Positions 1 to 64,000 of a stretch of DNA of 64,000 bases are shown in pieces; within the stretch, counting starts at the first letter, position 1; every line of letters begins with the position of its first letter. The notes beneath the pieces were generated by a model. It was not told where the DNA came from, ran no database searches, and saw nothing but the letters and a program-made list of their open reading frames with translations. Made by a program: the position numbers and the translations under genes. The stretch spans positions 124,001 through 188,000 of the forward strand of contig JBBHKE010000047.1 in assembly GCA_037447655.1 (NCBI GenBank), written 5' to 3'. The stretch comes from Zygnema cylindricum. Its lineage: Eukaryota; Streptophyta; Zygnematophyceae; Zygnematales; Zygnemataceae.

Positions 1-362
1 GTTAAATGAATTATCCTACCTGATAATGTTTAATTAAATATCAAACCATATAGTATGTAACACTAGTTAAAGACTTAACGGCTAAGGCTACCGGCTACCG
101 GCTGTCTGCCGTCCGGTAGGTACCAGGATCAAATCTTGTGGCCGGCACATACCTTTTAGTAAATAAACCCCTAACTAATATATATTTCCCGTAAACCTCT
201 GGATAGCCTAGGTAGCCATGGCTCTAGCTCCCTCTCCAATTTCTCAGTGACTGCGACAAGTTTGAGAGTTGGAGAGAGAAGTTAGAGGTAGACTGCCTCG
301 GCTTCTTTCTATATTTCTATTTAGACCTAGAAAATACTTAAAATGGACCATTAATTTCTACA
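1..362 (-). mobile_element. Copia-type LTR (family LTR-X), 5' portion, runs off window
   Basis: This is the U3 side of an LTR-X long terminal repeat in minus orientation. Its outer end at 362 reads TGTAGAAATTAATGG on the minus strand, followed by the family signature TATTTTCTAGGTCT. The same block recurs at 3530-4332, 7033-8079, 10620-11580, 14656-15730, 47386-48050, 48051-48998 and 63144-64000. A degenerate tRNA-like stretch lies at about 85-150. The remainder of the LTR lies left of the window. Confidence 0.85.
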
Positions 363-509
363 ATGGCTCCATCTCTCTCTCTCTCTTTCGGTGACTACAA
401 CAAGTATGGGGCAAGAGAGAAGAGATGGAGGCATGCTGCCTACATTTTCTCTATATGTTTTCGCTTATTAATTTAGACCTAGAAAATACAAAAACTACTT
501 ATTTCAACA
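363..509 (-). mobile_element. Older LTR-X fragment split by the copy at 1-362
   Basis: This is a second, more diverged LTR-X end. On the minus strand it starts TGTTGAAATAAG at 509, carries TATTTTCTAGGTCT, and is broken at 363 exactly where the neighbouring LTR ends. The simplest reading is that the LTR at 1-362 inserted into this one, with ATGGC a possible target duplication. The left partner is outside the window, so this cannot be confirmed. Confidence 0.6.
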
Positions 510-748
510 TTACACGTGCATGCCACGCTATTTACAGTATATTATAAAGTTTTATTTTATAGCGTAGTATATTTTCTCCATTTATTGCAGTTAAGGAATT
601 TGTTGGTCTCGAAGGATATATTGGGACCCCTGACCGTTCGATAACCGATAAATATCGGTATCGGTGTTATCACAATAAATTTCGTGCCGACACACAACAG
701 TTACTTTTACGCTTATTAAGATAGCCTAATTGAACATAAGCCTAAGGG
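510..748. other. Non-coding spacer with a fragment of the ATCGG-rich hAT-type element
   Basis: No gene is seen here. From about 595 to 700 the minus strand matches the left inner part of the hAT-type element at 40110-41004: the same CGATACCGATA, TTATCGGTTATCG and GACCAACAAATT blocks in the same order. It is a terminally truncated relic. Confidence 0.55.
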
Positions 749-1211
749 CAGAGGTCGCAAACGGTCAACCAAAACCGTAACCGATCGTTAACTAACCGCC
801 CGCCTCGAATCCGGAACAGATTAGGTTGCCAAATTTAGGGGGTCAGGCGTATTTGGGCGGGTGATTTGCGAAAAAAAATAAAAATTGGTTACGATCGGGT
901 AAGCAAAAAACGAAAAAAATTGAAGGTTTTGTATTGTCAATACTATCGAACATTATTGTACTTTGTATTCTTGGTATCATGGAAGGTATAAGGGCGATAC
1001 ACCACTATTTTGTAATTATTCGGGTACGGGCGGGTACGAGTGTTCGCGAGAAATCGAATTTCGGTTAACCTTTTTTTCGTAAACGCATATCAAGTAACGT
1101 TTAATAATTTTTGAGCGTGACATAACCCAGTCGAGCGTCGGGTACTTAAATTTTAAAAAAAATAAAGCTGTCGGTTTCAGTTATCTAAAATTTTGACTTT
1201 TGCTACCTCTG
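749..1211. mobile_element. hAT-type non-autonomous DNA element
   Basis: This 463-bp element has terminal inverted repeats CAGAGGTCGCAAA at 749 and, on the other strand from 1211, CAGAGGTAGCAAA. It is flanked by near-identical 8-bp duplications, CCTAAGGG (741-748) and CCTATGGG (1212-1219). A CAGAGGT-type terminus plus an 8-bp target duplication is the hallmark of hAT elements. No transposase ORF is present, so it would need an autonomous partner. Confidence 0.8.
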
Positions 1212-1219
1212 CCTATGGG

Positions 1220-2307
1220 TAAGACCCCATGTGGTTAACGTGTTTTTTTTTGTAGTTTTCCTTTATACTTAGCGCCGTACTGCATAAGTTGCGACCGTAC
1301 AAAGAAATTGCAAATTTATAGAGAACAATTTGCGTCATCGTCAAACTTAAGATGTACAAAAATTTGTCGTCTTGTGTTGTTTCGACCCACTGTCACGTCA
1401 TCCTCAAACTTATCATAAACCACATCGGCAATGTGCTTTAAACAAAGTAGAACCATTTGCACAAATAAGAAAACATATTTCCACGTGTTAAAATTTTTCA
1501 CAAGTTTTTGACGACTGAAAAAAGCACAGGGTTGTTCGTTTTTGTCTGCATGTACCTTGTACGGTTTTTTTTGAAGGGGTCTCGATGGTGCAGTGTCATT
1601 TCACGTAAACGTGAAAAATCCGTGAAGGTGAAAAATCTGCGAGGTCATGGCGGCCGGACGGGAGAGGTTTAAACAAAGGCATGTCATACAGCCACGGGTG
1701 CAAGGTTGTACGTCTACGATGTCACGCAATGACATGCGACATGCCAATTTTTTTCAAAAATTATGATGTGTGGCTTCAAAAAGTTTCAAATTATACGGTG
1801 CAGCAAGACAGATCGTTGACGTTGACAGCCGTCACCGATATTTCCACGTATAGAATCGTCATAGAGTTAAGTAACAGTTTCCAGTAAACACATAGAGACA
1901 CCTGAAATTCGGGTCCGCCGGATCCGCGCTAAAAAACAAAATAGGTTAGTTAAGTTAAAGTACATCGGGCTACCCTAAATACTATTGTACTAATGTAGAC
2001 ATTCGTACAGACATTTCTAGACGCGACCGAAAACCGACGCGACATAAAACTTACGGCACGAAATCGTCCCGATTTGGAGAGACAATGCTTATTTATAGGT
2101 TTTCACTGTTTAGATACCAAAGGTCTATTATTTGTAATTTTGTATACAGATTTGACTGAGAAGACGTCACATACACTGTACTTCACGAACTTTTTAAGAT
2201 GCATTTGACAGAAGGTACATTATTTAGAACTCGTGTTAATTACATTCGTTAATTGACTGAAGGTATATCCCCATGCACATAAGTAAGGGTTTTTTCTGTC
2301 GTTTGCC
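1220..2307. other. Non-coding repeat-derived DNA, no gene seen
   Basis: The short ORFs here show no domain or codon signal. A block around 1380-1450 resembles 38380-38430 in the inverted-repeat element at 37836-38602, including a CACATCGGCAATGTG-type motif. The block is therefore probably the decayed interior of that DNA-element family, into which the hAT element at 749-1211 inserted. Confidence 0.4.
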
Positions 2308-3519
2308 TAAGGGTAACCTTCCATCAGGCAAAAAATGGGGTTGTTTACTGGAGAAAGTACCTTGCCGTACTAAGCCGTATGGTTTTTTTTTTTTTTTTTA
2401 CAAAAGATGTTTACTAAAAAGTCTTTGAGATTCTCGAGACTTTTTGGCGAAAATTACCATCGTCCGATTTTCAATTTTCGAACAAACGTCCCTTGTTTCC
2501 TGTACCTGGCTAGTCTCCTCCGACTGTCCTCAGGAGTACACTTAACGCTTACTGGACGCGTGTATTGGTCCACTTGTAAAGTCAGCGTCGATCCACGACG
2601 GACGTGAAGATATAAAGTTACATGTGGCAAATGGCTTGTACCTTTTGACATCAAAGCCACCCTGTTCAACGACAAAAAAAACTTGGTTGTAGGACATCAC
2701 GCCACCTTCATAAATGTGCGATACAGCGATAATACATTCACGTACAAATGGTACATTCTTGGACATTTGTACAAACTATAATTTTGCAACAGTTTTAGTG
2801 GCCGTTGGTACGACAACAACCCTAAGAATGTTCACATTGTACATTAGCGTGACGCTACTAGATATTTTAATCGGCGTCTGCGCGTTGTCGTGCATGTGTC
2901 CAATAACATGAAGGTGCATGCAATATCATCAGCTGTGCTCAACTTAAACTCAAATGATAGCGAGATATCGGAAATGAAATAAATCATAAAAGTAAAAATG
3001 GGTAAATACAACAACAGGCAAGGTGGAAGAAAAAGAAAGGTCAACGACTTAGCTGGTTATTGGACAATTTTCAAAGTGCAGGAATACTAAGCCGATGGAT
3101 GACCACTAGGCCCCACGGTCTATTTATATTCCTTGCAGGAGTTATCTTATCAAGGATAATCTGAATTTATACTTAAATATAATAAATCAAAGCATAAACA
3201 ACCGGGAAAGATAAATAAAAACCGCAAATGACAATATGCCCGACACTTATGAGGTTTGAGATAACCAAACTCAAAAGATGCGCAAAAGCCAAATAGAAAT
3301 AAATACAAAATCACAATAAATAAAAACAACACAACAATAATCCCAACATGCAACTTCCACACTAATTAAAGTTCAGCCACAATCGGGAAAAGAAGTTTGT
3401 GTTGTGAGATCGCGGTCGAAATCCACTCAAAAGATGAGAAAAGTGAAGGGAAACCGTGTAGGTCTTAGCCGAAGCCGTATAGATTAATTTGTAAGGCTTT
3501 ACAAGATATGATAATATAA
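2308..3519. other. Left end of a CCATYAGGC-type inverted-repeat element; otherwise nothing recognised
   Basis: The sequence from 2308 (TAAGGGTAACCTTCCATCAGG) matches the termini of the elements at 27690-28397 and 46362-47117. The following 250 bp share order and motifs with 46400-46640. No convincing right end was found. The stretch from 2900 to 3519 is AT-rich and has no supported gene. Confidence 0.45.
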
Positions 3520-3529
3520 NNNNNNNNNN
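3520..3529. other. Assembly gap (10 N)
   Basis: Ten undetermined bases. The gap interrupts the R/U5 side of the LTR-X copy on its right, so the true length of that LTR and what lies beside it are unknown. Confidence 0.99.
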
Positions 3530-4332
3530 AAGGCAAGGTTTTCATGTGGCCGTGGATATGAAATCTACTGATGTACGGAGCCAATCAGATAACACTTCCG
3601 TACACAAAAGTATAGGTGCCGGTGTACTTTTGGAACGGAATTTGTACGACATGGCCTAAATGTCAACACATTGTATATCTGGATTCGCTCCCTTAATCCT
3701 CGGAGATGCCGCGATCCAATGTCATTCCGCCACGTGTCATCAGATGTGGCAATGACCAAAAACCGCTGAAATCCTCTTCCGCGATCTCGGTGTTAATTCC
3801 GACCGTCCGATTAAATTCACATTTAATCGTAGCCGTAATAAATACATGCGCGGTATTTGTTTCGCTAAATAAATAAATGTGCGGTATTAGTTTCTTATCC
3901 GTACCGTATTCTGAACTTTAACATTTAATGGATCTATGTATCCCGTAAACAATTACAGTTAAATGAACTATCCTACGTATTAATGTTTAATTAAATATCA
4001 AACCCTACAGTATGTAACACTACTTAAAGACTTAATGGCTAAGGCTACCGGCTACCGACTGCTTGCCGTCCGGCAGGTACCAGGATCAATTCTTGTGGCC
4101 GAAACATATCTTTTTAGTAAATAAACCCCTAACGGTAAATAAACTAATATATATTTCCCATAAACCTTCGGATAGCCTAGGTTGCCATGGCTCTAGCTTC
4201 CTCTCCAAATTCTCAGTGACTGCGTCAAGTTTGAGAAGTTGGAGAGAGAAGTTAGAGGTAGACTGCCGCGGCTTCTTTCTATATTTCTATTTAGACCTAG
4301 AAAATACTTTAAACGGACCATTAATTTCTACA
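3530..4332 (-). mobile_element. LTR-X copy, truncated by the gap
   Basis: Minus-strand LTR-X. The outer end at 4332 reads TGTAGAAATTAATGGTCC on the minus strand, followed by TATTTTCTAGGTCT. The U3 body includes the CCACGTGTCATC block at about 3730 and the CCGGTGTACTTTT block at about 3620. The U5 end, which should end in a CTCAGAGTTKCA-type motif, is lost at the gap. Whether this is a solo LTR or part of a larger copia cannot be told. Confidence 0.8.
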
Positions 4333-4411
4333 AAGCGCGGTAACGTAGAGGGGTTAGGATCCGACTGAAAGCCGTGCCTTCCTTTCCCAATAGGCATTGT
4401 GGTTGCATTTT

Positions 4412-4600
4412 CTTTAGATCTGACCGTGATTGGTCTTGGATAACGACTTCTTGTCTATTACATTTGGCCTTGTTGGGCCTAGATAATTTTTTGTTTTATT
4501 ACATCAAGCCTTGTGGGCTTTGGATAGTTTCCTGTATTACTACATCTGGCCTTGTGGGCCTTGAATAATTTCATGTTTTATTAAATCTGGCCACAAGTTG
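4412..4600 (+). repeat. Tandem repeat, about four units of roughly 48 bp
   Basis: Units share the core ATCTGGCCTTGTGGGCCTTG followed by a T-rich GATAATTT...TTTTATTAC tail, with considerable divergence between units. The array lies in the presumed LTR/leader upstream of M1 gag. Repeated blocks in U3 regions can act as enhancers, but no function is shown here. Confidence 0.6.
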
Positions 4601-4935
4601 CCTTGCATAGGTGACACGTTTCTTCTTCGAGTGGCTTGAAGTGACTTATTTTGGTATTGCTTAGATCTGGTTGTGAACAACCTTGTTAGGGGTGTTCACG
4701 ATTAGACTAACCCGGGTGAAACAAAATAGATCAAATCGTTTACGGGGGTGCCTGTTTGCATGGGTGCCTGTTTGTGTGAATTTGAAGACTTCCTGTGAGA
4801 TTTGATTATTAGATCTAGCAGTGAGCATTTGCACACTGACCCTGAGTAGGGTGTGGCATCTAGTTGCATCCGGATATGACGACTGTCTGTTTACATGCGA
4901 ACAGACTGGAACAAAAGAAGCTTCAGTCTTTACCG

Positions 4936-4960
4936 TGGACTGGACCGGGATTTGATTCCC
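4936..4960 (+). promoter_or_regulatory. Possible primer-binding site of M1
   Basis: The sequence starts TGGACTGGACCGGG and continues into a T-arm-like palindrome (CGGGATTTGATTCCCG), as a stretch complementary to a tRNA 3' end would. It sits about 500 bp before the first gag-like coding sequence, which fits a primer site just inside a 5' LTR. The spacing to a normal acceptor stem is off by about two bases, so this is tentative. Confidence 0.35.
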
Positions 4961-5439
4961 GCCCGCTCACCTCGTGTCTATTTTCTAAGTCATACTGGTC
5001 ATATCGCTCAGTCTCACTGCTCAGTCTCAGCTTATGGGTTCACCCGACTCTAGATCTGGTATAACCACCACATATAGATCTACATCATCCATCTCTTCGT
5101 CCTCTTCCCATAGCAGGGGGGAAGATTCGACATAGACTCCTTTGATATCCGAGATTGAAATCTACCGCCTTCGCTTTTTTCTTTGGCGGAAATATACACA
5201 CTAAATTTGATTCCTTTTTTGTGGGTATGGCTTCGTCCATAGACACCGGAGGAGGTAGAAATCAGTTTTGTTTTTTGGGTCTCAAAGAACTATGTCATTG
5301 TCACATTTTTGGTTGCTTTTTGATACCGAGATGCGCGATCTCGCATTCTGGTATTAAGACTGTTATGATTTACGGGTTGCTTTTTCGTTACTTGGGCGAT
5401 ACCTTAGAGGATCTGCCCTATCTCTATATACAAGGAAAT

Positions 5440-6770
5440 ATGCGGCAATTTGTGCTATGACAGAAATGGCACCCACATATTATGGATCTTTAGCCATAAC
5501 AGGCAATCAAGAAACTCTTTTCCAAGCCGCGGTACTTGGAGTTTATGACTCTGCAGGTAACGAAATTTCACTTGAAATACTTGAGGTCCCTCATCAGTTC
5601 GCCGTCGCAGCTCGGGCAGCAATTCCAGCTCGCCCTGCAATCTGGTTCCTCTAAGGGACCCGGTATCATTTGTCTTCAGTTTATTACAGGAAAAGTATCG
5701 AGTACTGGTATCATTTGTCTGCAGGTTATTACAGGAAGAGTACCGAATGTAGAATCCCGATCAGGTTAAAGAACTAATGAATTTCGAACGTCGCCCAGGC
5801 GAAACCGCTTTGGCCTTGCGAGCACGTATGGAAACATTACGTGAAGCACTGCCAGATCTCATGTGAGACGCAGAGGCAGTTCAAAAATCTGTGGGGCAAT
5901 TTCCCACCCAATCTCGACGTTTCATCAAAGCCATTTGACTGAGGCAATGGCCTCAAATTTACTTTCGAGCAGGCTTCAGAATGTGCTGTACGGTATGAAA
6001 TGCAAACCAGCTGGTGGGACGTTCACGAGCCACCTAATTCTTCTTCTAATGCAAAATCGAATCCTAATCCTAATCCACGCAACCAATGGCCCAATCCGAG
6101 ACCTTGAAGGGCTTTAGCTATGGGAACATTACCAACGACCCATGTTCGTATATGCTTCCGATGTGGTAACAGTGGTCATGACGCACGCGGCTGTCCGGAT
6201 AAGACTGCCACGTGTACTCATTATAATCAAACGGGTCATTATGTACATCGATGCCACATTAAAAATCCCGATTTCAGTTATCAAAATCAAATCAAAAACG
6301 GCGGTATACCTGCTCGCTCGACAAAATTGGTCACTCCACCCAAAGGGGTAGAGAAAGACAACCCTCAGAAAATCAGCAGGAGGGACCGAGAGAAAGCCGA
6401 GATGCAGGCTACCGTCGCAGCCATGATGAAGGAGCAATTTGCCGCGCTTATGGCGCAAGTCAAACCGCAATTAACTGGAATGGCTCGAACTGTGGTCCAT
6501 ATGCCCTCTTTTGCTGGGCGATCTCTTCAGAAGTCCACCGTTCAGCAGCGGGCAGCTCAGTTTAAAAGGACTCCCGATCATAATCGCGAGTCAAATTCCA
6601 TAAACACACGAATCCCATTATCATTTGCCAAAGAACCTCGCTCACCTATTCCAGAAACGGCCTCAAGCATCACCGCTGAGGCATTAACTATTTTAGAGAG
6701 GAGTATACAAGACACATATAAGGTCAAAGAACGTTTATCCATCCTCTCCACCAAGCTTTCCCGAGTTGGA
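5440..6770 (+). pseudogene. M1 gag (capsid and zinc-knuckle nucleocapsid)
   Basis: Gag of the M1 gypsy element. Capsid-like sequence is legible around 5765-5930 (NFERRPGETALALRARM), interrupted by an in-frame TGA near 5863. The region 6120-6770 is an open segment of 217 residues. It begins with a perfect CCHC zinc knuckle (CFRCGNSGHDARGC, residues 12-25). A second knuckle at residues 32-45 has its second cysteine replaced by tyrosine. A basic, glutamine-rich, probably coiled tail follows (EKAEMQATVAAMMKEQFAAL). The knuckles would package element RNA in virus-like particles. The gag lies directly before the protease region, one frame away. At least two frame changes and one stop make it non-functional. 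Confidence 0.7.
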
Positions 6771-8276
6771 TAGCAACGAAAAACCTATAGATCTAACTCC
6801 TTCAGCAGTTGCGTTACAAGCATTACAAAACCATCGTAATACTCTCACTCTTCAAGCTATTACTCTTGAAGAGCGGTCTAACCTCACTCCTCACATCAGT
6901 TTTCTAGATAACAAATTGGGCGTTTTTACGGTTAATGGATTTGCTCCGGGACTTCCTCTCATGGATAAAGGCGCAAAGCCAATTATCCTCGGTTCTGATT
7001 TTGCCCTCAAAATAGGTCTTACAGCAGATAAGTGTAGAAACTAATGGTTTTAAAGTATTTTCTAGGTCTGAAAAGAAATAAAGAAGCCGAGGCAGTCTAC
7101 CTCTTACTTCTCTCTCCAACTCTCAAACTTGTCGCAGTCACTGATAAATTGGAGAGGATGCTAGAGCCATGGCTACCTAGGCTATCCTGAGGTTTACGGG
7201 AAATTTATATTAGTTAGGGTTTATTTATTTAAAAACTATGTGCCGGCGGCAAGAATTGATCCTTGTACTTACCTGCCGGCAGACAGGAAATAGCCGGTAG
7301 CCTTAGCCGTTAAGCCTAGCGGTAGTGTTACGTAGCATATAGTTTAATATTTATTTAAATGATTATACGTGCGATAAATCATTTAATTGAAATGGATTAC
7401 GGGATACATAGATCCAGTAATATATAATGTACGAATTACGGTACAGACAAAATCAATACTGCGCATTTGTTTCGTAATTGAAACAAATACCGCGCATGTA
7501 TTTATTACGGCTACGATTAAATCCGAAATTAATCGGACGGCCGGGATTAGCTCCGAGATTGCGGAGGAAGATTTCGGCGGTTTGTGGCCATCGCCATATC
7601 GGATGACGCGTGGCGAAATTACGTTGGATTGTGGAATCTCCGGAGATTATGGCACCGAATCCGGATATGACATGTGTCGACATTTAGGGCATGTCATACA
7701 ATGTCCGTACCTAAAGTACACCGGCAGCTGTACTTTTGCGTACGGAACTCAATTTTGATTGGTTCCGTACATCAGTAGATAGTGTCTGTGAGAGAGATAG
7801 GACTTAGAAAAATTAGAAGATAGGACCCCCTCTCCCAAAGAGCTTCTGTACAAAAGGTCAACTTTGACCCTCCATAACTTACTGCTCAGGGGAGCAAATT
7901 AAAAGATTATTTTTGCTACTGACTCAAGGGAGTCTTGCCTTCACAGGGGTGCAGGTGGTCAGGGTTTTTGTCTGCCAGGGTGGCAGTTATGTTTGCTGAA
8001 ACACAAATGGGTCAAGATTATCCTAGTGGCTTCTTAGAAACTGTCTACTCTGAGGACTTATGGAGGTCTCACAGTTTCAATAAGTTAGAACACACTACCA
8101 CACGTCTATTGACTTCCGCAGGTACCACAGAGCCAGTCCTCGGTATTATGATAGAACCAATCTGTTTTCAATTTCAGAGTCAGTCAGCGACGGATTTCGC
8201 AGAAATTTATGCCCACGCCTTGGTCACCAAGTGTAGTGACTATGAATGCTTGGTCGGTCAAGACGTAATTTTTTGA
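6766..8276 (+). pseudogene. M1 aspartic protease-like domain, split by a solo LTR
   Basis: The coding sequence 6766-7032 continues in the same sense after 8085, and the two halves align across the solo LTR once one ATAAG duplication is discounted. The expected retropepsin turn is present as LMDKGAKPIILGS, where retrotransposon proteases normally show D-T/S-G. The middle residue is lysine, so the active site looks inactivated. Downstream, LVGQDVIF resembles the ILVGQ-type strand that closes this protease family. The open frame ends at 8276 shortly after that strand, and further element coding is visible to about 8500. The domain would have matured the polyprotein. The family assignment rests on motif order rather than a search. 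Confidence 0.6.
7033..8079 (+). mobile_element. Solo LTR-X inserted in M1 protease
   Basis: A complete 1,047-bp LTR starting TGTAGAAACTAATGG and ending CTCACAGTTTCA. It is flanked by perfect 5-bp target duplications ATAAG (7028-7032 and 8080-8084). No internal copia sequence remains, so this is the product of LTR-LTR recombination after insertion. A GGTCAACTTTGACC palindrome lies at 7856-7869, as in the other copies, and the conserved ATG 17 bases before the LTR end is present. Confidence 0.93.
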
Positions 8277-8609
8277 GTTGGGGGGGGGGTTGATATGCAT
8301 GATCAGACATTTTCGTACAGACCGAACAACTTTCCGGAACGTAAAATTTGCTTACCCCTTATCTCGGCCCGACAACCCATGCCTACTACGGCCCATTCGG
8401 CGCTGATCGTGCCAGCCTATGTCGCAGTTTGCATAGGTGCAGACATTTTTGAATCTCTAACAGCGGATGAAATCTCACCAGATCCCGCAGGTTTAACATA
8501 ATTATTTAGTACTCAGGGATTTACCATTGACTCTTCAGATTTTGACCGACTAAACAAATTTACTATTCCAATTCTTTTATCCACTATTCCAGATCCACCC
8601 TCCATTACG

Positions 8610-9625
8610 ATGGATCCTTGCGGGTTCGTGCCCATTAAATGGAAACCGGTCAATTTACAACCTCACCCGAATTGTCTAGTTGTTTTAGACCTTTTCGCAG
8701 GAATCGGTACTTCACTTCTCTCTTGCTTGCGGAACGGGCTTCTTATTAAACACTATTATTCGGTAGATATTGATCTCTTGGCTAGGCGCTCTCAGCTGCA
8801 TTACTGTCAAATCCTGCATGAACAATATCCACACCTTTTACCCCTGTCCCCTTTTCATGACATGCATTCGGCTCTACCACAAGATATCCGCTTAATAGGA
8901 AATCACCACTTATTGGAACTAGAACCAATGGATCTCATTTTTGCGGGATGGGAATGTCAAGGTATGTCTAGAGCCGCGAAAGGTTTGGGGTCTTGCGGAT
9001 CCACATACTAAGTTTTTTTTCAAGGTGGTGCGTCTTATCCACTTCTTCCAAAAACCGGGCCATCCTTTTGGATACGTATTATAAAGCCTCGTAGCTTATA
9101 ATGACCCTCGACCCACGGTCCTTGCAGATTACAACGCATTGAATCAATAATTGGACCACCATTGATCATTCATGCCGCACGCCACAGTTTGCTGGCCCAC
9201 CGGGTTTGTTCCTAATGGACTAACCTGGTAGACATAGGCCGGCTCAAAGAAGCTAACCTCGCTGTACCACCACCTAACCTGTCTATTCAAGATGCACTTC
9301 TTCCATTTCATAAGGTCTAGACATGTATCCAGACATACTATCCCCTTGCTTTTTGTCTTAACATCCCCAGCCAGTCACTACGTGCACTCCCCACACTAGT
9401 CGCATATCCGCACTCTCACGCATATTCCCATAACGGACCGGGCATGCTGTAGAATACACATAAAGGTAGCTTATAAGAACCTACTGCTGCAGAACGGGAA
9501 CACCACTTACATTTAATTTCAGGCACCACTGCTGCTCCGAGACTCACCGAGTGGCAACGTTGCACCTTACTTGGTCGTGTCATGGACCCTCAATCATTGT
9601 GATTTGTCTTAGGCATGGGGTTTGG
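8610..9625 (+). pseudogene. M1 retrotransposon C5-cytosine DNA methyltransferase domain
   Basis: The domain would transfer a methyl group from S-adenosylmethionine to cytosine C5 in DNA. Motif I is clear as LDLFAGIGTS (about 8685-8714), followed by a motif II-like YSVDID. Motif IV is GWECQGMS at 8946-8969: the catalytic cysteine is kept, but the usual proline before it (PCQ) is glutamate. After the stop at about 9009 other frames still give a GYVL block, an AHRVC...WTNLV block resembling motif VIII (QxRxR-like), then LPTLVAYPHSHAYS and GTTAAPRLTEWQR...LLGRVMD near 9580, resembling the last motifs. M2 carries the same blocks in better condition. Several stops show the copy is dead. It sits between protease and RT, so it was part of the element polyprotein and not a host gene. 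Confidence 0.8.
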
Positions 9626-9799
9626 AACCGGTCGATACGCACAGAACTATATGTCTCAACCAGTTCGGGGGGGGGCATACACCATTTAAACACACAGCTT
9701 CCAAATCCTCACCTTTTCTTCGGGGTGCAACTTTTCAACTCGCTCTTTTTCCTTTTCCCTCTAAGTCTGACACAAATCACAATATTTATGATTTTTTTG

Positions 9800-10619
9800 G
9801 AACCTAGTCATATGAGTTGGTCCCTCCCAGCATACACGACTGCTAGATCTAAGATACCAGTACGGGCATCACCACACTCGACAGCTGCATTTCCAACTAG
9901 AAGTTGGTATCATGCAGTAAACTGTTTGCATAAACTCCCTGTTGAGTATGAGTTGGGACACTCGTTAACAGCGGATGAGGAGCTAGCATTTGAACGTGCC
10001 ATGGAAGCCATGACCATCACCACGCTCGAAAAACGGACAAGGAAATTCAGAACGAGACTAACAAAGTTGGAACACGACTTTTTAGATGAAGTCATAAACC
10101 GACATATAGACGCATTCGCATTCTCCATGAAAGACTTAGGTCGACACACCACTTAGAGAATGTCCATTGACCTTGAAGATGACAGTCCTATATTAAAGTC
10201 CAAGTATCGCCTATCAGAAACTGAATGGGAATCCGTAGACAAACGATACACAAAATTAGAAGAGGTAGGCTTGATTTATAGGTCTGATTCCACCTTTGCG
10301 ACGCCCACTGTTATGCCTTGTAAAAAAGACATGGAAGGGAATTTTACAGAACATCGCATGTGTGGGGACTATCGAGAACTCCATTCGCGTACAATCCAGG
10401 ACCGACATCCAATGCCGTTGGCTGAGGATATTTTTGATCATGTTGGAGGAGCTGAATATTTCAGCATCCTGGATCTGCAACAAGGATTTAATCAAATCGA
10501 AATAGAGGAAAAAGATCGACACAAGTCTGTATTTTGGGGTAGTGACTGACGTTGGGAATGGGCAGTTATGCCCTTTAGACAGAAAAATGCACCGGCAGTA
10601 TTCCAAAAAGTCATAGACT
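9800..10619 (+). pseudogene. M1 linker and reverse transcriptase, truncated
   Basis: Coding sequence up to 10156 ends with a pre-RT linker (VINRHIDAFAFSMKDLG). The Ty3-type RT follows: the VGLIYRSDSTFATPTVMPCKK strand block, MCGDYRELHSRT, HPMPLAEDIFDHVGGAEYFS, then ILDLQQGFNQI (first catalytic aspartate, in LDLQQGF). After an in-frame TGA at about 10547, WEWAVMPFRQKNAP corresponds to the usual MPFGLTNAP block. The catalytic YxDD box would come next but is absent, because the LTR of the copia element starts at 10620. The domain would copy element RNA into cDNA. Confidence 0.8.
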
Positions 10620-11580
10620 TGTTGAAATTAAAAAACTTTCTTATGTATTTTCTAGGTTTCTTAAAGTAATATAAAATGAGGAAGAAAAAGCAGAGGCAAC
10701 CTGCTTCTAACTTCTCTCTCTAGCTCCATACTTGTCGTAGTCACTAGAGGCTGAAGAAGAAGCTAGAGTCAGAAGGCAGTTCTTTGTTAAACTTACCAAA
10801 AAGGTTAACAGACCCAAGATCTGACCGTCTGTCTGAATAGACCAGCGTCGTTACCATGTAGCCTAGAAATTGTTTCAAGGTATATAGGGTACGATAGCTA
10901 ATTAAAGATGTACAAATAGCAAAGTTCATTTAACTAACGAACGGACTATAAATCACATAGATATAGTTAGATATAATCACGTCTAAATGTACTGCTTGTA
11001 TTTTAACGGCTATAAATTGAGACCAATATAAATCGGACGGCAAAGGAAGAAGCCGGCATCGCGGAATGCCGATTTGGCGGTTTGCGGTCTCAGCCACACC
11101 GGGTGACACGTGGCAACATGACATAGGATGGCGGCATCTCCAGAACATACCATGGCGAACCCGGAAATGGCAAGCGTCATCTTCTTGGCCATGTCGTACA
11201 ATGGCCGTACAGAAAGTACTTCGGGCTAAGTACCTTTCTCTATTGTACAGTAAATTGATTGGCTCTGTACTTCAGTAGAAGAGGGATAAGAGAACGGTTC
11301 AGGACTTAGAAAATGTTAAGGTAGCAGCCTTTCTCCTAGAGCGCTTTTGTATAAAAGGTCATCTTTGACCATTGATAAATTATTGCTCAAAGGAGCAAAT
11401 TCAACGATTCTTTTTATGGCAGACTCAAAGGAGTCAGTTCTTTCGAGGGGTGCAGTTTGGTCTATCTGTATTCTGTCAAGGTGTCATCAATTTTCAGACT
11501 AAGATCGAAGAACTGAGGTTATCCTAGAGGCTTCTAGCAAGCTGCCTACTCTGAGTACCAATGGAGGTCTCAGAGTTGCA
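10620..11580 (+). repeat. 5' LTR of the chimeric copia
   Basis: A 961-bp LTR beginning TGTTGAAATT and ending GGTCTCAGAGTTGCA. It contains a TATA-like TATAAAAGG at 11350 and the GGTCA...TTTGACC palindrome. It differs from the right-hand LTR by eye at roughly a quarter or more of positions, including large indels. Confidence 0.88.
11350..11370 (+). promoter_or_regulatory. TATA box and W-box-like palindrome in LTR-X
   Basis: TATAAAAGG runs straight into GGTCATCTTTGACC (11357-11370), an inverted pair of TTGACC/TTGACT-like motifs, the core recognised by plant WRKY factors. The palindrome recurs at 7856-7869 and 15507-15520 and, inverted, near 63353. It is therefore a constrained or recently shared part of the LTR promoter. 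Function is inferred. Confidence 0.55.
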
Positions 11581-12559
11581 GGTTATGGGCCCACCCTCTA
11601 GGGTGCCCATATTCAATGGGATTGGGTTCATCTACTTGGAGAGTATGATGATGGGAGCCCTATGTGAGAAAAGATTTTGGGGAATAGTGAGTGGGCGAGT
11701 GAAGCGCCCATCCGGTCCTGCTATTCCCCAAGGGTTTGGAGGAAGCAGATTTGGTAGGAAACCAAATCCACCGTCATCAGAGGACTCAAAAGACGCAGAA
11801 AGCATCTTGATGGAAAAGGGGAAAGAAAAAGAGAAAACCACACCTATAGCAACCGGATCTGCTTTCTTGTCTCTTATTCTAAGGAATGAGGAGAATGACA
11901 TCGATACCTGGGACTACAACAACATGGCGACCAAGCATTTTGTTCTCCGTCATCTCACATAAGGACTCGTAGGACCTCGTTTGCAGGTGGAAAGGGCATC
12001 CGATCTATGGGATGTGCTTATAGAGATGTACCGAAACGGTACTATTCAAGAACAGAAGCTAGCACATCAAAGGATCAATGGATGCTTTCACAAAGGAGAG
12101 AAGATGCTCGATTACTGCAGTGAGCTGGCTATACTCTTCATGGATCTAGAGTGTGCCGGAAAAGTAGAAACCGAGAAGGCAAAGGTAAACTGCTTACTCA
12201 TGAAACTACCCGATGAGTATGAGAACATTGTGAAATGGGTACAGGATCTGCCAGACTCCAGGTGGATATGGAATTCGGTAGTTGATATGATTCTTGTCCG
12301 AGAGAATACAATCGAAATCCAGAGGGGAGTTAAAAATGGACAGGCCTTGGCGGCCAGAGCAAGTTGGAGAAACAAAGATTCACGGAAACCCCTTGGAAGT
12401 CATGAAGGGGAAAACTTGGAAAATCAATTTGATGAGTTCGGAACAAGGGGACCAAAGGGGCTTTGTCATTTTTGCAAGAAATCCGGGCATTACATGGCGG
12501 AATGCACCAAACTAACCGAGCTTCGGATAAAGGAGGGAAAGACCGGGGGTCAGCCGTGA
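11561..12559 (+). pseudogene. Copia gag of the chimeric element
   Basis: The gag ATG at 11561 lies inside the LTR, and the frame reads across the primer site (QVMGP). The capsid region corresponds to the UBN2/gag-of-copia fold: ASDLWDVLIEMY, IQEQKLAHQRINGC and LLMKLPDEYENIVKWV are readable in 11981-12559. It ends with a canonical CCHC knuckle, CHFCKKSGHYMAEC (about 12463-12504). A stop at about 11960 separates the first 133 residues. The N-terminal part 11640-11960 is unusually rich in proline, glycine and lysine compared with ordinary copia gag and may be rearranged. The product would have assembled the particle. Confidence 0.72.
11581..11594 (+). promoter_or_regulatory. Half-tRNA initiator-Met primer-binding site
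   Basis: GGTTATGGGCCCAC directly follows the LTR end. It is complementary to the anticodon stem-loop segment of eukaryotic initiator tRNA-Met (GTGGGCCCATAACC), not to its 3' end. Priming by a tRNA half cleaved in the anticodon loop is the Drosophila copia mode. An identical 14-mer follows the LTR of the unrelated copia at 51460. Confidence 0.8.
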
Positions 12560-12699
12560 GGGAAGAAAAAGGCACTTGTCACACAAGTACTCGAGGAGGA
12601 ATCCGATGAGGAGGACGACGAACTTCTTTTGGATGAGGAGTTAGAGGCAAAGACAGAAGTCGCAATTCCACGGAAGCACAAATGTGCTTTCGGTGGACT

Positions 12700-14655
12700 A
12701 AAAGGTGAAGGAGGCTAGATTGTAGATTCAGATGCCTACATGCATATGTGCAAGGATAAGCATCTGTTCACTAAGATGAGAAAGATTCATACAGTAGAGA
12801 TTGAATATGGGGATGGGAGGGTAGTTACCACTACTTATGTAGGATCGGTAGATATGAAAGTTGTAGTGGAGGGAAAAACCTAAATAGTTACGTTCTCCGA
12901 TGTATTGTTTATTCCGGAGTTAAATAAAAACCTTATCTCTACATCTGTATTAGATGATAAAGGATTTGAAACTAGAACCAAAAAAAGAGTTTTTACAGCT
13001 AGCTTTGAGGAAGATGTGTACTTCACTGATGAGAAAGGTAGCCAAGGAATGTTCAGACTTACTTTAAGTAATAAAAAACTCAAACTTTACTATGATGGTG
13101 TCAATGATATTATGTTGTGGCATAAGAGACTTGGGCATGTGAATCTAGAAAAACTAAAAGGAATGAAAAAGATGGGAGTAGTTTAAAAGATACACTTTGG
13201 GGAAAATGACAATGTAAGTGATTGCAGTGGGTGTGCTCAAGGTAAAACACACAAGCTACCATTTCCAAAGGAAGCAACTTATAAAGGAGAAAAAGTCCTT
13301 GATTTGGTACACACAGACATTTGGGGACCGGCAATAGTGCAATCACCCGGAGGAAAAAGATTTATGCTAACCATTACCGATGATAAGTCTCGGTACTCCA
13401 GGGTATACTTTCTGAAAAACAAATCAGAAACTGTGGAGTATTTCAAACAATATAAAGCATGGGCCGAGAAGCTTCACGAGACCTCAATAAAAAGAGTAAG
13501 AAGTGACAATGGAGGGAAATATACCTCCAATTAGTTTGAGGAGTTTTTAAGAGAGACAGTTCCGGAAAACCCGGAATAGAATGGTGTTGCCGAAAGATTG
13601 AATAGGATACTGAATGATAGTGCCCGGAGTATGTTATCAGATAAAAGGATAAGAAAAAGATTTTGGGCCGAAGCTATGAATTGTACTAATTATTTGAGAA
13701 ATAGAGTACTTACTTCGGCGGTGAAAGACCAAACTCCATATGAGAGATGGACCGGCCGAAAACCAAATCTATCCCACTAAAAGGTTTTCGGTAGAAAAGA
13801 TTTCAGTTTATATACAAATAGATCTAACTGGAAACTAGATCCTAAAGGGAAACCCGGATACTTGTTAGGATATGATGAGGATGTAAAAAGGTATAGAGTG
13901 TATGATCTAAAAAGAGAAGATATAATTTTAGTCAAGTACTTGGTAGCTATGGATGAAGGGAAGTCAGTAGATCCCTTCAACTCCTCAAAGACAGTCAGAA
14001 TCAGATTTGAGTTAGATATTTCTGATGACTTTCACCTTCCTAACTATCCGAGTCTCCTGGAAGAAGATATCTTTGCAGGCTCACAACAGATCGAGAAAGA
14101 CTTGGAAACACCGGTGACACCTATACCTAAAGCGGAAGACGTGGTGGAAACGAATATGGATCCGAGAGACAGGGGAGAAGTTGTGGTGATTCGAAAGAAT
14201 CCACAAGAACCATCTATTCCGGCCACTGTTTTTGAGGGAGGATGAAGAGGTAGCAAAAGGCTTCAAGAGAAATAAGTTAACAACAAGGTAACTAAACTTT
14301 CTCTCCCGGATGAACCTCAAACATATGGAGAGGCAATGAACTGCCCGGAGAGAACCCGATGGAAGATGGCCATCAATGAAGAGTTGGCTTCAATCAATGC
14401 GGCTGATACATGGGAGTTGGTGGACAATCCACCTGATCGCAAACCAATTGGATGTAAGTGGGTTTTCAAATTGAAACTGAATCCTGACAATACTATTGAG
14501 CGGTATAAGGCCCGGTTAGTGGCCAAAGGTTTTACTCAGAAAGAGGGAATAGACTACGAAGATACCTTTGCTCTGATCGTCAGACTCCCCTCGGTCTGGA
14601 TACTTCTCAGTCTGGCAGCTGTAGAAGACATGGAAGTACACCAGATGGACATCAA
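12700..14655 (+). pseudogene. Copia pol of the chimeric element: protease, integrase, RT start
   Basis: Order of domains: protease active site as IVDSDAYMHMCKDKHLF (normally DSGA; glycine is aspartate here, and the preceding tryptophan codon is TAG); GAG-pre-integrase LWHKRLGHVNLEKL and CSGCAQGKTHKLPF; integrase with DLVHTDIWGP (first D), VRSDNGGKYTSN (second D) and NGVAERLNRIL (E). Next comes WAEAMNCTNYLRNR...KTPYE-like sequence, then RT start WELVDNPPDRKPIGCKWVFK and YKARLVAKGFTQKEGIDY. The frame stops at EVHQMDIN, exactly where the LTR begins at 14656. At least eight in-frame stops occur. Copia order (integrase before RT) is certain. Confidence 0.82.
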
Positions 14656-15730
14656 TGTAGAAATTGATGGTCCTTTTTTAAGTATTTTCTAGGTCTAAAC
14701 AAAAAAACAGAAAGAAGGCGAAGCAGTCTATCTCTAACTTCTCTCTCCAACTCCCACAGTTGTCGCGGTGACTGAGAAGTTGGAGAGGAAGCTAGAGCCA
14801 TGGCTACCTAGGCTATCCAGAGGTTTACGGGAAATAGATTAGCTAATTTATTGAATGGTAGTTTATTTACTAAAAAGATTAGTGATGCAACCAAGATTTG
14901 ATCTTGGTACCTGCCGATCGTCAGAACGCCAACGTCGGTAGCCGGTAGCCTTAACCGTTAAGTCTAGAAGTTAAGATACATGCTATAGGGTTTGATATTT
15001 ATTTAAACATTACCATATAGGATATTTCATTTAACGAAAACTGCTTACAGAATACAAAGAGTCAGTTATGCAGAAGCACGGATTACGGTACAGATAAGAA
15101 ACAAGTTCCGCGCATTTGTTTCTTTAAACAAAACAAATACCGCGCAAGTATTTATGACGACTCTGATTTAAATCTGCAATCAATCAGACGACCGGGAAGA
15201 AAGCCGAGATTGTGGTAGAGAATCTCGGCGGTTTGTGGTCATCGCCACATCGGATGACACGTGGCAAAATTGCGTTGGATCGCGGCCTTTTTGGGAATTA
15301 CGGGACCGAATCCGGATATGACATGTGTCGACTTTTAGGCCATGTCGTACAATATCCGTACAGAAAGTACACCGACAACTGTACTTTTGTGTACGGAAGT
15401 GTAATATGATTGGCTCTGTACATCAGTAGATAGAGTATGGGAGAGAGATAGGACTTAGAAATATTGGTAGATAGGACCCTCTCTCACAAGGAGCTTCTAT
15501 ACAAAAGGTCAACTTTGACCCTCCATAACTTACTGCTCAGGGGAGCAAATTCAGAGATTCTTTTTGCTACCGACTCAGGGGAGTCTTGCCTTTATAGGGG
15601 TGGAGGTGGTCAGGGTTTTTGTCTGCCAGGATGGCAGTTATTTTTGCTGGAACACAAAGGGGTCAGGATTATCCTAGAGGCCTCTTGGAAGCTGTCTACT
15701 CTGAGGACTTATGGAGGTCTCAGAGTTTCA
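14656..15730 (+). repeat. Right-hand LTR-X of the chimeric copia
   Basis: 1,075 bp from TGTAGAAATTGATGG to CTCAGAGTTTCA. It is closer to the solo LTR at 7033-8079 than to the left LTR of this element. Its left edge abuts truncated RT; its right edge abuts M2 integrase at 15731. The TGTA.AAA start resembles the RT codons it replaces, so a microhomology junction is possible. Confidence 0.88.
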
Positions 15731-16260
15731 CAAGGCACCCGTGTGTCCCACTCCCCCAAATCCTCTCCCACTGCATATTTCCGTAGTGACCGCTTCACTC
15801 TATGTTCGCACCTCTCGGCCAATCCGTCGGCTTGGGGGTGGTCTCAGCTGGTCAACCTGTGGTCAATGAGGCACTTCTCCAGAAGGTTAGAAAATTCTTC
15901 GGCAAACTCGGACCCTTGATCTGTCAGAACTTCGGCCGGTGCTCCAAATTGAGACAACACTCTCTGCACGAATGCGTCTGCGATCGCTTTGGATTCCATT
16001 TGTGAAAGAACCACAAATTCAATCCATTTAGAGAAGTGTTCAATCATGACCAGAAAAAAAAGGTTCCCCCTCCAGCTTGTGGGAAGTGGTCCCAGCAGAT
16101 CCAGTGACCATCTGTAAAACATTCCCTGAATGGGGAGGGAGTGAAGTTCAGTCCCACCCTTTTTGTCAAAAGCAGCTTTCACCCAGTCACAAGAAGGGCA
16201 CGTCTGCACCACACGATTGAATTGGGCCCGCAACCCATGCCACCAATACGACCCTTTGAC
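15731..16260 (-). pseudogene. M2 integrase, C-terminally truncated
   Basis: Integrase would insert element cDNA. Readable are the zinc-binding cysteines (QTCPSCDWVKA), the first catalytic aspartate (YRWSLDLLGPLPTSW), the second (VLTDQGSEFAEEF), and the region of the third residue (HPQADGLAE). A stop follows RLTS at about 15844. The sequence ends at KYAVGEDLGEWD, matching M3 at 57928-57960, after which the copia LTR begins. The C-terminal domain and any PHD finger, which M3 retains, are lost. Confidence 0.83.
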
Positions 16261-16278
16261 CAGCGAGTTAGTTCGTTT

Positions 16279-18300
16279 CTATTCGAAGTGCACGCTTTGC
16301 TGGTGAAGCCGAACAATGAGCGTTTCCCGTTCTGTCGGAGGAGGAACCACTTTCCTCGTCCCATCGGCCCATTTCCAGAGAAGAATGCCTCGGTCCCATT
16401 CATAGGCCGCCATTCGGTTCTGAACACGGGACAATTGACTTTCGGCAAGGTGGGGTAGAGGAGAGCCTTTCTGGATAGACTGGAGGGAATCGGTGTCATT
16501 CCATATATCCTTCCGGCCGCCTCCGGTGGGGGCCGTCCCTTCTACATCTGCAGCAAAAGTTGATAGTTTTCCTTCAGCCCGAGGAAGCCAAATAAAAGCA
16601 GAAGATGCCCAGATAAGTTCCATGCTGAGCTCAGGGTCCTCATCATGCCGCGCCCCAGTAGAGTCTCTGGTGGACAAGTCCGGATTCCTGCTGAGTCCGT
16701 CGGCATTCCCATGAATCTCCCCGGCTCTATAGATAATGCTGAAATCATATTCTTGCAAGATGAGAAACCATCTGGCTAACTTTCTAGTCATCTTAGGGTT
16801 CTCCATGATCCATTTAAGGGGCTGGTGATCCGTAATAAGGGTGAAGTGTACTCCATAGAGGTAAGGCCTGAAGTGCTTGATGGCCCACACCGCGGCAAGT
16901 AATTCCCCATGGTAACTGTTGTAATTCCCCTCGGCTCAGTTATTACTCCGGCTTGCGTAGGCCAGTACATACTCAGCCCCGGCATCGTCTAATTGAGCCA
17001 AAACTGCTCTCAATCCGAACCTGCTCCAATCTGTGTAAAGGAGAAAAGGCCGCTGGTGATCGGTTATCCGAGCACCGGATGCTGTTTGAGGGAATCCTTC
17101 AGGAATTGGAACGCTATATGCTGTTCTTCTTTCCACTGCCACTCCTGGTCATTTCGGAATAATTGATTCAATGGCTTAGCGTGGCTACTGAATTCAGGAA
17201 TAAACCGCCGGTAATAGTTGGCAAGGCACAGGAAAGTACGAAGAGCTGAAATGTCTTGCGGAAGTGGGATAGCGTCTAGGGTTGCCACCTTCACCATGTG
17301 GGGACCCACTGTACCGGGAGTCACCTCATGACCTAAATAAACGATTTTCTGCACCCCAAAGATGCCCTTCCCGGGGTGACACTTCAAGCCTGCTGCTTGG
17401 AGCGCCCGGAGAACAATCTGTATATGCTCCAAGTGTTCCTCGAATGTCTTGGAGAAGATGATTACATTGTCTATGTAGCATCGGGCGAAGTCAATTCCCC
17501 GGAGAGCCTGGTCCATGGCCCGTTGGAATTTGGCAGGTGCATTTTTGAGGCCAAAGGGCATGTATACAGCCTAGATCCTACCCAAAATGCGGTTCTCTCC
17601 CTGTGCTTCGGCTCCATTGCAATCAGGTGAAATCCATTCTTCATGTCGAACGTGGAGTAGATGGTAGCCCCAGCAAGAGAGTCGAAGATCTCTTCCGGGG
17701 TAGGCATATGATAACGGTCGGAGACACTTGCCACGTTGAGCATCCGGTAGTCCCCACACATCTTTAAATCTACCGTTTTTCTGGCGGAGTCTTTCTTTGG
17801 CGGGAGTACAGTTGGTGAAGCAAACCCATATAGCCGTGTACTCTCCTGAAACAGCCCTGCGTCCACCAACGTCTACAGCTTTGAAGTGATGAACTCCTTC
17901 TCCTTGAAACTGAGAGGGTACTGTTTCTGCCAAACAGTTGCCGTCTCATCGATCAGGTCAACACGAAAAGGGGTCCCCTTATAGATCCCTACATCTATGT
18001 CAGACCAGGCGAATACCTGCCAGTTCTCTTCTAACAACTTAGAGAGCCAGGCCTTTTGCTCTTGGTCTAGCTGTTCACTTAGAGTCCAGTCCATCTTTCG
18101 GGTTCCACTGCCGCCTATGCTTCCCGTGGCCTACCCGAGAGGGAGATGTCGAAGTTCCGCTCTACCTGTGGATCTGTCCCTTGTTCGGCTGTTAAAACGC
18201 TGCTGCTGACAACTTCCCCTAAGTTGTCCTGTTCTGAGCTTCTGTCCCCCCCCACTGAGGAAACTCCTGAGTCCAGTGTGCTATCGCTCCCCCCCACTGA
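16279..18300 (-). pseudogene. M2 reverse transcriptase and RNase H
   Basis: Pre-RT linker (EENWQVFAWSDIDVG), then Ty3-type RT: FASPTVLPPKK, MCGDYRMLNVAS, RYHMPTPEEIFDSLAGATIY, STFDMKNGFHLI (first catalytic D), MPFGLKNAPAKFQRAMD and CYIDNVIIFSK (17490-17460). The catalytic box should be YxDD, but the second aspartate is asparagine, a single G-to-A change that would abolish polymerisation. Next come FLCLANYYRRFIPEFS and the RNase H part: LLYTDWSRFGLRAVLAQ, then LAAVWAIKHFRPYLYGVHF and TDHQPLKWI with its aspartates, ending GNADGLSRNP. Stops lie at about 16938 and frame changes around 17100 and 17560. Confidence 0.88.
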
Positions 18301-18399
18301 GGAAATTCATGTGTTTGGTATGCTATCTAAATGAAATTTGGTAAATGTGAATTTTTCCCTCCTTGTCTTTCTCCCCCCCTCGAGCTTTAAAGTTGCGTG

Positions 18400-19445
18400 C
18401 ATGGCCAACAACTGTGAGGCTTGAAGGTATGTTGTCGGTGATGGTGGAGACGGAAAGCTTGAGAATGCAAGAGAATGTTTCAGCACCCTGGAAATTGCGT
18501 TTAAATCCATACTTTGTCCGATTAAACTGCACCTTCTTGAGGCCGAGACCCCTGGCGCAGCTGTGGTTCCCTGTTGAAATCCCATTGCTTGTTCCCTTTC
18601 TCCAATATTTGGCGCTGTCCATGTGGCGGTTGTACTGTCAAAGATCATTCCTGGTGCGCCCTTCGGGTAACCGTGGCTATTAGGAAAAGATACCAGGGTT
18701 GGTAGGGCCTTCCTTGGATATCTAGGTTTATTGCAACAGAAAAAGGGTGCTCTGTCGGCTTTGGTCACAAGAGTGGCCATGCGTTCTGGTCCGAGAATCT
18801 GTTGAACTGTGATGTTGGGATCGGAACCTGGGTTTTTAACAGCTTTTGGAGGATGTGAAAAGGAACCAAGTTGGTCCAATAAGCCCGAACTCGGTGGGCT
18901 CTTGATCCGACCTGAGCTGCATCAAAAACTATTGGAGTCCCCAGAACCTTGGTTACTTGGTTCTAGCTGTTGACCACCTGTTTTCTTTTATCATCTGTTG
19001 GGTGAACATTTTCCAAGACGTACCCCACTGGCGTGTCCTGGCGTTCTTGTATCTTTGTTATTAGTCGCGTCATGTGGAAGAATGTTTTGCGGTGGACATC
19101 TTGGTGTCCCCTGCCCTATCCTGCTAACGAATACCCCTGGCACGGCCATCCAACGATTACCATGTCCACCCTTCCAAGCTTTTCCAAATGTGAATTGGTG
19201 ATATTGTCCACATTTTGGGGAAGCGTATGGTGAGAGTTAGACATGGCGGACATCGGTAGTTGCTGTGGGTAAAGTTGATGTAACTGTTGCAGTCGGTACT
19301 CACTGACTGCACGGGCGTCCGGATCAACCTCGACTGCTCAGTACGCTTCTACTTGGTATTCAACCTTTAGGACGGCCCCCAGATCGGAGCTAATGCCAGA
19401 AAATAGGGATAAAATCCTGAGTCTTGATGGCGGGACCTCCAGCGA
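18400..19445 (-). pseudogene. M2 retrotransposon C5-cytosine DNA methyltransferase domain
   Basis: Nearly complete C5-methyltransferase. Motif I is ILSLFSGISSDL (about 19407-19378), the SAM-binding loop; motif II-like AVEVDPDARAVSEY follows. Motif IV, GWPCQGYS (about 19155-19130), holds the catalytic cysteine. Motif VI is GYVLENV, around 19020; motif VIII is AHRVRAYWTN, around 18885; then LPTLVSFPNSHGYP and EREQAMGFQQGTTAAP, ending IGQSMDLN like motif X. All catalytic residues are readable. Defects are a TGA after motif I, a TAG after motif IV and a one-base slip in a T-run after motif VIII. The reaction would be cytosine-5 methylation, possibly of the element's own cDNA, as proposed for such elements. 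No separate target-recognition domain beyond the short VIII-IX interval is apparent. Confidence 0.87.
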
Positions 19446-19479
19446 CACCACCTGTCGATTGAAGTCTTTCCCTTTGTTA

Positions 19480-20361
19480 GGAGCCGTTGGAAGTTCTGAC
19501 CCGGGAACATTTGCTGTTCATGATAATATTGCAGCAAAGCTCCTGTCCACTTCCCGCCGAAGTGTGGCCATCTGTCTTAATCGATTTCGGTACTCCCTTT
19601 CCCACCGCTTGGAAATAGAGAATTGCTAGATGGAATTGGCAATATCGATGGAGTTGTTGAACAACTCCAAAGGGGTTGAGGTAGAGTATACGGGATAGCA
19701 ACTAGACACCAGAACAGCTGTTTTTACTCGGTTCCATAACTCCAAGGGGACCACCACTTTGGTACCCTCCGGATCCTCCGGGTGTGAGAGTGTGATTTGT
19801 TCCTTCCATATGCTCCGATGTTCAATCTTGTCCACGTGGCCATTCCTAGCAAAATTTCGAATTTTTTACCTTCCACCACTAGAAAAGGGTGCTAATTTGA
19901 ACGTGCTGGCCTGCGTCATCCGCAGATTAGATTTCCATGGCATTTATGATACCATATACTGGTTGGCTCCCACTGCTGACCCTACTCAGGCATATGTCGT
20001 TGGGGCTGATTTATGGCCGGAGTTCCTCGGGCATTTGTTGTAATGCTGAGGTGGTGATAAGATTAAGGAGAGCTCCGGTATCCACCAGTGCATCCTGGTA
20101 CCCGCCGTATCCATTAAGTTTAAAATTACCCGTTCTGTTTAGAATAAGAGCCACTGACAGGGCCTTATAATCTCTATCCGCCATATAAGTTTTTGGTTTC
20201 GTCGACATGAAGACTGTCTTGGGTGGTTGTGCCAACGCGACCCTTTCCCTCCTGGTGTGAATCTCTTCCCCCAGTGCATGAATGAGGGTTTCTTCGGGCA
20301 GATTATGGGAGGATGCTAGAGTCTTGACGTGCGTCAAGGCGTAGGGTATCAAGTGCCGCAC
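19480..20361 (-). pseudogene. M2 aspartic protease region
   Basis: The open frame 20361-20011 contains DALVDTGALLNLITTSALQQ, the retropepsin-type D-T-G active site with its typical following hydrophobic stretch, so the catalytic aspartate is intact here, unlike in M1. It is preceded by a conserved HLIPYALTHVKTLASS block shared with M3. Downstream segments (HPEDPEGTKVVVPLELWNRV) continue to the methyltransferase with at least one frame change and a stop. The protease would process the Gag-Pol precursor. Confidence 0.65.
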
Positions 20362-20435
20362 TAGTATGACTCCCAGTTTGGAGGAAGGAGGTTGAGCTTT
20401 GTGCGATGAAATTGGTGAGTCCTCGTCCTCCGATT

Positions 20436-21095
20436 TCTCCTATCTCCTCCCCCCTTCTTCCTCACTTTCTGCGTCAGAATTTGCTGTTGGAGGTGTCACT
20501 GGCAGATCCGTGGATGGTCTTTCGGCCAAATATCTTTCGAACCATTCCTGATCTGTTTCGGGAGTTGAAAAATCTTTTTCAGGCTGGGGATTCTTAAAAT
20601 TTTCGAAACCAGGAGGAAGTTTCTTTGGAGCTGGGGGAGGCGGATGAGTCGGCTTGAGTCCCAGTCCAATGTTAGTGTTCAGAAGGACTGCTCGCGGTGT
20701 GAAGGATAAGGGACGGTGGCTTTGCGGTTGTGGTCCTTTTGTTCCATCGGTTGTTTGTCCTTCCTGTGAGAGGACGTTGTAGAGCGCAGTTGCCTTCGAC
20801 TTTCCCCTACACCAACGTTCCAGGCTCCGGACAAAAATGTCCGAGCATGATGAGCCTTTGGAGGCTCCATATCCCACCCCATTAGGTCATCATCATCTCC
20901 ACCCACCGTGGTCTGCTGTTCTAGCTCCGCTAGCTTTTGTAGCAGTTCTTGTTTTTGCATCTGCAATTTCTGAGCCGGCGTAAGAGGTTGAGGAGTGCGG
21001 GCAGGGGATCTCAGTCGGAGAGCAGCGAGTTCTGTTGCCAAAGCGGCCAACTGGGTGCTCTGTTGCTGAATGATATGTTCTGGTGTCAGTTTGCT
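20436..21095 (-). pseudogene. M2 gag
   Basis: Residues read LTPEHIIQQQSTQLAALATE, LTPAQKLQMQKQELLQKLAE (a glutamine-rich predicted coiled coil), DDLMGWDMEPP, SGAWNVGVGESRRQLRS, then, after a frame change near 20690, KPTHPPPPAPKKLPPGFENF and EWFERYLAERPS. Every one of these blocks recurs in M3 at 56986-57654, which identifies it as element gag rather than a host protein. The first 16 or so residues of the open frame upstream of 21095 belong to the adjacent DNA element, so the gag start is lost. Its role would be particle assembly. Confidence 0.72.
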
Positions 21096-21769
21096 GGGTC
21101 GAATGAAAAATGACCCACGCACGCGCTACAAGAGTGGGAAAATTTTAGGACGAGGGAGAGTCTTCTCTATTTTTCTCTGTACCCGTCACGCGCATGTACG
21201 GAAAAAAAAATTCAGGGGTCTCGGACCTCCACTTTCATTCATGGGGTCCTTTGCAAAATTTTGCGCCGTCGTCGCCTCTCCCCTCTCCCTCTCACACTAT
21301 CGCTTTTATCTCACACTATTTGGAATGAGACACGACAATATTGGTATAAAATGAAAGATATTTTAAAAATAATATTTTTGAAAATTTTTAGATTTATTTT
21401 TAATGGCAAATCGAATGAAAAAAGTAGAAAAAACGAAATCGAGAAACCATGGCGGAAAGTTATTGAATCAGTGACGTCGACGTTGTCACAAGTGAGCATG
21501 ACGTCACAATGTCACCAAACCCGAAACATCTACAATTTCACAAAAATCTAGGCGTCTACCACTGTCGCTGTTTTCGTTGGCGTCACTAATCGTCGGAAGT
21601 TTCGTAGTCGGCTTCAATCGTCACAAGTTGTACCTACTTCTACAACCGTCACATTTCAAAGTTCCGATTTCATTTTCGCACATAGGGACGCTCATTAAAG
21701 TAGTACGGAGTATCATCACTACAATCCAAAATACTTTATCAAAGTACCGATTACATGGGGACGTACCCT
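21096..21769. mobile_element. Inverted-repeat DNA element A (ACGTCCCCATGT family), left end lost
   Basis: The right terminus is ACATGGGGACGTACCCT at 21753-21769. The whole segment is the inverted counterpart of 29109-29780, including the CGATTTCGTTTTTTCTAC-type block and CGTCGACGTCAC. It is joined to M2 gag at about 21095, which removed its left end. No transposase is visible. Confidence 0.7.
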
Positions 21770-22093
21770 CGGCTTCCAATTTGGAAGAATCAGTTTGCTG
21801 TTTGAGACGGATAAAACTATTTCAGCGTACCTTGTATTTTTTATTTCTTTCAAGAAAGACACGTGTAATACCATAACCAGTTAAGCCGATTTCCCAAAAC
21901 TATTTTTATCATTGAGCTTTTGCAGTTCATTTGATTGCGGTTATGAGTGGAAAACGACAAACACTTTGAACTGCTAATACTGTTGATAACACAATTGACG
22001 CCCTTAAATTACGACCCTTCAGCCTACAATAGAACTTATAATGCTGTACTGTTTTTCCCCCTACACTAACAATTTCTTTACACCACTGTACTA
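21770..22093. other. Spacer, no gene seen
   Basis: AT-rich sequence between two inverted-repeat elements. No coding signal, RNA gene or repeat structure was recognised. Confidence 0.5.
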
Positions 22094-22306
22094 TACACCG
22101 CCAATCGCTATTAGCGTAGAAGTTTCTTTAGCGTATACAAATAATTAGCGTGGTCTACGCTAATTGGGAATTTGGAAATTTTCGAAGAAATCGATTACTC
22201 TAATTAGGAATTAGGTTTTTTTTTTAAATCGTGTGGGTAATTCTATTTGAGAATAAAAAAAAAAAAAAGCGGGACGGGATTAACGCTAATAGCGATTGGC
22301 GGTGTA
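22094..22306. mobile_element. Short inverted-repeat element (ACACCGCCAATCG family)
   Basis: A 213-bp element with terminal inverted repeats TACACCGCCAATCGCTATTAG at 22094 and, on the other strand from 22306, TACACCGCCAATCGCTATTAG, identical over 21 bases. The inner part holds GCGTGG..TACGCTAAT and an A-run. A longer relative with the same ends lies at 60274-60816. No coding capacity, so this is a MITE. Confidence 0.8.
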
Positions 22307-22327
22307 GTACTGTACTTGTCGGTACAG

Positions 22328-22867
22328 TACACCTCGCATCGTTATTAGTGTCAATGACACTAATTTGGGTTCTTAAAATTTTGTTTTTTTTCCAAAAATA
22401 GTATACGTGATTTTAATTTTTCCTTGACTATAATTGAGGTTCTGTACAAAATAGCGTCAAGACCGAAAGTACAACAATATATAATTAGTATGGTGTACGG
22501 ATGATGTCAGACGGTACATAAATGTACCTTTTCAAGTGAAAATTTTACAAAAAATAAGTTAAATCAGACGCGCATAGGATCGTGCGCTAAAAAAACGGGA
22601 TTGTTCTGACACGTAAATTAGTCTTACATGTACGGATATTGGAATTTCACGACGGCGTACAATTTTTAAAATTTTGTACGGATACATATATTAATTTATA
22701 TAATCGTACGACGAATATTACATTTTTGCTGTTCCCAAATTAGCATAAACGCCGAAATTAGAATACACCTTTTTTTTTAAAAAAAAAAAAATCTTAATTA
22801 GCGTCAATGACGGTATATTTACTTTCACACTATTTAAACTTTGACACTAATAACGATGCGCGGTGTA
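22328..22867. mobile_element. MITE, ACACCKCGCATCG family, copy 1
   Basis: A 540-bp element with ends TACACCTCGCATCGTTATTA and the inverted TACACCGCGCATCGTTATTA. Its inner sequence is repeated almost base for base in the neighbour at 22881-23392. The ends resemble those of the element at 22094-22306. No ORF. Confidence 0.82.
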
Positions 22868-22880
22868 GCGATTCAGGGAG

Positions 22881-23392
22881 TACACCGCGCATCGTTATTA
22901 GTGTCAAAGTCACTAATTTGGGTTCTTAAAATTTTGATTTTTTTCCTCAAATAGGATACATGATTTTAATTTTTCCTTGACGTTAATTGAGGTACCGTAC
23001 AAAATAGCGTAAAGAACTAAAGTTCAATAATATCTAAATAGCGTGGTGTACGGTCGATGTCAGATCGTACATAAATGTACCTTTTTGAAGTGAAATTTTT
23101 ACTAAACATGAATTAAATCGGACGCGTACGCATAAGAACGTGCGCAAAAAAATCGGGATTGGTCTGACACGTAAATTAGTCTGACATGTACGGATATTTA
23201 AATTTCACTAAGGTGTACGATTGTATATAATCGTACAGAAAATTTTCCAATTTTGCTGTTCCAAATTAGCGTTAACACTGAAATTAGAATAAACCTTTTT
23301 TTTTTAATTTTAAAATTCTTAATTAGCGTCAATGACGGTATATTTACTTACACACTATTTAAACTTTGACACTAATAACGATGCGCGGTGTA
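22881..23392. mobile_element. MITE, ACACCKCGCATCG family, copy 2
   Basis: A 512-bp element with ends TACACCGCGCATCGTTATTA on both strands. It is in the same orientation as copy 1 and separated from it by 13 bp. It lies about 330 bp upstream of the HSPA12-like start codon, so it forms part of the upstream region of that gene. Confidence 0.85.
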
Positions 23393-23722
23393 GCGTTTTA
23401 TAACCCAATGGCCCCCAGCCGTTTATATGTACTTATGTAGCATTTACGGTCACTCTGAATACATTTTCTAAAACGTGTTGCCGTCATCTCTGACGGTGTG
23501 AAATACATTGAACAGTCAAAGTTGACGGGCTAACAAGGCAAGAGAATTCGTTCAGACGATAAACACAAAGGAACCACAGACGAAAGAAGTCGGGGAAAGT
23601 TCTTCGTTTTTTTACGGAACTCCCTCTATTGATAGCCAATTCCCATCTTCCTGGTGACAGAGAAAGTGTTCTCTGTCACCTCTGCGAAGCGGAAAATAAA
23701 AGTAATATAAAAACCTTCGGCC
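23393..23722 (+). other. 5' flank of the HSPA12-like gene
   Basis: About 330 bp between a MITE and the start codon. No canonical TATA box at a convincing distance was identified, although an AATATAAAAACC stretch lies 10-20 bases before the ATG. No heat-shock element array (alternating GAA/TTC) is obvious. Confidence 0.4.
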
Positions 23723-25653
23723 ATGTCAGCGCAGCCCCATGGTGGACGATACGTCGTCGCTCTCGACTTTGGAACCACGTTTTCCGGCGTCGCATACGCT
23801 CGCAAGTCCTTTCCTGACGATGTCGTCCTTATCCTCGATTGGCCGGCGCAGAAAGCGGCTGCGATGGAGTACTGCAAAACGCCGACTGCGCTTTGGTACA
23901 TGCGGGGCGAACGAAATGCCTGGGTCGCACGTGCGTGGGGCTGGCCGGCCGTCGTCGGCTACACCGAAGAACTCATCGCCGCAAAACGTAAGAGCAGCGG
24001 CAGAACGGAGTCGGACAGACCTGCAGGATACATTCTGAAGCGATTCAAGCTCCACCTGTCCGATGAAGGCATGCCGGAAATCCAGGGCGGGCTTCCTCCC
24101 GGTGTTACCGCCGACATGGCGATAGCCGACTACTTGCGAGGCATGTCTGCGTTTGTTCTGGAAGATCTGCATAAAAGATTCGGCTCACACGTGCGAATGA
24201 AGGAAGTAGAGTGGGCGCTCACTGTGCCCGCTATCTGGGGAGAAAAGGCAAAACAGAAAATGCGGAATCTCGCAAGAGAAGCCGGGATGACTGTCGAAGG
24301 ATCTCCGCCTCTCAGCATCATTCTGGAGCCAGAGGCGGCCTCCACGTATTGCCACCACAAGCAGGCGGTGCCACTGCAGAAAAAAGACAGAATATTGATT
24401 CTTGACGCGGGAGGAGGCACAGTGGACATTGTGGTTCATGAGAAGGTGGGAGAGGGAGCGGAGGTGAGAGAGGTAACGAGAAGCACTGGAGGACTCTGCG
24501 GGTCTTCCTTCCTCGACGACCGTTTTTTTAATTTTTTAAACCAGAGGATGAGCTGTTTACGTAGCTTTTTGAAGCAGGATCCGGGCATGGTAGTAAAGCT
24601 GACGAAGCAATGGGATGAAATCAAGAGGGCATTCAGGTGAGATCACATCTATCCTGTCAAAACTCTAAAATTTGACAGAAATCGAGGTACATGTCCCACT
24701 TAGTTTCACTTTTGAGATTCTTGTTTCTTCGTTGTGAGATAACTTGTGTCTGTATACGGTTGTACTCATGTTCCCCTACGACTATCCCACTGCTTGATTC
24801 TTCTGAACTATGGCAATTTTGTTGACAATTGGTGTTGCATTTTTATGTTGTCAGTGGTGAGGAGGACGTGATAACCTTTGACGTTCCAAGCAAGCTTGCG
24901 ACTGCTTGGGAGAAGACGGGTGCGAATGAACCGGATTTTGATGTGATAGAGCTTTCGCGTGAGGACATGAGGGGAATTTTCGACCCCGAAGTAAATAAAG
25001 TGATCAGCCTTGTGAAGGCACAACTCTCAGAGGCTCAGAAATGCAAAGCCATTCTCGCAGTGGGGGGGTTCTCAGAAAACGCCTATCTCATTAAGAGACT
25101 GAAGGAGAATTTCAAGAGTAGAGCTGCAGTTGAACAGTTTGTGGTGCCGCCCAAACCCGGTGCCGCCATCTGTCACGGAGCGCTGCTGCAGATTCTGCAT
25201 CCGGAAAAAATTCTTTCAAGAGTTGCACGAAAAACGTACGGAGTAGCAATTTCCAAGCTCTTTGAGTATGGTGATCCAGAAAGCAAACGGATGGTCCTCA
25301 GCAACGGAGAAGTTAGATGCAACAGTTTGTTTGAAGTATTTGTGAGAAATGGAACAACAGTTGAGACAGATTCGGTCGTAAAACATGAACTTGTCCCAGT
25401 GACGGCTACTCAAGTAAGTATGCTAATCGCAGTGTATAGTACCGAATTGAAGTCACCCAAGTTTGTGGATGAGGCAGGAGTGGTACTGGAGGGCACATTT
25501 ACAGTGGACATGTCTGACACCACGCTTGGGTTGAAAAGGAAGGTTGAGGTCAGCATGTCTTTTGGGAAGACCTGTATTGAAGTGACGGCACGTGGAATCA
25601 ATTTCGAGGAAGGAGATAATTCATCAAAGTTGCCAGTAAGATTTGAGTCTTGA
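23723..25653 (+). CDS. HSPA12-like HSP70-superfamily ATPase (two exons)
   Basis: Exon 1 is 23723-24636 and exon 2 is 24855-25653. The intron is GT-AG (donor CAG/GTGAGA, acceptor TTGTCAG) and joins in phase to give about 570 residues ending at TGA. The HSP70/actin ATPase fold is shown by phosphate-1 VVALDFGTTFSGVAYA (near residue 10), the connecting block LTVPAIWGEKAKQKMRN, phosphate-2 ILILDAGGGTVDIVVHEK (about residue 225) and the adenosine motif ILAVGGFSENAYLIKRL in exon 2. There is no classical peptide-binding domain of HSP70 and no EEVD or ER-retention end. The length and the GG(F/S)xxN motif match the divergent HSPA12 group. No signal peptide, so it is probably cytosolic. Substrate unknown. 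No frame defects, unlike everything around it. HSPA12 assignment versus another HSP70-like ATPase is inferred from motifs. Confidence 0.88.
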
Positions 25654-27689
25654 CTTTTCGACATCAGATGGCTTCTACTAAAAGGATAATTCGTTGCATG
25701 AAAAAGCATATGATAACTGTTACTGTGCACAGAAAAGCACATAAAAAAACAGGTCGTCCGTTTATGCCAGCTGTGCAATTGTTAACCTGCAGTTTATCGT
25801 CTTGCCAGTGGATAGAAATATCAGCTTTTAGGGTATATATAAATCAGTTGTATGAACAGATTACCTGATGGTGGATTCAATGGATTTTCTTATTTGAAAT
25901 TTGGTTGACCATAGTTATTTAAATTCTAGTGTGTTTTTGGTATTGCTGATTAACGACAGCCTTGTTGATGGATGGTTCTGAAAAGGCAAGGTCTGGAGTG
26001 ATGGATGAATACATTGTTTTAATAAATACCAACCGTCACAGTTGTGGAGGTTAATCCGAATAGCACATCCTACTAAAATCATCAAAATATCAAGAAATTT
26101 TAAAAATAGTATGTCGTCAAGTACTCTTCTCTTTTTTCTGCAGTATAACCTTTGTTTGATATCGGCTATAGTTCTTCCCCGTAATGACGCCATCGGTTAA
26201 GTCGACAAAGCACCAAAACTGATCAAACTAAATAGCAGAAATGGATCAGTCTAATAGATGAAAGCAACAAAGAGAATTTGGTGACAATTGATTTCTAGAA
26301 CCTTGGACTTATAAAAAGAATCTGAAACTCCAAAATGTTATCAGGAAAAATTTTATTTCCATCCTATTTTTCTGACGTTTGTGAGGATATTATCTTGTCA
26401 GCTCTTGGGGTACATTAAATGATTGATACGACGATGATAATACTAACCATAACAAACATTGTGATTATAGCGAGGATGACATTAACGAGGATGTTAATGA
26501 CAGACGATAATGATGAGGATGTCCTTAACGTTCGTTTGGTAGGTGGGAACTCGGTTGCTATCCACCTTTTGTCTATGCAACTTTATTGAAATTGATATGT
26601 TCACTCTAACTTAAGGATCACAATAAAAATAATGATAACAATGATAACCATACTGGCTGGGATGATAATAAAGGAACGAGGATAATAATAGTGAAAAAAT
26701 ACCGTAAGGTTGCGTCTTTGCAAAAACCCTGCCGGACTACTCCGCACGATTCGGTGCTCCACAAAGTATTGATCCTATTGTTGTAGGACAGCCTAAGTAC
26801 TAGAAGAGGTAGATCGACCCGCCATCACAGGTGCAATCAAGCAAAAATCCCCCAAGAGATACCAGTTTGAAAGGTAATTGTAAATGACCACAAGATATCA
26901 TGCAAACAACAAGTTTTTCTCAAACTCTACCACTGTGTAGACGATACAATCAAGATACAACATGCAAAATTACTCATAAATCAACTAATAGATATGAGAG
27001 TCACTCTCAATCAAAATTACCAACAACACCACAAATAATTTTTGATGCAATACTTGTTCATATGGCAAACCGTCAAAGTCCTACTTTTATACACTTGGAG
27101 AGCTCCTGCTGAGCAAAGGACCAAATGGGATGTCAACCCGGTTTCACAAAACGTGCATCAAGGACTGTCCACTACTAAAAGTGTTTATCTAATGGCCAAG
27201 AATATTGTTGTCCTCTCTAATCAAGTATTACACTAAGTACAACATTTTGTTGTTTCGGATATTCACAGCGACACAGTATCGACGTACTAAGTTAGCAATT
27301 AGAACCATGGGAATTCTTCAAAGTATTAGGAACGTCCGATTCATAAAAATCGTGTCATTGATATGACTTCAAGTTCTTATTGGTGAGAGATCAATTGCAG
27401 ACTTTGTCCGTTGTCCGAAACTTTATTGGGCACCGTCGATGTCATGCTAGTTGGTCGTTTGTTTACATATTTTCCTGATAGAACCCCATCGTTATAACGA
27501 TGACCGATGTACTCGCCCGTTGTTTTGGGAAGTTTCAAAGTGCGACTTACAAACGGAGGGGATTTCTCAATTTGTGTTGACCACCAAGTTCGTTGCTTTT
27601 GGCTCTCAATAATCGTACGGAAACGTTTACTGGCAGCAATATTTTGATCACTCCTCTATCACGTCGTGCCAGCGAGGTGCTATCGCCTT
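25654..27689. other. AT-rich 3' flank of the HSPA12-like gene, no gene seen
   Basis: The stretch at about 25780-26330 has a diverged duplicate at 41930-42430 (see there). Beyond it lie ATGATAATA-rich low-complexity sequence (26400-26700) and unassigned sequence. Short ORFs here have no recognisable domain. Confidence 0.5.
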
Positions 27690-28397
27690 AGGGTGGACTT
27701 CCATTAGGCGTCTCATTAATTGTACGGATAATTTTACTGAAGGGCGTGCCTTCCATTAGGTCGCGTCAGTAAAGCACTTTTTATTTGCGTGGCTCATTCT
27801 GGTTGGTAACACGTAGGTTAATATTAGATGCTTAAAATCTTGAAAGAATCTTATAATGCAAAGTCTGAACGCAATATCTGTACGAGCGGAGGTAATATTT
27901 GTACCAGCGGAGGAAATATCTGTCCCAGCGGAGGTAATTAATGACTCGTACGGAAGGCATTAAATGAACTACCCAAAATTTCAAAACGCAACAACAAAAA
28001 GGCGGCGGCAAACTTTGATGGTGGGAGCGTGACAGGATAATTTGGGCGGATTCGCAGCCACAATGGCGGAAGGCACATGGCCCTTGCGACGTGTACACAC
28101 ATACGCGCGCGCTCATCGTAGATTTTTTTCCCCTTTTCCACGCGGCCCATTTTTACACGTTCAGTCTTCGAGAATTGTCCTCCATGTGCACGCTCTTAAC
28201 AAACTGTAGGGTTAGTGACGTGGCGTCTCGGATAAAAAGTGTTTTAGCATCCGACGGTCAGAATTTACGCCTACAACATTGGACATTTTTCTGTAATGAT
28301 GTTTTCCTTGAAAAAAAAAATTTATGTACAGACCTGTACGAAACAGTACGGCCGTCAGTAAAAAACCCCACTTTTTTGCTAATGGAAGGCCACCCTT
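27690..28397. mobile_element. Inverted-repeat element H1 (CCATTAGGC family)
   Basis: About 708 bp with termini AGGGTGGACTTCCATTAGGC and, inverted, AGGGTGGCCTTCCATTAGC. The interior carries GGTTGGTAACACGTAGGTTA, repeated in H2 (28520) and H4 (60890), and a short tandem array. No transposase is seen. Confidence 0.7.
27876..27942 (+). repeat. Three tandem units of about 22 bp
   Basis: Units read AATATCTGTACGAGCGGAGGT, AATATTTGTACCAGCGGAGG and AATATCTGTCCCAGCGGAGG, each with one or two changes. Single degenerate units occur at the same relative place in H2 (about 28593) and H4 (about 60960), so the array expanded inside this copy. Confidence 0.65.
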
Positions 28398-29093
28398 AGG
28401 CCTATATTCCATTAGGCGGTCCCAGTAAATGCACGGACACGACTTCTGACAGGGTTTACTGGCAAGGTCTTCCATGATATCGGGCTTGTAAACAACCTCT
28501 CATCTGCGTTGGCTCATTTCGGTTGGTAACACGTAGGTTAGTATTTGGATTATGATAATCTAAAAGTATTCTTCAAACGGAAAATCTGATCGAAATATTC
28601 ATACGATCGGAGGTAATTGATGATTCGTACGAAAATTTTGCGACCAGATTTAAAATGGAAATAAAAATTTCGAAACAGAATGTCAAAAAGGCACGACAAA
28701 CTTTGAAGGTCAGTGGATGTTTTAAGGAGCTTGCGAGGATACTTTCAGTTGACGTGCATCAAGCGTGGCAGGAGGCACATGGTATGTACGACGTGTAGGT
28801 ATGTGATTGCGTGTTGTTCGTGATTTTTTTTTTCATGTGTACCAATGGTACACGACTTGTGTGACGCAACTCTCCTCGCGAGGAGAGTTTACTCACACTG
28901 GATGATTTGCGCCATTGCTTCGCGACTCTGTAAAAGCGAAACATCCAACGATCGCTCTTAACGCCTATAATATTGGAGCATCCTAGTAAACATGTTTCGT
29001 CCACAAAAAAAAATGGTACGAATTTGTACGAAAACGTACGAATTCCCGTAAACAACACTCTTCACGTAATGGAAGACCATCGTTACTTCGAAT
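28398..29093. mobile_element. Inverted-repeat element H2 (CCATTAGGC family)
   Basis: It starts immediately after H1 with TAGGCCTATATTCCATTAGG and ends near AATGGAAGACCATCGTTA. Interior order matches H1: GGTTGGTAACACGTAGGTTA, then GGAGGTAATTGATGATTCGTAC. Its ends are less regular than those of H1, so boundaries are approximate. Confidence 0.5.
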
Positions 29094-29108
29094 GTTCCTG
29101 TTTAGACT

Positions 29109-30049
29109 AAGGGTACGTCCCCATGTAATCGGTACTTTGATAAAGTATTTTGGACTGTAGTGAAGATTCTCCGTACTACTTTGAAGAGCGTCCCAATGTG
29201 AGAAAATGATATCGGAACTTTGAAATGTGACGGTTGTAGACGTAGGTACAACTTGTGACGATGGAAGACGACAACGAAACTTCCGACAATTAGTGACTCC
29301 AACGACAGTTATAGACGTCTAGATTTTTTGTGAAATTGTAGATGTTTAGGGTTCGGTGACATTGTGACGTCATGCTCATTTGTGACAACGTCGACGTCAC
29401 TTATTCAATAACTTTCCGCCATGGTTTCTCGATTTCGTTTTTTCTACTTTTCTCACTCGACTTGCGATTACAAAAAAAACCTAAAAAATGTAAAAAAAAC
29501 TATTTTTCAAAGATTTTTCATTTTATACCAATATTGTCGTGTCTCAGTCTAAATAGTATGAGATAAAAGCGATTGTGTGAGAGGGAGATGGGAGAGGCGA
29601 CGACCGCGAAAAATTATGCAAAGGACCCATGAATGAAAGTGGAGGTCCGAGACCCCTGCAAATTTTTTTCCGTACATGCGCGTGACGGGCACGGAGAAAT
29701 GTAGCGAGTACTCTCCCTCTCCAAAAGAATTCCCACTCGTGTGGCGTGTGCGAGGGTCGTTTTTCATTTGCTGTTCGGGCGGTACTTTAACTAAAAACAC
29801 CCCCTCGAGGTGATTTTGGATGAAGTTTTTTGATGGGCTGGATTCTCTTGCCTGGGGTCAAAAGGAGGGAAACGCCAAAATGCGTTCATATGACGACAAA
29901 CATGTAGTACATTCAAAGTAAAGAATTGACGTTCACTGTACATTGGTAAACACGATTTTCTCGTACGGCTATAGTTTTTCTCAAAGTTCCCTGAATTTTA
30001 GGGCAAAACGACAGAGTAAAGTAGATACTTTAATACATGGGGACGTACC
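29109..30049. mobile_element. Inverted-repeat DNA element B (ACGTCCCCATGT family), split by a gypsy
   Basis: The left end is AAGGGTACGTCCCCATGTAA at 29109; the right end, ACATGGGGACGTACC, stops at 30049. The last three bases (CTT) lie at 37833-37835, after the gypsy element. The first 670 bp are the inverted match of element A (21096-21769). The gypsy target duplication GTACC is part of this element's terminal repeat. Confidence 0.75.
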
Positions 30050-31019
30050 TGTAACAGTAATAGCGGATCGAAATTGTTTATAAAAGGGTATTTAGGTGTT
30101 ATGATTATAGAGTACTAAAATTGGTAGACGTCCGCGAAAGAATCACGCTATTTGGAGTTATATTTTAAAAGTTATAGCGATGGGTGCATTTAGGTGACAG
30201 CGTGGGGTCTAAATAACAAGTGGGTATCATTGAAACGGGTTAAGGGTCAATTAGTACCGAAATTTCGCGTGTACGTTTCATAAAGTTGTAATGAAACGTT
30301 TAGTATGCACGGTGGTTTGTTTCGTACAAATTTTAGTACGAAACGTCACTTTCACTTAAGGGAATTTCGTAGGAAGCTTCGCGTGCGAAATTTGTTACGC
30401 ACGATCGTGCGAAGTCGCGTTTTGTTTGGCGCGCACTTTTGCACGTAAATGTTACGTAGTGAAACGTAACGTTTGATTGGTTATTAAAGCGCTAAGTAGT
30501 TAGTAAGAGATTTCGCACGTTTTTGCATTGGTCAGTCCGAGTCCTTGCTAATCAATGATTGGCCCAGGTAAAAGCCTGTTCAAACGGAGCTTTGACTCTG
30601 GCCTGGCGAGTCCAGGGCGATGATGGATAAATAGTGAAGTGTAAGAGGGGAGTATACATCTTTTTCCTTCGGGGAAAGTTTGTGGAAATTCCGGCTGATC
30701 TTGGTCCTGAGCTATTAACACCAAATTGGAGAAAAGGCATTTTTGCATGGAAATCTCTTACTAACTAAATAGTGTTTTAGTAGTTAAGAGATAGAATTAT
30801 TAAGAGTGGAGAGTAGGGGAAAACACTTTAATAAGAAGGGTTGAGCCACGAGGGCAAGAGACCAAGCTAATGTTATGTGGACAGAAGCTTCTTCTAATTT
30901 AAAGTTTATCCTTATGTGAGTGTTGTCAAATGTGGATGTGTATTTTCCAATGTGTGGAATGTGTGGTTGGAATTGTTTGTAGTAATGGGTTTTTCTGAGA
31001 GGTAGGAGATCCTATTACA
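30050..31019 (+). repeat. 5' LTR of the gypsy element
   Basis: 970 bp, TGTAACAGTAATAGCGG to CCTATTACA. It contains a perfect 14-bp palindrome CGCACGATCGTGCG (about 30397-30410) in a GC-skewed block with repeated CGTACG and TTCGCGTG motifs. Confidence 0.93.
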
Positions 31020-31021
31020 TA

Positions 31022-31033
31022 TGGTATCGGAGC
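31022..31033 (+). promoter_or_regulatory. Primer-binding site, initiator tRNA-Met 3' end type
   Basis: TGGTATCGGAGC, two bases after the LTR, matches the common plant retrotransposon site TGGTATCAGAGC with one change. This contrasts with the half-tRNA sites of the copia elements in the same window. Confidence 0.8.
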
Positions 31034-31786
31034 TTTGGTTAGAAACCAGGGAGAAGTTTGCTCACCCGAAAATCGATTGCCGTGACCGGTGAGGGTGCTC
31101 TGACCTGTGTCGGTGGAACCACAATGTGAAGTGGTAGGGGATTGGAGGGAAACTAAGTGACCACACTGCCAGCGGCCGCTGGTTAAATGTGGGGCGTGCT
31201 TAGGTCTTAAGGACTAAGGCGGGGTGGGCAGTGTAGCCACCGCTGAAGCTCACTCCAATTACCTAGAGACCAAACAAACTTGCCTTCTCCTAGCAATGAT
31301 TCATGTGTAGAGGGAGGGCTTGAAGCCATAAAGGGTGAGGATGTAAGGATTATAGAATAAAAGATCCTGATGTAGTGGGAAATGGGAAATTTGCTAATGG
31401 AGGAGAAGGAAAGCGGAGTACATTTTCAAGAGCAAAGGAGTCCAGAAATGACTTAAAACATTTCAAACCCTAAATTGTTACCTTTGATTGATTTCAATTT
31501 TGTTGTTGCAAAATTTATGGTTAAATCTTACCTTTGAGAGCTATCAATTTTGCTGTTGCAAAATTTGTGGGGAAATTCTTACCTTTTGTTTCAATGTTGG
31601 GAAATTGAAAATTTGAATTTGTACTAACTTACTGTCAATGTCTTTTTAGTTTCTCAGATCTTGATCTTTTCAAAGGATTTGTTAAGGAAAATAAGTTTAG
31701 GATTGGAGCAATCTAAGGACTTCAAATCTGCAGCAAATTTCTTTGGGAAATTATACTCTATCTTTCCTTTTGCTTGATTTAATTGT

Positions 31787-33109
31787 GTGATAATGGCAAA
31801 TTCTGCATGGAAACGTGAAATGGAGAATGCTTTAAATGTGTTGAAGAAGCCTACTGTGAAATTGGTCAAAAGATTGAATAATCATGCTGCCGCTGTGGAT
31901 GAAACCATTTCCGAATTGAAAAGTGAATTGAAAGTTGTTAAAGAAAATGGAAATGTTTCAAATGAGAAATTAGATGAGCTTATTAATTTAATTCAGACCA
32001 AGAATGATATGAATGACCAAAAGGGCGAGAGTAGTAAAAAGAATGCTAGTTTTAGGGAGGACGATCATGATAGACCTAAAAAGATAAGAGATATGAAATT
32101 GTCTATTAGTGAGGCACCATCGTTTGATGGCAAGAAGATTGATGAGTAGGATGCTTGGATTTTTCACATGGAGTATTATTTGGAATCTAGAAATTGTGAT
32201 CGTGATGATTACACTTCTTTTGTTGTTAGCTGTCTGAAAGGTGATGCTCAGATTTGGTATTACACTCAAAGAAGGTCTAAATTGATTCCTGATAATGCTG
32301 ATTGGGAAACTTTTAAAACTGCTATCAAATCACGTTTCTTGACAGTCACTTTTAAATCCAGAATGGAAGAAAAGTGGTTGAACTGTAAGCAGACTGGATC
32401 TGTGAAGGATTATATAGTGGAATTTGACTCATCTAGTATTCATGTTATAGGTCTGACTGATGAAATGGCTAAGTTACATTTTTTAAACTATCTTAATCCT
32501 ATACTGAAATCATAACTAAAACATCAAAATTTTAATAATTTGAAGGAATTACAAGATAAGTCATTGGAATTAGAGGACTAGTTGGGGTATAATCGGGAAA
32601 CTCGATCATTAAGGGGTAATTTAAATGAAGTATCACAGTAGGATGAGGAGGAATTTGTTGAAGAGGGTCTGAATGCTGGTCTGGTGAATAGGCAAAATAT
32701 CTTCAGGGGAAATCAAAGGGGTGGGCATAGTGTTAATGCAGGAAATAAATTTAACAATAGAGGGGGGTACATTAAAAGTCCTAAACCAAACATTAATGCC
32801 CAGAAGTCTAACCTTACCATCCCCACATGCACTATTTGTCAGAAAAAGGGTCATAGAGCATTTGAGTGTGCACAACTGAAAAAGATTAACTGTTATAACT
32901 GTGGAGAGGAGGGACATTTTAGTAGAGAGTGCATAAAACCCAAAAAGAAAGTCACTTGTTTCAATTGCAAAGGTCCAGATCATTACGCTAAAGACTGTAC
33001 AGATAAAGGTTCTCTAAAAACAGCCGAAGTAAATGAAGGTCTCTAAGAGGATATTGCATTATATCTAGCTGAGCAGGAAGCCCAGGAGGTGGGAAACGGA
33101 AAGGACTAA
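31787..33109 (+). pseudogene. Gypsy gag with three CCHC knuckles and five in-frame stops
   Basis: One frame runs through the whole region and is interrupted only by TAG 32147, TAA 32513, TAG 32579, TAG 32639 and TAA 33044. Domains: an N-terminal helical region (ISELKSELKVVKENG), retrotransposon-gag capsid core (DAWIFHMEYYLESRN, CLKGDAQIWYYTQRR, TFKTAIKSRFL), then three zinc knuckles: CTICQKKGHRAFEC, CYNCGEEGHFSREC and CFNCKGPDHYAKDC (32828-33000), all with complete C-C-H-C ligands. The frame is continuous apart from the stops, with no indel, which is odd for a decayed gag. Gag would coat the RNA and form particles. The pol frame lies one step away. Confidence 0.85.
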
Positions 33110-33308
33110 CTGAAAGTCCTCAGTTGAGTCAACCAAATCCAGATGTTAAAGAATTAACTCTGGAGGGCAAATTATTGAATGGAAAGGCTAGGATAGCTGA
33201 ATTTATTATGATTCTCGCTACACTGCATAGTTTGAAGAATCCTTCTGATGAAATTCTCAACAACAGACCTATGTAGGACAGTTAAGTAATGATGACACCA
33301 GACACAGT

Positions 33309-36300
33309 TTGATTAGAAACGAGTCATTGGTGGAAGGAAAACCGTTGAAAGTAATGGTTGATTCAGGTGCCACACATAATTTTATTTCACATAAGTTTGT
33401 AGAGGAAAATAAAATTCCTACTGTCATAACGGAAAGGCCTTTACATGTTCAAGTGGGAAATGGTAATAAGTCCACATTAGATTTACAAACTGACACAATA
33501 GAAGTTGATATCCAGGGTCATAAAATGAAATTCGTGTGTGAAATAATGATTTTGGGAAGTGAAGAACTAATTCTAGGAAAGCCTTGGTTAACCGAATACA
33601 ATCCTCAAATTAATTGGGAAATTAACACCTTAAAAGTGAAGTCTGAAAACGGTTGGAAGGTTTTGCAAGCATTATCTCCTAAGAAATTGCATAGGAATCA
33701 TATAAATAACATAACCAGATTGGGAGTGGAAGGTATGATATCTGCTAAACAATTTAAAAAGCACTTAAAAGATAAAACAAATCATGCTTTCTTGTTATTA
33801 GTAACTGAGGCAGTTACTGATGAAAGGGGGGGAAAAAACACTAACATTGATGTCATCCCTAAATCAGACACCACTAAAACTTTTGCAAAACTAAAATATG
33901 ATTTTGTAACTGACATTAATACATCTGATGTTGTTGTTAAAGATTTGATTTTTGAATTTCAAGATGTTTTTCCTAGTGATTTACCCTCAGGAAGGCCACC
34001 TTCCCGAGATGTGGAACACGTTATTAACCTTGAACTTGGTTGCAACCCTCCTGTCACAGGAATTTATAAGCACAGTTTCTTTGAGCAAGAGGATTTAAAG
34101 AAACAGATCAAAGAACTCTTAGAGAAAGGACATATTCAGCCCAGCAAATCACCGTATGGATCACCAGTTCTCTTCGTCAAAAAGAAGGACGGAACGTTGA
34201 GAATGTGTGTCGATTATCGTAGTCTAAACAAGATTACGGTGAAGGATAAGTATCCGTCACCTTTAATTTCTGATTTGATAGATCGTTTAAAAGGTGCTAA
34301 AGTATTTTCGTTGATTGATCTGCGTAGTGGCTTTAATCAGGTGCCAATTAGAACTGAGGATGTCGATAAAACTGCTTTTAGGACTAGGGTGGGTCATTTT
34401 GAATGGATAGTGATGCCATTCGGCTTAACGAATGCACCGCCTACTTACCAAAGATTAATGAACCAAACCTTTTCAGATTACATAGATGAGTTTGTCGAAG
34501 TGTTTATAGATGATATTTTAGTTTACAGTGAATCTAGAGAACAACATGTAATTCATTTAAGAAAAGTGTTAGAAAGGTTAAAAGAAAGAAAATTATACGG
34601 AAAATTGTCAAAATCCAGCTTTCTTAAAAGTGAACAATTATTTTTGGGACATATAGTTAGTGGGGAAGGTGTTAAAACAGATCCATCCAAAATCACTGCA
34701 ATCCAAAATTGGAAGCAACCTACTAATGTCACGGAAGGTAGATCATTTTTGGGATTGGCCACTTACTACAGGAAATTTATAAAGAACTTCAGTATGATCG
34801 CTGCACCTTTGACGGATTTACTTCGGGAAAAAGAGACGTTTGTGTGGGGAGCTGATGAAGAGAGAGCATTCAAGGAACTAAAAGGGAAGTTGACCTCTGC
34901 TCCTAGACTGGTGTATCCTGACCCTGTTGGAGAATTTGAAGTTATGATCACTACAGATGCTTCTGACAAAGGTCTAGGTGCAGTCATAAGTCAAAAAGTC
35001 GGCAAACACTTTCATCCTATTGCTTTTGAGTCCAGAAAATTCAATGATGCTGAAAAGAACTATACAGCACAGGAAAAAGAATTACTTGCGATTGTACATG
35101 CATTGGTGAAATGGCGATGTTATTTGCATAATAAAGAATTTACAGTTCACTGTGATAATAAAGCACTTTCTTATTTACAGAGATTAAGTGATGCACAGAA
35201 TATGACTGGCAGACATGTTAGGTGGATGCAAAAATTAGCATATTTCAAATTTAGTGTCAAACATATTCCTGGGAAGACAAATGTAGTTGCAGATCCTTTA
35301 AGTAGATGTTTTGAAATAAGTGTTATGGTTCAGGATGAATTGTTTTTAGATACTGTTAGAAATGGTTATGATAAAGATCCTTATTTTGCTGTGATTTGCA
35401 AGAATATTTCGGGAGGGAATTCTGACCCATTGAATGAGAGGCATGTCAAAAACTTTAGACTAGAGGATGGTTTACTGTATTTGCAAATTGGGGATAGATT
35501 ATGCATTCCTGAAGTGGGAGACTTAAGAAAACAAATTTTACGGGAAGCTCATGAGCATTTAGGACATCTAGGTCGAGATAAAACTCTAAGTCGGTTGCAA
35601 AGTAGATTGTTTTGGCTTGGGATGGCAAGGGAGGTGTCAAAACACGTGGAAATTTGTGTTCCTTGCCAACAGAGTAAACCTAGTACCCAAAAACCTAAAG
35701 GTCTCTTAAAACCTTTGGATATCCCTAAAAGACCGTGGGAATCTGTCAGTATGGATTTTATTGTCAGGTTGCCTGCTACATCTAAAAGGAATGACAGTAT
35801 CATGGTCGTAGTGGATAGGTTCAGTAAATGGCAATCTTTATCCCTTGCAAAACCACTCATTCAGTTGTAGATATTGCAAAGCTATATTTTGACAACGTGG
35901 TCAGACATCATGGAATCCCTCTACCTATAGTCAGTGATAGAGATTCTAAATTTACGTCTGTTTTTTGGAAAGAATTACAACAAAATTTAGGCTCTGAATT
36001 GAAAATGAGTACCGCTTGTCATCCTCAGACAGATGGACAGACAGAAAGGATGAATCGTACACTAGAGGAAATGCTTAGGACTGTTTGCAGTGCAGTTCAG
36101 AACAATTGGGAATCTAAACTGCCATTAATGGAATTTGCAAACAATTCATGTAAACATGCTAGTACAGGATTCTCACCATTTGAAGTTGCATACGGATGCC
36201 AACCGAGAGAAGCATTAGAATTAATAACAGGGATCACACAAGAGAATAGGGGTTCAGGAACGGAATTTTGGGAATATATTCAAACAGTTTGGAGAACTGT

Positions 36301-36808
36301 CCGTGATGCATTAGTAAAGGCACAAAGGAGGCAAAAATTAAATGCTAACCGCAAACGGGGTGATTGGGTGTTACGCACAGGTGAGAAGGTTTGGCTTTCT
36401 ACAACTCATTACAGGTGCAAGATCGAGGGACAATCGGATTTTACGGGGAAATTTGCTCCTAAGTTCATTGGACCATTTACTGTAATTGAGATGATATCGT
36501 CAGTTGCTGCAAAATTGGACTTTCCGCCTTCAACAAAAATCCATCCAGTGATACACATCAGCCAATTGAAACCAGCAAATCTTCGACCAACTGAAGGAAA
36601 ATTGGAATTGGATCCTTAAATAATTATAGAACCTTAGGTTCACAGATGGGTAATAGATTGGGTTGGTCAACGGTTCAAGGTCGGGGATACTATATTCTGG
36701 CAAGTGCATTATCTAGGAAGGCCTGAGGATGAGTTAACTTTAGAGGATAAAAAATCTGAGTTTTTACAGAGGTACGGGAGGGATTATAATATAGAGGTCC
36801 CGACTTGA
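33309..36808 (+). pseudogene. Gypsy pol: protease, RT, RNase H, integrase, chromodomain-like tail
   Basis: Uninterrupted for about 840 codons from near 33309, then a one-base loss at about 35826 (SKW versus SKM) shifts to the frame ending at TGA 36806. Protease: [58 protein letters not shown] and FIDDILVYS with both catalytic aspartates. RNase [27 protein letters not shown] and [10 protein letters not shown] with D-E-D residues. Integrase: [10 protein letters not shown]...CVPCQQSK zinc site, MDFIVRLP (D), VSDRDSKF (D) and DGQTERMNRTLEE (E). After TAA 36617 and TAG 36635 the frame reads on into FWQVHYLGRPEDELTLEDKK, like a chromodomain core. The translation start is uncertain; pol is probably made as a Gag-Pol fusion. 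Confidence 0.92.
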
Positions 36809-36846
36809 GAATTAAAGGTGTTTTAACTAAGGTCAGTTAAAAATAA

Positions 36847-36857
36847 GGAGGGGATGA
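36847..36857 (+). promoter_or_regulatory. Polypurine tract of the gypsy element
   Basis: GGAGGGGATGA directly precedes the TGTAAC start of the 3' LTR. It is the expected place and composition for plus-strand DNA priming, although a T interrupts the purines. Confidence 0.75.
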
Positions 36858-37827
36858 TGTAACAGTAATAGCGGATCGAAATTGTTTATAAAAGGGTATT
36901 TAGGTGTTATGATTATAGAGTACTAAAATTGGTAGACGTCCGCGAAAGAATCACGCTATTTGGAGTTATATTTTAAAAGTTATAGCGATGGGTGTATTTA
37001 GGTGACAGCGTGGGGTCTAAATAACAAGTGGGTATCATTGAAACGGGTTAAGGGTCAATTAGTACCGAAATTTCGCGTGTACTTTTCATAAAGTTCTAAT
37101 GAAACGTTTAGTTTGCACGGTGGTTCGTTTCGTACAAATTTTAGTACGAAACGTCACTTTCACTTAAGGGAATTTCGTAGGAAGCTTCGCGTGCGAAATT
37201 TGTTACGCACGATCGTGCGAAGTCGCGTTTTGTTTGGCGCGCACTTTTGCACGTAAATGTTACGTAGTGAAACGTAACGTTTGATTGGTTATTAAAGTGC
37301 TAAGTAGTTAGTAAGAGATTTCGCACGTTTTTGCATTGGCCAGTCCGAGTCCTTGCTGATCAATGATTGGCCCAGGTAAAAGCCTGTTCAAACGGAGCGT
37401 TGACTCTGGCCTGGCGAGTCCAGGGCGATGATGGATAAATAGTGAAATGTAAGAGGGGAGTAGATATCTTTTTCCTTAGGGAAAAGTTTGTGGAAATTCC
37501 GGTTGATCTTGGTCCTGAGCTATTAACACCAAATTGGAGAAAAGGCATTTTTGCATGGAAATCTCTTACTAACTAAATAGTGTTTTAGTAGTTAAGAGAT
37601 AGAATTATTAAGAGTGGAGAGTAGGGGAAAACACTTTAATAAGAAGGGTTGAGCCACGAGGGCAAGAGACCAAGCTAATGTTATGTGGACAGAAGCTTCT
37701 TCTAATTTAAAGTTTATCCTTATGTGAGTGTTGTCAAATGTGGATGTGTATTTTCCAATGTGTGGAATGTGTGGTTGGAATTGTTTGTAGTAATAGGATT
37801 TTCTGAGAGGTAGGAGATCCTATTACA
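36858..37827 (+). repeat. 3' LTR of the gypsy element
   Basis: 970 bp, the same length as the 5' LTR and about 98% identical by eye. It ends CCTATTACA followed by the GTACC duplication. Confidence 0.93.
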
Positions 37828-37835
37828 GTACCCTT

Positions 37836-38602
37836 AGGGTATGTCCCCGTGTACTTCTAACATAGTGAACTTACTTTGTATTTTAGCACGGAACCGGCGG
37901 ACCCGATTTTCAAGTGTCCCTATATGTGAGAACGAACACGTAACTTACGTTTGTGATGATTGTATACGTTGACAATAACTGTGACGGTTGTCAATGTCTA
38001 CAATCAGTGTTGTCGCACGTTATTTTTTGGAACTGCTTGTGACGTCGCATGTCTTACCGTGACATTGTAGACATACCGCCTTCTAGTGTTTGCCGTTTCA
38101 TGGATGAAGGAGATGCGCTTTGCCTTTGCGTCTTTTGTCCGGTCAACGTGAAATGGCATCGAAATTTCGAGAACCTTGCAAAAAAAAAATCCATACCGAA
38201 CGAAAACGGACAAAACAAAAAAAAATGTGTACTTTTCGTTGTCGCACTGAACGCTAACGGACAAAACATAGCGAACTGTGTACTTTTCCTCGTCGCTTAA
38301 GATTGTTTGATTTTTTTTGAAAATTGTGACACGTGCGAATATATGGTCCTATTTTTTTAACGAAAATACTTTGATTTAAAACACATCGCCGATGTGTTTT
38401 AAAGAAAAGTTTGAAGATGATGTTTATTGACGTTGTCGCGGGTTGAAAAACACAAAACGACAACATGTCGTACATTCTAAGTTCAACGATGACGCAAAAG
38501 GTGCTTTCATTTTTTAGATTTCTTTGTACGGTTGTATTTTACAAGAAAACGACAGAAAATAACCCTATAAAGCCCTTACTTTGGCACATGGGGACATACC
38601 CT
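37836..38602. mobile_element. Inverted-repeat DNA element C (ATGTCCCCGTGT family)
   Basis: 767 bp with ends AGGGTATGTCCCCGTGT and, inverted, AGGGTATGTCCCCATGT. Its right 150 bp (CACAAAACGACAACATGT, then GTACGGTTGTA) recur at 58960-59116. It starts immediately where element B ends, sharing CTTAGGG, so the two sit end to end. No ORF. Confidence 0.8.
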
Positions 38603-39192
38603 AAGAGAATAGTCAAAGATTACAAAAGCAGAAAATAAGCAGAAAATCTGAACGTCGTACATAGGTATATGGTCACGACGGACAAAATTCAAGTTGTATA
38701 AAATTATTAAATTTTAAGATCTTTTCGTGCGTACTTTATCACAGTTTGAATTCCGCCATTATGTTTTAAACGAGTAGTCCTTTCAGGGAAGGTCAACGGA
38801 TGTCAAAAATAGCGTCAGAGGATATCCTCGGGCAAAGATTTTTTCGTCGGTGGATTTGAATCCACCCTGTACGAAGGCACATGACCTTTCCCAATTTTTA
38901 GGTTGTCAACTTGTCATGGCTCGTCCGCCGTAGGTCATAGCTTTTATTTCCAAGTTTTGATTTAGCGCGTTACAGCTAACCATATTTGACGGCGACGGTG
39001 ACAAAAGCGTTGATGTGACAAGTACCAGCGTTGTTTACCTTCCCGTCTTCCTGAAGCTTGAAATTCTCTCCACCCACTCTGTCCCTCTAACCCTACCTCT
39101 CTCTTTCCCCCCCTCTCTCTCAAATCTCTCCCTCTCTCCGTCGCTTACAGTTTTTCCTTTGATTCTGTGTACGTCGTTCCAAGTAGGTCTCT
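38603..39192. other. Repeat-derived spacer and CT-rich leader
   Basis: The block at 38680-38960 is shared with 60990-61240, including a T-arm-like palindrome GGTGGATTTGAATCCACC. A strongly CT-rich stretch (about 39067-39145) precedes the ORF at 39193, as in many plant 5' untranslated regions. No further gene is seen. Confidence 0.5.
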
Positions 39193-39890
39193 ATGGAGGA
39201 CTTTATTGCAGAAAAAATGATGGATTTCGGTGCTCAAGTCCTGGGAGACCTGTACTTTACTATCGGAAATAGGACAGTGAATTCGGTGTCGGAATCTATG
39301 GAGAAAGTCTTATCCTTAATTGAAGTGAAATACAAAATCGGAAACGTCGATCAAAAAACTGTATTCCAGGTGCGACTTGAGGAGAATATTCTGTCTATTT
39401 ACAAGCTTCCACACCAACAATCACTGCTTTTTAAAACTATGTCGTCAAAAATCAGCTGGAAGTGGCAAAACAATTTAGCTTGTCTCCAATCGTATGAAAC
39501 TGAAAGCTCAGTTTTCATGGAACAGATGAAGAGGACGGGCTTAGTAGAGGGAATTGTAGCAGACAGTTGTGCTGTCATGCGTCTCATGGATCTTATAGGT
39601 CTCATGGCCTGCGGTCTGCCTTTCTTATGGGAAGGGCTGGTAGCTCGACAGGATTTCAATGCCAGTAATTCCCTTATGGAGATAAAATGCAGTCAGTATT
39701 CGCTGGAAAGTGTATGATAAGGAAGTCATGGTGAGGTACGCTAAAAAGCTTGACAGCTTTATGAAAATGTCTTTGCAAGTGGTGTGTTGTCAGATTAGAG
39801 AAAGGAATGTACGAGACGGAGAAAGGAATGTCGGCCATCCTGACAGCGGGAGTTTTCCGCTGGATTTGTTAGAATAAGGAGCCATGCTAA
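39193..39890 (+). CDS. Unrecognised gene or gene fragment
   Basis: An open frame of 174 codons begins MEDFIAEKMMDFGAQVLGDL and ends at 39715. One frame over, coding-like sequence continues without delay (YDKEVMVRYAKKLDSFMKMS) to a TAA near 39876. A one-base slip or an unrecognised splice therefore probably links them, giving roughly 230 residues. No signal peptide, no metal-binding cluster and no domain that I can name. A moderately hydrophobic stretch (LMDLIGLMACGLPFLW) lies around residue 140. The upstream CT-rich tract would suit a transcribed leader. It could be a genuine lineage-specific gene, the first exon of a larger gene, or an element-derived ORF, since a copia scrap follows 90 bp later. 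Confidence 0.4.
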
Positions 39891-39982
39891 GAGGAAGAGC
39901 CTATGATGAGACAGGTGTTAGCATCTCGAAATATTGTGCATAACATGTCCGACACCCCCCACTGGGACTTGTACGGAATCTT

Positions 39983-40065
39983 GTGGCCGCTAGAAAAGTA
40001 CAGCTGTACTATGTGCCTACAATGGAAGAGGGTGCCGATCTGCTTACAAAGTTGGCAATGTTTGA
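39983..40065 (+). pseudogene. Copia RNase H C-terminal scrap
   Basis: The frame reads KVQLYYVPTMEEGADLLTKL, the characteristic end of copia RNase H (V.L.YVPT.E..AD.LTK). No other copia domain is next to it; a hAT-type element begins 45 bp downstream. This is a minimal relic. Confidence 0.65.
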
Positions 40066-40109
40066 CGCGCGTGTGAGGGGGCGACCAAACTTATTCTTCG
40101 CGTGTTTGG

Positions 40110-41004
40110 TAGTGTTGTGTATCGGTAAAAAACTTATCGCGATAACACCGATACCGATAGTTATCGGTTATCGGACGGTTAGAGATTCCGATATATCGCT
40201 CTAGGACCAACAAATTCCATTTCGGCGATAACCTAAAAAATATATAGTATGCATACAATAGTACTTTATAACATACTGTATTATTTTATTGATTTTATAT
40301 AGCGTGGCATGCCACGTATAAAAATCTGTTCCGTTACCGCTTAACTGCAATTTATTACGGACATCGCAGCATATAAACGTTGGCCGGTTAACTGAACAAA
40401 ACATTTACGGCGACTTACGTAATTTTACTACAAAACTGGTGAACATGGAACTGGAAAAGGACAGCGGACACAAAAGTACAACGGACGCAAAATAACATTC
40501 TGCGCGCCGCCGGAATCGAACGGACGACTTGGAATGAGAAAACACGAACGGACGGGCCAGCGTGAGCGCCGGCATCCCGGAATGGCTCTTTTGGCAGCTT
40601 ATGCCAAAAAAGTCGACAGATTGACACGTGGCATGTCCCCAATGGATCTCAAGGAATAAAATGACAAAGCCATGGCGTCGGATGTGAAAGGTACATCGTT
40701 TTTACTGGATCCGTATCAATACCGTACAGATCTTATAGCGGCTACTGTACTTTCTGTGCTTGAACACATCCGAGGAATAAGACGTACAGTTGAGTGTACA
40801 GGCCGTACAATTATCTGTACGGTCCGTACAGTTATCGCCGATAGTTATCGTTATCGGCATTATCGCCGATAAGTACCCGATATTATCGTCTACTTATCGG
40901 CGATAAGACCGATGTCGATATATCGTACAAATATATCGATTATCGGATACCCGAAAAAAGGCCCATATCGGTTATCGGCAAATCCTTACCGATACACAAC
41001 ACTA
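40110..41004. mobile_element. hAT-type non-autonomous element, ATCGG-rich
   Basis: 895 bp with inverted ends TAGTGTTGTGTATCGG on both strands and a perfect 8-bp target duplication GTGTTTGG (40102-40109 and 41005-41012). Many CCGATA/TATCGG subterminal copies are present, the usual transposase-binding arrangement in hAT elements. No transposase ORF. A fragment of a relative lies at about 595-700. Confidence 0.88.
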
Positions 41005-41012
41005 GTGTTTGG

Positions 41013-41929
41013 TATGATTCCTAAAATACGAGGCGGGATTCAGATTTCGCGCGAATTGGCGGATCTACGGGAGTCGCGTCAGAATGATAGTTGTTCAAAT
41101 CGCGCGATTTTTTTATTTTTTCCGATTTTTACGTATTATTCGTGACTGTTGGAAAATCGCAACAAAACGCGATGTACTTTCTGTATGGTAAACTGAACAG
41201 AAATTTTACGGGAAATGTATGGAATTGTACCGGAAACGTACGGACTATTACGAAAAGAGACGGAAACTATACGGAAAATGTACAAACTGCAGTACATGTA
41301 AAAATCAATTTTTGTACGGAATAGTACGGATTCACAATCATTGATGATTTATACTATTTTTTCTAGTCGACCTCTCCGATTTCTACGTATTATTCGCGCA
41401 TTTGAATCGTGCGTAAAATGCGATTTGAACAACTATGGTCAGAATTTATTGTTTTGGTTTAGTGCGTTCGCCTATGTATCGTTTTGTTTCGTATGATCTA
41501 TGTGGTATTGTAGTGTGTATGACGTCCTTTTGTTTTGATATAGTGCACATTTGTTTCGACAAAGACTTGTTTGTCTTTTGTCCGGTGAAGGTTTGACGTT
41601 TGATGTTAGTGGAGAATAATGGTGTACAAAAAATCAAGTATTGAGCTAGGATAAAACAAGAGTGAGAAGAACTTTGTAATAATGAAGAAAAGACTTTAAC
41701 ATAATGTATGTTTATTGGGTTGACCCCTTATGTACTTGTGATGGAAGTATATGTTTCCTCTTATGTGTTGATGTGTACTCGGCGGTGAATTTCTTTATAT
41801 CGATTCCTTCAGAAGAACTGGTTGATTTCATGAAGAAGTATCGAAAATTCATTGGAGTGCAAAAAATGGCTTATAATAACTGATCGTGTGCAACATAAAA
41901 AAGTAGATCGTTTTTGCTAGCGGTTCATC
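41013..41929. other. Spacer, no gene seen
   Basis: Contains GTACGGAAA-type short repeats (41180-41330) and AT-rich sequence. None of the short ORFs has a recognisable domain or frame conservation. Confidence 0.5.
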
Positions 41930-42430
41930 TGTTAGCTTGCCTTTTGTCCTTTTGCTGGTGGATTGATAAGTCAACTTTTAGTGTTTACATAAGTCAGTTG
42001 TATGAACAACTTATCCGATGGTGGATTCAATAGAATTTCTTATTTGAAATTTGTGCCATCAGAGTTGATTTGATTTTTGTGTTTGGTATTGCTGAGCAAA
42101 GACAGTCTTGTTGATGGATGTTTTTGGAAAGACAAGGTATGGGTGATGGATGAAAACGTTTTTGTGGTAAAAAACAATAGTTACAGTTCCAAATGTCTAC
42201 ACAAATGGAATCCGAATAGCACATCCCACTAAATTCATGAAAACATCAAGAAATTCAAGACTAGAATTGCGTGTTTATAAATGTGTTGTTTCAGTTGTAT
42301 TGACTAGAGTTTCTCACCGCTGTTAGCTGGTGCCATAGGAGAAATCAACAAGCCCCAAAACTAATTGAATTGAATAGCAGAAATGAATGTGTAGTAGATG
42401 AAAACAACAGTTTGAATTCAGTGTACACTT
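41930..42430 (+). repeat. Diverged duplicate of the HSPA12-like gene's 3' flank
   Basis: It aligns colinearly with about 25780-26300: CAGTTGTATGAACA, GGTGGATTCAATRGA, TTCTTATTTGAAATTTG, GTTGATGGATG, TCCGAATAGCACATCC and AAATAGCAGAAATG occur in the same order and spacing in both. The coding exons are not present upstream. It is either the tail of a lost second gene copy or a repeat that happens to follow the gene. Confidence 0.72.
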
Positions 42431-43389
42431 ATTCAATAAACACTTTGATTTCTTAGGGAATGCCAAAAAAAAAAAATCAGGAACAATTGGGAGACATAGG
42501 ACCCGAGAACTTAAAATGCCATATTTTGTTTAACTTCGAATAAAATGTATACGCACACTTTATTTACTAGTTTACATCCTATCGCGCAACCACGGCAAAA
42601 AGTCACACTAACAATTTCTGTCAAAATTAACTGTTTTCAAGACCATAATTCAAGATCTTGCCCTAACTTACTGCTCAAAATAGTGTGGGTGTCTTAGTTA
42701 TATCTGCTTAGTTTAGACATTCATCACATCCTGTGGCATCCACATTTGGACCTAACACGACATTTAAACACCTTCCTCGGTGAGTACACATCATTATCTT
42801 TCCCAACGAGACCCTTTGGATATGAAGTCTTTATGTTTTTTGATTTTTTGCAAAAAGGGGAACGCAGTGTTAATGATGAAGGCAAGGCATTCTCCGTTAT
42901 TCTGAGTAATGCACTGAAGTTGTCAACAGTTGCAACGAATTTTAAAAATCTAAACGTCCACCGAATCACCCATAAGCAAAAACTTCAGAAGCACTAAATT
43001 TTTTTCTGGTTTATGATGCCCCAAACGAACTGTATGTTTTCAAACTGAATTTTGAATGTACTATCAAATCAGTAACAGATTGCAACCTCAGTACGGGGGT
43101 CTACGTGGATGGGTCAAATTTAGTCAAGAATTTAAATGCAAGTTGACAATATTCAGTGCCATCCCGAGGTAAACGTTTGCTCCAGAAAAAATCCCAAAGA
43201 AACACAATCCAAAAAATGAACGAAACAACACTATTATTTACAATAACCATCAGCCAAAGAAACAAGGCAGGAACACTATAATACAAGAAGACACAAAAGG
43301 GCAAGACCCAATAATGCGTAAATTTCCTCCGTCATAGAATGTCATAGATAGTACAAAAAGGACTACAAAGTTGAAGCTGATACATCAGT
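42431..43389. other. 3' flank of the DUF641 gene, no gene supported
   Basis: AT-rich sequence. An 83-codon ORF at 42746-42997 has no recognisable domain and is overlapped by an equally long antisense ORF, so it is not called. Nothing else was recognised. Confidence 0.5.
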
Positions 43390-46114
43390 TTAAACTTTTC
43401 TAGAGCTCGGCATTTTTGGATGCACCTGACATGGAATGACATTACTTCTAATCCGAAACCCAGGAAAGATCACGAATGCCGAAACTGCATTTTTTTTTTC
43501 CTCCTCCGTCCACTCGTCATCGAATGTACGAATGAGCGTCACGTGAATGCCGTCAACCCTAATATCTTCCTTAACACGGATAATCAAAGCAGGCGGATTG
43601 AATGAAAACGCGAGGCGATGGATCTTCCAGGCGGAGAGACTGACCTTCTGAAAGTCACTAAAAAGCGCATTATCGCTGGAGATATCATAAACACTGCCAT
43701 TTCCACTATTCACGAAACTCCTCTGGAGTAGTGCCCACTTTTCGCCACAGAAAGCTTGAAACTTTGGGTTTTTCTTGTGGATCTCCTGAGCCATGTCACT
43801 TGTCAAGCATGAGCTTTCTTTGAAACGATCGATACATCGAGAAATCACATCTATGGATGTCTCTCCACCGGCTTGAAATTGCTCATTCTCAAAGTTTTCA
43901 AAGACAAGGTTGACCATTTGGCTGGTCAACACATGCTTTAATCCAGTACGACCTTGTTGTACTATGTGATTCAGTGTCTGGGAGACTATTTTGTTCGGAT
44001 CAACTCCTTTCTGCTCAAAAAGTTTCAAAAGTCTTCGAATGAAAATGGAAACGACTTGTCGAAAGTCAGAAAGGGCGGTTATGAGATGAGCAGGAGCAGG
44101 TCCATCCATTCCGTATGAGCCGCTGTCCGCCTCCAATAACTTGGCACGTTCTGTCTCAAGGGCTTGAACGTCGTTTTCCAATTCGGAAATGCGCTCATTT
44201 GCCGTAGACTGATATTTTTTGAGCTCTTGGATGGTATACCTTGCCTCGTGTAACTGGCTTTCTAATTCACGGACACGGTCGCCCGCCATCTTCAGTTCTT
44301 CTCTGGTCTTCTTCAGTTCTTCTCTGGTCTTCTTCTGTTCAGAAGAGATTACTTCATCCGATTTGAGGGGAACCTGCAAGGGAAATTTCATGAAACATAT
44401 GTTAATCAAAAATAGCTTCATTTCGAAATACTACAAAGTGAAAAAACTGTTGCGTTGAGTCAACGCATGGCAATTTAAAGTGGCACAGTCATTTATTTAA
44501 TCGCATTTTTCAGGCTAAAAATTACACTAGTAAAACCACAAAAAGAAAGTCTAACCTTTGTACAAACTGCATTCGCATATTTCCAGTCAAAATTTGCCAG
44601 ATTTCAAAATTCTTCCATTTTCAGCTCATCATGAGCTCCAGCATCAACGGATATTATCAAGAACATTCTAAAATGGAAAAGCACCGGGTTGAAAGGGAAA
44701 ACAGGTTTCAATCGAGTCGACAGACAGAATCTTTCATTCCGACAGACAGAGTCTTTCATTCCGACAGACAGAGTCTCCAAAAGTCCTTAGTCCCACCTGT
44801 GGCGCGGGCCGGCTGGGAATGGAATTCGGCATCGGCGAACTACCCCCTTTCGTGCCCACGTGGCTGGCATTGGAGGAGTCCCCATACTCGGGCAGCTGCG
44901 TTCCGCTATTCCTTTCTTCCGGATGGTGGTCCAAGAAACTTCGGATAGCGTCATTGCAAGCAAGACCTGGTAGGGCCTTCCATTCGTCACTGTGACGAAC
45001 GCCACAGTACAGCAGGTAACTGTCTGCCAGTGATCTCGCAGACGACGTCTCTTTTGATGGAGAATCGCTGCCGCTTCGGAAGCGGTCGATAATGGATAAC
45101 ACCGTTCGTTCTTTCAAGGCTTGAAGGCTTTCCAGCTTCAGGTTATGCAACTGATTGCTCAACCGTTCCTCCAATGCCTCTGTGTAGCGCTCACTCTTAA
45201 GCTCACATGAGAACTTTAACAGGGTCACAATGTACGGGCTGTCAGCGTGTGACTGCAATGCCTGATCAATCAGCCATTCCAGGAAGGTACGAGCGTTGGT
45301 CTCCAGCCTTGGACCATTGAAATATAAGGCTGGTAGCCCAGATGACGTGGCCCTTTCGTTGTCATCAACAGGATAGCTCAGTAACCAATGAAACTATTCT
45401 TTAGCAAGATGGTTTCCTAGCTTGACAAAGGCCAGAGATGACACTTTAAACTGGTTTAGCATTTCCTGAAGAAAGCCCAGCGGCAAAACACTAATCTTCT
45501 GAAAAAATAGATGGCTTGAGGGATTGATTTAACGTCGTCTTGAGGGATAAATTTCACATCGTCAAAACGTTTTGCATAATCTGCAAAAAAATAAGCAGTT
45601 CAACTTCAATCAGCAATAGCGAGGAATCGTTCGTACAACTGCCCACCAAAACTGCAACTGTTCCATTGACATTCTTCAAACAAATCCAGAAAGAAACAAT
45701 TTGTATATAAAACATTGAATTCCAGAAGTGTAGCACAACGTGACATGAGTGTCTGGAGAACTCCATTCTGGCAGAAATTCAGTTACCACGACTCAGAGAT
45801 GGATTTATTTTTAAGTCAAAACCCAGCAAAAACCGAATCTGCCAGACTGTGGATTCCAAGAAAAATGAAGTAGCACACGCATACAAACTCCTCGTTTATG
45901 AAAATTATTCTGCAGTAAAACAGTCTTTGAATGGGATAGTGAATGAGCATATTGCCGAATCTCAGCAACGAGGGTTTACGAGGACTTACAAAGGTTTTCG
46001 GTCTAGATTCTTACCTGCGACGATCTTTTGGCGTAGTGAGAAATCTTCCACCGAAATATTTCTATTTACACGTTCCAGGAAACTAAATGCGGAGTCCAAT
46101 TGCTCTTCCGCCAT
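43390..46114 (-). CDS. DUF641/GIL1-IRKI-like plant protein with coiled coil (multi-exon, one in-frame TAG)
   Basis: Exons on the minus strand: 46114-46015, 45580-45558, 45498-44797 and 44373-43390. All junctions are GT-AG and in phase; the 59-nt intron 45557-45499 is the least certain. About 602 residues. The middle part holds a long coiled coil (EELKKTREELKMAGDRVREL through NDVQALETERAKLLE). The C-terminal part has DUF641 hallmarks: HLITALSDFRQVVSIFI, a PKFQAFCGEKWALLQ block in place of the usual FC..KY, AWKIHRLAFSFNPPALIIRV, and FVIFPGFRIRSNVIPCQVHP at the end. GIL1 acts in light control of gravitropism and IRKI interacts with a receptor kinase, both in land plants; the role here is unknown. 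TAG at 45394-45396 interrupts exon 3, so this is a pseudogene, an allele, or contains an unrecognised 51-nt intron. The N-terminal third is not recognised. Confidence 0.78.
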
Positions 46115-46168
46115 GCGCCGATTCTCGGATACGGGCGGCGCTGACGCCCTTTTGGTTCGTTCTGTGTG

Positions 46169-46227
46169 ATTGGTCGGGTCGTGCCGCGTCACCGCTTCGG
46201 AACTATGATGGCCCGAGCCGCGATTGG
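46169..46227 (-). promoter_or_regulatory. Two CCAAT boxes upstream of the DUF641 gene
   Basis: CCAAT occurs on the minus strand at 46173-46169 and 46227-46223, both as GACCAATC, 55-110 bp before the chosen ATG at 46114. Their presence inside the longer open frame that starts at 46267 is the reason the downstream ATG was preferred. Confidence 0.45.
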
Positions 46228-46361
46228 TCGAGGCATTCCCGGCGGAAGAATACGGTTTATTATGCATTTTGAAAAAGGGAGACAGCCGAGGAGGAGAACG
46301 ACGGGGAGAGCTAAATCAAGGGGGAAGGAAGGGAAACAAAATGTGGGATGCAGAGATGGGA

Positions 46362-47117
46362 GGCTAAATGGTGAACCTCCATCAGGCGAAAAGTGGGGGT
46401 TCATTACTGAAAAAGTGCACTTCCGTACAGATCCAGGTCATTTCCGTACAGGGACGTACTGTCTTTGATTTTTTATAAAACATGATTACTGTAGATTCGT
46501 CAAGATTCTCCAAACTTTTGGGCGACAACGTCGACCGTCCGATTATGTGTTTTCGACGCAAGCGGGCACTTCGTCCAGTGATTAGCTACTGTAGTGTCCT
46601 CAGGGAGGACACTAGCCAATCACCGAACGTGTAAAAATTTTACACGGGGAATGGTCACATACCAGCCGCGCGCCCTCAGACATTTGCCACGCGCCTTCGG
46701 ACATATACCACGCGCCTTCGGACAGGTGGGAATCAGATCCGACGAAAACCACCACAAAAGTTTGTTGAAGAATGTGTCGTGACGCCTCCACCACCATCCA
46801 TCGTCATCCGTAATTTGCTGCGCCTACTTTCTTCAAATTTCCGATTTGGTTTTGAAACAACGACAAAACAGGAATGTACAAACTGTACATTCCCGTCATT
46901 TTATTTTGCGGTTGGTTGTACGGATACGAGTTTAGACATTTTGCTTTTGGAATCTTTGACGACGCTCACCGTCAGAACAGGAATCTACGTGCATCCAATC
47001 GAAAGAAAGCACGTCCACGATAGATTGACACGACCTGATGGAGAAGTGAACGAAATATTACTGCCAGTAAACGTATCCGTACGATTACTGTCAGCGACCG
47101 ATGGAGAAGTGGCCTAA
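46362..47117. mobile_element. Inverted-repeat element H3 (CCATYAGGC family)
   Basis: The left end TGGTGAACCTCCATCAGGCG resembles the ends of 2308 and 27690. The right end, near GATGGAGAAGTGGCCTA at 47101-47117, is a weaker inverted match. It contains a hairpin (GTGTCCTC/GAGGACAC at about 46593-46612). Boundaries are approximate. Confidence 0.5.
46668..46732 (+). repeat. Three tandem units of about 23 bp
   Basis: Core GCGCGCCCTCAGACAT, then CACGCGCCTTCGGACATA and CACGCGCCTTCGGACAGG. The third unit matches the second almost exactly. It lies inside H3. Confidence 0.65.
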
Positions 47118-47385
47118 GTTGACGGAGAATTAAAAAGAGGGTCATGGCCGGTTAATTTGGCATTTTCTCGTACTTCATCATACGTGTCAACCGTACAAAC
47201 GTACAACGTAAGACGTACAAAACGGATAGTGCGTTATACAATTTTTTGAGTACGGAATAGAATCAGTTGGAACAACCGTTAACGCATTTGTCATGGAGCA
47301 TTGCGCCAACTTATTCGTCAGATTAGGGTATGGTTACATCAGACAAAAAGTGAGGTTTAATATAGAATTTTGTAGTTGCCCGTAC

Positions 47386-48050
47386 TGTTGAAATGTATGT
47401 ATTTTCTAGGTCTGGATAAAGGAAAAATTAATAAAGAGGAAGTCAGCAAAGGCAGCCTGCCTCTCGCTCCACTCTCCAAACCCCCACACTTGTCGCAGTC
47501 ACTGAAGGTTGGAGAGGAAGCTAGAGCCATGGCTGCCCATGCTGCCCAATGAGAGAGACAGGATGTAGTTTTTGGTAGGTTTACCACAAGGGACTTGACG
47601 GACACAGGTTTTTGATCCTTGCACCTGCCGTCCGTCAAGAATTGGATAGCCGGTAGCTTTATCCTATAGTTTAGGATCAGTGCTAAAGTATATAGGGTAC
47701 GATAATTATATAACCACAAACCACGCAATATGTTTCATTTAATTGATTACGGGACGGACTGTACACGGAAATGGATTAGACCGCACCAATTCCGGACAGC
47801 ACGGAATTAACGAAACAACATTTTATTTAGACGGCCAATATAAAATGTCCGTCTTCATCGAACGACCGTGGTGCAAGCCGGGATTCCGGAGTGGGCGACT
47901 TGGCGTTTTTGGGCACGGCCACTCCGGGTGACACGTGGCAGGATCCGAGAGGATTGCGGGATCTCTAGAACGCGAGATGACAGTTACGGATGTGATAAAT
48001 GTCACATTATGGCGATGTCGTACATAAAGTACTCCGGTACCTGTACTTTC
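47386..48050 (+). mobile_element. LTR-X fragment, plus strand
   Basis: Starts TGTTGAAATGTATG, then TATTTTCTAGGTCT and the usual LTR-X order as far as the CCGGTACCTGTACTTTC block. It stops at 48050 where an inverted LTR-X starts, so its downstream third is missing. Confidence 0.82.
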
Positions 48051-48998
48051 TGTAGTTCTGTGACCTCCATTGGTACACAGAATGTCCAGCTTATGTGAAG
48101 CCTCTAGGATAGTATATGCACTTTTGACTTTGATAATAAATAAGTCCCACCCTGGGACGCAAAAACTTTGACCGACTACACCCCTGTGTAGCCTGGACTC
48201 CCCTGAGTCCGCTGCAAAAAGAATCACTGAAATTGCTCCCTTGAGCATTAAGTTATGGCTGGCCAAAGATGGCCTATAAAAATAGAAGCTCTTTGGGAGA
48301 GAGGTTGAAATCCAAGAAATATTCTAAGTCCTAAACTACCTCTCTAAGCCTACTACTAGTGTACCTATCGAATCAAAAGACTGTAAGGTACAAGAAGGTA
48401 CGGGTACCGCTGTACTTCTTGTACGGCCATAGTATGGCATGGCCGCTCCACTCATGCGTGTCAGTTCCTGAAACGAAGTTGCTTCCTCCGTGATACCTGT
48501 TGTCGAATCATCCTTCGCCACGTGTCACCCGCCGACATATGCTCAGCAAACCGCCAAAAACCATTCCGGAATTCAGGCTCTTCCGTGAGCCGTCGATCCA
48601 GAACGACTTTCAATTTCATCCGTCGAAATTTGATGTTGTTTCGTGCGGTACTTTATTTTGTGCGGTCTCGCATGTTTCATGTTCATTTCATCCCGTAATA
48701 TGTTAAGTGAAATATGCCGACTTGTTACAATATAAATTCTTACCAAACCGAATATGTATATCATTTTGTCATGACCTAGCGGAGAAGGTTAACGGCTACG
48801 CCGTACGGCCAACATCCGGAGGTCACCGGTTCAAGTCCTACTAGGGACCGCCTTTTTTTTTGCATGAAACTAAAGATTTTGCTCCGTCCCCTTACCTGCA
48901 TGAGACAACCATGGTTGCTTGCAAGTCCTCAGTGACTACGACAAGAGGGCTGCTGGAAGACAAAAAAAAAACAAGACTATAAAATACCTTTTTCAACA
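48051..48998 (-). mobile_element. 3' LTR of a minus-strand copia (LTR-X family)
   Basis: 948 bp on the minus strand from TGTTGAAAAAGG at 48998 to GGAGGTCACAGAACTACA at 48051. A purine tract (AAATAAGGGGAG on the minus strand, 49010-48999) precedes it, and copia RNase H lies just upstream, so this is a true 3' LTR. It carries the best-preserved Pol III-like boxes of the family. Confidence 0.85.
48777..48861 (+). promoter_or_regulatory. tRNA-like Pol III A and B boxes with T-run, antisense in the LTR
   Basis: A-box TAGCGGAGAAGG (48777-48788) and B-box GGTTCAAGTCC (48828-48838) match TRGYNNARNNG and GGTTCRANTCC. A run of nine T (48853-48861) follows, the normal Pol III stop. The spacing suits a tRNA-type promoter. 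No good cloverleaf can be drawn, so this is not called a tRNA gene. The position is shared, in degenerate form, by the other LTR-X copies (for example 85-150 and 4035-4100). Confidence 0.6.
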
Positions 48999-49620
48999 CT
49001 CCCCTTATTTTCTAGTCTAGCTTTTGCTTTAGCCCACATTTCTCCCTACAAAATATTAGTTCGGGAGAAGGAACCGGTTTTGTCATCATATCTGCTACCA
49101 TCTCTCCATCTGATCTATATTCCAAGCTAATTATTTTATTCTCAACCTTTTCTCTAACAAAGCTCTAACGAATATCCATATGCTTTGCTTTAAAGTGATG
49201 CTTAGGGTTTGCTACAATTGAGATCGAGCTTGATTGTCACAAAAATTCTTTTGCACTCCATTCTTCATATATCCCAATTCTTGAAGCAAAGATTTCACCC
49301 ACATTAATTCTTTCACAGCCGAACAAGAGGCCATATACTCAGCCTCCATGGTGGATTGAGCAACCACTTTTTGTTGTTTGCGGCTCGAACAGCAAGCTCC
49401 ATTCCCAACATATAACACATACCTAGAAGTACACCTCCTTATCGGAGCATCCCCATAACTGGCATCACTCCAAGTGGTGATGTCAGTATTATCCCCTCCT
49501 AATGCAACCATAAATCTCTTGTTCCCATCAAGTACCGCATGACCCTTTTGGCCGCTTTCCAATCTTTCTTTCTAGGATCATTTAGACTCCTACTTAATAC
49601 TCCCACAGCTGCAGCAGGAG
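48999..49620 (-). pseudogene. Copia RNase H of the minus-strand element
   Basis: Readable are AVGVLSRSLNDPRKKDWKAA and KRVMRYLMGTRDLWL (the RT/RNase H connection), then, after a frame change near 49500, DITTWSDASYGDAPIRRCTS, SSRKQQKVVAQSTMEAEYMA and VKELMWVKSLLQELG, the standard copia RNase H with its S-T-x-E-A-E-Y block. An in-frame stop follows KNFCDNQARSQL. The RT that should lie upstream is replaced by a proline-rich ORF in the same frame at about 49600. The domain would degrade the RNA strand during cDNA synthesis. Confidence 0.85.
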
Positions 49621-50290
49621 AAACGGATGGCGAAGGAGAGGGATCTGGACAGCCCCGGGGACCTATGGCGTCTTCTGGGGAGCGAGAGGAATAAGGTGGA
49701 GGAGCAGGAGATGGGGGCTCCGGGGATTTTCTGGAAGAAGAGAGAGGGGGTGTCGGAGCCCTCAAGGGGATGTGAATCCTCTCGTCAGGTCGTAACTCCA
49801 CTAAAGCCTCCACAACAGTAGACACCTCCACTGTGACAAAGGTGGTCTCTTCCGGAGGAGCCGAAGTGTTTCTAGAATGTAGATCTACACCCAAACCCTC
49901 CACATTAGGTCCTGTGTTTTCCTCCCCTTTCCGCGAAAGGGGAGGCTCTAAGCTTTGCTCTGAAGAAGGCATTTTAGGCTGGGAACTGGCAGGAGGAGAA
50001 GTTCCCACTGCAGGAGCTTTTGAATGCGGCCCTATCTGTGAGGTAGGAGGAATCTTCCCGCTAAGAATCCCACTTGTCCTACGCCAAGCTTCCCTAATGA
50101 GCGTCAATTCGTGTTCCCATGCCTTTCGCCTCTTTTCCTCTAAGGCCTCCCAATCTACCGTGACGGGTCCGGCCCCCGCCGTAGCCTGTCCCTGGGATTT
50201 CAAACCTCGACTAGTTCCTTGGCTTTTTCCACTACTTTGGTAAGATCCACTATCTCGGTTCCCGGGAATTCGGGATCATTAGGTCTGGTC

Positions 50291-51459
50291 TGTTGTTTTT
50301 GAAATGTTAGTTTCGTGCTTACGCCACATTTTGTGCGCACGCGACGGTTCGTGCATAGATTATTACCGGAAATAATGTGGTGGTACAAATGGAGGTTCGA
50401 ATGGATTTGTGGATTGGGGGAGTAATTGTACGATTAAAATTAAAGGGATTAATTGAGTGGCTCGGAATACGTTTACAAATGGACGGCGGATCGCGAAGCG
50501 ATCCGATGTGAAATTTACGAAATGTTGAATACGTACGCCGCCGGTACGGAGCGTCTTATTTGGACAAGTGTACTTTATTTGCGAGAGGCGTATTTATTGC
50601 AAAGGACGCAGGTTTGGTACGGAAAAGATTTTGAAGGTACGGTTTAATTTTGGCAAGTGGTCCGTGGTACATTTGGAGGGGGGACGGCGTCCGCCGATAT
50701 TTCCAAAGGATTGTATTATGATAAGGTATCAAGTGGACCATACGTATGTGATGTCGGTTCATGACGTGGTTTCGTCCTCAAGTGACTAATCAAGTTGATA
50801 CTCAGTACGCGGATTTTACGGAAGCGTCGATGTAAATATTTGGTTGAACATTGATGTGTCTTTTTGTGAATTAATTATTAGTGTAGATTTACTCACTTTG
50901 ACATACCTTGAAGTATTCGGGTATACCAACATTAATAGAGGTAGATGGTAGATAGCGTACGGCTGATATGCCTCCGTACATTCAGCAGTAAGTTCTTGTA
51001 TATATTTGTAGGACTTCGTCATTTTAGGACATAGGAACTTTTTGGACCAAAAACTGTTTATGGTTATTTTTGGTAATTTTATCTGAGGATTATTCTCAGA
51101 TGCGCAAGCGGAATAATCTGAAATTCTGCATGTGTGTTCCTACTTATATTTTTAATATTGTCACATATTTTTAGGTTTACTGTGTGCCTGGTCTGTGTTT
51201 TATTTCATTGTGAAGTTAGTTTGTCTGATGAAAGTTCTGGCAGACTGTTTTTCTTCAACTTTGACTAGATGATGTGATCAATCTATTTATTATTTTTGTC
51301 TGAAACTTTGTGAGGTCATTTTATATCCTAGATAATATCTGTAAAAGTAGTTTCATCTTGTTTTGTTAATTCGTGTGTGTATCCAAAGTACGCTGTTTTT
51401 AGGGTAGTCTGTGGTGCTTCCTACGGTGAATCCATGGCTAGAAATGGCTATGGACAACA
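50291..51459 (+). repeat. 5' LTR of the gag-only copia
   Basis: 1,169 bp, TGTTGTTTTTGAAATG to GGCTATGGACAACA. It contains open frames of about 65 codons that are simply duplicated in the other LTR. The gag ATG lies at 51434, 26 bases before the LTR end. Confidence 0.93.
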
Positions 51460-52706
51460 GGTTATGGGCCCACGCCCATGGCTACCCATATTGGATGAAT
51501 CGTACATACCCATATTTGATGGAACTGAATATTATTGTTGGAGGAGTATTATGAAGAGCTACTTCAAGTTGAGGGAGCTTATGGATGTGGTGGATGGGAC
51601 ATGTGTCGAAACATCGGCTGAATGGGAGGAGAAAAACCTGGGGTGCTTGAGGATTATCATGCTATCTATGACTAAGGAATTTGTAATGATGTACCTTGAT
51701 GTGAAGAGTGCAACTGAATTGTGGAAGTGTTTTGTATGCACTTATCAAAAGACTTCTGTGTATCATTGGATGATTACTGCTTCAAAAATATTTGAATATA
51801 AATATGCTGGAGGTAGCATATTGAAATATTGCCTTAGTTTGCAAAGATTGTTTGCAGAAAATGATATTGCTGGAGGAAACTTTACAAATGTTCAAAAGGT
51901 TCTATTGTTAATGAAAGGATAACCTAAAGAATATATGTGTGCTTTAGATAGATTAAAACAAGTTGATAAAAAGGATTGGAGCTTACCTTTAGCTATCAGA
52001 TTTGTTTTAGATGAAGAAGATGATAAAGAGGCTTTAAAGAATAGGGGGAATTTTCAGGGTGTGAGATCACAATTTCAAAAAAATAGAAAAAATGGTAAAT
52101 CAGAAAATTGTTTTTATTCTAATGATTTAGGACATACTTTTAGAGTATGTCCACTTTATAAAAGTGCATGTGTCACAGGAAATTTTCGAAATGGATGGGA
52201 TGACAATCAGGTTCTACCCCCTACACGAAGGGCTACACTTCACGTTGATGAATTTGTATACTTGCCGACTGTTATTTTTCTAAATATGGAAAATGAGGAA
52301 GGAAGGGAAACATGTGCTGTCACCGAAAATGGAGTGGAGAATGAGGTGACAGAAAAGGATTTTTGTCAATTTTTCCGATGACAGATTGGTGAGTGATAAA
52401 GATTTACAGGAGGAAAAGGTTAATGTAGGGAGGATAGCTGGAGAGAGTGAAGGTCAATTAGAAGTGGAAACTGAAAATAATTTGCATAAGAAGATTACTG
52501 TACTTAAAGAGGGAAAGAGAAAAAGTGTTCAAAAAATTGAAGTAGGAGAGGAAGTTTATATTATTGGAAAAGAAAACAAAAGTTCAAAAATTGAGAAAAT
52601 ACCAAAATTTATTAAGAAAACAAAGAATAGAAGTAGAAGTAAAAAAATAAACCGTAGAAGAAAACATGTTCAGAAAATGGTCAAAAGAAAGCATCGTGGA
52701 AAATAA
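51434..52706 (+). pseudogene. Gag of the gag-only copia
   Basis: The ATG at 51434 is in the LTR, and the frame crosses the primer site (QQVMGP). The copia-type capsid then reads YIPIFDGTEYYCWRSIMKSY, DVKSATELWKCFVCTYQK and NVQKVLLLMKG. A TAA at about 51920 is followed in frame by EYMCALDRLKQVDKKDWSLP and a zinc-knuckle relic, CFYSNDLGHTFRVC (about 52108-52149), where the second cysteine is serine. A TGA near 52379 and a frame change lead to a very lysine/arginine-rich tail (KKTKNRSRSKKINRRRKHVQ, to 52706). The damaged knuckle and stops suggest it no longer makes a normal Gag, although the element ends are perfect. Confidence 0.8.
51460..51473 (+). promoter_or_regulatory. Half-tRNA initiator-Met primer-binding site
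   Basis: GGTTATGGGCCCAC begins at the first base after the LTR and is identical to the site at 11581-11594. It complements the anticodon stem-loop of initiator tRNA-Met. Confidence 0.82.
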
Positions 52707-52891
52707 TTTTAGGGAAAGTAATTATCTTTTACATTTAATAATTTTTTGACGAATTTCCGATTTAAAACTTTGAATTTTGAAATTGTGTGAGAACGAAAGT
52801 TTTTACTTTGAAGACCTAGAAAGAGGTAGTGGAAGCAATGGTGTGTTTAGGAAGGAAGGATTTTGGAAGACATGGCAGCAGGCAGTTGGAG

Positions 52892-52945
52892 CAGTGGCGA
52901 CGTCAGCGGAAGCAGTGGTGACGTCAGCGGAAGCAGTGGTGATAT
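52892..52945 (+). repeat. Tandem 21-bp repeat, about 2.5 units
   Basis: Unit core GCAGTGGTGACGTCAGCGGAA, with the first unit carrying GCGACG. It contains TGACGTCA-like palindromes resembling bZIP sites. It lies between gag and the 3' LTR. Confidence 0.65.
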
Positions 52946-53013
52946 TTCAACGAAAGGTACAGTTTCATTTGACACGCGTCATGCTTTATTATGGGTGCAC
53001 GAAACTAAAATTT

Positions 53014-53021
53014 CGGGGGAG
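53014..53021 (+). promoter_or_regulatory. Polypurine tract of the gag-only copia
   Basis: CGGGGGAG immediately precedes the TGTTG start of the 3' LTR, the normal site for plus-strand priming. Confidence 0.7.
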
Positions 53022-54198
53022 TGTTGTTTTTGAAATGTTAGTTTTGGCTTACGCCACATTTTGTGCGCACGCGACGGTTCGTGCATAAATTATTACCGAA
53101 AATAATGTGGTGGAACAAATGGAGGTTCGAATGGATTTGTGGATTGGGGGAGTAATTGTACGATTAAAATCAAAGGGATTAATTGAGTGGCTCGGAATGC
53201 GTTTACAAATGGACAGCGGATCGCGAAGCAATCCGATGTCAAATTTACGAAATGTTGAATATGTACGCCGCCGGTACGGAACGTCTTATTTGGAAAAGTG
53301 TACTTTATTTGCGAGAGGCGTATTTATTGCAAAGGATGCAGGTTTGGTACGGAAAAGATTTTGAAGGTACGGTTTAATTTTGGCAAGTGGTCCGTGGTAC
53401 ATTTGGGGGGGGGACGGCGTCCGCCGATATTTCCAAAGGATTGCATTTTGATAAGGTATCAAGTGGACCATACGTATGTGATGTCGGTTCATGACGTGGT
53501 TTCGTCCTCAAGTGACTTATCAAGTTGATACTCAGTAAGCGGATTTTACGGAAGCGTCGATGTAAATATTTGGTTGAACATTGATGTGTCTTTTTGTGAA
53601 TTAATTATTAGTGTAGATTTACTCACTTTGACATACCTTGAAGTATTCGGGTATACCAACATTAATAGAGGTAGCTGGTAGGTAGCGTACGGCTGATATG
53701 CCTCTGTACATTCAGCAGTAAGCTCTTGTATATATTTGTAGGACTTCGTCATTTTAGGACATAGGAACTTTTTGGACCAAAAACTGTTTATGGTTATTTT
53801 TGGTAATTTTATCTGAGGATTACTCTCAGATATGCAAGCGGAATAATCTGAAATTCTGCATGTGTGTTCCAACTTATATTTTTAATATTGTCACAGATTT
53901 TCAGGTCTATTGTGGGCCTGGTCTGTGTTTTATTTCATTGTGAAGTTAGTCTGTCTGATGAAAGTTCTGGCAGACTGTTTTTCTGCATTTTTGACTAGAT
54001 GATGTGATCAATCTATTTATTATTTTTGTATGAAACTTTGTGAGGTCATTTTATATCCTAGATTATATCTGTAATTGTAGTTTCACCTTGTTTTGTTAAT
54101 TCTGTTGAATTCTGTGTGTGTCCAAAGTACGCTGTTTTTAGGGTAGTCTGTGGTGCTTCCTAGGGTGAATCCATGGCTAGAAATGGCTATAGACAACA
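53022..54198 (+). repeat. 3' LTR of the gag-only copia
   Basis: 1,177 bp, a few percent divergent from the 5' LTR by eye with small indels. It ends GGCTATAGACAACA followed by the TGGTC duplication. Confidence 0.93.
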
Positions 54199-55209
54199 TG
54201 GTCCGCCACCATCCCTCGGTTAAATCTGCTGGTCTCGTACTCGGAAACTCAGGATCTGTAAGTCTGGATCTCCAGAGCCCTTCGGCAGGGCGGACACGAG
54301 TTGTGTTGGGAGCAGGTCTCTCGGTGGAGGGCGGAATGGGAGTCGAGGACGTCTCCTCGTTGGGGAAAGGTGCAAATCTCCCCTTGCTGTCACGGTGGTC
54401 AAACCTCTTTCCCCTCACTGGATCTGGTGCGCCCCTCTTGATACCCCTTTCTCTTCGACGAGGCCGAGAAGAGGTACCTTCCCGGGTGGGTCGGCTGGCT
54501 GCGATGTCCTGAGAGGAAGATGGGGGAGGGCGAGAATAGGGAGCCCTCTCGGACCGGTCTGTCGCCGACTCTGAAGAGTTGCTCTCCAAAGAACTGCTCA
54601 AAATCTCCACCACCCCTCCGACGGGTCTAACACTTCTGACTCGATCTGTCCGCGCCACTCTCTGTACCAACTCCTTCTTCACCTTGAGCTCATGGACGTC
54701 GTGAAGGGCAAGGAGTTCCTTACGCCCTGGTCGACGTGTGTCCGTCAAAACAGCGGGGTCAATCTGGATCTCGGCCCGGGGAATCTTGGATCGGGTGTGT
54801 AGCTCGACCTCGGGAAGAGGAGCCACATGGGGCTTCCTCTGCGCTTGCCTCTTTGGCCGAGCCCTAGGAAACTCCCTATTCCTCTCCTCAGCATGGACCC
54901 TGGCGGCTTCTGCCAAAGAAGGGTAATGTTCGGGAGTCAGACTAGGAGGTGGAGGAGGGGAACCACCAGACGGTTCCTTGGCTGGCGATCCAAAAACAGT
55001 TTCCATGGGCTCCGACTCCTCGGACCTCAACGATTTCCCTTCCGGCATGGGCCTCTCCGGTCGACCTTCCTCTCCGGATCCGTTATCCGGAGTCTCTCCT
55101 CCCCCATGATGACAGAGCTGTAGGGGGAAGGAGTGGAGAATAGAACTAAAACTTGCTTCCAAAAAGAGGGCTTCCAAAGTGAAAGCTCCTATCCCCTCTA
55201 ATTCGAGAT

Positions 55210-55807
55210 GACAGGTTGCTTTTTCAGTACTGTGATTTGTCTACGGGAAGTCTAAAGCATTTGTTCCCTCAAAACCCACTGTCCTGATCCAGGGGGTTTT
55301 CAGCTTACTCCAGGAAAGTAACTCCAAAGCAAAGAAAACTCCAGATGAAGACACAAATGCAGTACCACGTAGATATATATATATAAATAAATATGATTGG
55401 CTTTCCAGATTTAACAATATCACCTTGCCCCATAAAAGAGAATTAAAAGATACAAAATGCGAAATGTAGCGAAATGAGCTCAACATACCCCAGCAATCAA
55501 CGTTGAAAATTAGAAAAAGGCCACCCCTCTCCCGAGAGTGTTGTCAAAAGGTATGGTACTCCAACAACCTTCGGTGTCCGCAGCTCGGAACAGACCAGAC
55601 TCTTCTCGGTTCCAAACAACAAAAAGTCCAAAATCACCCAAAAAAGAATATAGTGCCAACTACCCGCCTAGATTGTGATTTCCACAAAAGACAGATCCAA
55701 AACCAATATGGCAATAGAGTCGAAACAACACAAAGATTCTCCAAAAGAAGGTTTGTTGAAATTTCTGGGGGTTTTCACAGGAGACAGTACTGAAAAAGCA
55801 ACCTGTC
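55210..55807. mobile_element. 598-bp inverted-repeat element, 24-bp perfect ends
   Basis: The left arm 55210-55233 starts GACAGGTTGCTTTTTCAGTA. Its exact reverse complement lies at 55784-55807. Imperfect similarity extends a few bases outward (TCGA on both sides). No ORF of note inside; an ATATAT run lies at about 55373. It is unlike the other inverted-repeat families here and is probably a MITE of a separate family. Confidence 0.7.
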
Positions 55808-56388
55808 TCCTTCGACCCGAAGTGCCTTATACATCAAAGTTTGTCATATTGCAAGTCTGAAAATCAAAGCTACGTTATTAACCAATGAGCGACAAGCAAG
55901 TGTAATTGAACTGACAAAAGACAAATTAATCCGTTCTACACTTGGGGAAAAAAGTTCTGCTCCGGACTGCGGCTAGATCCGCGGCCGGAAGTATTTATTT
56001 AGTCCCCTATTATAAGACAAAATCCTAAAAATGACACTAACTTGTCAGACTTTGACCTAACGTAATTAAAGGACCAAAAGTCAGCTGAGCCGGAGCTAAA
56101 TTCCTACTGACGGCTAACAGCATAATCTAGATGCAAATCCGGAAAGTTACGTGGCAATCCACAATGTACCCCCCACGGAGGCTGTTGGAAACTGGTCTCA
56201 GGTAACGGAATTGCAATCTTTGAAACGGTAGAACTTGGTCATTCGGCCTCCGTTAGACGCGAAATAAAGTGCGTTCCGCTCAGTTTAGGAAATACAAGGA
56301 TCTCGTTTGGATTGGTGCACTCACTCCTCCGTACACTGAAGACCGTACAGGGTAAAAAGGGCCCGGAAATCCTTGATGATATAAAGGT
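55808..56388. other. Spacer or leader of M3, no gene seen
   Basis: No domain is recognised. It may contain the remains of the M3 5' LTR or leader, but no sequence matching the LTR start at 58703 is visible here. Confidence 0.4.
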
Positions 56389-57654
56389 ATGCCTGAAAAG
56401 CACATGAGCTTGACAAGTGGGGAAGAACAAGCGGAACTCCAAGCTTTGCGCAAGCTTAAAGGGAAGCAAGCTGTGGACATTAGGCCCGAACCTGCAATGG
56501 GGGAAGACGATCGGGTAATTCTGTACAATTGCCTAAATTGTCAACAACCAAGACATGGATGGAAACGCTGCAGCAGGAAACTCAAACCGGAGCTAGCCCT
56601 CAAGCTAAAAGAATGGGAAGTAGAGCGTTCAAAAAGAAGACAGAGGCAGCAGCAAGAACTGCTCAAAGGAGCACGGGGGGGGGAGAAAACACAGGTCACA
56701 AAGGACAATTATCGCCCCACTCCCCTGAGCGAAACTTCGAAAAATGTCCCAGTTTCAACTACGGCAAATCAAACTACCAAAGTTTGACGACGCCCAGATC
56801 TCCTACGAGATCCGGATCAAGTATACCACGGAGGGCCACAAGTGCAAGGCCTATGGTTTTATGGGGCACAAGGAGGGGTAATGTTTCCGGAGGAACGGAA
56901 TTCCAAAAAAAATGATGCAATTTGCTCGGTTAACGTGGGGAGGAGAAACTGCCGTTAACCCTCTTCCCCTACAACTTAATTACCCTTGGGGGCGCCTAGT
57001 GCTGCCTACACCCGAAACTCAGGAACGCGCATCGGCTGCTCTAACAAGACTTACACCAGAGATCATCATCCAACAGCAGAGTCAGCAGATGGCCGCCATG
57101 GCTGCAGAATTGGCTGCACTCGTTTGGGATCGTCTTCTCGGCCTGCTCCCCTAACAGCAGCGCAACGACTTCAAAGACAGAAGCAAGAGCTACTACAAAA
57201 GTTAGCGGAGCTTGAACTTCAAAGCACAGCAGGTGCTAACGAAGATGATTTAATGGGCTGGGATTTAGAACCCCCAAATGCCTTCCATGCAGGCAGCTTC
57301 CGGCACGGAGCGTGGAATGTGGGGGTGGGAGATGGTCGTAGACAACTGCGCTCCTCAACGTCAGATCAGAGGAGAGACAGGCAAAAAATGAGCCAAAAAG
57401 ATCACAACCGGAAAAACACCGGGCCTTTATCTTTCACGCCCCGGGCAGAGATGCTAAAAAGTGACATAGGCCTCAGAATCAAGCCCACTCATCCTCCTCC
57501 TTCTCCTGCTAAATCTAAACTGCCCCCGGGTTTCAAAAATTACCAGAGAGAGAAAGAACAGCAGAAGGAGAAATCACTAGAAGAGGACAAACAGAGCGAT
57601 CAAGATTGGTTTGAGCGATTCCTGGCGGAACGCCCGGACGAGGAAGCACCCTGA
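56389..57654 (+). pseudogene. M3 gag
   Basis: The first part (56389-56787) carries a CCHC knuckle CLNCQQPRHGWKRC (about 56530-56571) followed by a basic coiled segment (EWEVERSKRRQRQQQELLKG). After frame changes near 56800 and 57130 the M2-type gag follows: LTPEIIIQQQSQQMAAMAAE, LTAAQRLQRQKQELLQKLAE, DDLMGWDLEPP, HGAWNVGVGDGRRQLRS, KPTHPPPSPAKSKLPPGF and DWFERFLAERP. The knuckle part would bind RNA. In M2 the corresponding N-terminal part is lost, so M3 shows what it looked like. Stop and frame changes make it non-functional. Confidence 0.7.
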
Positions 57655-58345
57655 ACTCCACCAGTGCCCGATTTCCGGTTCTGAAAGTGATAACAAGGAG
57701 GGGAACGAAAATTATCGGGAGCCAGATTTGCCGGCTTCATCCCCGAGAGCCCCATTCCTTTCCTCAAAGCTTGCTGTCATGCTAGTCCGACACCTTATGC
57801 CATATGCCTTGACTCATGTTAAGACCCTCGCTTCCTCCCCTAATCTGCTCGAAGATGTCCTCATTCGGGCCTTGGGAGAAAAAAATCATTTCGAAAGGTG
57901 CGTACAGACAGTGAAGCGGTCACTACAGAAATACGCCGTGGAAGAAGATTTGGGAGAATGGGACAAAAGGGTGCCTTGGATTGCCATGGGATACAGATTC
58001 AGCAAACACGCTTCCCTCCACTCCTATAGTCCTTACTTCATCTTATTTGGACGACATCCCATTTTGCCCGGGGCTGCCTCGGCCCAAGCTATTGTCCTCG
58101 CGGAAATGGATCACAAAGGGACTGTCGAAAAACTAATCGCCGATCGTGCCAAAATCTTGCACCGAGAGATGCCTCTCGCCATGGGGAATTTACAGGCGGC
58201 ACAACACCAGGATCAATTGTGGTATTCCTAGCGCCAGAATAGGGATTATGTGCCCAGACAGCGACGGTTTATGCCGAGAGATTTTGTATATCGAATGCAA
58301 CAAAAAAAGGACACGCTTGACATTTCTGCCGGGCGGGTGATTTTG
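57655..58345 (+). pseudogene. M3 gag-pol junction and integrase C-terminal part
   Basis: From 57779 HLMPYALTHVKTLASS matches M2 upstream of its protease. At about 57890 the frame passes into integrase: TVKRSLQKYAVEEDLGEW, WIAMGYRFSKHASLHSYSPY and FILFGRHPILP, the conserved P-Y-x-L-F/x-G-R-x-P block after the catalytic core. A stop lies at 58229, then DFVYRMQQKKDTLDISAGRV, a block seen in the integrase tail of plant and algal gypsy elements. No D, D or E catalytic residue is retained. Confidence 0.75.
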
Positions 58346-58512
58346 AAAGTGGTGTAAGTCTGAAACAAGGGAGTTCTGACTTTGGAGGGGAAATATGGTC
58401 GAAGAATTAAAGAGAATCAGATCAATGTGGCTCCTTGTCATCTCCGAGGATTGGATGACGAACCCACTTTCCACTTGACTTACTTTGCCGATCTCCCTTT
58501 CATTCTTCATCC

Positions 58513-58659
58513 TGTAACCTGTCCTCCCCGCAGCACGACATCTTGGTCTGCAATCACTGCGGTCAGTGTTGGCATCTAGCTTGTCTCCCCTCCTCGTGGG
58601 AATCACGCTCTCCATCCCCTAGACCATGGTTTTGCGGGAACTGTGAATTGGGCGGGTAA
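58513..58659 (+). pseudogene. PHD-like zinc finger at the end of M3 pol
   Basis: One frame reads CNHCGQCWHLACL followed, after a serine/proline spacer, by WFCGNC and a TAA at 58657. The spacing C-x2-C, W-H-x2-C and W-F-C-x2-C is that of the second half of a PHD finger; an upstream single cysteine (SSCNLSSPQ) stands where the first pair should be. PHD fingers read histone tails, so in an integrase tail it could guide insertion to particular chromatin, much as chromodomains do. It is preceded by LTLEGKYGRRIKENQINVAP in another frame. Confidence 0.6.
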
Positions 58660-58685
58660 CTATTACTTTTTCTTAGTCAAGGCTG

Positions 58686-58925
58686 ACTAAGAGGGGGGGA
58701 AATTGGAGGACCGACCCGATTACCGAAAACCCAAATCCCTTTCCCTGGCTTTATGGGAAAGAAAGGGGGAGGGGAGATCTTTTCGCCTCCCCATGCACTT
58801 ACTCTTATTCCCGGTTCCGGTGTCTCTCCTATCTTTGCATGCATATCTATGGGAAGGATGGGGGGTCAGCAATGGGCATGATCATTATTCTGGGAAGCCT
58901 TTCGCATTTGGGGGGGGGAGGTATC
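58686..58925 (+). mobile_element. M3 purine tract and partial 3' LTR
   Basis: AAGAGGGGGGAAAT (58688-58701) is a strong polypurine tract. The following TGGAGGACCGACCCG at 58703 is the likely LTR start. The LTR is lost at about 58925, where a fragment of the ACGTCCCCATGT DNA-element family begins. Confidence 0.55.
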
Positions 58926-59116
58926 GTGGCATGACTTGTCGTGTGTCCAACAACTCAAAACGACAACATGTAGTACAATTTATGTTGGGAGATGACGCAA
59001 GTTGTACTTTCATTTTTTTCGATTCCATTGTACGGTTGTAATTATATCCTTACAGCAATAAGTTAATTAGGAAAGCGACAGGAAAAACCCCTTTGCTTTG
59101 GCACACGGGGACGCAC
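58926..59116. mobile_element. Right-end fragment of the ACGTCCCCATGT DNA-element family
   Basis: It matches 38440-38602 in order: AACGACAACATGT, GTACGGTTGTA, GAAAGCGACAGGAAA and the terminus TTTGGCACACGGGGACG. The left part of the element is absent. Confidence 0.6.
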
Positions 59117-60223
59117 TTGTAGTTGTGATGGTGATTTGTTTGTTAAAGTTCATATTTTGTAGTATATTTGTGGAGTTTCTCCATAAGATTTGTATTGTTA
59201 AGTCACAGAAGCAAACGTTGTTATCTTTACAAAGGCGTGTAGAAACGAGGCAAAAAGCATACGCTACTTCCGCGAAAATCCTATAATACAAAATAACACA
59301 AAAATGTACGCACTAAACAACATTTTATTCGACTTCGACCGATCCGTCGATTCGCATAGTAATTTAACACAACGCAAAAGAAACTGATGTATTGGTTTGA
59401 AATTGCGTGCAGTAACATTGCCAAAAACTTATATTACAATTTATATCAAAGATACTTTCAAATATATGGTTTTATGTTTTATAGGTTAAGAAAGAAAAAA
59501 TAATGCAATCAAACATTAAAATGATTCAACAATTACCAGGACATAATTGAGGATTGACAAACTTTGATTTAACACAAATACGGTGATATTCAAAAAAATT
59601 CTAATTACGTGAGCTTAACTCCTACAATTGGCGGCTAATTAACACTCTATGGGCAACTCCACATAAGTAAATAATAGGGTAGTAGCCCCAATTTAACGTT
59701 TATATCCACTAGCCTCTTGTTTGTGAGTTTTAATCGCGCACTTCTTCTTTTATATAGTCCTATGGAAATGTGTCACCTATAAAGTGACTCGATGGGTACA
59801 GGCCATCATTTTACGGGATGTATGATTTAGAAAGGATCCATAAATAGAAGAAAAACGCATTTATGCACTCAATTATATGAATGCATTACACATTCATCTT
59901 CATAACAACATATTATCTCTAAAAACTTCATACGAAATACTAGATTCCCTACCTTCACTCTCACTTATAATATTATTTCACTATTGAGCCTCTCGTATGC
60001 TTAAATAAACATAAGGCAAAGGGAATCTGCACGTGTGTAAGCAACTCGCTCAATAATACTCCAATACTTGATACTTGCCGACCTGAAACACTATGTCAAA
60101 ACGAAGGACCGACCAACTAAGACAAAAGATTGAACCAAGCCACCCGTGCAGAGAAAAAATATAGGATTAACATAAAAACTAAACCATAACCTCTGATGCA
60201 AACCAATCAAGTACATGCATGTT
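59117..60223. other. AT-rich spacer, no gene seen
   Basis: No coding signal, RNA gene or recognisable repeat. Short ORFs lack domains. Confidence 0.5.
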
Positions 60224-60273
60224 TAGGGCTCTTGTCCATCGGGCGTTGTTAGTAATTGTACGGACACGTTTAC

Positions 60274-60816
60274 TGCACAGCCAATCGTTATTAGCGTGTA
60301 ATTTTTTTTAGAGTATAAAAATAATTACCGTGGTGTACGCTATTTAAGAATTTGGAAATTTTGGAAAAAATCATACATTCTAATTGTTTGATTATGGTAA
60401 TTTGGATCTTTGAAAAAAAAAATGTCGGTCGCAAACATGCTTACACTAATATAGGTCTCCGTACACAATCTGACAAATCGTACACAAATCATACATTCAC
60501 ACGGTCGAAACGCGGCTGTCGGACGAATATGTGCGAACGGGATTTTTTACGACCTAGTTTTTTTTCCTTTTTAGAACGCACATTCTCATGCGTCCGCGGT
60601 TACTAAAACTAATTTATTGTACTTTTAACTTAAGAAGGTACATTTTTGTACGGATTGAAACTGACCGTACACCACTCTATTTAAGAGACAACGTATTGAA
60701 AACAACCCTAAATAAAATAAAGAAAAAAATAGAATGAACTACACTAATGGAGAATAAAAAAAAAAAAAAGCGGCACGGAATTAGCGTACACAACGCTAAT
60801 AACGATTGGCGGTGTA
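60274..60816. mobile_element. MITE, ACACCGCCAATCG family, long form, nested in H4
   Basis: 543 bp with ends TGCACAGCCAATCGTTATTAG and the inverse of TACACCGCCAATCGTTATTAG. The first 90 bp and last 60 bp match the 213-bp element at 22094-22306, including an A-run before the right end. It is therefore the longer form from which the short one could have arisen. Confidence 0.75.
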
Positions 60817-61250
60817 GTTGGAATACTTTGATCAATATTCAATCATGTCGTGTCTGCAAAGTACCACTCACTACCCGCTTTATTCCGGTTGGTAGCACGT
60901 AGACTTGTGTTCATACACTAATAATAGTCATATATTATTCAAGCGCAAAATCTGAGTGTAATACTTGTACCGACGGATGAAATCTAAGATTGGTGAAAAC
61001 TTAAAATTAAGTTTTGTACGTGTGTACTTTATCATTGATTAAACTGCGCTATTATGTTTAAATTGTAAATTCCTTTCCACAACGGTCAATCGATGGCAAA
61101 AATAGTGTCAAATGATATCCTTCGTCAAAGATTTCCTCGTCAATTTTGGTGGATTTGAATCCACCCTATCTGAAAGGACATAGTCTTTGCCAATTGTAAG
61201 GTTTTCATCGCTCGTCATTCGTGGATCATATATTTTTTTTCCATTAAACA

Positions 61251-61294
61251 AGTCTAGTTTGTGGTTAGTGTCTAAGACACTAGCCACAAACTAG
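61251..61294. repeat. Hairpin with 20-bp stem
   Basis: TCTAGTTTGTGGTTAGTGTC, then TAA, then the complementary arm ending GCCACAAACTAGA, with a single G/A difference. No A/B boxes or T-run adjoin it. Inside element H4. Confidence 0.65.
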
Positions 61295-61486
61295 ATAGAA
61301 TGAGCGATTGCGTCGCGGATTCGAAAAAGCAAAAAATCGACTGACAAGTTATCGCCTAGGGCTTGGAGAATCTAGGCATATCTCTAGTACATGTTTTATA
61401 AAAAAAAGCAGTACCTATTGCTACGAAAACGTACGACTTTTAGTAAACAACCTCATTTTTTAGATGATGGAGGTTCATCCTTAGGT

Positions 61487-61889
61487 TGACAGTCAATTCG
61501 ACGTTTGGTTGATTATACTAACCCAACATTCCCCCTTTCGTTAGGATGAATTGCCATCACGCAAAGTAAACCTAATTTGGGATTCACCCTCTGAAATACA
61601 TCTTAAACCGCTTCCTTAGTTAATATATCCATAATTTATGCTAATGTGAATATGTACTAAAATTCCAACTTTTTTGTAACCACCAAATCTTGCACTAAAC
61701 ACCATTAAATTTGAATGTTTTTAGTACTCCTATGAAAACGTGACTTTTTCACAAATGTTACCAATCTCATACAATTTGTAAAAATCTTTAAGCAACTAAT
61801 TGAAATTCTCAACTCGGTCCAAAACTTTCTGATCCACAAAGACCCTTTGGATGTATGACACGCGACCATATTCTCTACCTACGGTTGAC
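61487..61889. other. AT-rich spacer, no gene seen
   Basis: Nothing recognised beyond base-composition bias. Confidence 0.5.
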
Positions 61890-62260
61890 TTTTATCACTT
61901 GAATTTTTAATGTCATTCTTCAATGTCATCACTATCATCACTTCAATTTCAATGTCATTCTTGTCATTCTTCAATGTCATCACTAGCTCAATCTCATCAC
62001 TTCAATCTTTAATGTCATCAATATCACTAACCGAACATCACTCTCATCACTTGAATTTTCTAATGCCATCACTTAAAGATCATCACTTCACTATTCAATG
62101 TCATCAATATCAATATCTGAACATCACTATTATCATTTGAATCTTCATTTCTCTCTGTGTCATCATTTGAAGATAATCACTTTAATCTTCAATGTTATCA
62201 ATATCACTATCTGAACCTCACTATCATCACGTGAATCTAATCAATCTCATCACTTCAATA
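61890..62260 (+). repeat. Degenerate tandem repeat, TCATCACTTSAATSTTC type
   Basis: About six irregular units of some 60-65 bp combining TCATCACTTCAATCTTC, AATGTCATCAATATCACTA and TGAACATCACTATCATCA. The 76-codon ORF at 61910 arises only from the absence of stops in this repeat and is not a gene. Confidence 0.7.
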
Positions 62261-63143
62261 GTTGGTTGAAGACACAAACTCTTAAAATCATTGGCTCGCT
62301 AGATTGAAACACGTACCTAGACGTGAATTTTCAATCCCCCCCTTGATCCACATCGTAGGGTCCAATGTACACCAATGAATGTATTCTAGATGTTAAAACC
62401 ACACTGTTATTTATTATACCGGACAAATAGCAAAATATTCTTTTTAATGCCCCTATTTTGACTTTTTTGGTGTTTGCTTGTAATGACTCGCTACAAAAAC
62501 AATCGTTGACGTATCGAGTGGTGTACCAGCACTGAAGTATATTTTACTTCAAATTGCTTCGCGATACGGCATGTCAACCGTTGTTTCTTCCTCACTCTTT
62601 GAAGACTGAAATTTGGAATTTATGGAGCCGAAACTGGATTAGCATCAATCATTGAAAACCGCGTTAGAACCTCTTTACAATAGTGGGCTTAACTTAATCT
62701 GATATCCTTATTTTCATATCGAGTCACTCTCATCATTTAAATTAACCGTTAAGAACTAAGATCCAAAACGTTGACATAGTGGCATATGTACGGCTCCATT
62801 TTGCGAATCTTTACCAAATTATCCGACTTTTTTAAGAACTCATCCACAAGAACTTGATACAATGTTGTTCAACATTGTTAATAGCTTGTAAAATATACAT
62901 ATACATCAACACCTATGTGGAATATAGAGCTGATGCAATTTTGCATGGCGGTTCAAAAGTTTTTCATAAACCATGCGACTTATAATTGTCAAGGAATTTT
63001 TGAGGGAACTCATATGCAAACTTGGAATGTCACACTCGATTTAAACGATGCTTGGAAAGAAAATATTCATGACAAATTGCAATACCTTTGGGTATTTAGG
63101 AAGATAAGGTAGATAGGTATGGTGGGGAAAGGTTCATTAAGAG
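62261..63143. other. AT-rich spacer, no gene seen
   Basis: No domain-bearing ORF. A 65-codon ORF at 62915 has no recognisable features and is not called. Confidence 0.5.
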
Positions 63144-64000
63144 TGCAACTCTGAGACCTCCATTGGCCCGACCCTTAGAGTAAGCAGCTCACACGAAGCC
63201 TCTAGGATAACCCTGACCCCTTTGTGTTTCACCAAAAATAATATCCACCCTGGCAGACAAAAACCTGACCACCTCCACCACTATAAAGGCAAGACTCCCC
63301 TGATTCGATAGCAAAAAGAATCTCTAATTTGCTCCCCTAAGCAGTAAGTTATGAAAGGTCAAAGTTGATCTTTTGTTCAGATGCTCTCTCAGAGTGAGGG
63401 TCCTATATAGCAAATTTTTCTAAGTCTTATCTCTCTTTAAAAACTCTATCTATTGAATTACGCCACCAATAATAATACTGTGTTGTACAAAAAGGTACAG
63501 GTTCCGGTGTACTTTCTGTACGGCCATTGTACGACATGGCCAACAAGTCGACACATGTCATTTTTGGATTCGTTCTTGTAATCCCCGAAGATACCGCAAT
63601 CCAATGTGATTGTGCCACGTGTCATTCGATGTGGAGGTGATCGGAAACCGCCGAAATTCTATTCCGCAATCTCAGCATCCTTCACGGCCGTTCGATCGAA
63701 ACCGAATTTCAATCGTAGCCGTCATAAATACTTGCGCGAAATTTGTTTCGCTATGCGCAGTATCAGTTTCGCAACCGTACCGTACTTCGTACTTTACAAA
63801 ACTGTATCTATGCATGTCGTATATAGTTTTAGTTAAATGAATTATTTCACTTCTAAATATATAAATATTTATCAAACCCTATAGCATTTAGCATTGGTCC
63901 TAGACTAATAGGATAAAGTTGACCGCTACCGGGCAACTTGACGGACCGCTACCAGGCAACTTGACGGACGGCAGGTACCAGGATCAAATCCTAGGTCTGT
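63144..64000 (-). mobile_element. LTR-X copy, runs off window
   Basis: On the minus strand the LTR ends CCAATGGAGGTCTCAGAGTTGCA at 63144, with the usual TATA region, TTGACC palindrome (near 63353), CCGGTGTACTTTC and CCACGTGTCATTCG blocks. The degenerate tRNA-like stretch begins at about 63910. The sequence to its left is not a GGTTATGGGCCC primer site, so this is a 3' or solo LTR. Confidence 0.87.

Follow-up and report, generated by a model that had tools for sequence, protein, structure and literature searches.

The window, that is, the whole stretch of 64,000 nucleotides from Zygnema cylindricum that was analysed (contig JBBHKE010000047.1, positions 124,001 to 188,000), carries M1 and M2, dead copies of two families (A and B) in one old green-plant Ty3/Gypsy lineage whose members encode a cytosine DNA methyltransferase (DNMT). 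A third, DNMT-less relative (M3) and an unrelated Gypsy element lie in the same window (Table 1).

Table 1. Elements and domains located in the window, with strand and the evidence or content of each
Feature	Position	Strand	Content or evidence
M1 block 1	4333..7033	+	family A, decayed; gag to N-terminal part of protease-like region
Repeat (~1.03 kb) within M1 protease-like region	7034..8063		blastn against the window
M1 block 2	8064..10619	+	family A; remaining protease-like region, DNMT, first part of RT; internal stops
M1 cytosine methyltransferase domain	8670..9642 (limits approximate)	+	tblastn to P0001, motif reading
M2	15731..21098	-	family B; gag end, protease-like part, UAG, DNMT, RT, RNase H, mid integrase
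M2 integrase, zinc-binding part and core start	15733..16360	-	PF00665 E 6.7e-13, PF17921 E 1.2e-5
M2 reverse transcriptase and RNase H	16690..17960	-	PF00078 E 9.7e-15, PF17917 E 7.5e-21, open pieces
M2 cytosine methyltransferase domain	18450..19440 (limits approximate)	-	PF00145, tblastn to P0002
In-frame UAG between protease-like part and DNMT-Pol	19626..19628	-	candidate stop for readthrough, with CAA UUC after it
DNMT-less Gypsy, unrelated	33309..36616	+	PR-RT-RH-IN in a single frame, with an SH3_Tf2-1 tail in the following frame; Pfam
M3	56422..58702 (about 56390-58700)	+	family-B-like; gag/protease-like start joined to integrase end and PHD region

In a correction to the initial annotation, M1 consists of two blocks separated by a repeat with relatives at 14657-15714, 3563-4331, 63173-63877 and 2-361 (blastn within the window). 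Block 1 is 87-88% identical to the copies L031 and L021 by blastn and matches residues 169-742 of P0001 by tblastn, with the CCHC knuckles of gag near 6150, and block 2 is 86% identical to positions 4142-6693 of L021, the 3' limit of M1 falling within the RT. M2 is cut off at both ends, in integrase and in gag, and has 85-88% DNA identity to B copies overall (blastn: 88.0% to L040, 86.6% to L024). The stretch 10620-15730 is part of neither element. M3 had been read as a deletion derivative of the M2 lineage, and it does lack DNMT and RT, in a gap running from the protease end to the integrase start. Descent from M2 itself did not hold up: M3 reaches only 65% (56422-57888) and 75% (57892-58702) blastn identity to family B, below the range of M2, and is therefore, judged by its sequence, a separate, diverged subfamily on the B side.

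As initially proposed, motif I and the motif IV cysteine of C5-methyltransferases can be read in both copies. In M1 the motifs are DLFAGIG and GWECQG (from 8946), with Glu replacing Pro, and in M2 they are LSLFSGIS and GWPCQG (19134-19151). The search with PF00145, whose failure in both elements the initial annotation had set as a refutation, was significant for the M2 stretch (44.4 bits, E 2.3e-9, cut-off 22, two stops read through) and for L021, a preserved copy of M1's family (44.4 bits, E 2e-11). The alignment of M1 to L021 spans 532 residues with 79% identity (824 bits); the best stop-free piece of M1 scored 16.8 bits, below the same cut-off. The position of the DNMT between protease and RT was likewise confirmed, the protease being the weakest part: no protease match was found by Pfam in the window, and preserved copies, in which the DTG motif is present, gave 16.7 bits (A) and 22.3 and 22.7 bits (B) with PF13650, all below the cut-off of 24.3. 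Behind the protease, the Pol order RT-RNase H-integrase was found by Pfam in P0001, P0002 and the loci, followed in family A by a PHD finger, for which family B gave matches of 17.5 and 21.5 bits, below the Pfam cut-off of 24. In one locus, L039, RT, integrase and PHD lie on the opposite strand from its DNMT.

The reading frame is continuous in family A, whereas in B a UAG stands between the protease-like part and DNMT-Pol in 16 of 16 copies with an intact boundary (the boundary is disrupted at 3 further B places). This UAG is likely a readthrough signal that would set the amount of enzyme; no RNA structure above chance was found 3' of it in three of three folds (z -0.17 to -0.89). Family A has recent copies. 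End repeats lay inside the fetched 10 kb at 7 of the 16 loci checked, all 7 of family A, and L021 ends in a single plain LTR on either side (931 bp, direct orientation, 100% identical, starting with TG). No target-site duplication was evident at the single copy examined.

On an RT tree of 58 hand-picked sequences out of 166 classed, plus the window's DNMT-less Gypsy as comparison, the 41 carriers sampled form one clade and that Gypsy lies outside it. The DNMT history, from a tree of element rows and one human DNMT3A piece, agrees with the RT history; P0003, P0041 and P0043 were left out of the DNMT tree and of this comparison, and P0043 also out of the later RT tree. In the first RT tree P0043, whose DNMT precedes RT, nevertheless sat on a long branch among elements with the DNMT after RT. 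The lineage extends to further green algae and to a liverwort. The order PR-DNMT-RT ('before') occurs in the window, Klebsormidium, Closterium and Marchantia, and the order RH-DNMT-IN ('after') in Haematococcus and many further elements. Two members of the clade of sufficient length for a judgement, P0163 and P0184, have no DNMT, hence the domain is dispensable.

The DNMT domain is under purifying selection: dN/dS, a check that the initial annotation had suggested, is below 1 in pairs with measurable dS (0.72 for L033-L003, up to 0.48 in other close pairs). Since in addition RT and DNMT agree and all sampled carriers group in a single RT clade, the earlier view that the acquisition is old and was kept while the lineages diverged is supported. 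It might instead be that there were two or more independent captures, one giving rise to the PR-DNMT-RT order and another to the RH-DNMT-IN order. Position does split the DNMT tree, all 40 'after' rows falling in one branch of 54 rows (SH-aLRT 99) and all 13 'before' rows outside it; 26 rows were unclassed by position, namely the DNMT3A piece and 25 element rows that lack a usable RT. On the RT tree the 'after' elements likewise group as a clade (100/98). However, the single RT clade of the carriers sampled, together with shared residues such as the Asp closing the domain (77 of 79 EC or PC rows), fits one capture followed by a move, and we regard repeated capture as rather unlikely.

A Dnmt3-type domain within a Ty3/Gypsy Pol, as in the window elements, has been described for KnitGypsy-Dnmt3 of Klebsormidium nitens (de Mendoza et al. 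2018, PMC5890265). We take the K. nitens protein P0037 to be of this kind; it was recovered by the search with family B, which scored the 7992 candidates sharing most words, and has, ahead of RT, a DNMT that shares 42% identity with the query over 65% of its length. Motif IV of P0037 reads PCQ, where family A has EC, and its motif VI reads 'EH'; no PHD finger was seen in this partial protein. KnitGypsy-Dnmt3 has DIRS-like repeats (PMC5890265), in contrast to the simple LTR pair of L021, the one copy checked, and the conserved UAG sets family B apart from it. In dinoflagellates, SymbioDIRS-Dnmt3 and SymbioLINE-Dnmt are retrotransposons of other classes that encode cytosine methyltransferases, independent captures according to the same study (PMC5890265). 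Compared with the catalytic domain of animal DNMT3A/3B, the element DNMT is about 20-25% identical; it has extra residues between motifs I and IV relative to DNMT3A and Gln after the Cys where DNMT3A has Asn, and in the element proteins scanned Pfam found no ADD or PWWP. On the RT tree, the closest neighbours of the DNMT clade, joined to it by a branch of 95/75 only, are the Dam-bearing Gypsy elements P0190 and P0192, which also have a methylase between protease and RT and a PHD finger; their methylase is of adenine type (PF05869) and their PHD precedes the integrase, unlike in the DNMT elements.

The reported charophyte case is thus joined to an old, widespread Gypsy lineage bearing a predicted DNA methyltransferase, with two fixed enzyme positions, a recurrent change in the catalytic motif and a likely readthrough signal. 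It offers a natural series (PC or EC, before or after RT, with or without enzyme) for testing why a retrotransposon carries its host's silencing enzyme. Among the RT matches listed (the best 120 of 3123), the Marchantia proteins P0143 and P0170 contain DNMT and RT together. They bear on a passage of PMC6338049 according to which transposons with a methylase do not occur in 'land plants, such as tracheophytes', Marchantia being a land plant and no tracheophyte.

The catalytic motifs I, IV (Cys), VI (EN) and VIII (Arg) are present in the element domains. Family B has Pro before the catalytic Cys; family A has Glu there and is called Dnmt3-like for this reason. Motif IV is EC rather than PC in 52 of 81 domains, counted after P0044 had been dropped, the exceptions to both being P0013 (PY for PC) and P0053 (DC). 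About 7 switches between Pro and Glu are placed on the DNMT tree, a number that could shrink given its many weak branches (32 of 76 drawn open). In a structure model of family A from a job with 51 rows, which replaced a poor earlier model from 12 rows (pLDDT 63), the closest fold is DNMT3, leading M.SssI and M.HhaI by 3-4 Z units; BFVD matches were C5 enzymes from phages and large viruses with lower TM. The EC motif suggested kinship with Masc1/RID. This kinship was rejected as not matching, since passages of PMC6709928 give PCQ for motif IV of that group and either EQT or EET for its motif VI.

With regard to function, we favour, with some reserve, that the A/B lineage captured a Dnmt3-type methyltransferase, carried it inside Gag-Pol and would use it for methylation. 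The enzyme would be made with Pol, through the continuous frame in A and by readthrough of the UAG in B, would be freed by the protease and might be packed alongside RT in the particle. It could then methylate the element's new DNA, or chromatin reached via integrase and PHD finger. The likeliest benefit would be that new copies resemble tolerated, already methylated host DNA; alternatively, copies might do the host less harm and thereby face weaker selection against them. De novo CG methylation has been demonstrated for other element families, the DIRS enzymes methylating CG in yeast, and the Klebsormidium Gypsy enzyme had no activity there in a test that its authors call inconclusive (PMC5890265). 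For observed/expected CG, four family A copies gave 0.89-0.94 and two family B copies 0.66; the single DNMT-less Gypsy used for comparison had 0.51, and two other stretches of the window 1.08-1.11. CG depletion was thus no stronger in these carriers than in the DNMT-less element, and a carrier-specific depletion, which would point to added CG methylation by them, was not found. The C-to-T decay of M1 (CG 0.15, CHG 0.14, CHH 0.07), weaker in M2 (0.12, 0.09 and 0.07), is at CG and CHG explained as well by host CG and CHG methylation. As to the host, a chromomethylase-like exon is present, and no RuBisCO large chain was found in the assembly. An Lhcb-like gene matched a set of LHCII chains, among which the best single-domain ones, from moss, spruce and pea, scored above Chlamydomonas and were themselves surpassed by a multi-domain chain of 620 residues (9vfj_2). 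The host is likely a streptophyte.

The same CG values would also suit an enzyme that acts on foreign or host targets, e.g. DNA viruses or competing elements, and protects the host cell, which would tolerate the element in return. Such a role has been proposed for retrotransposon-borne methylases in a passage of PMC6338049, and the Dam-like adenine methylase of the neighbouring Gypsy elements fits it, but an enzyme encoded inside Pol beside RT is linked with the particle and with the element's own cDNA, and we consider host protection improbable. Similarly doubtful is that the domain, at least in EC forms, was kept as a folded, non-catalytic part, for instance a Dnmt3L-like binder of DNA or protein. 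The frequency of EC speaks for it, as does the faster change of the DNMT relative to RT (78% versus 92% amino acid identity between L021 and L023), yet the EC forms, much like the PC forms, keep the Cys (52 of 52), the Glu-Asn of motif VI (52 of 52) and the Arg of motif VIII (50 of 50 readable rows), whose loss would be expected without catalytic demand. The EC form may rather be a different enzyme than a worn-out one, its Glu perhaps tuning it to an unusual substrate such as the RNA-DNA hybrid or single-stranded cDNA of reverse transcription, which we offer as a long shot; if true, an EC-form element would mark its own DNA before integration. Finally, ordinary degraded Gypsy elements with a chance or late DNMT insertion, the latter named by the initial annotation as a refutation of its reading, would suit the broken state of M1 and M2 and the sub-threshold Pfam hits of their stop-free pieces. 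This is ruled out, since 19 of 20 ten-kb loci (2 of which supplied queries) have the DNMT at the same place; DNMT-bearing elements also occur in named genomes and with long open frames.

The DNMT-bearing Gypsy elements in the window are well supported as real and as a case of a known kind. As the initial annotation had it, both M1 (family A, plus strand) and M2 (family B, minus strand) carry motif I and then motif IV of a C5-methyltransferase between a protease-like part and the RT; the protease scores below the Pfam cut-off even in well-kept copies, and PF13650 is assigned in relatives, P0007 and P0103 among them. When two stops are read through, the M2 stretch reaches 44.4 bits for PF00145. 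Single stop-free pieces score 20.4 bits in M2 and at best 16.8 bits in M1, both below the cut-off of 22, because the copies have decayed. M1 has ten stops in the piece from protease to DNMT and terminates inside the RT, and its protease-like part is interrupted by a ∼1.03-kb repeat that has related copies elsewhere in the window; M2 has one to four stops per piece. M3 had been described as a deletion derivative of the M2 lineage: it does lack the middle of the element, but with 65–75% DNA identity to the B side it is rather a diverged B-side subfamily.

Better-preserved copies were found in the same 352.8 Mb assembly, which holds at least 123 scored PF00145 matches (from 782 candidates). We read 34 distinct places among the 123 (20 best-scoring and 20 picked for long frames or spread, 6 overlapping), and 33 contain an A or B domain (15 A and 18 B, with B-side subfamilies included down to ∼50% amino acid identity). 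The 34th, L007, contains what we take to be a chromomethylase-like exon, a hint that plant-type methylation genes are retained in the host. In L021, an A copy, a single frame of 2395 aa comprises CCHC knuckles, protease-like part, DNMT, RT, RNase H, integrase and PHD (E 1.5e-9). The B copies L024 and L025 have frames of 1520 and 1525 aa beginning just upstream of the DNMT, with PHD matches below the cut-off (E 0.004 and 2e-4). Were the DNMT a later insertion, it should be absent from other copies; protease, DNMT and RT are consecutive on one strand in 19 of 20 ten-kb loci (two query-supplying loci included; L039 is the exception), and a PHD region follows downstream on the same strand in 16. 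The 931 bp LTRs of L021 show zero differences, and LTR identity is 100% over at least 361 bp in L029 and 99.8% over at least 465 bp in L027, therefore some family A insertions are very recent; L028, L036 and L037 have 94–96%. At L021, the one copy examined, we saw no evident target-site duplication. Lhc matches (PF00504) are densely clustered on contigs C519 and C2590 of this assembly.

In Nei-Gojobori counts on copy pairs, dN/dS was low for both domains in the A pair L021–L026 (DNMT 0.09 at dS 0.34, RT 0.03) and the B pair L024–L025 (0.14 and 0.09). For the DNMT, L003–L018 gave 0.12 and the remaining pairs with dS < 1 gave 0.08–0.48, with L033–L003 at 0.72, a spread to be expected with dead copies in the set. 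Across A subfamilies most dS values are saturated, and L021 and L023 share ∼78% amino acid identity in the DNMT and 92% in the RT. Hence the DNMT is under constraint, weaker than that on the RT.

The frame of family A (L021) runs uninterrupted from gag to DNMT and Pol, and B has one in-frame UAG between the protease-like part and DNMT-Pol. This UAG occupies the same codon in all 16 distinct B copies with the boundary intact, including M2 (19626–19628); L010, L017 and L033 are disrupted there. CAA UUC follows in 15 of the 16 and UAA UUC in L034, and L003, L011 and L018 (DNMT amino acid identity only 54–58%) keep the same UAG with varying adjacent codons. The tobamovirus-type leaky context, UAG-CAA-UUA, is a close but not exact match to UAG CAA UUC, and in murine leukaemia virus a UAG separates Gag from Pol. 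Judging from the sequence, the B UAG would undergo programmed readthrough, and the DNMT would then be made first among the Pol products. Three copies were folded, and none showed a stable RNA structure 3' of the UAG.

As to self-methylation, CpG observed/expected was 0.89–0.94 for the four A copies measured, 0.66 for the two B copies, 0.78–0.84 for M1, 0.64 for M2, 0.51 for the single DNMT-less Gypsy compared and 1.08–1.11 for two other stretches of the window. Relative to L021, the shares of sites with C-to-T changes in M1 are 0.15 (CG), 0.14 (CHG) and 0.07 (CHH), against 0.09, 0.06 and 0.05 for the reverse direction; for M2 relative to L024 the C-to-T shares are 0.12, 0.09 and 0.07. The C-to-T pattern looks like CG and CHG methylation of dead copies, as from a plant-like host. 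This pattern and the CpG values are compatible with action of the element's own enzyme without requiring it, and the data tell against a strong carrier-specific CG footprint.

Domain searches gave 41 proteins with the B query and 45 with the A query, named sources being Marchantia polymorpha, Closterium sp. NIES-53/54, Klebsormidium nitens and Haematococcus lacustris. In the land plant M. polymorpha such DNMT domains occur in P0006, P0014, P0018, P0143 and P0170, the last two with an RT in the same protein. The B RT search gave 3123 matches, 120 of them listed. In the set of 166 proteins that have a usable RT, the DNMT lies before it in 34 (three from this genome) and after RNase H in 47 (before the integrase where scanned, P0173 and P0195), 2 have Dam, 30 have no visible DNMT, and 53 begin too close to the RT to judge. 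On an RT tree of 59 hand-picked rows, all 41 carriers included form one clade (100/99) with four rows without detected DNMT; it is missing in P0163 and P0184, which are long enough to judge, and P0165 and P0187 are too short. The elements with the DNMT after RNase H, plus P0184, form one clade nested within (100/98), and Dam-bearing P0190 and P0192 are the nearest outgroup (95/75). Across the 53 elements that have both domains, the distances for RT agree with those for DNMT (Mantel r 0.63; highest of 2000 permutations 0.25), as do 29 of 50 splits, and the DNMT tree sorts these rows by position (40/40 and 13/13, discordant P0043 left out). The simplest account would be one capture, old as initially proposed, with one move within Pol and a few losses. 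With carriers in Chlorophyta (Haematococcus) and streptophytes, one capture would imply great age or transfer between algae.

According to the accessible parts of the papers, KnitGypsy-Dnmt3 goes back to an independent capture in the lineage of K. nitens (PMC5890265), DNMT3 lies within retrotransposons of streptophytes and dinoflagellates, the LTR ones termed Copia (PMC12344493), and Gypsy and DIRS elements that bear Dam or Dcm occur in green algae and charophytes and are denied for land plants such as tracheophytes (PMC6338049); the accessible part of PMC9998398 has nothing on DNMT-bearing elements of this kind. In searches of mainly non-subscription literature, some of them aimed at PHD fingers or at the motif, no title or abstract opening described a wide DNMT-Gypsy clade with these features, and within that literature the variants found here were not seen. 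In P0190 and P0192 the Gypsy Pol encodes an adenine methylase of Dam type (PF05869), which sits between the protease and the RT, and a PHD finger precedes the integrase.

Features of the window
Feature	Position	Strand	Remarks
M1	4333–7033 and 8064–10619	+	two blocks of one element
M2	15731–21098	-	single stretch
Dispersed ∼1-kb repeat family	7034–8063, 14657–15714, 3563–4331, 63173–63877, 2–361		abuts or interrupts M1/M2 ends
Copia-type gag (PF14223)	11981–12556		between M1 and M2
Gypsy without DNMT	30050–37157		repeats 30050–30349 and 36858–37157, 98% identical, probable LTRs
Pol frame of DNMT-less Gypsy	33309–35867		
Inverted repeat	21137–21769 / 29110–29734		four pieces, ∼600 bp in total, 80–93% complementary, 7.3 kb apart
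Tandem-like repeat	22326–23398		two copies of a ∼550-bp unit, 86–91% identity in pieces
ORF matching Hsp70	23723–24637		E 6e-8; may be a host gene or a fragment
Direct repeat	50317–50616 / 53047–53346		96% identical, 2.7 kb spacing; may be a short element or LTR pair
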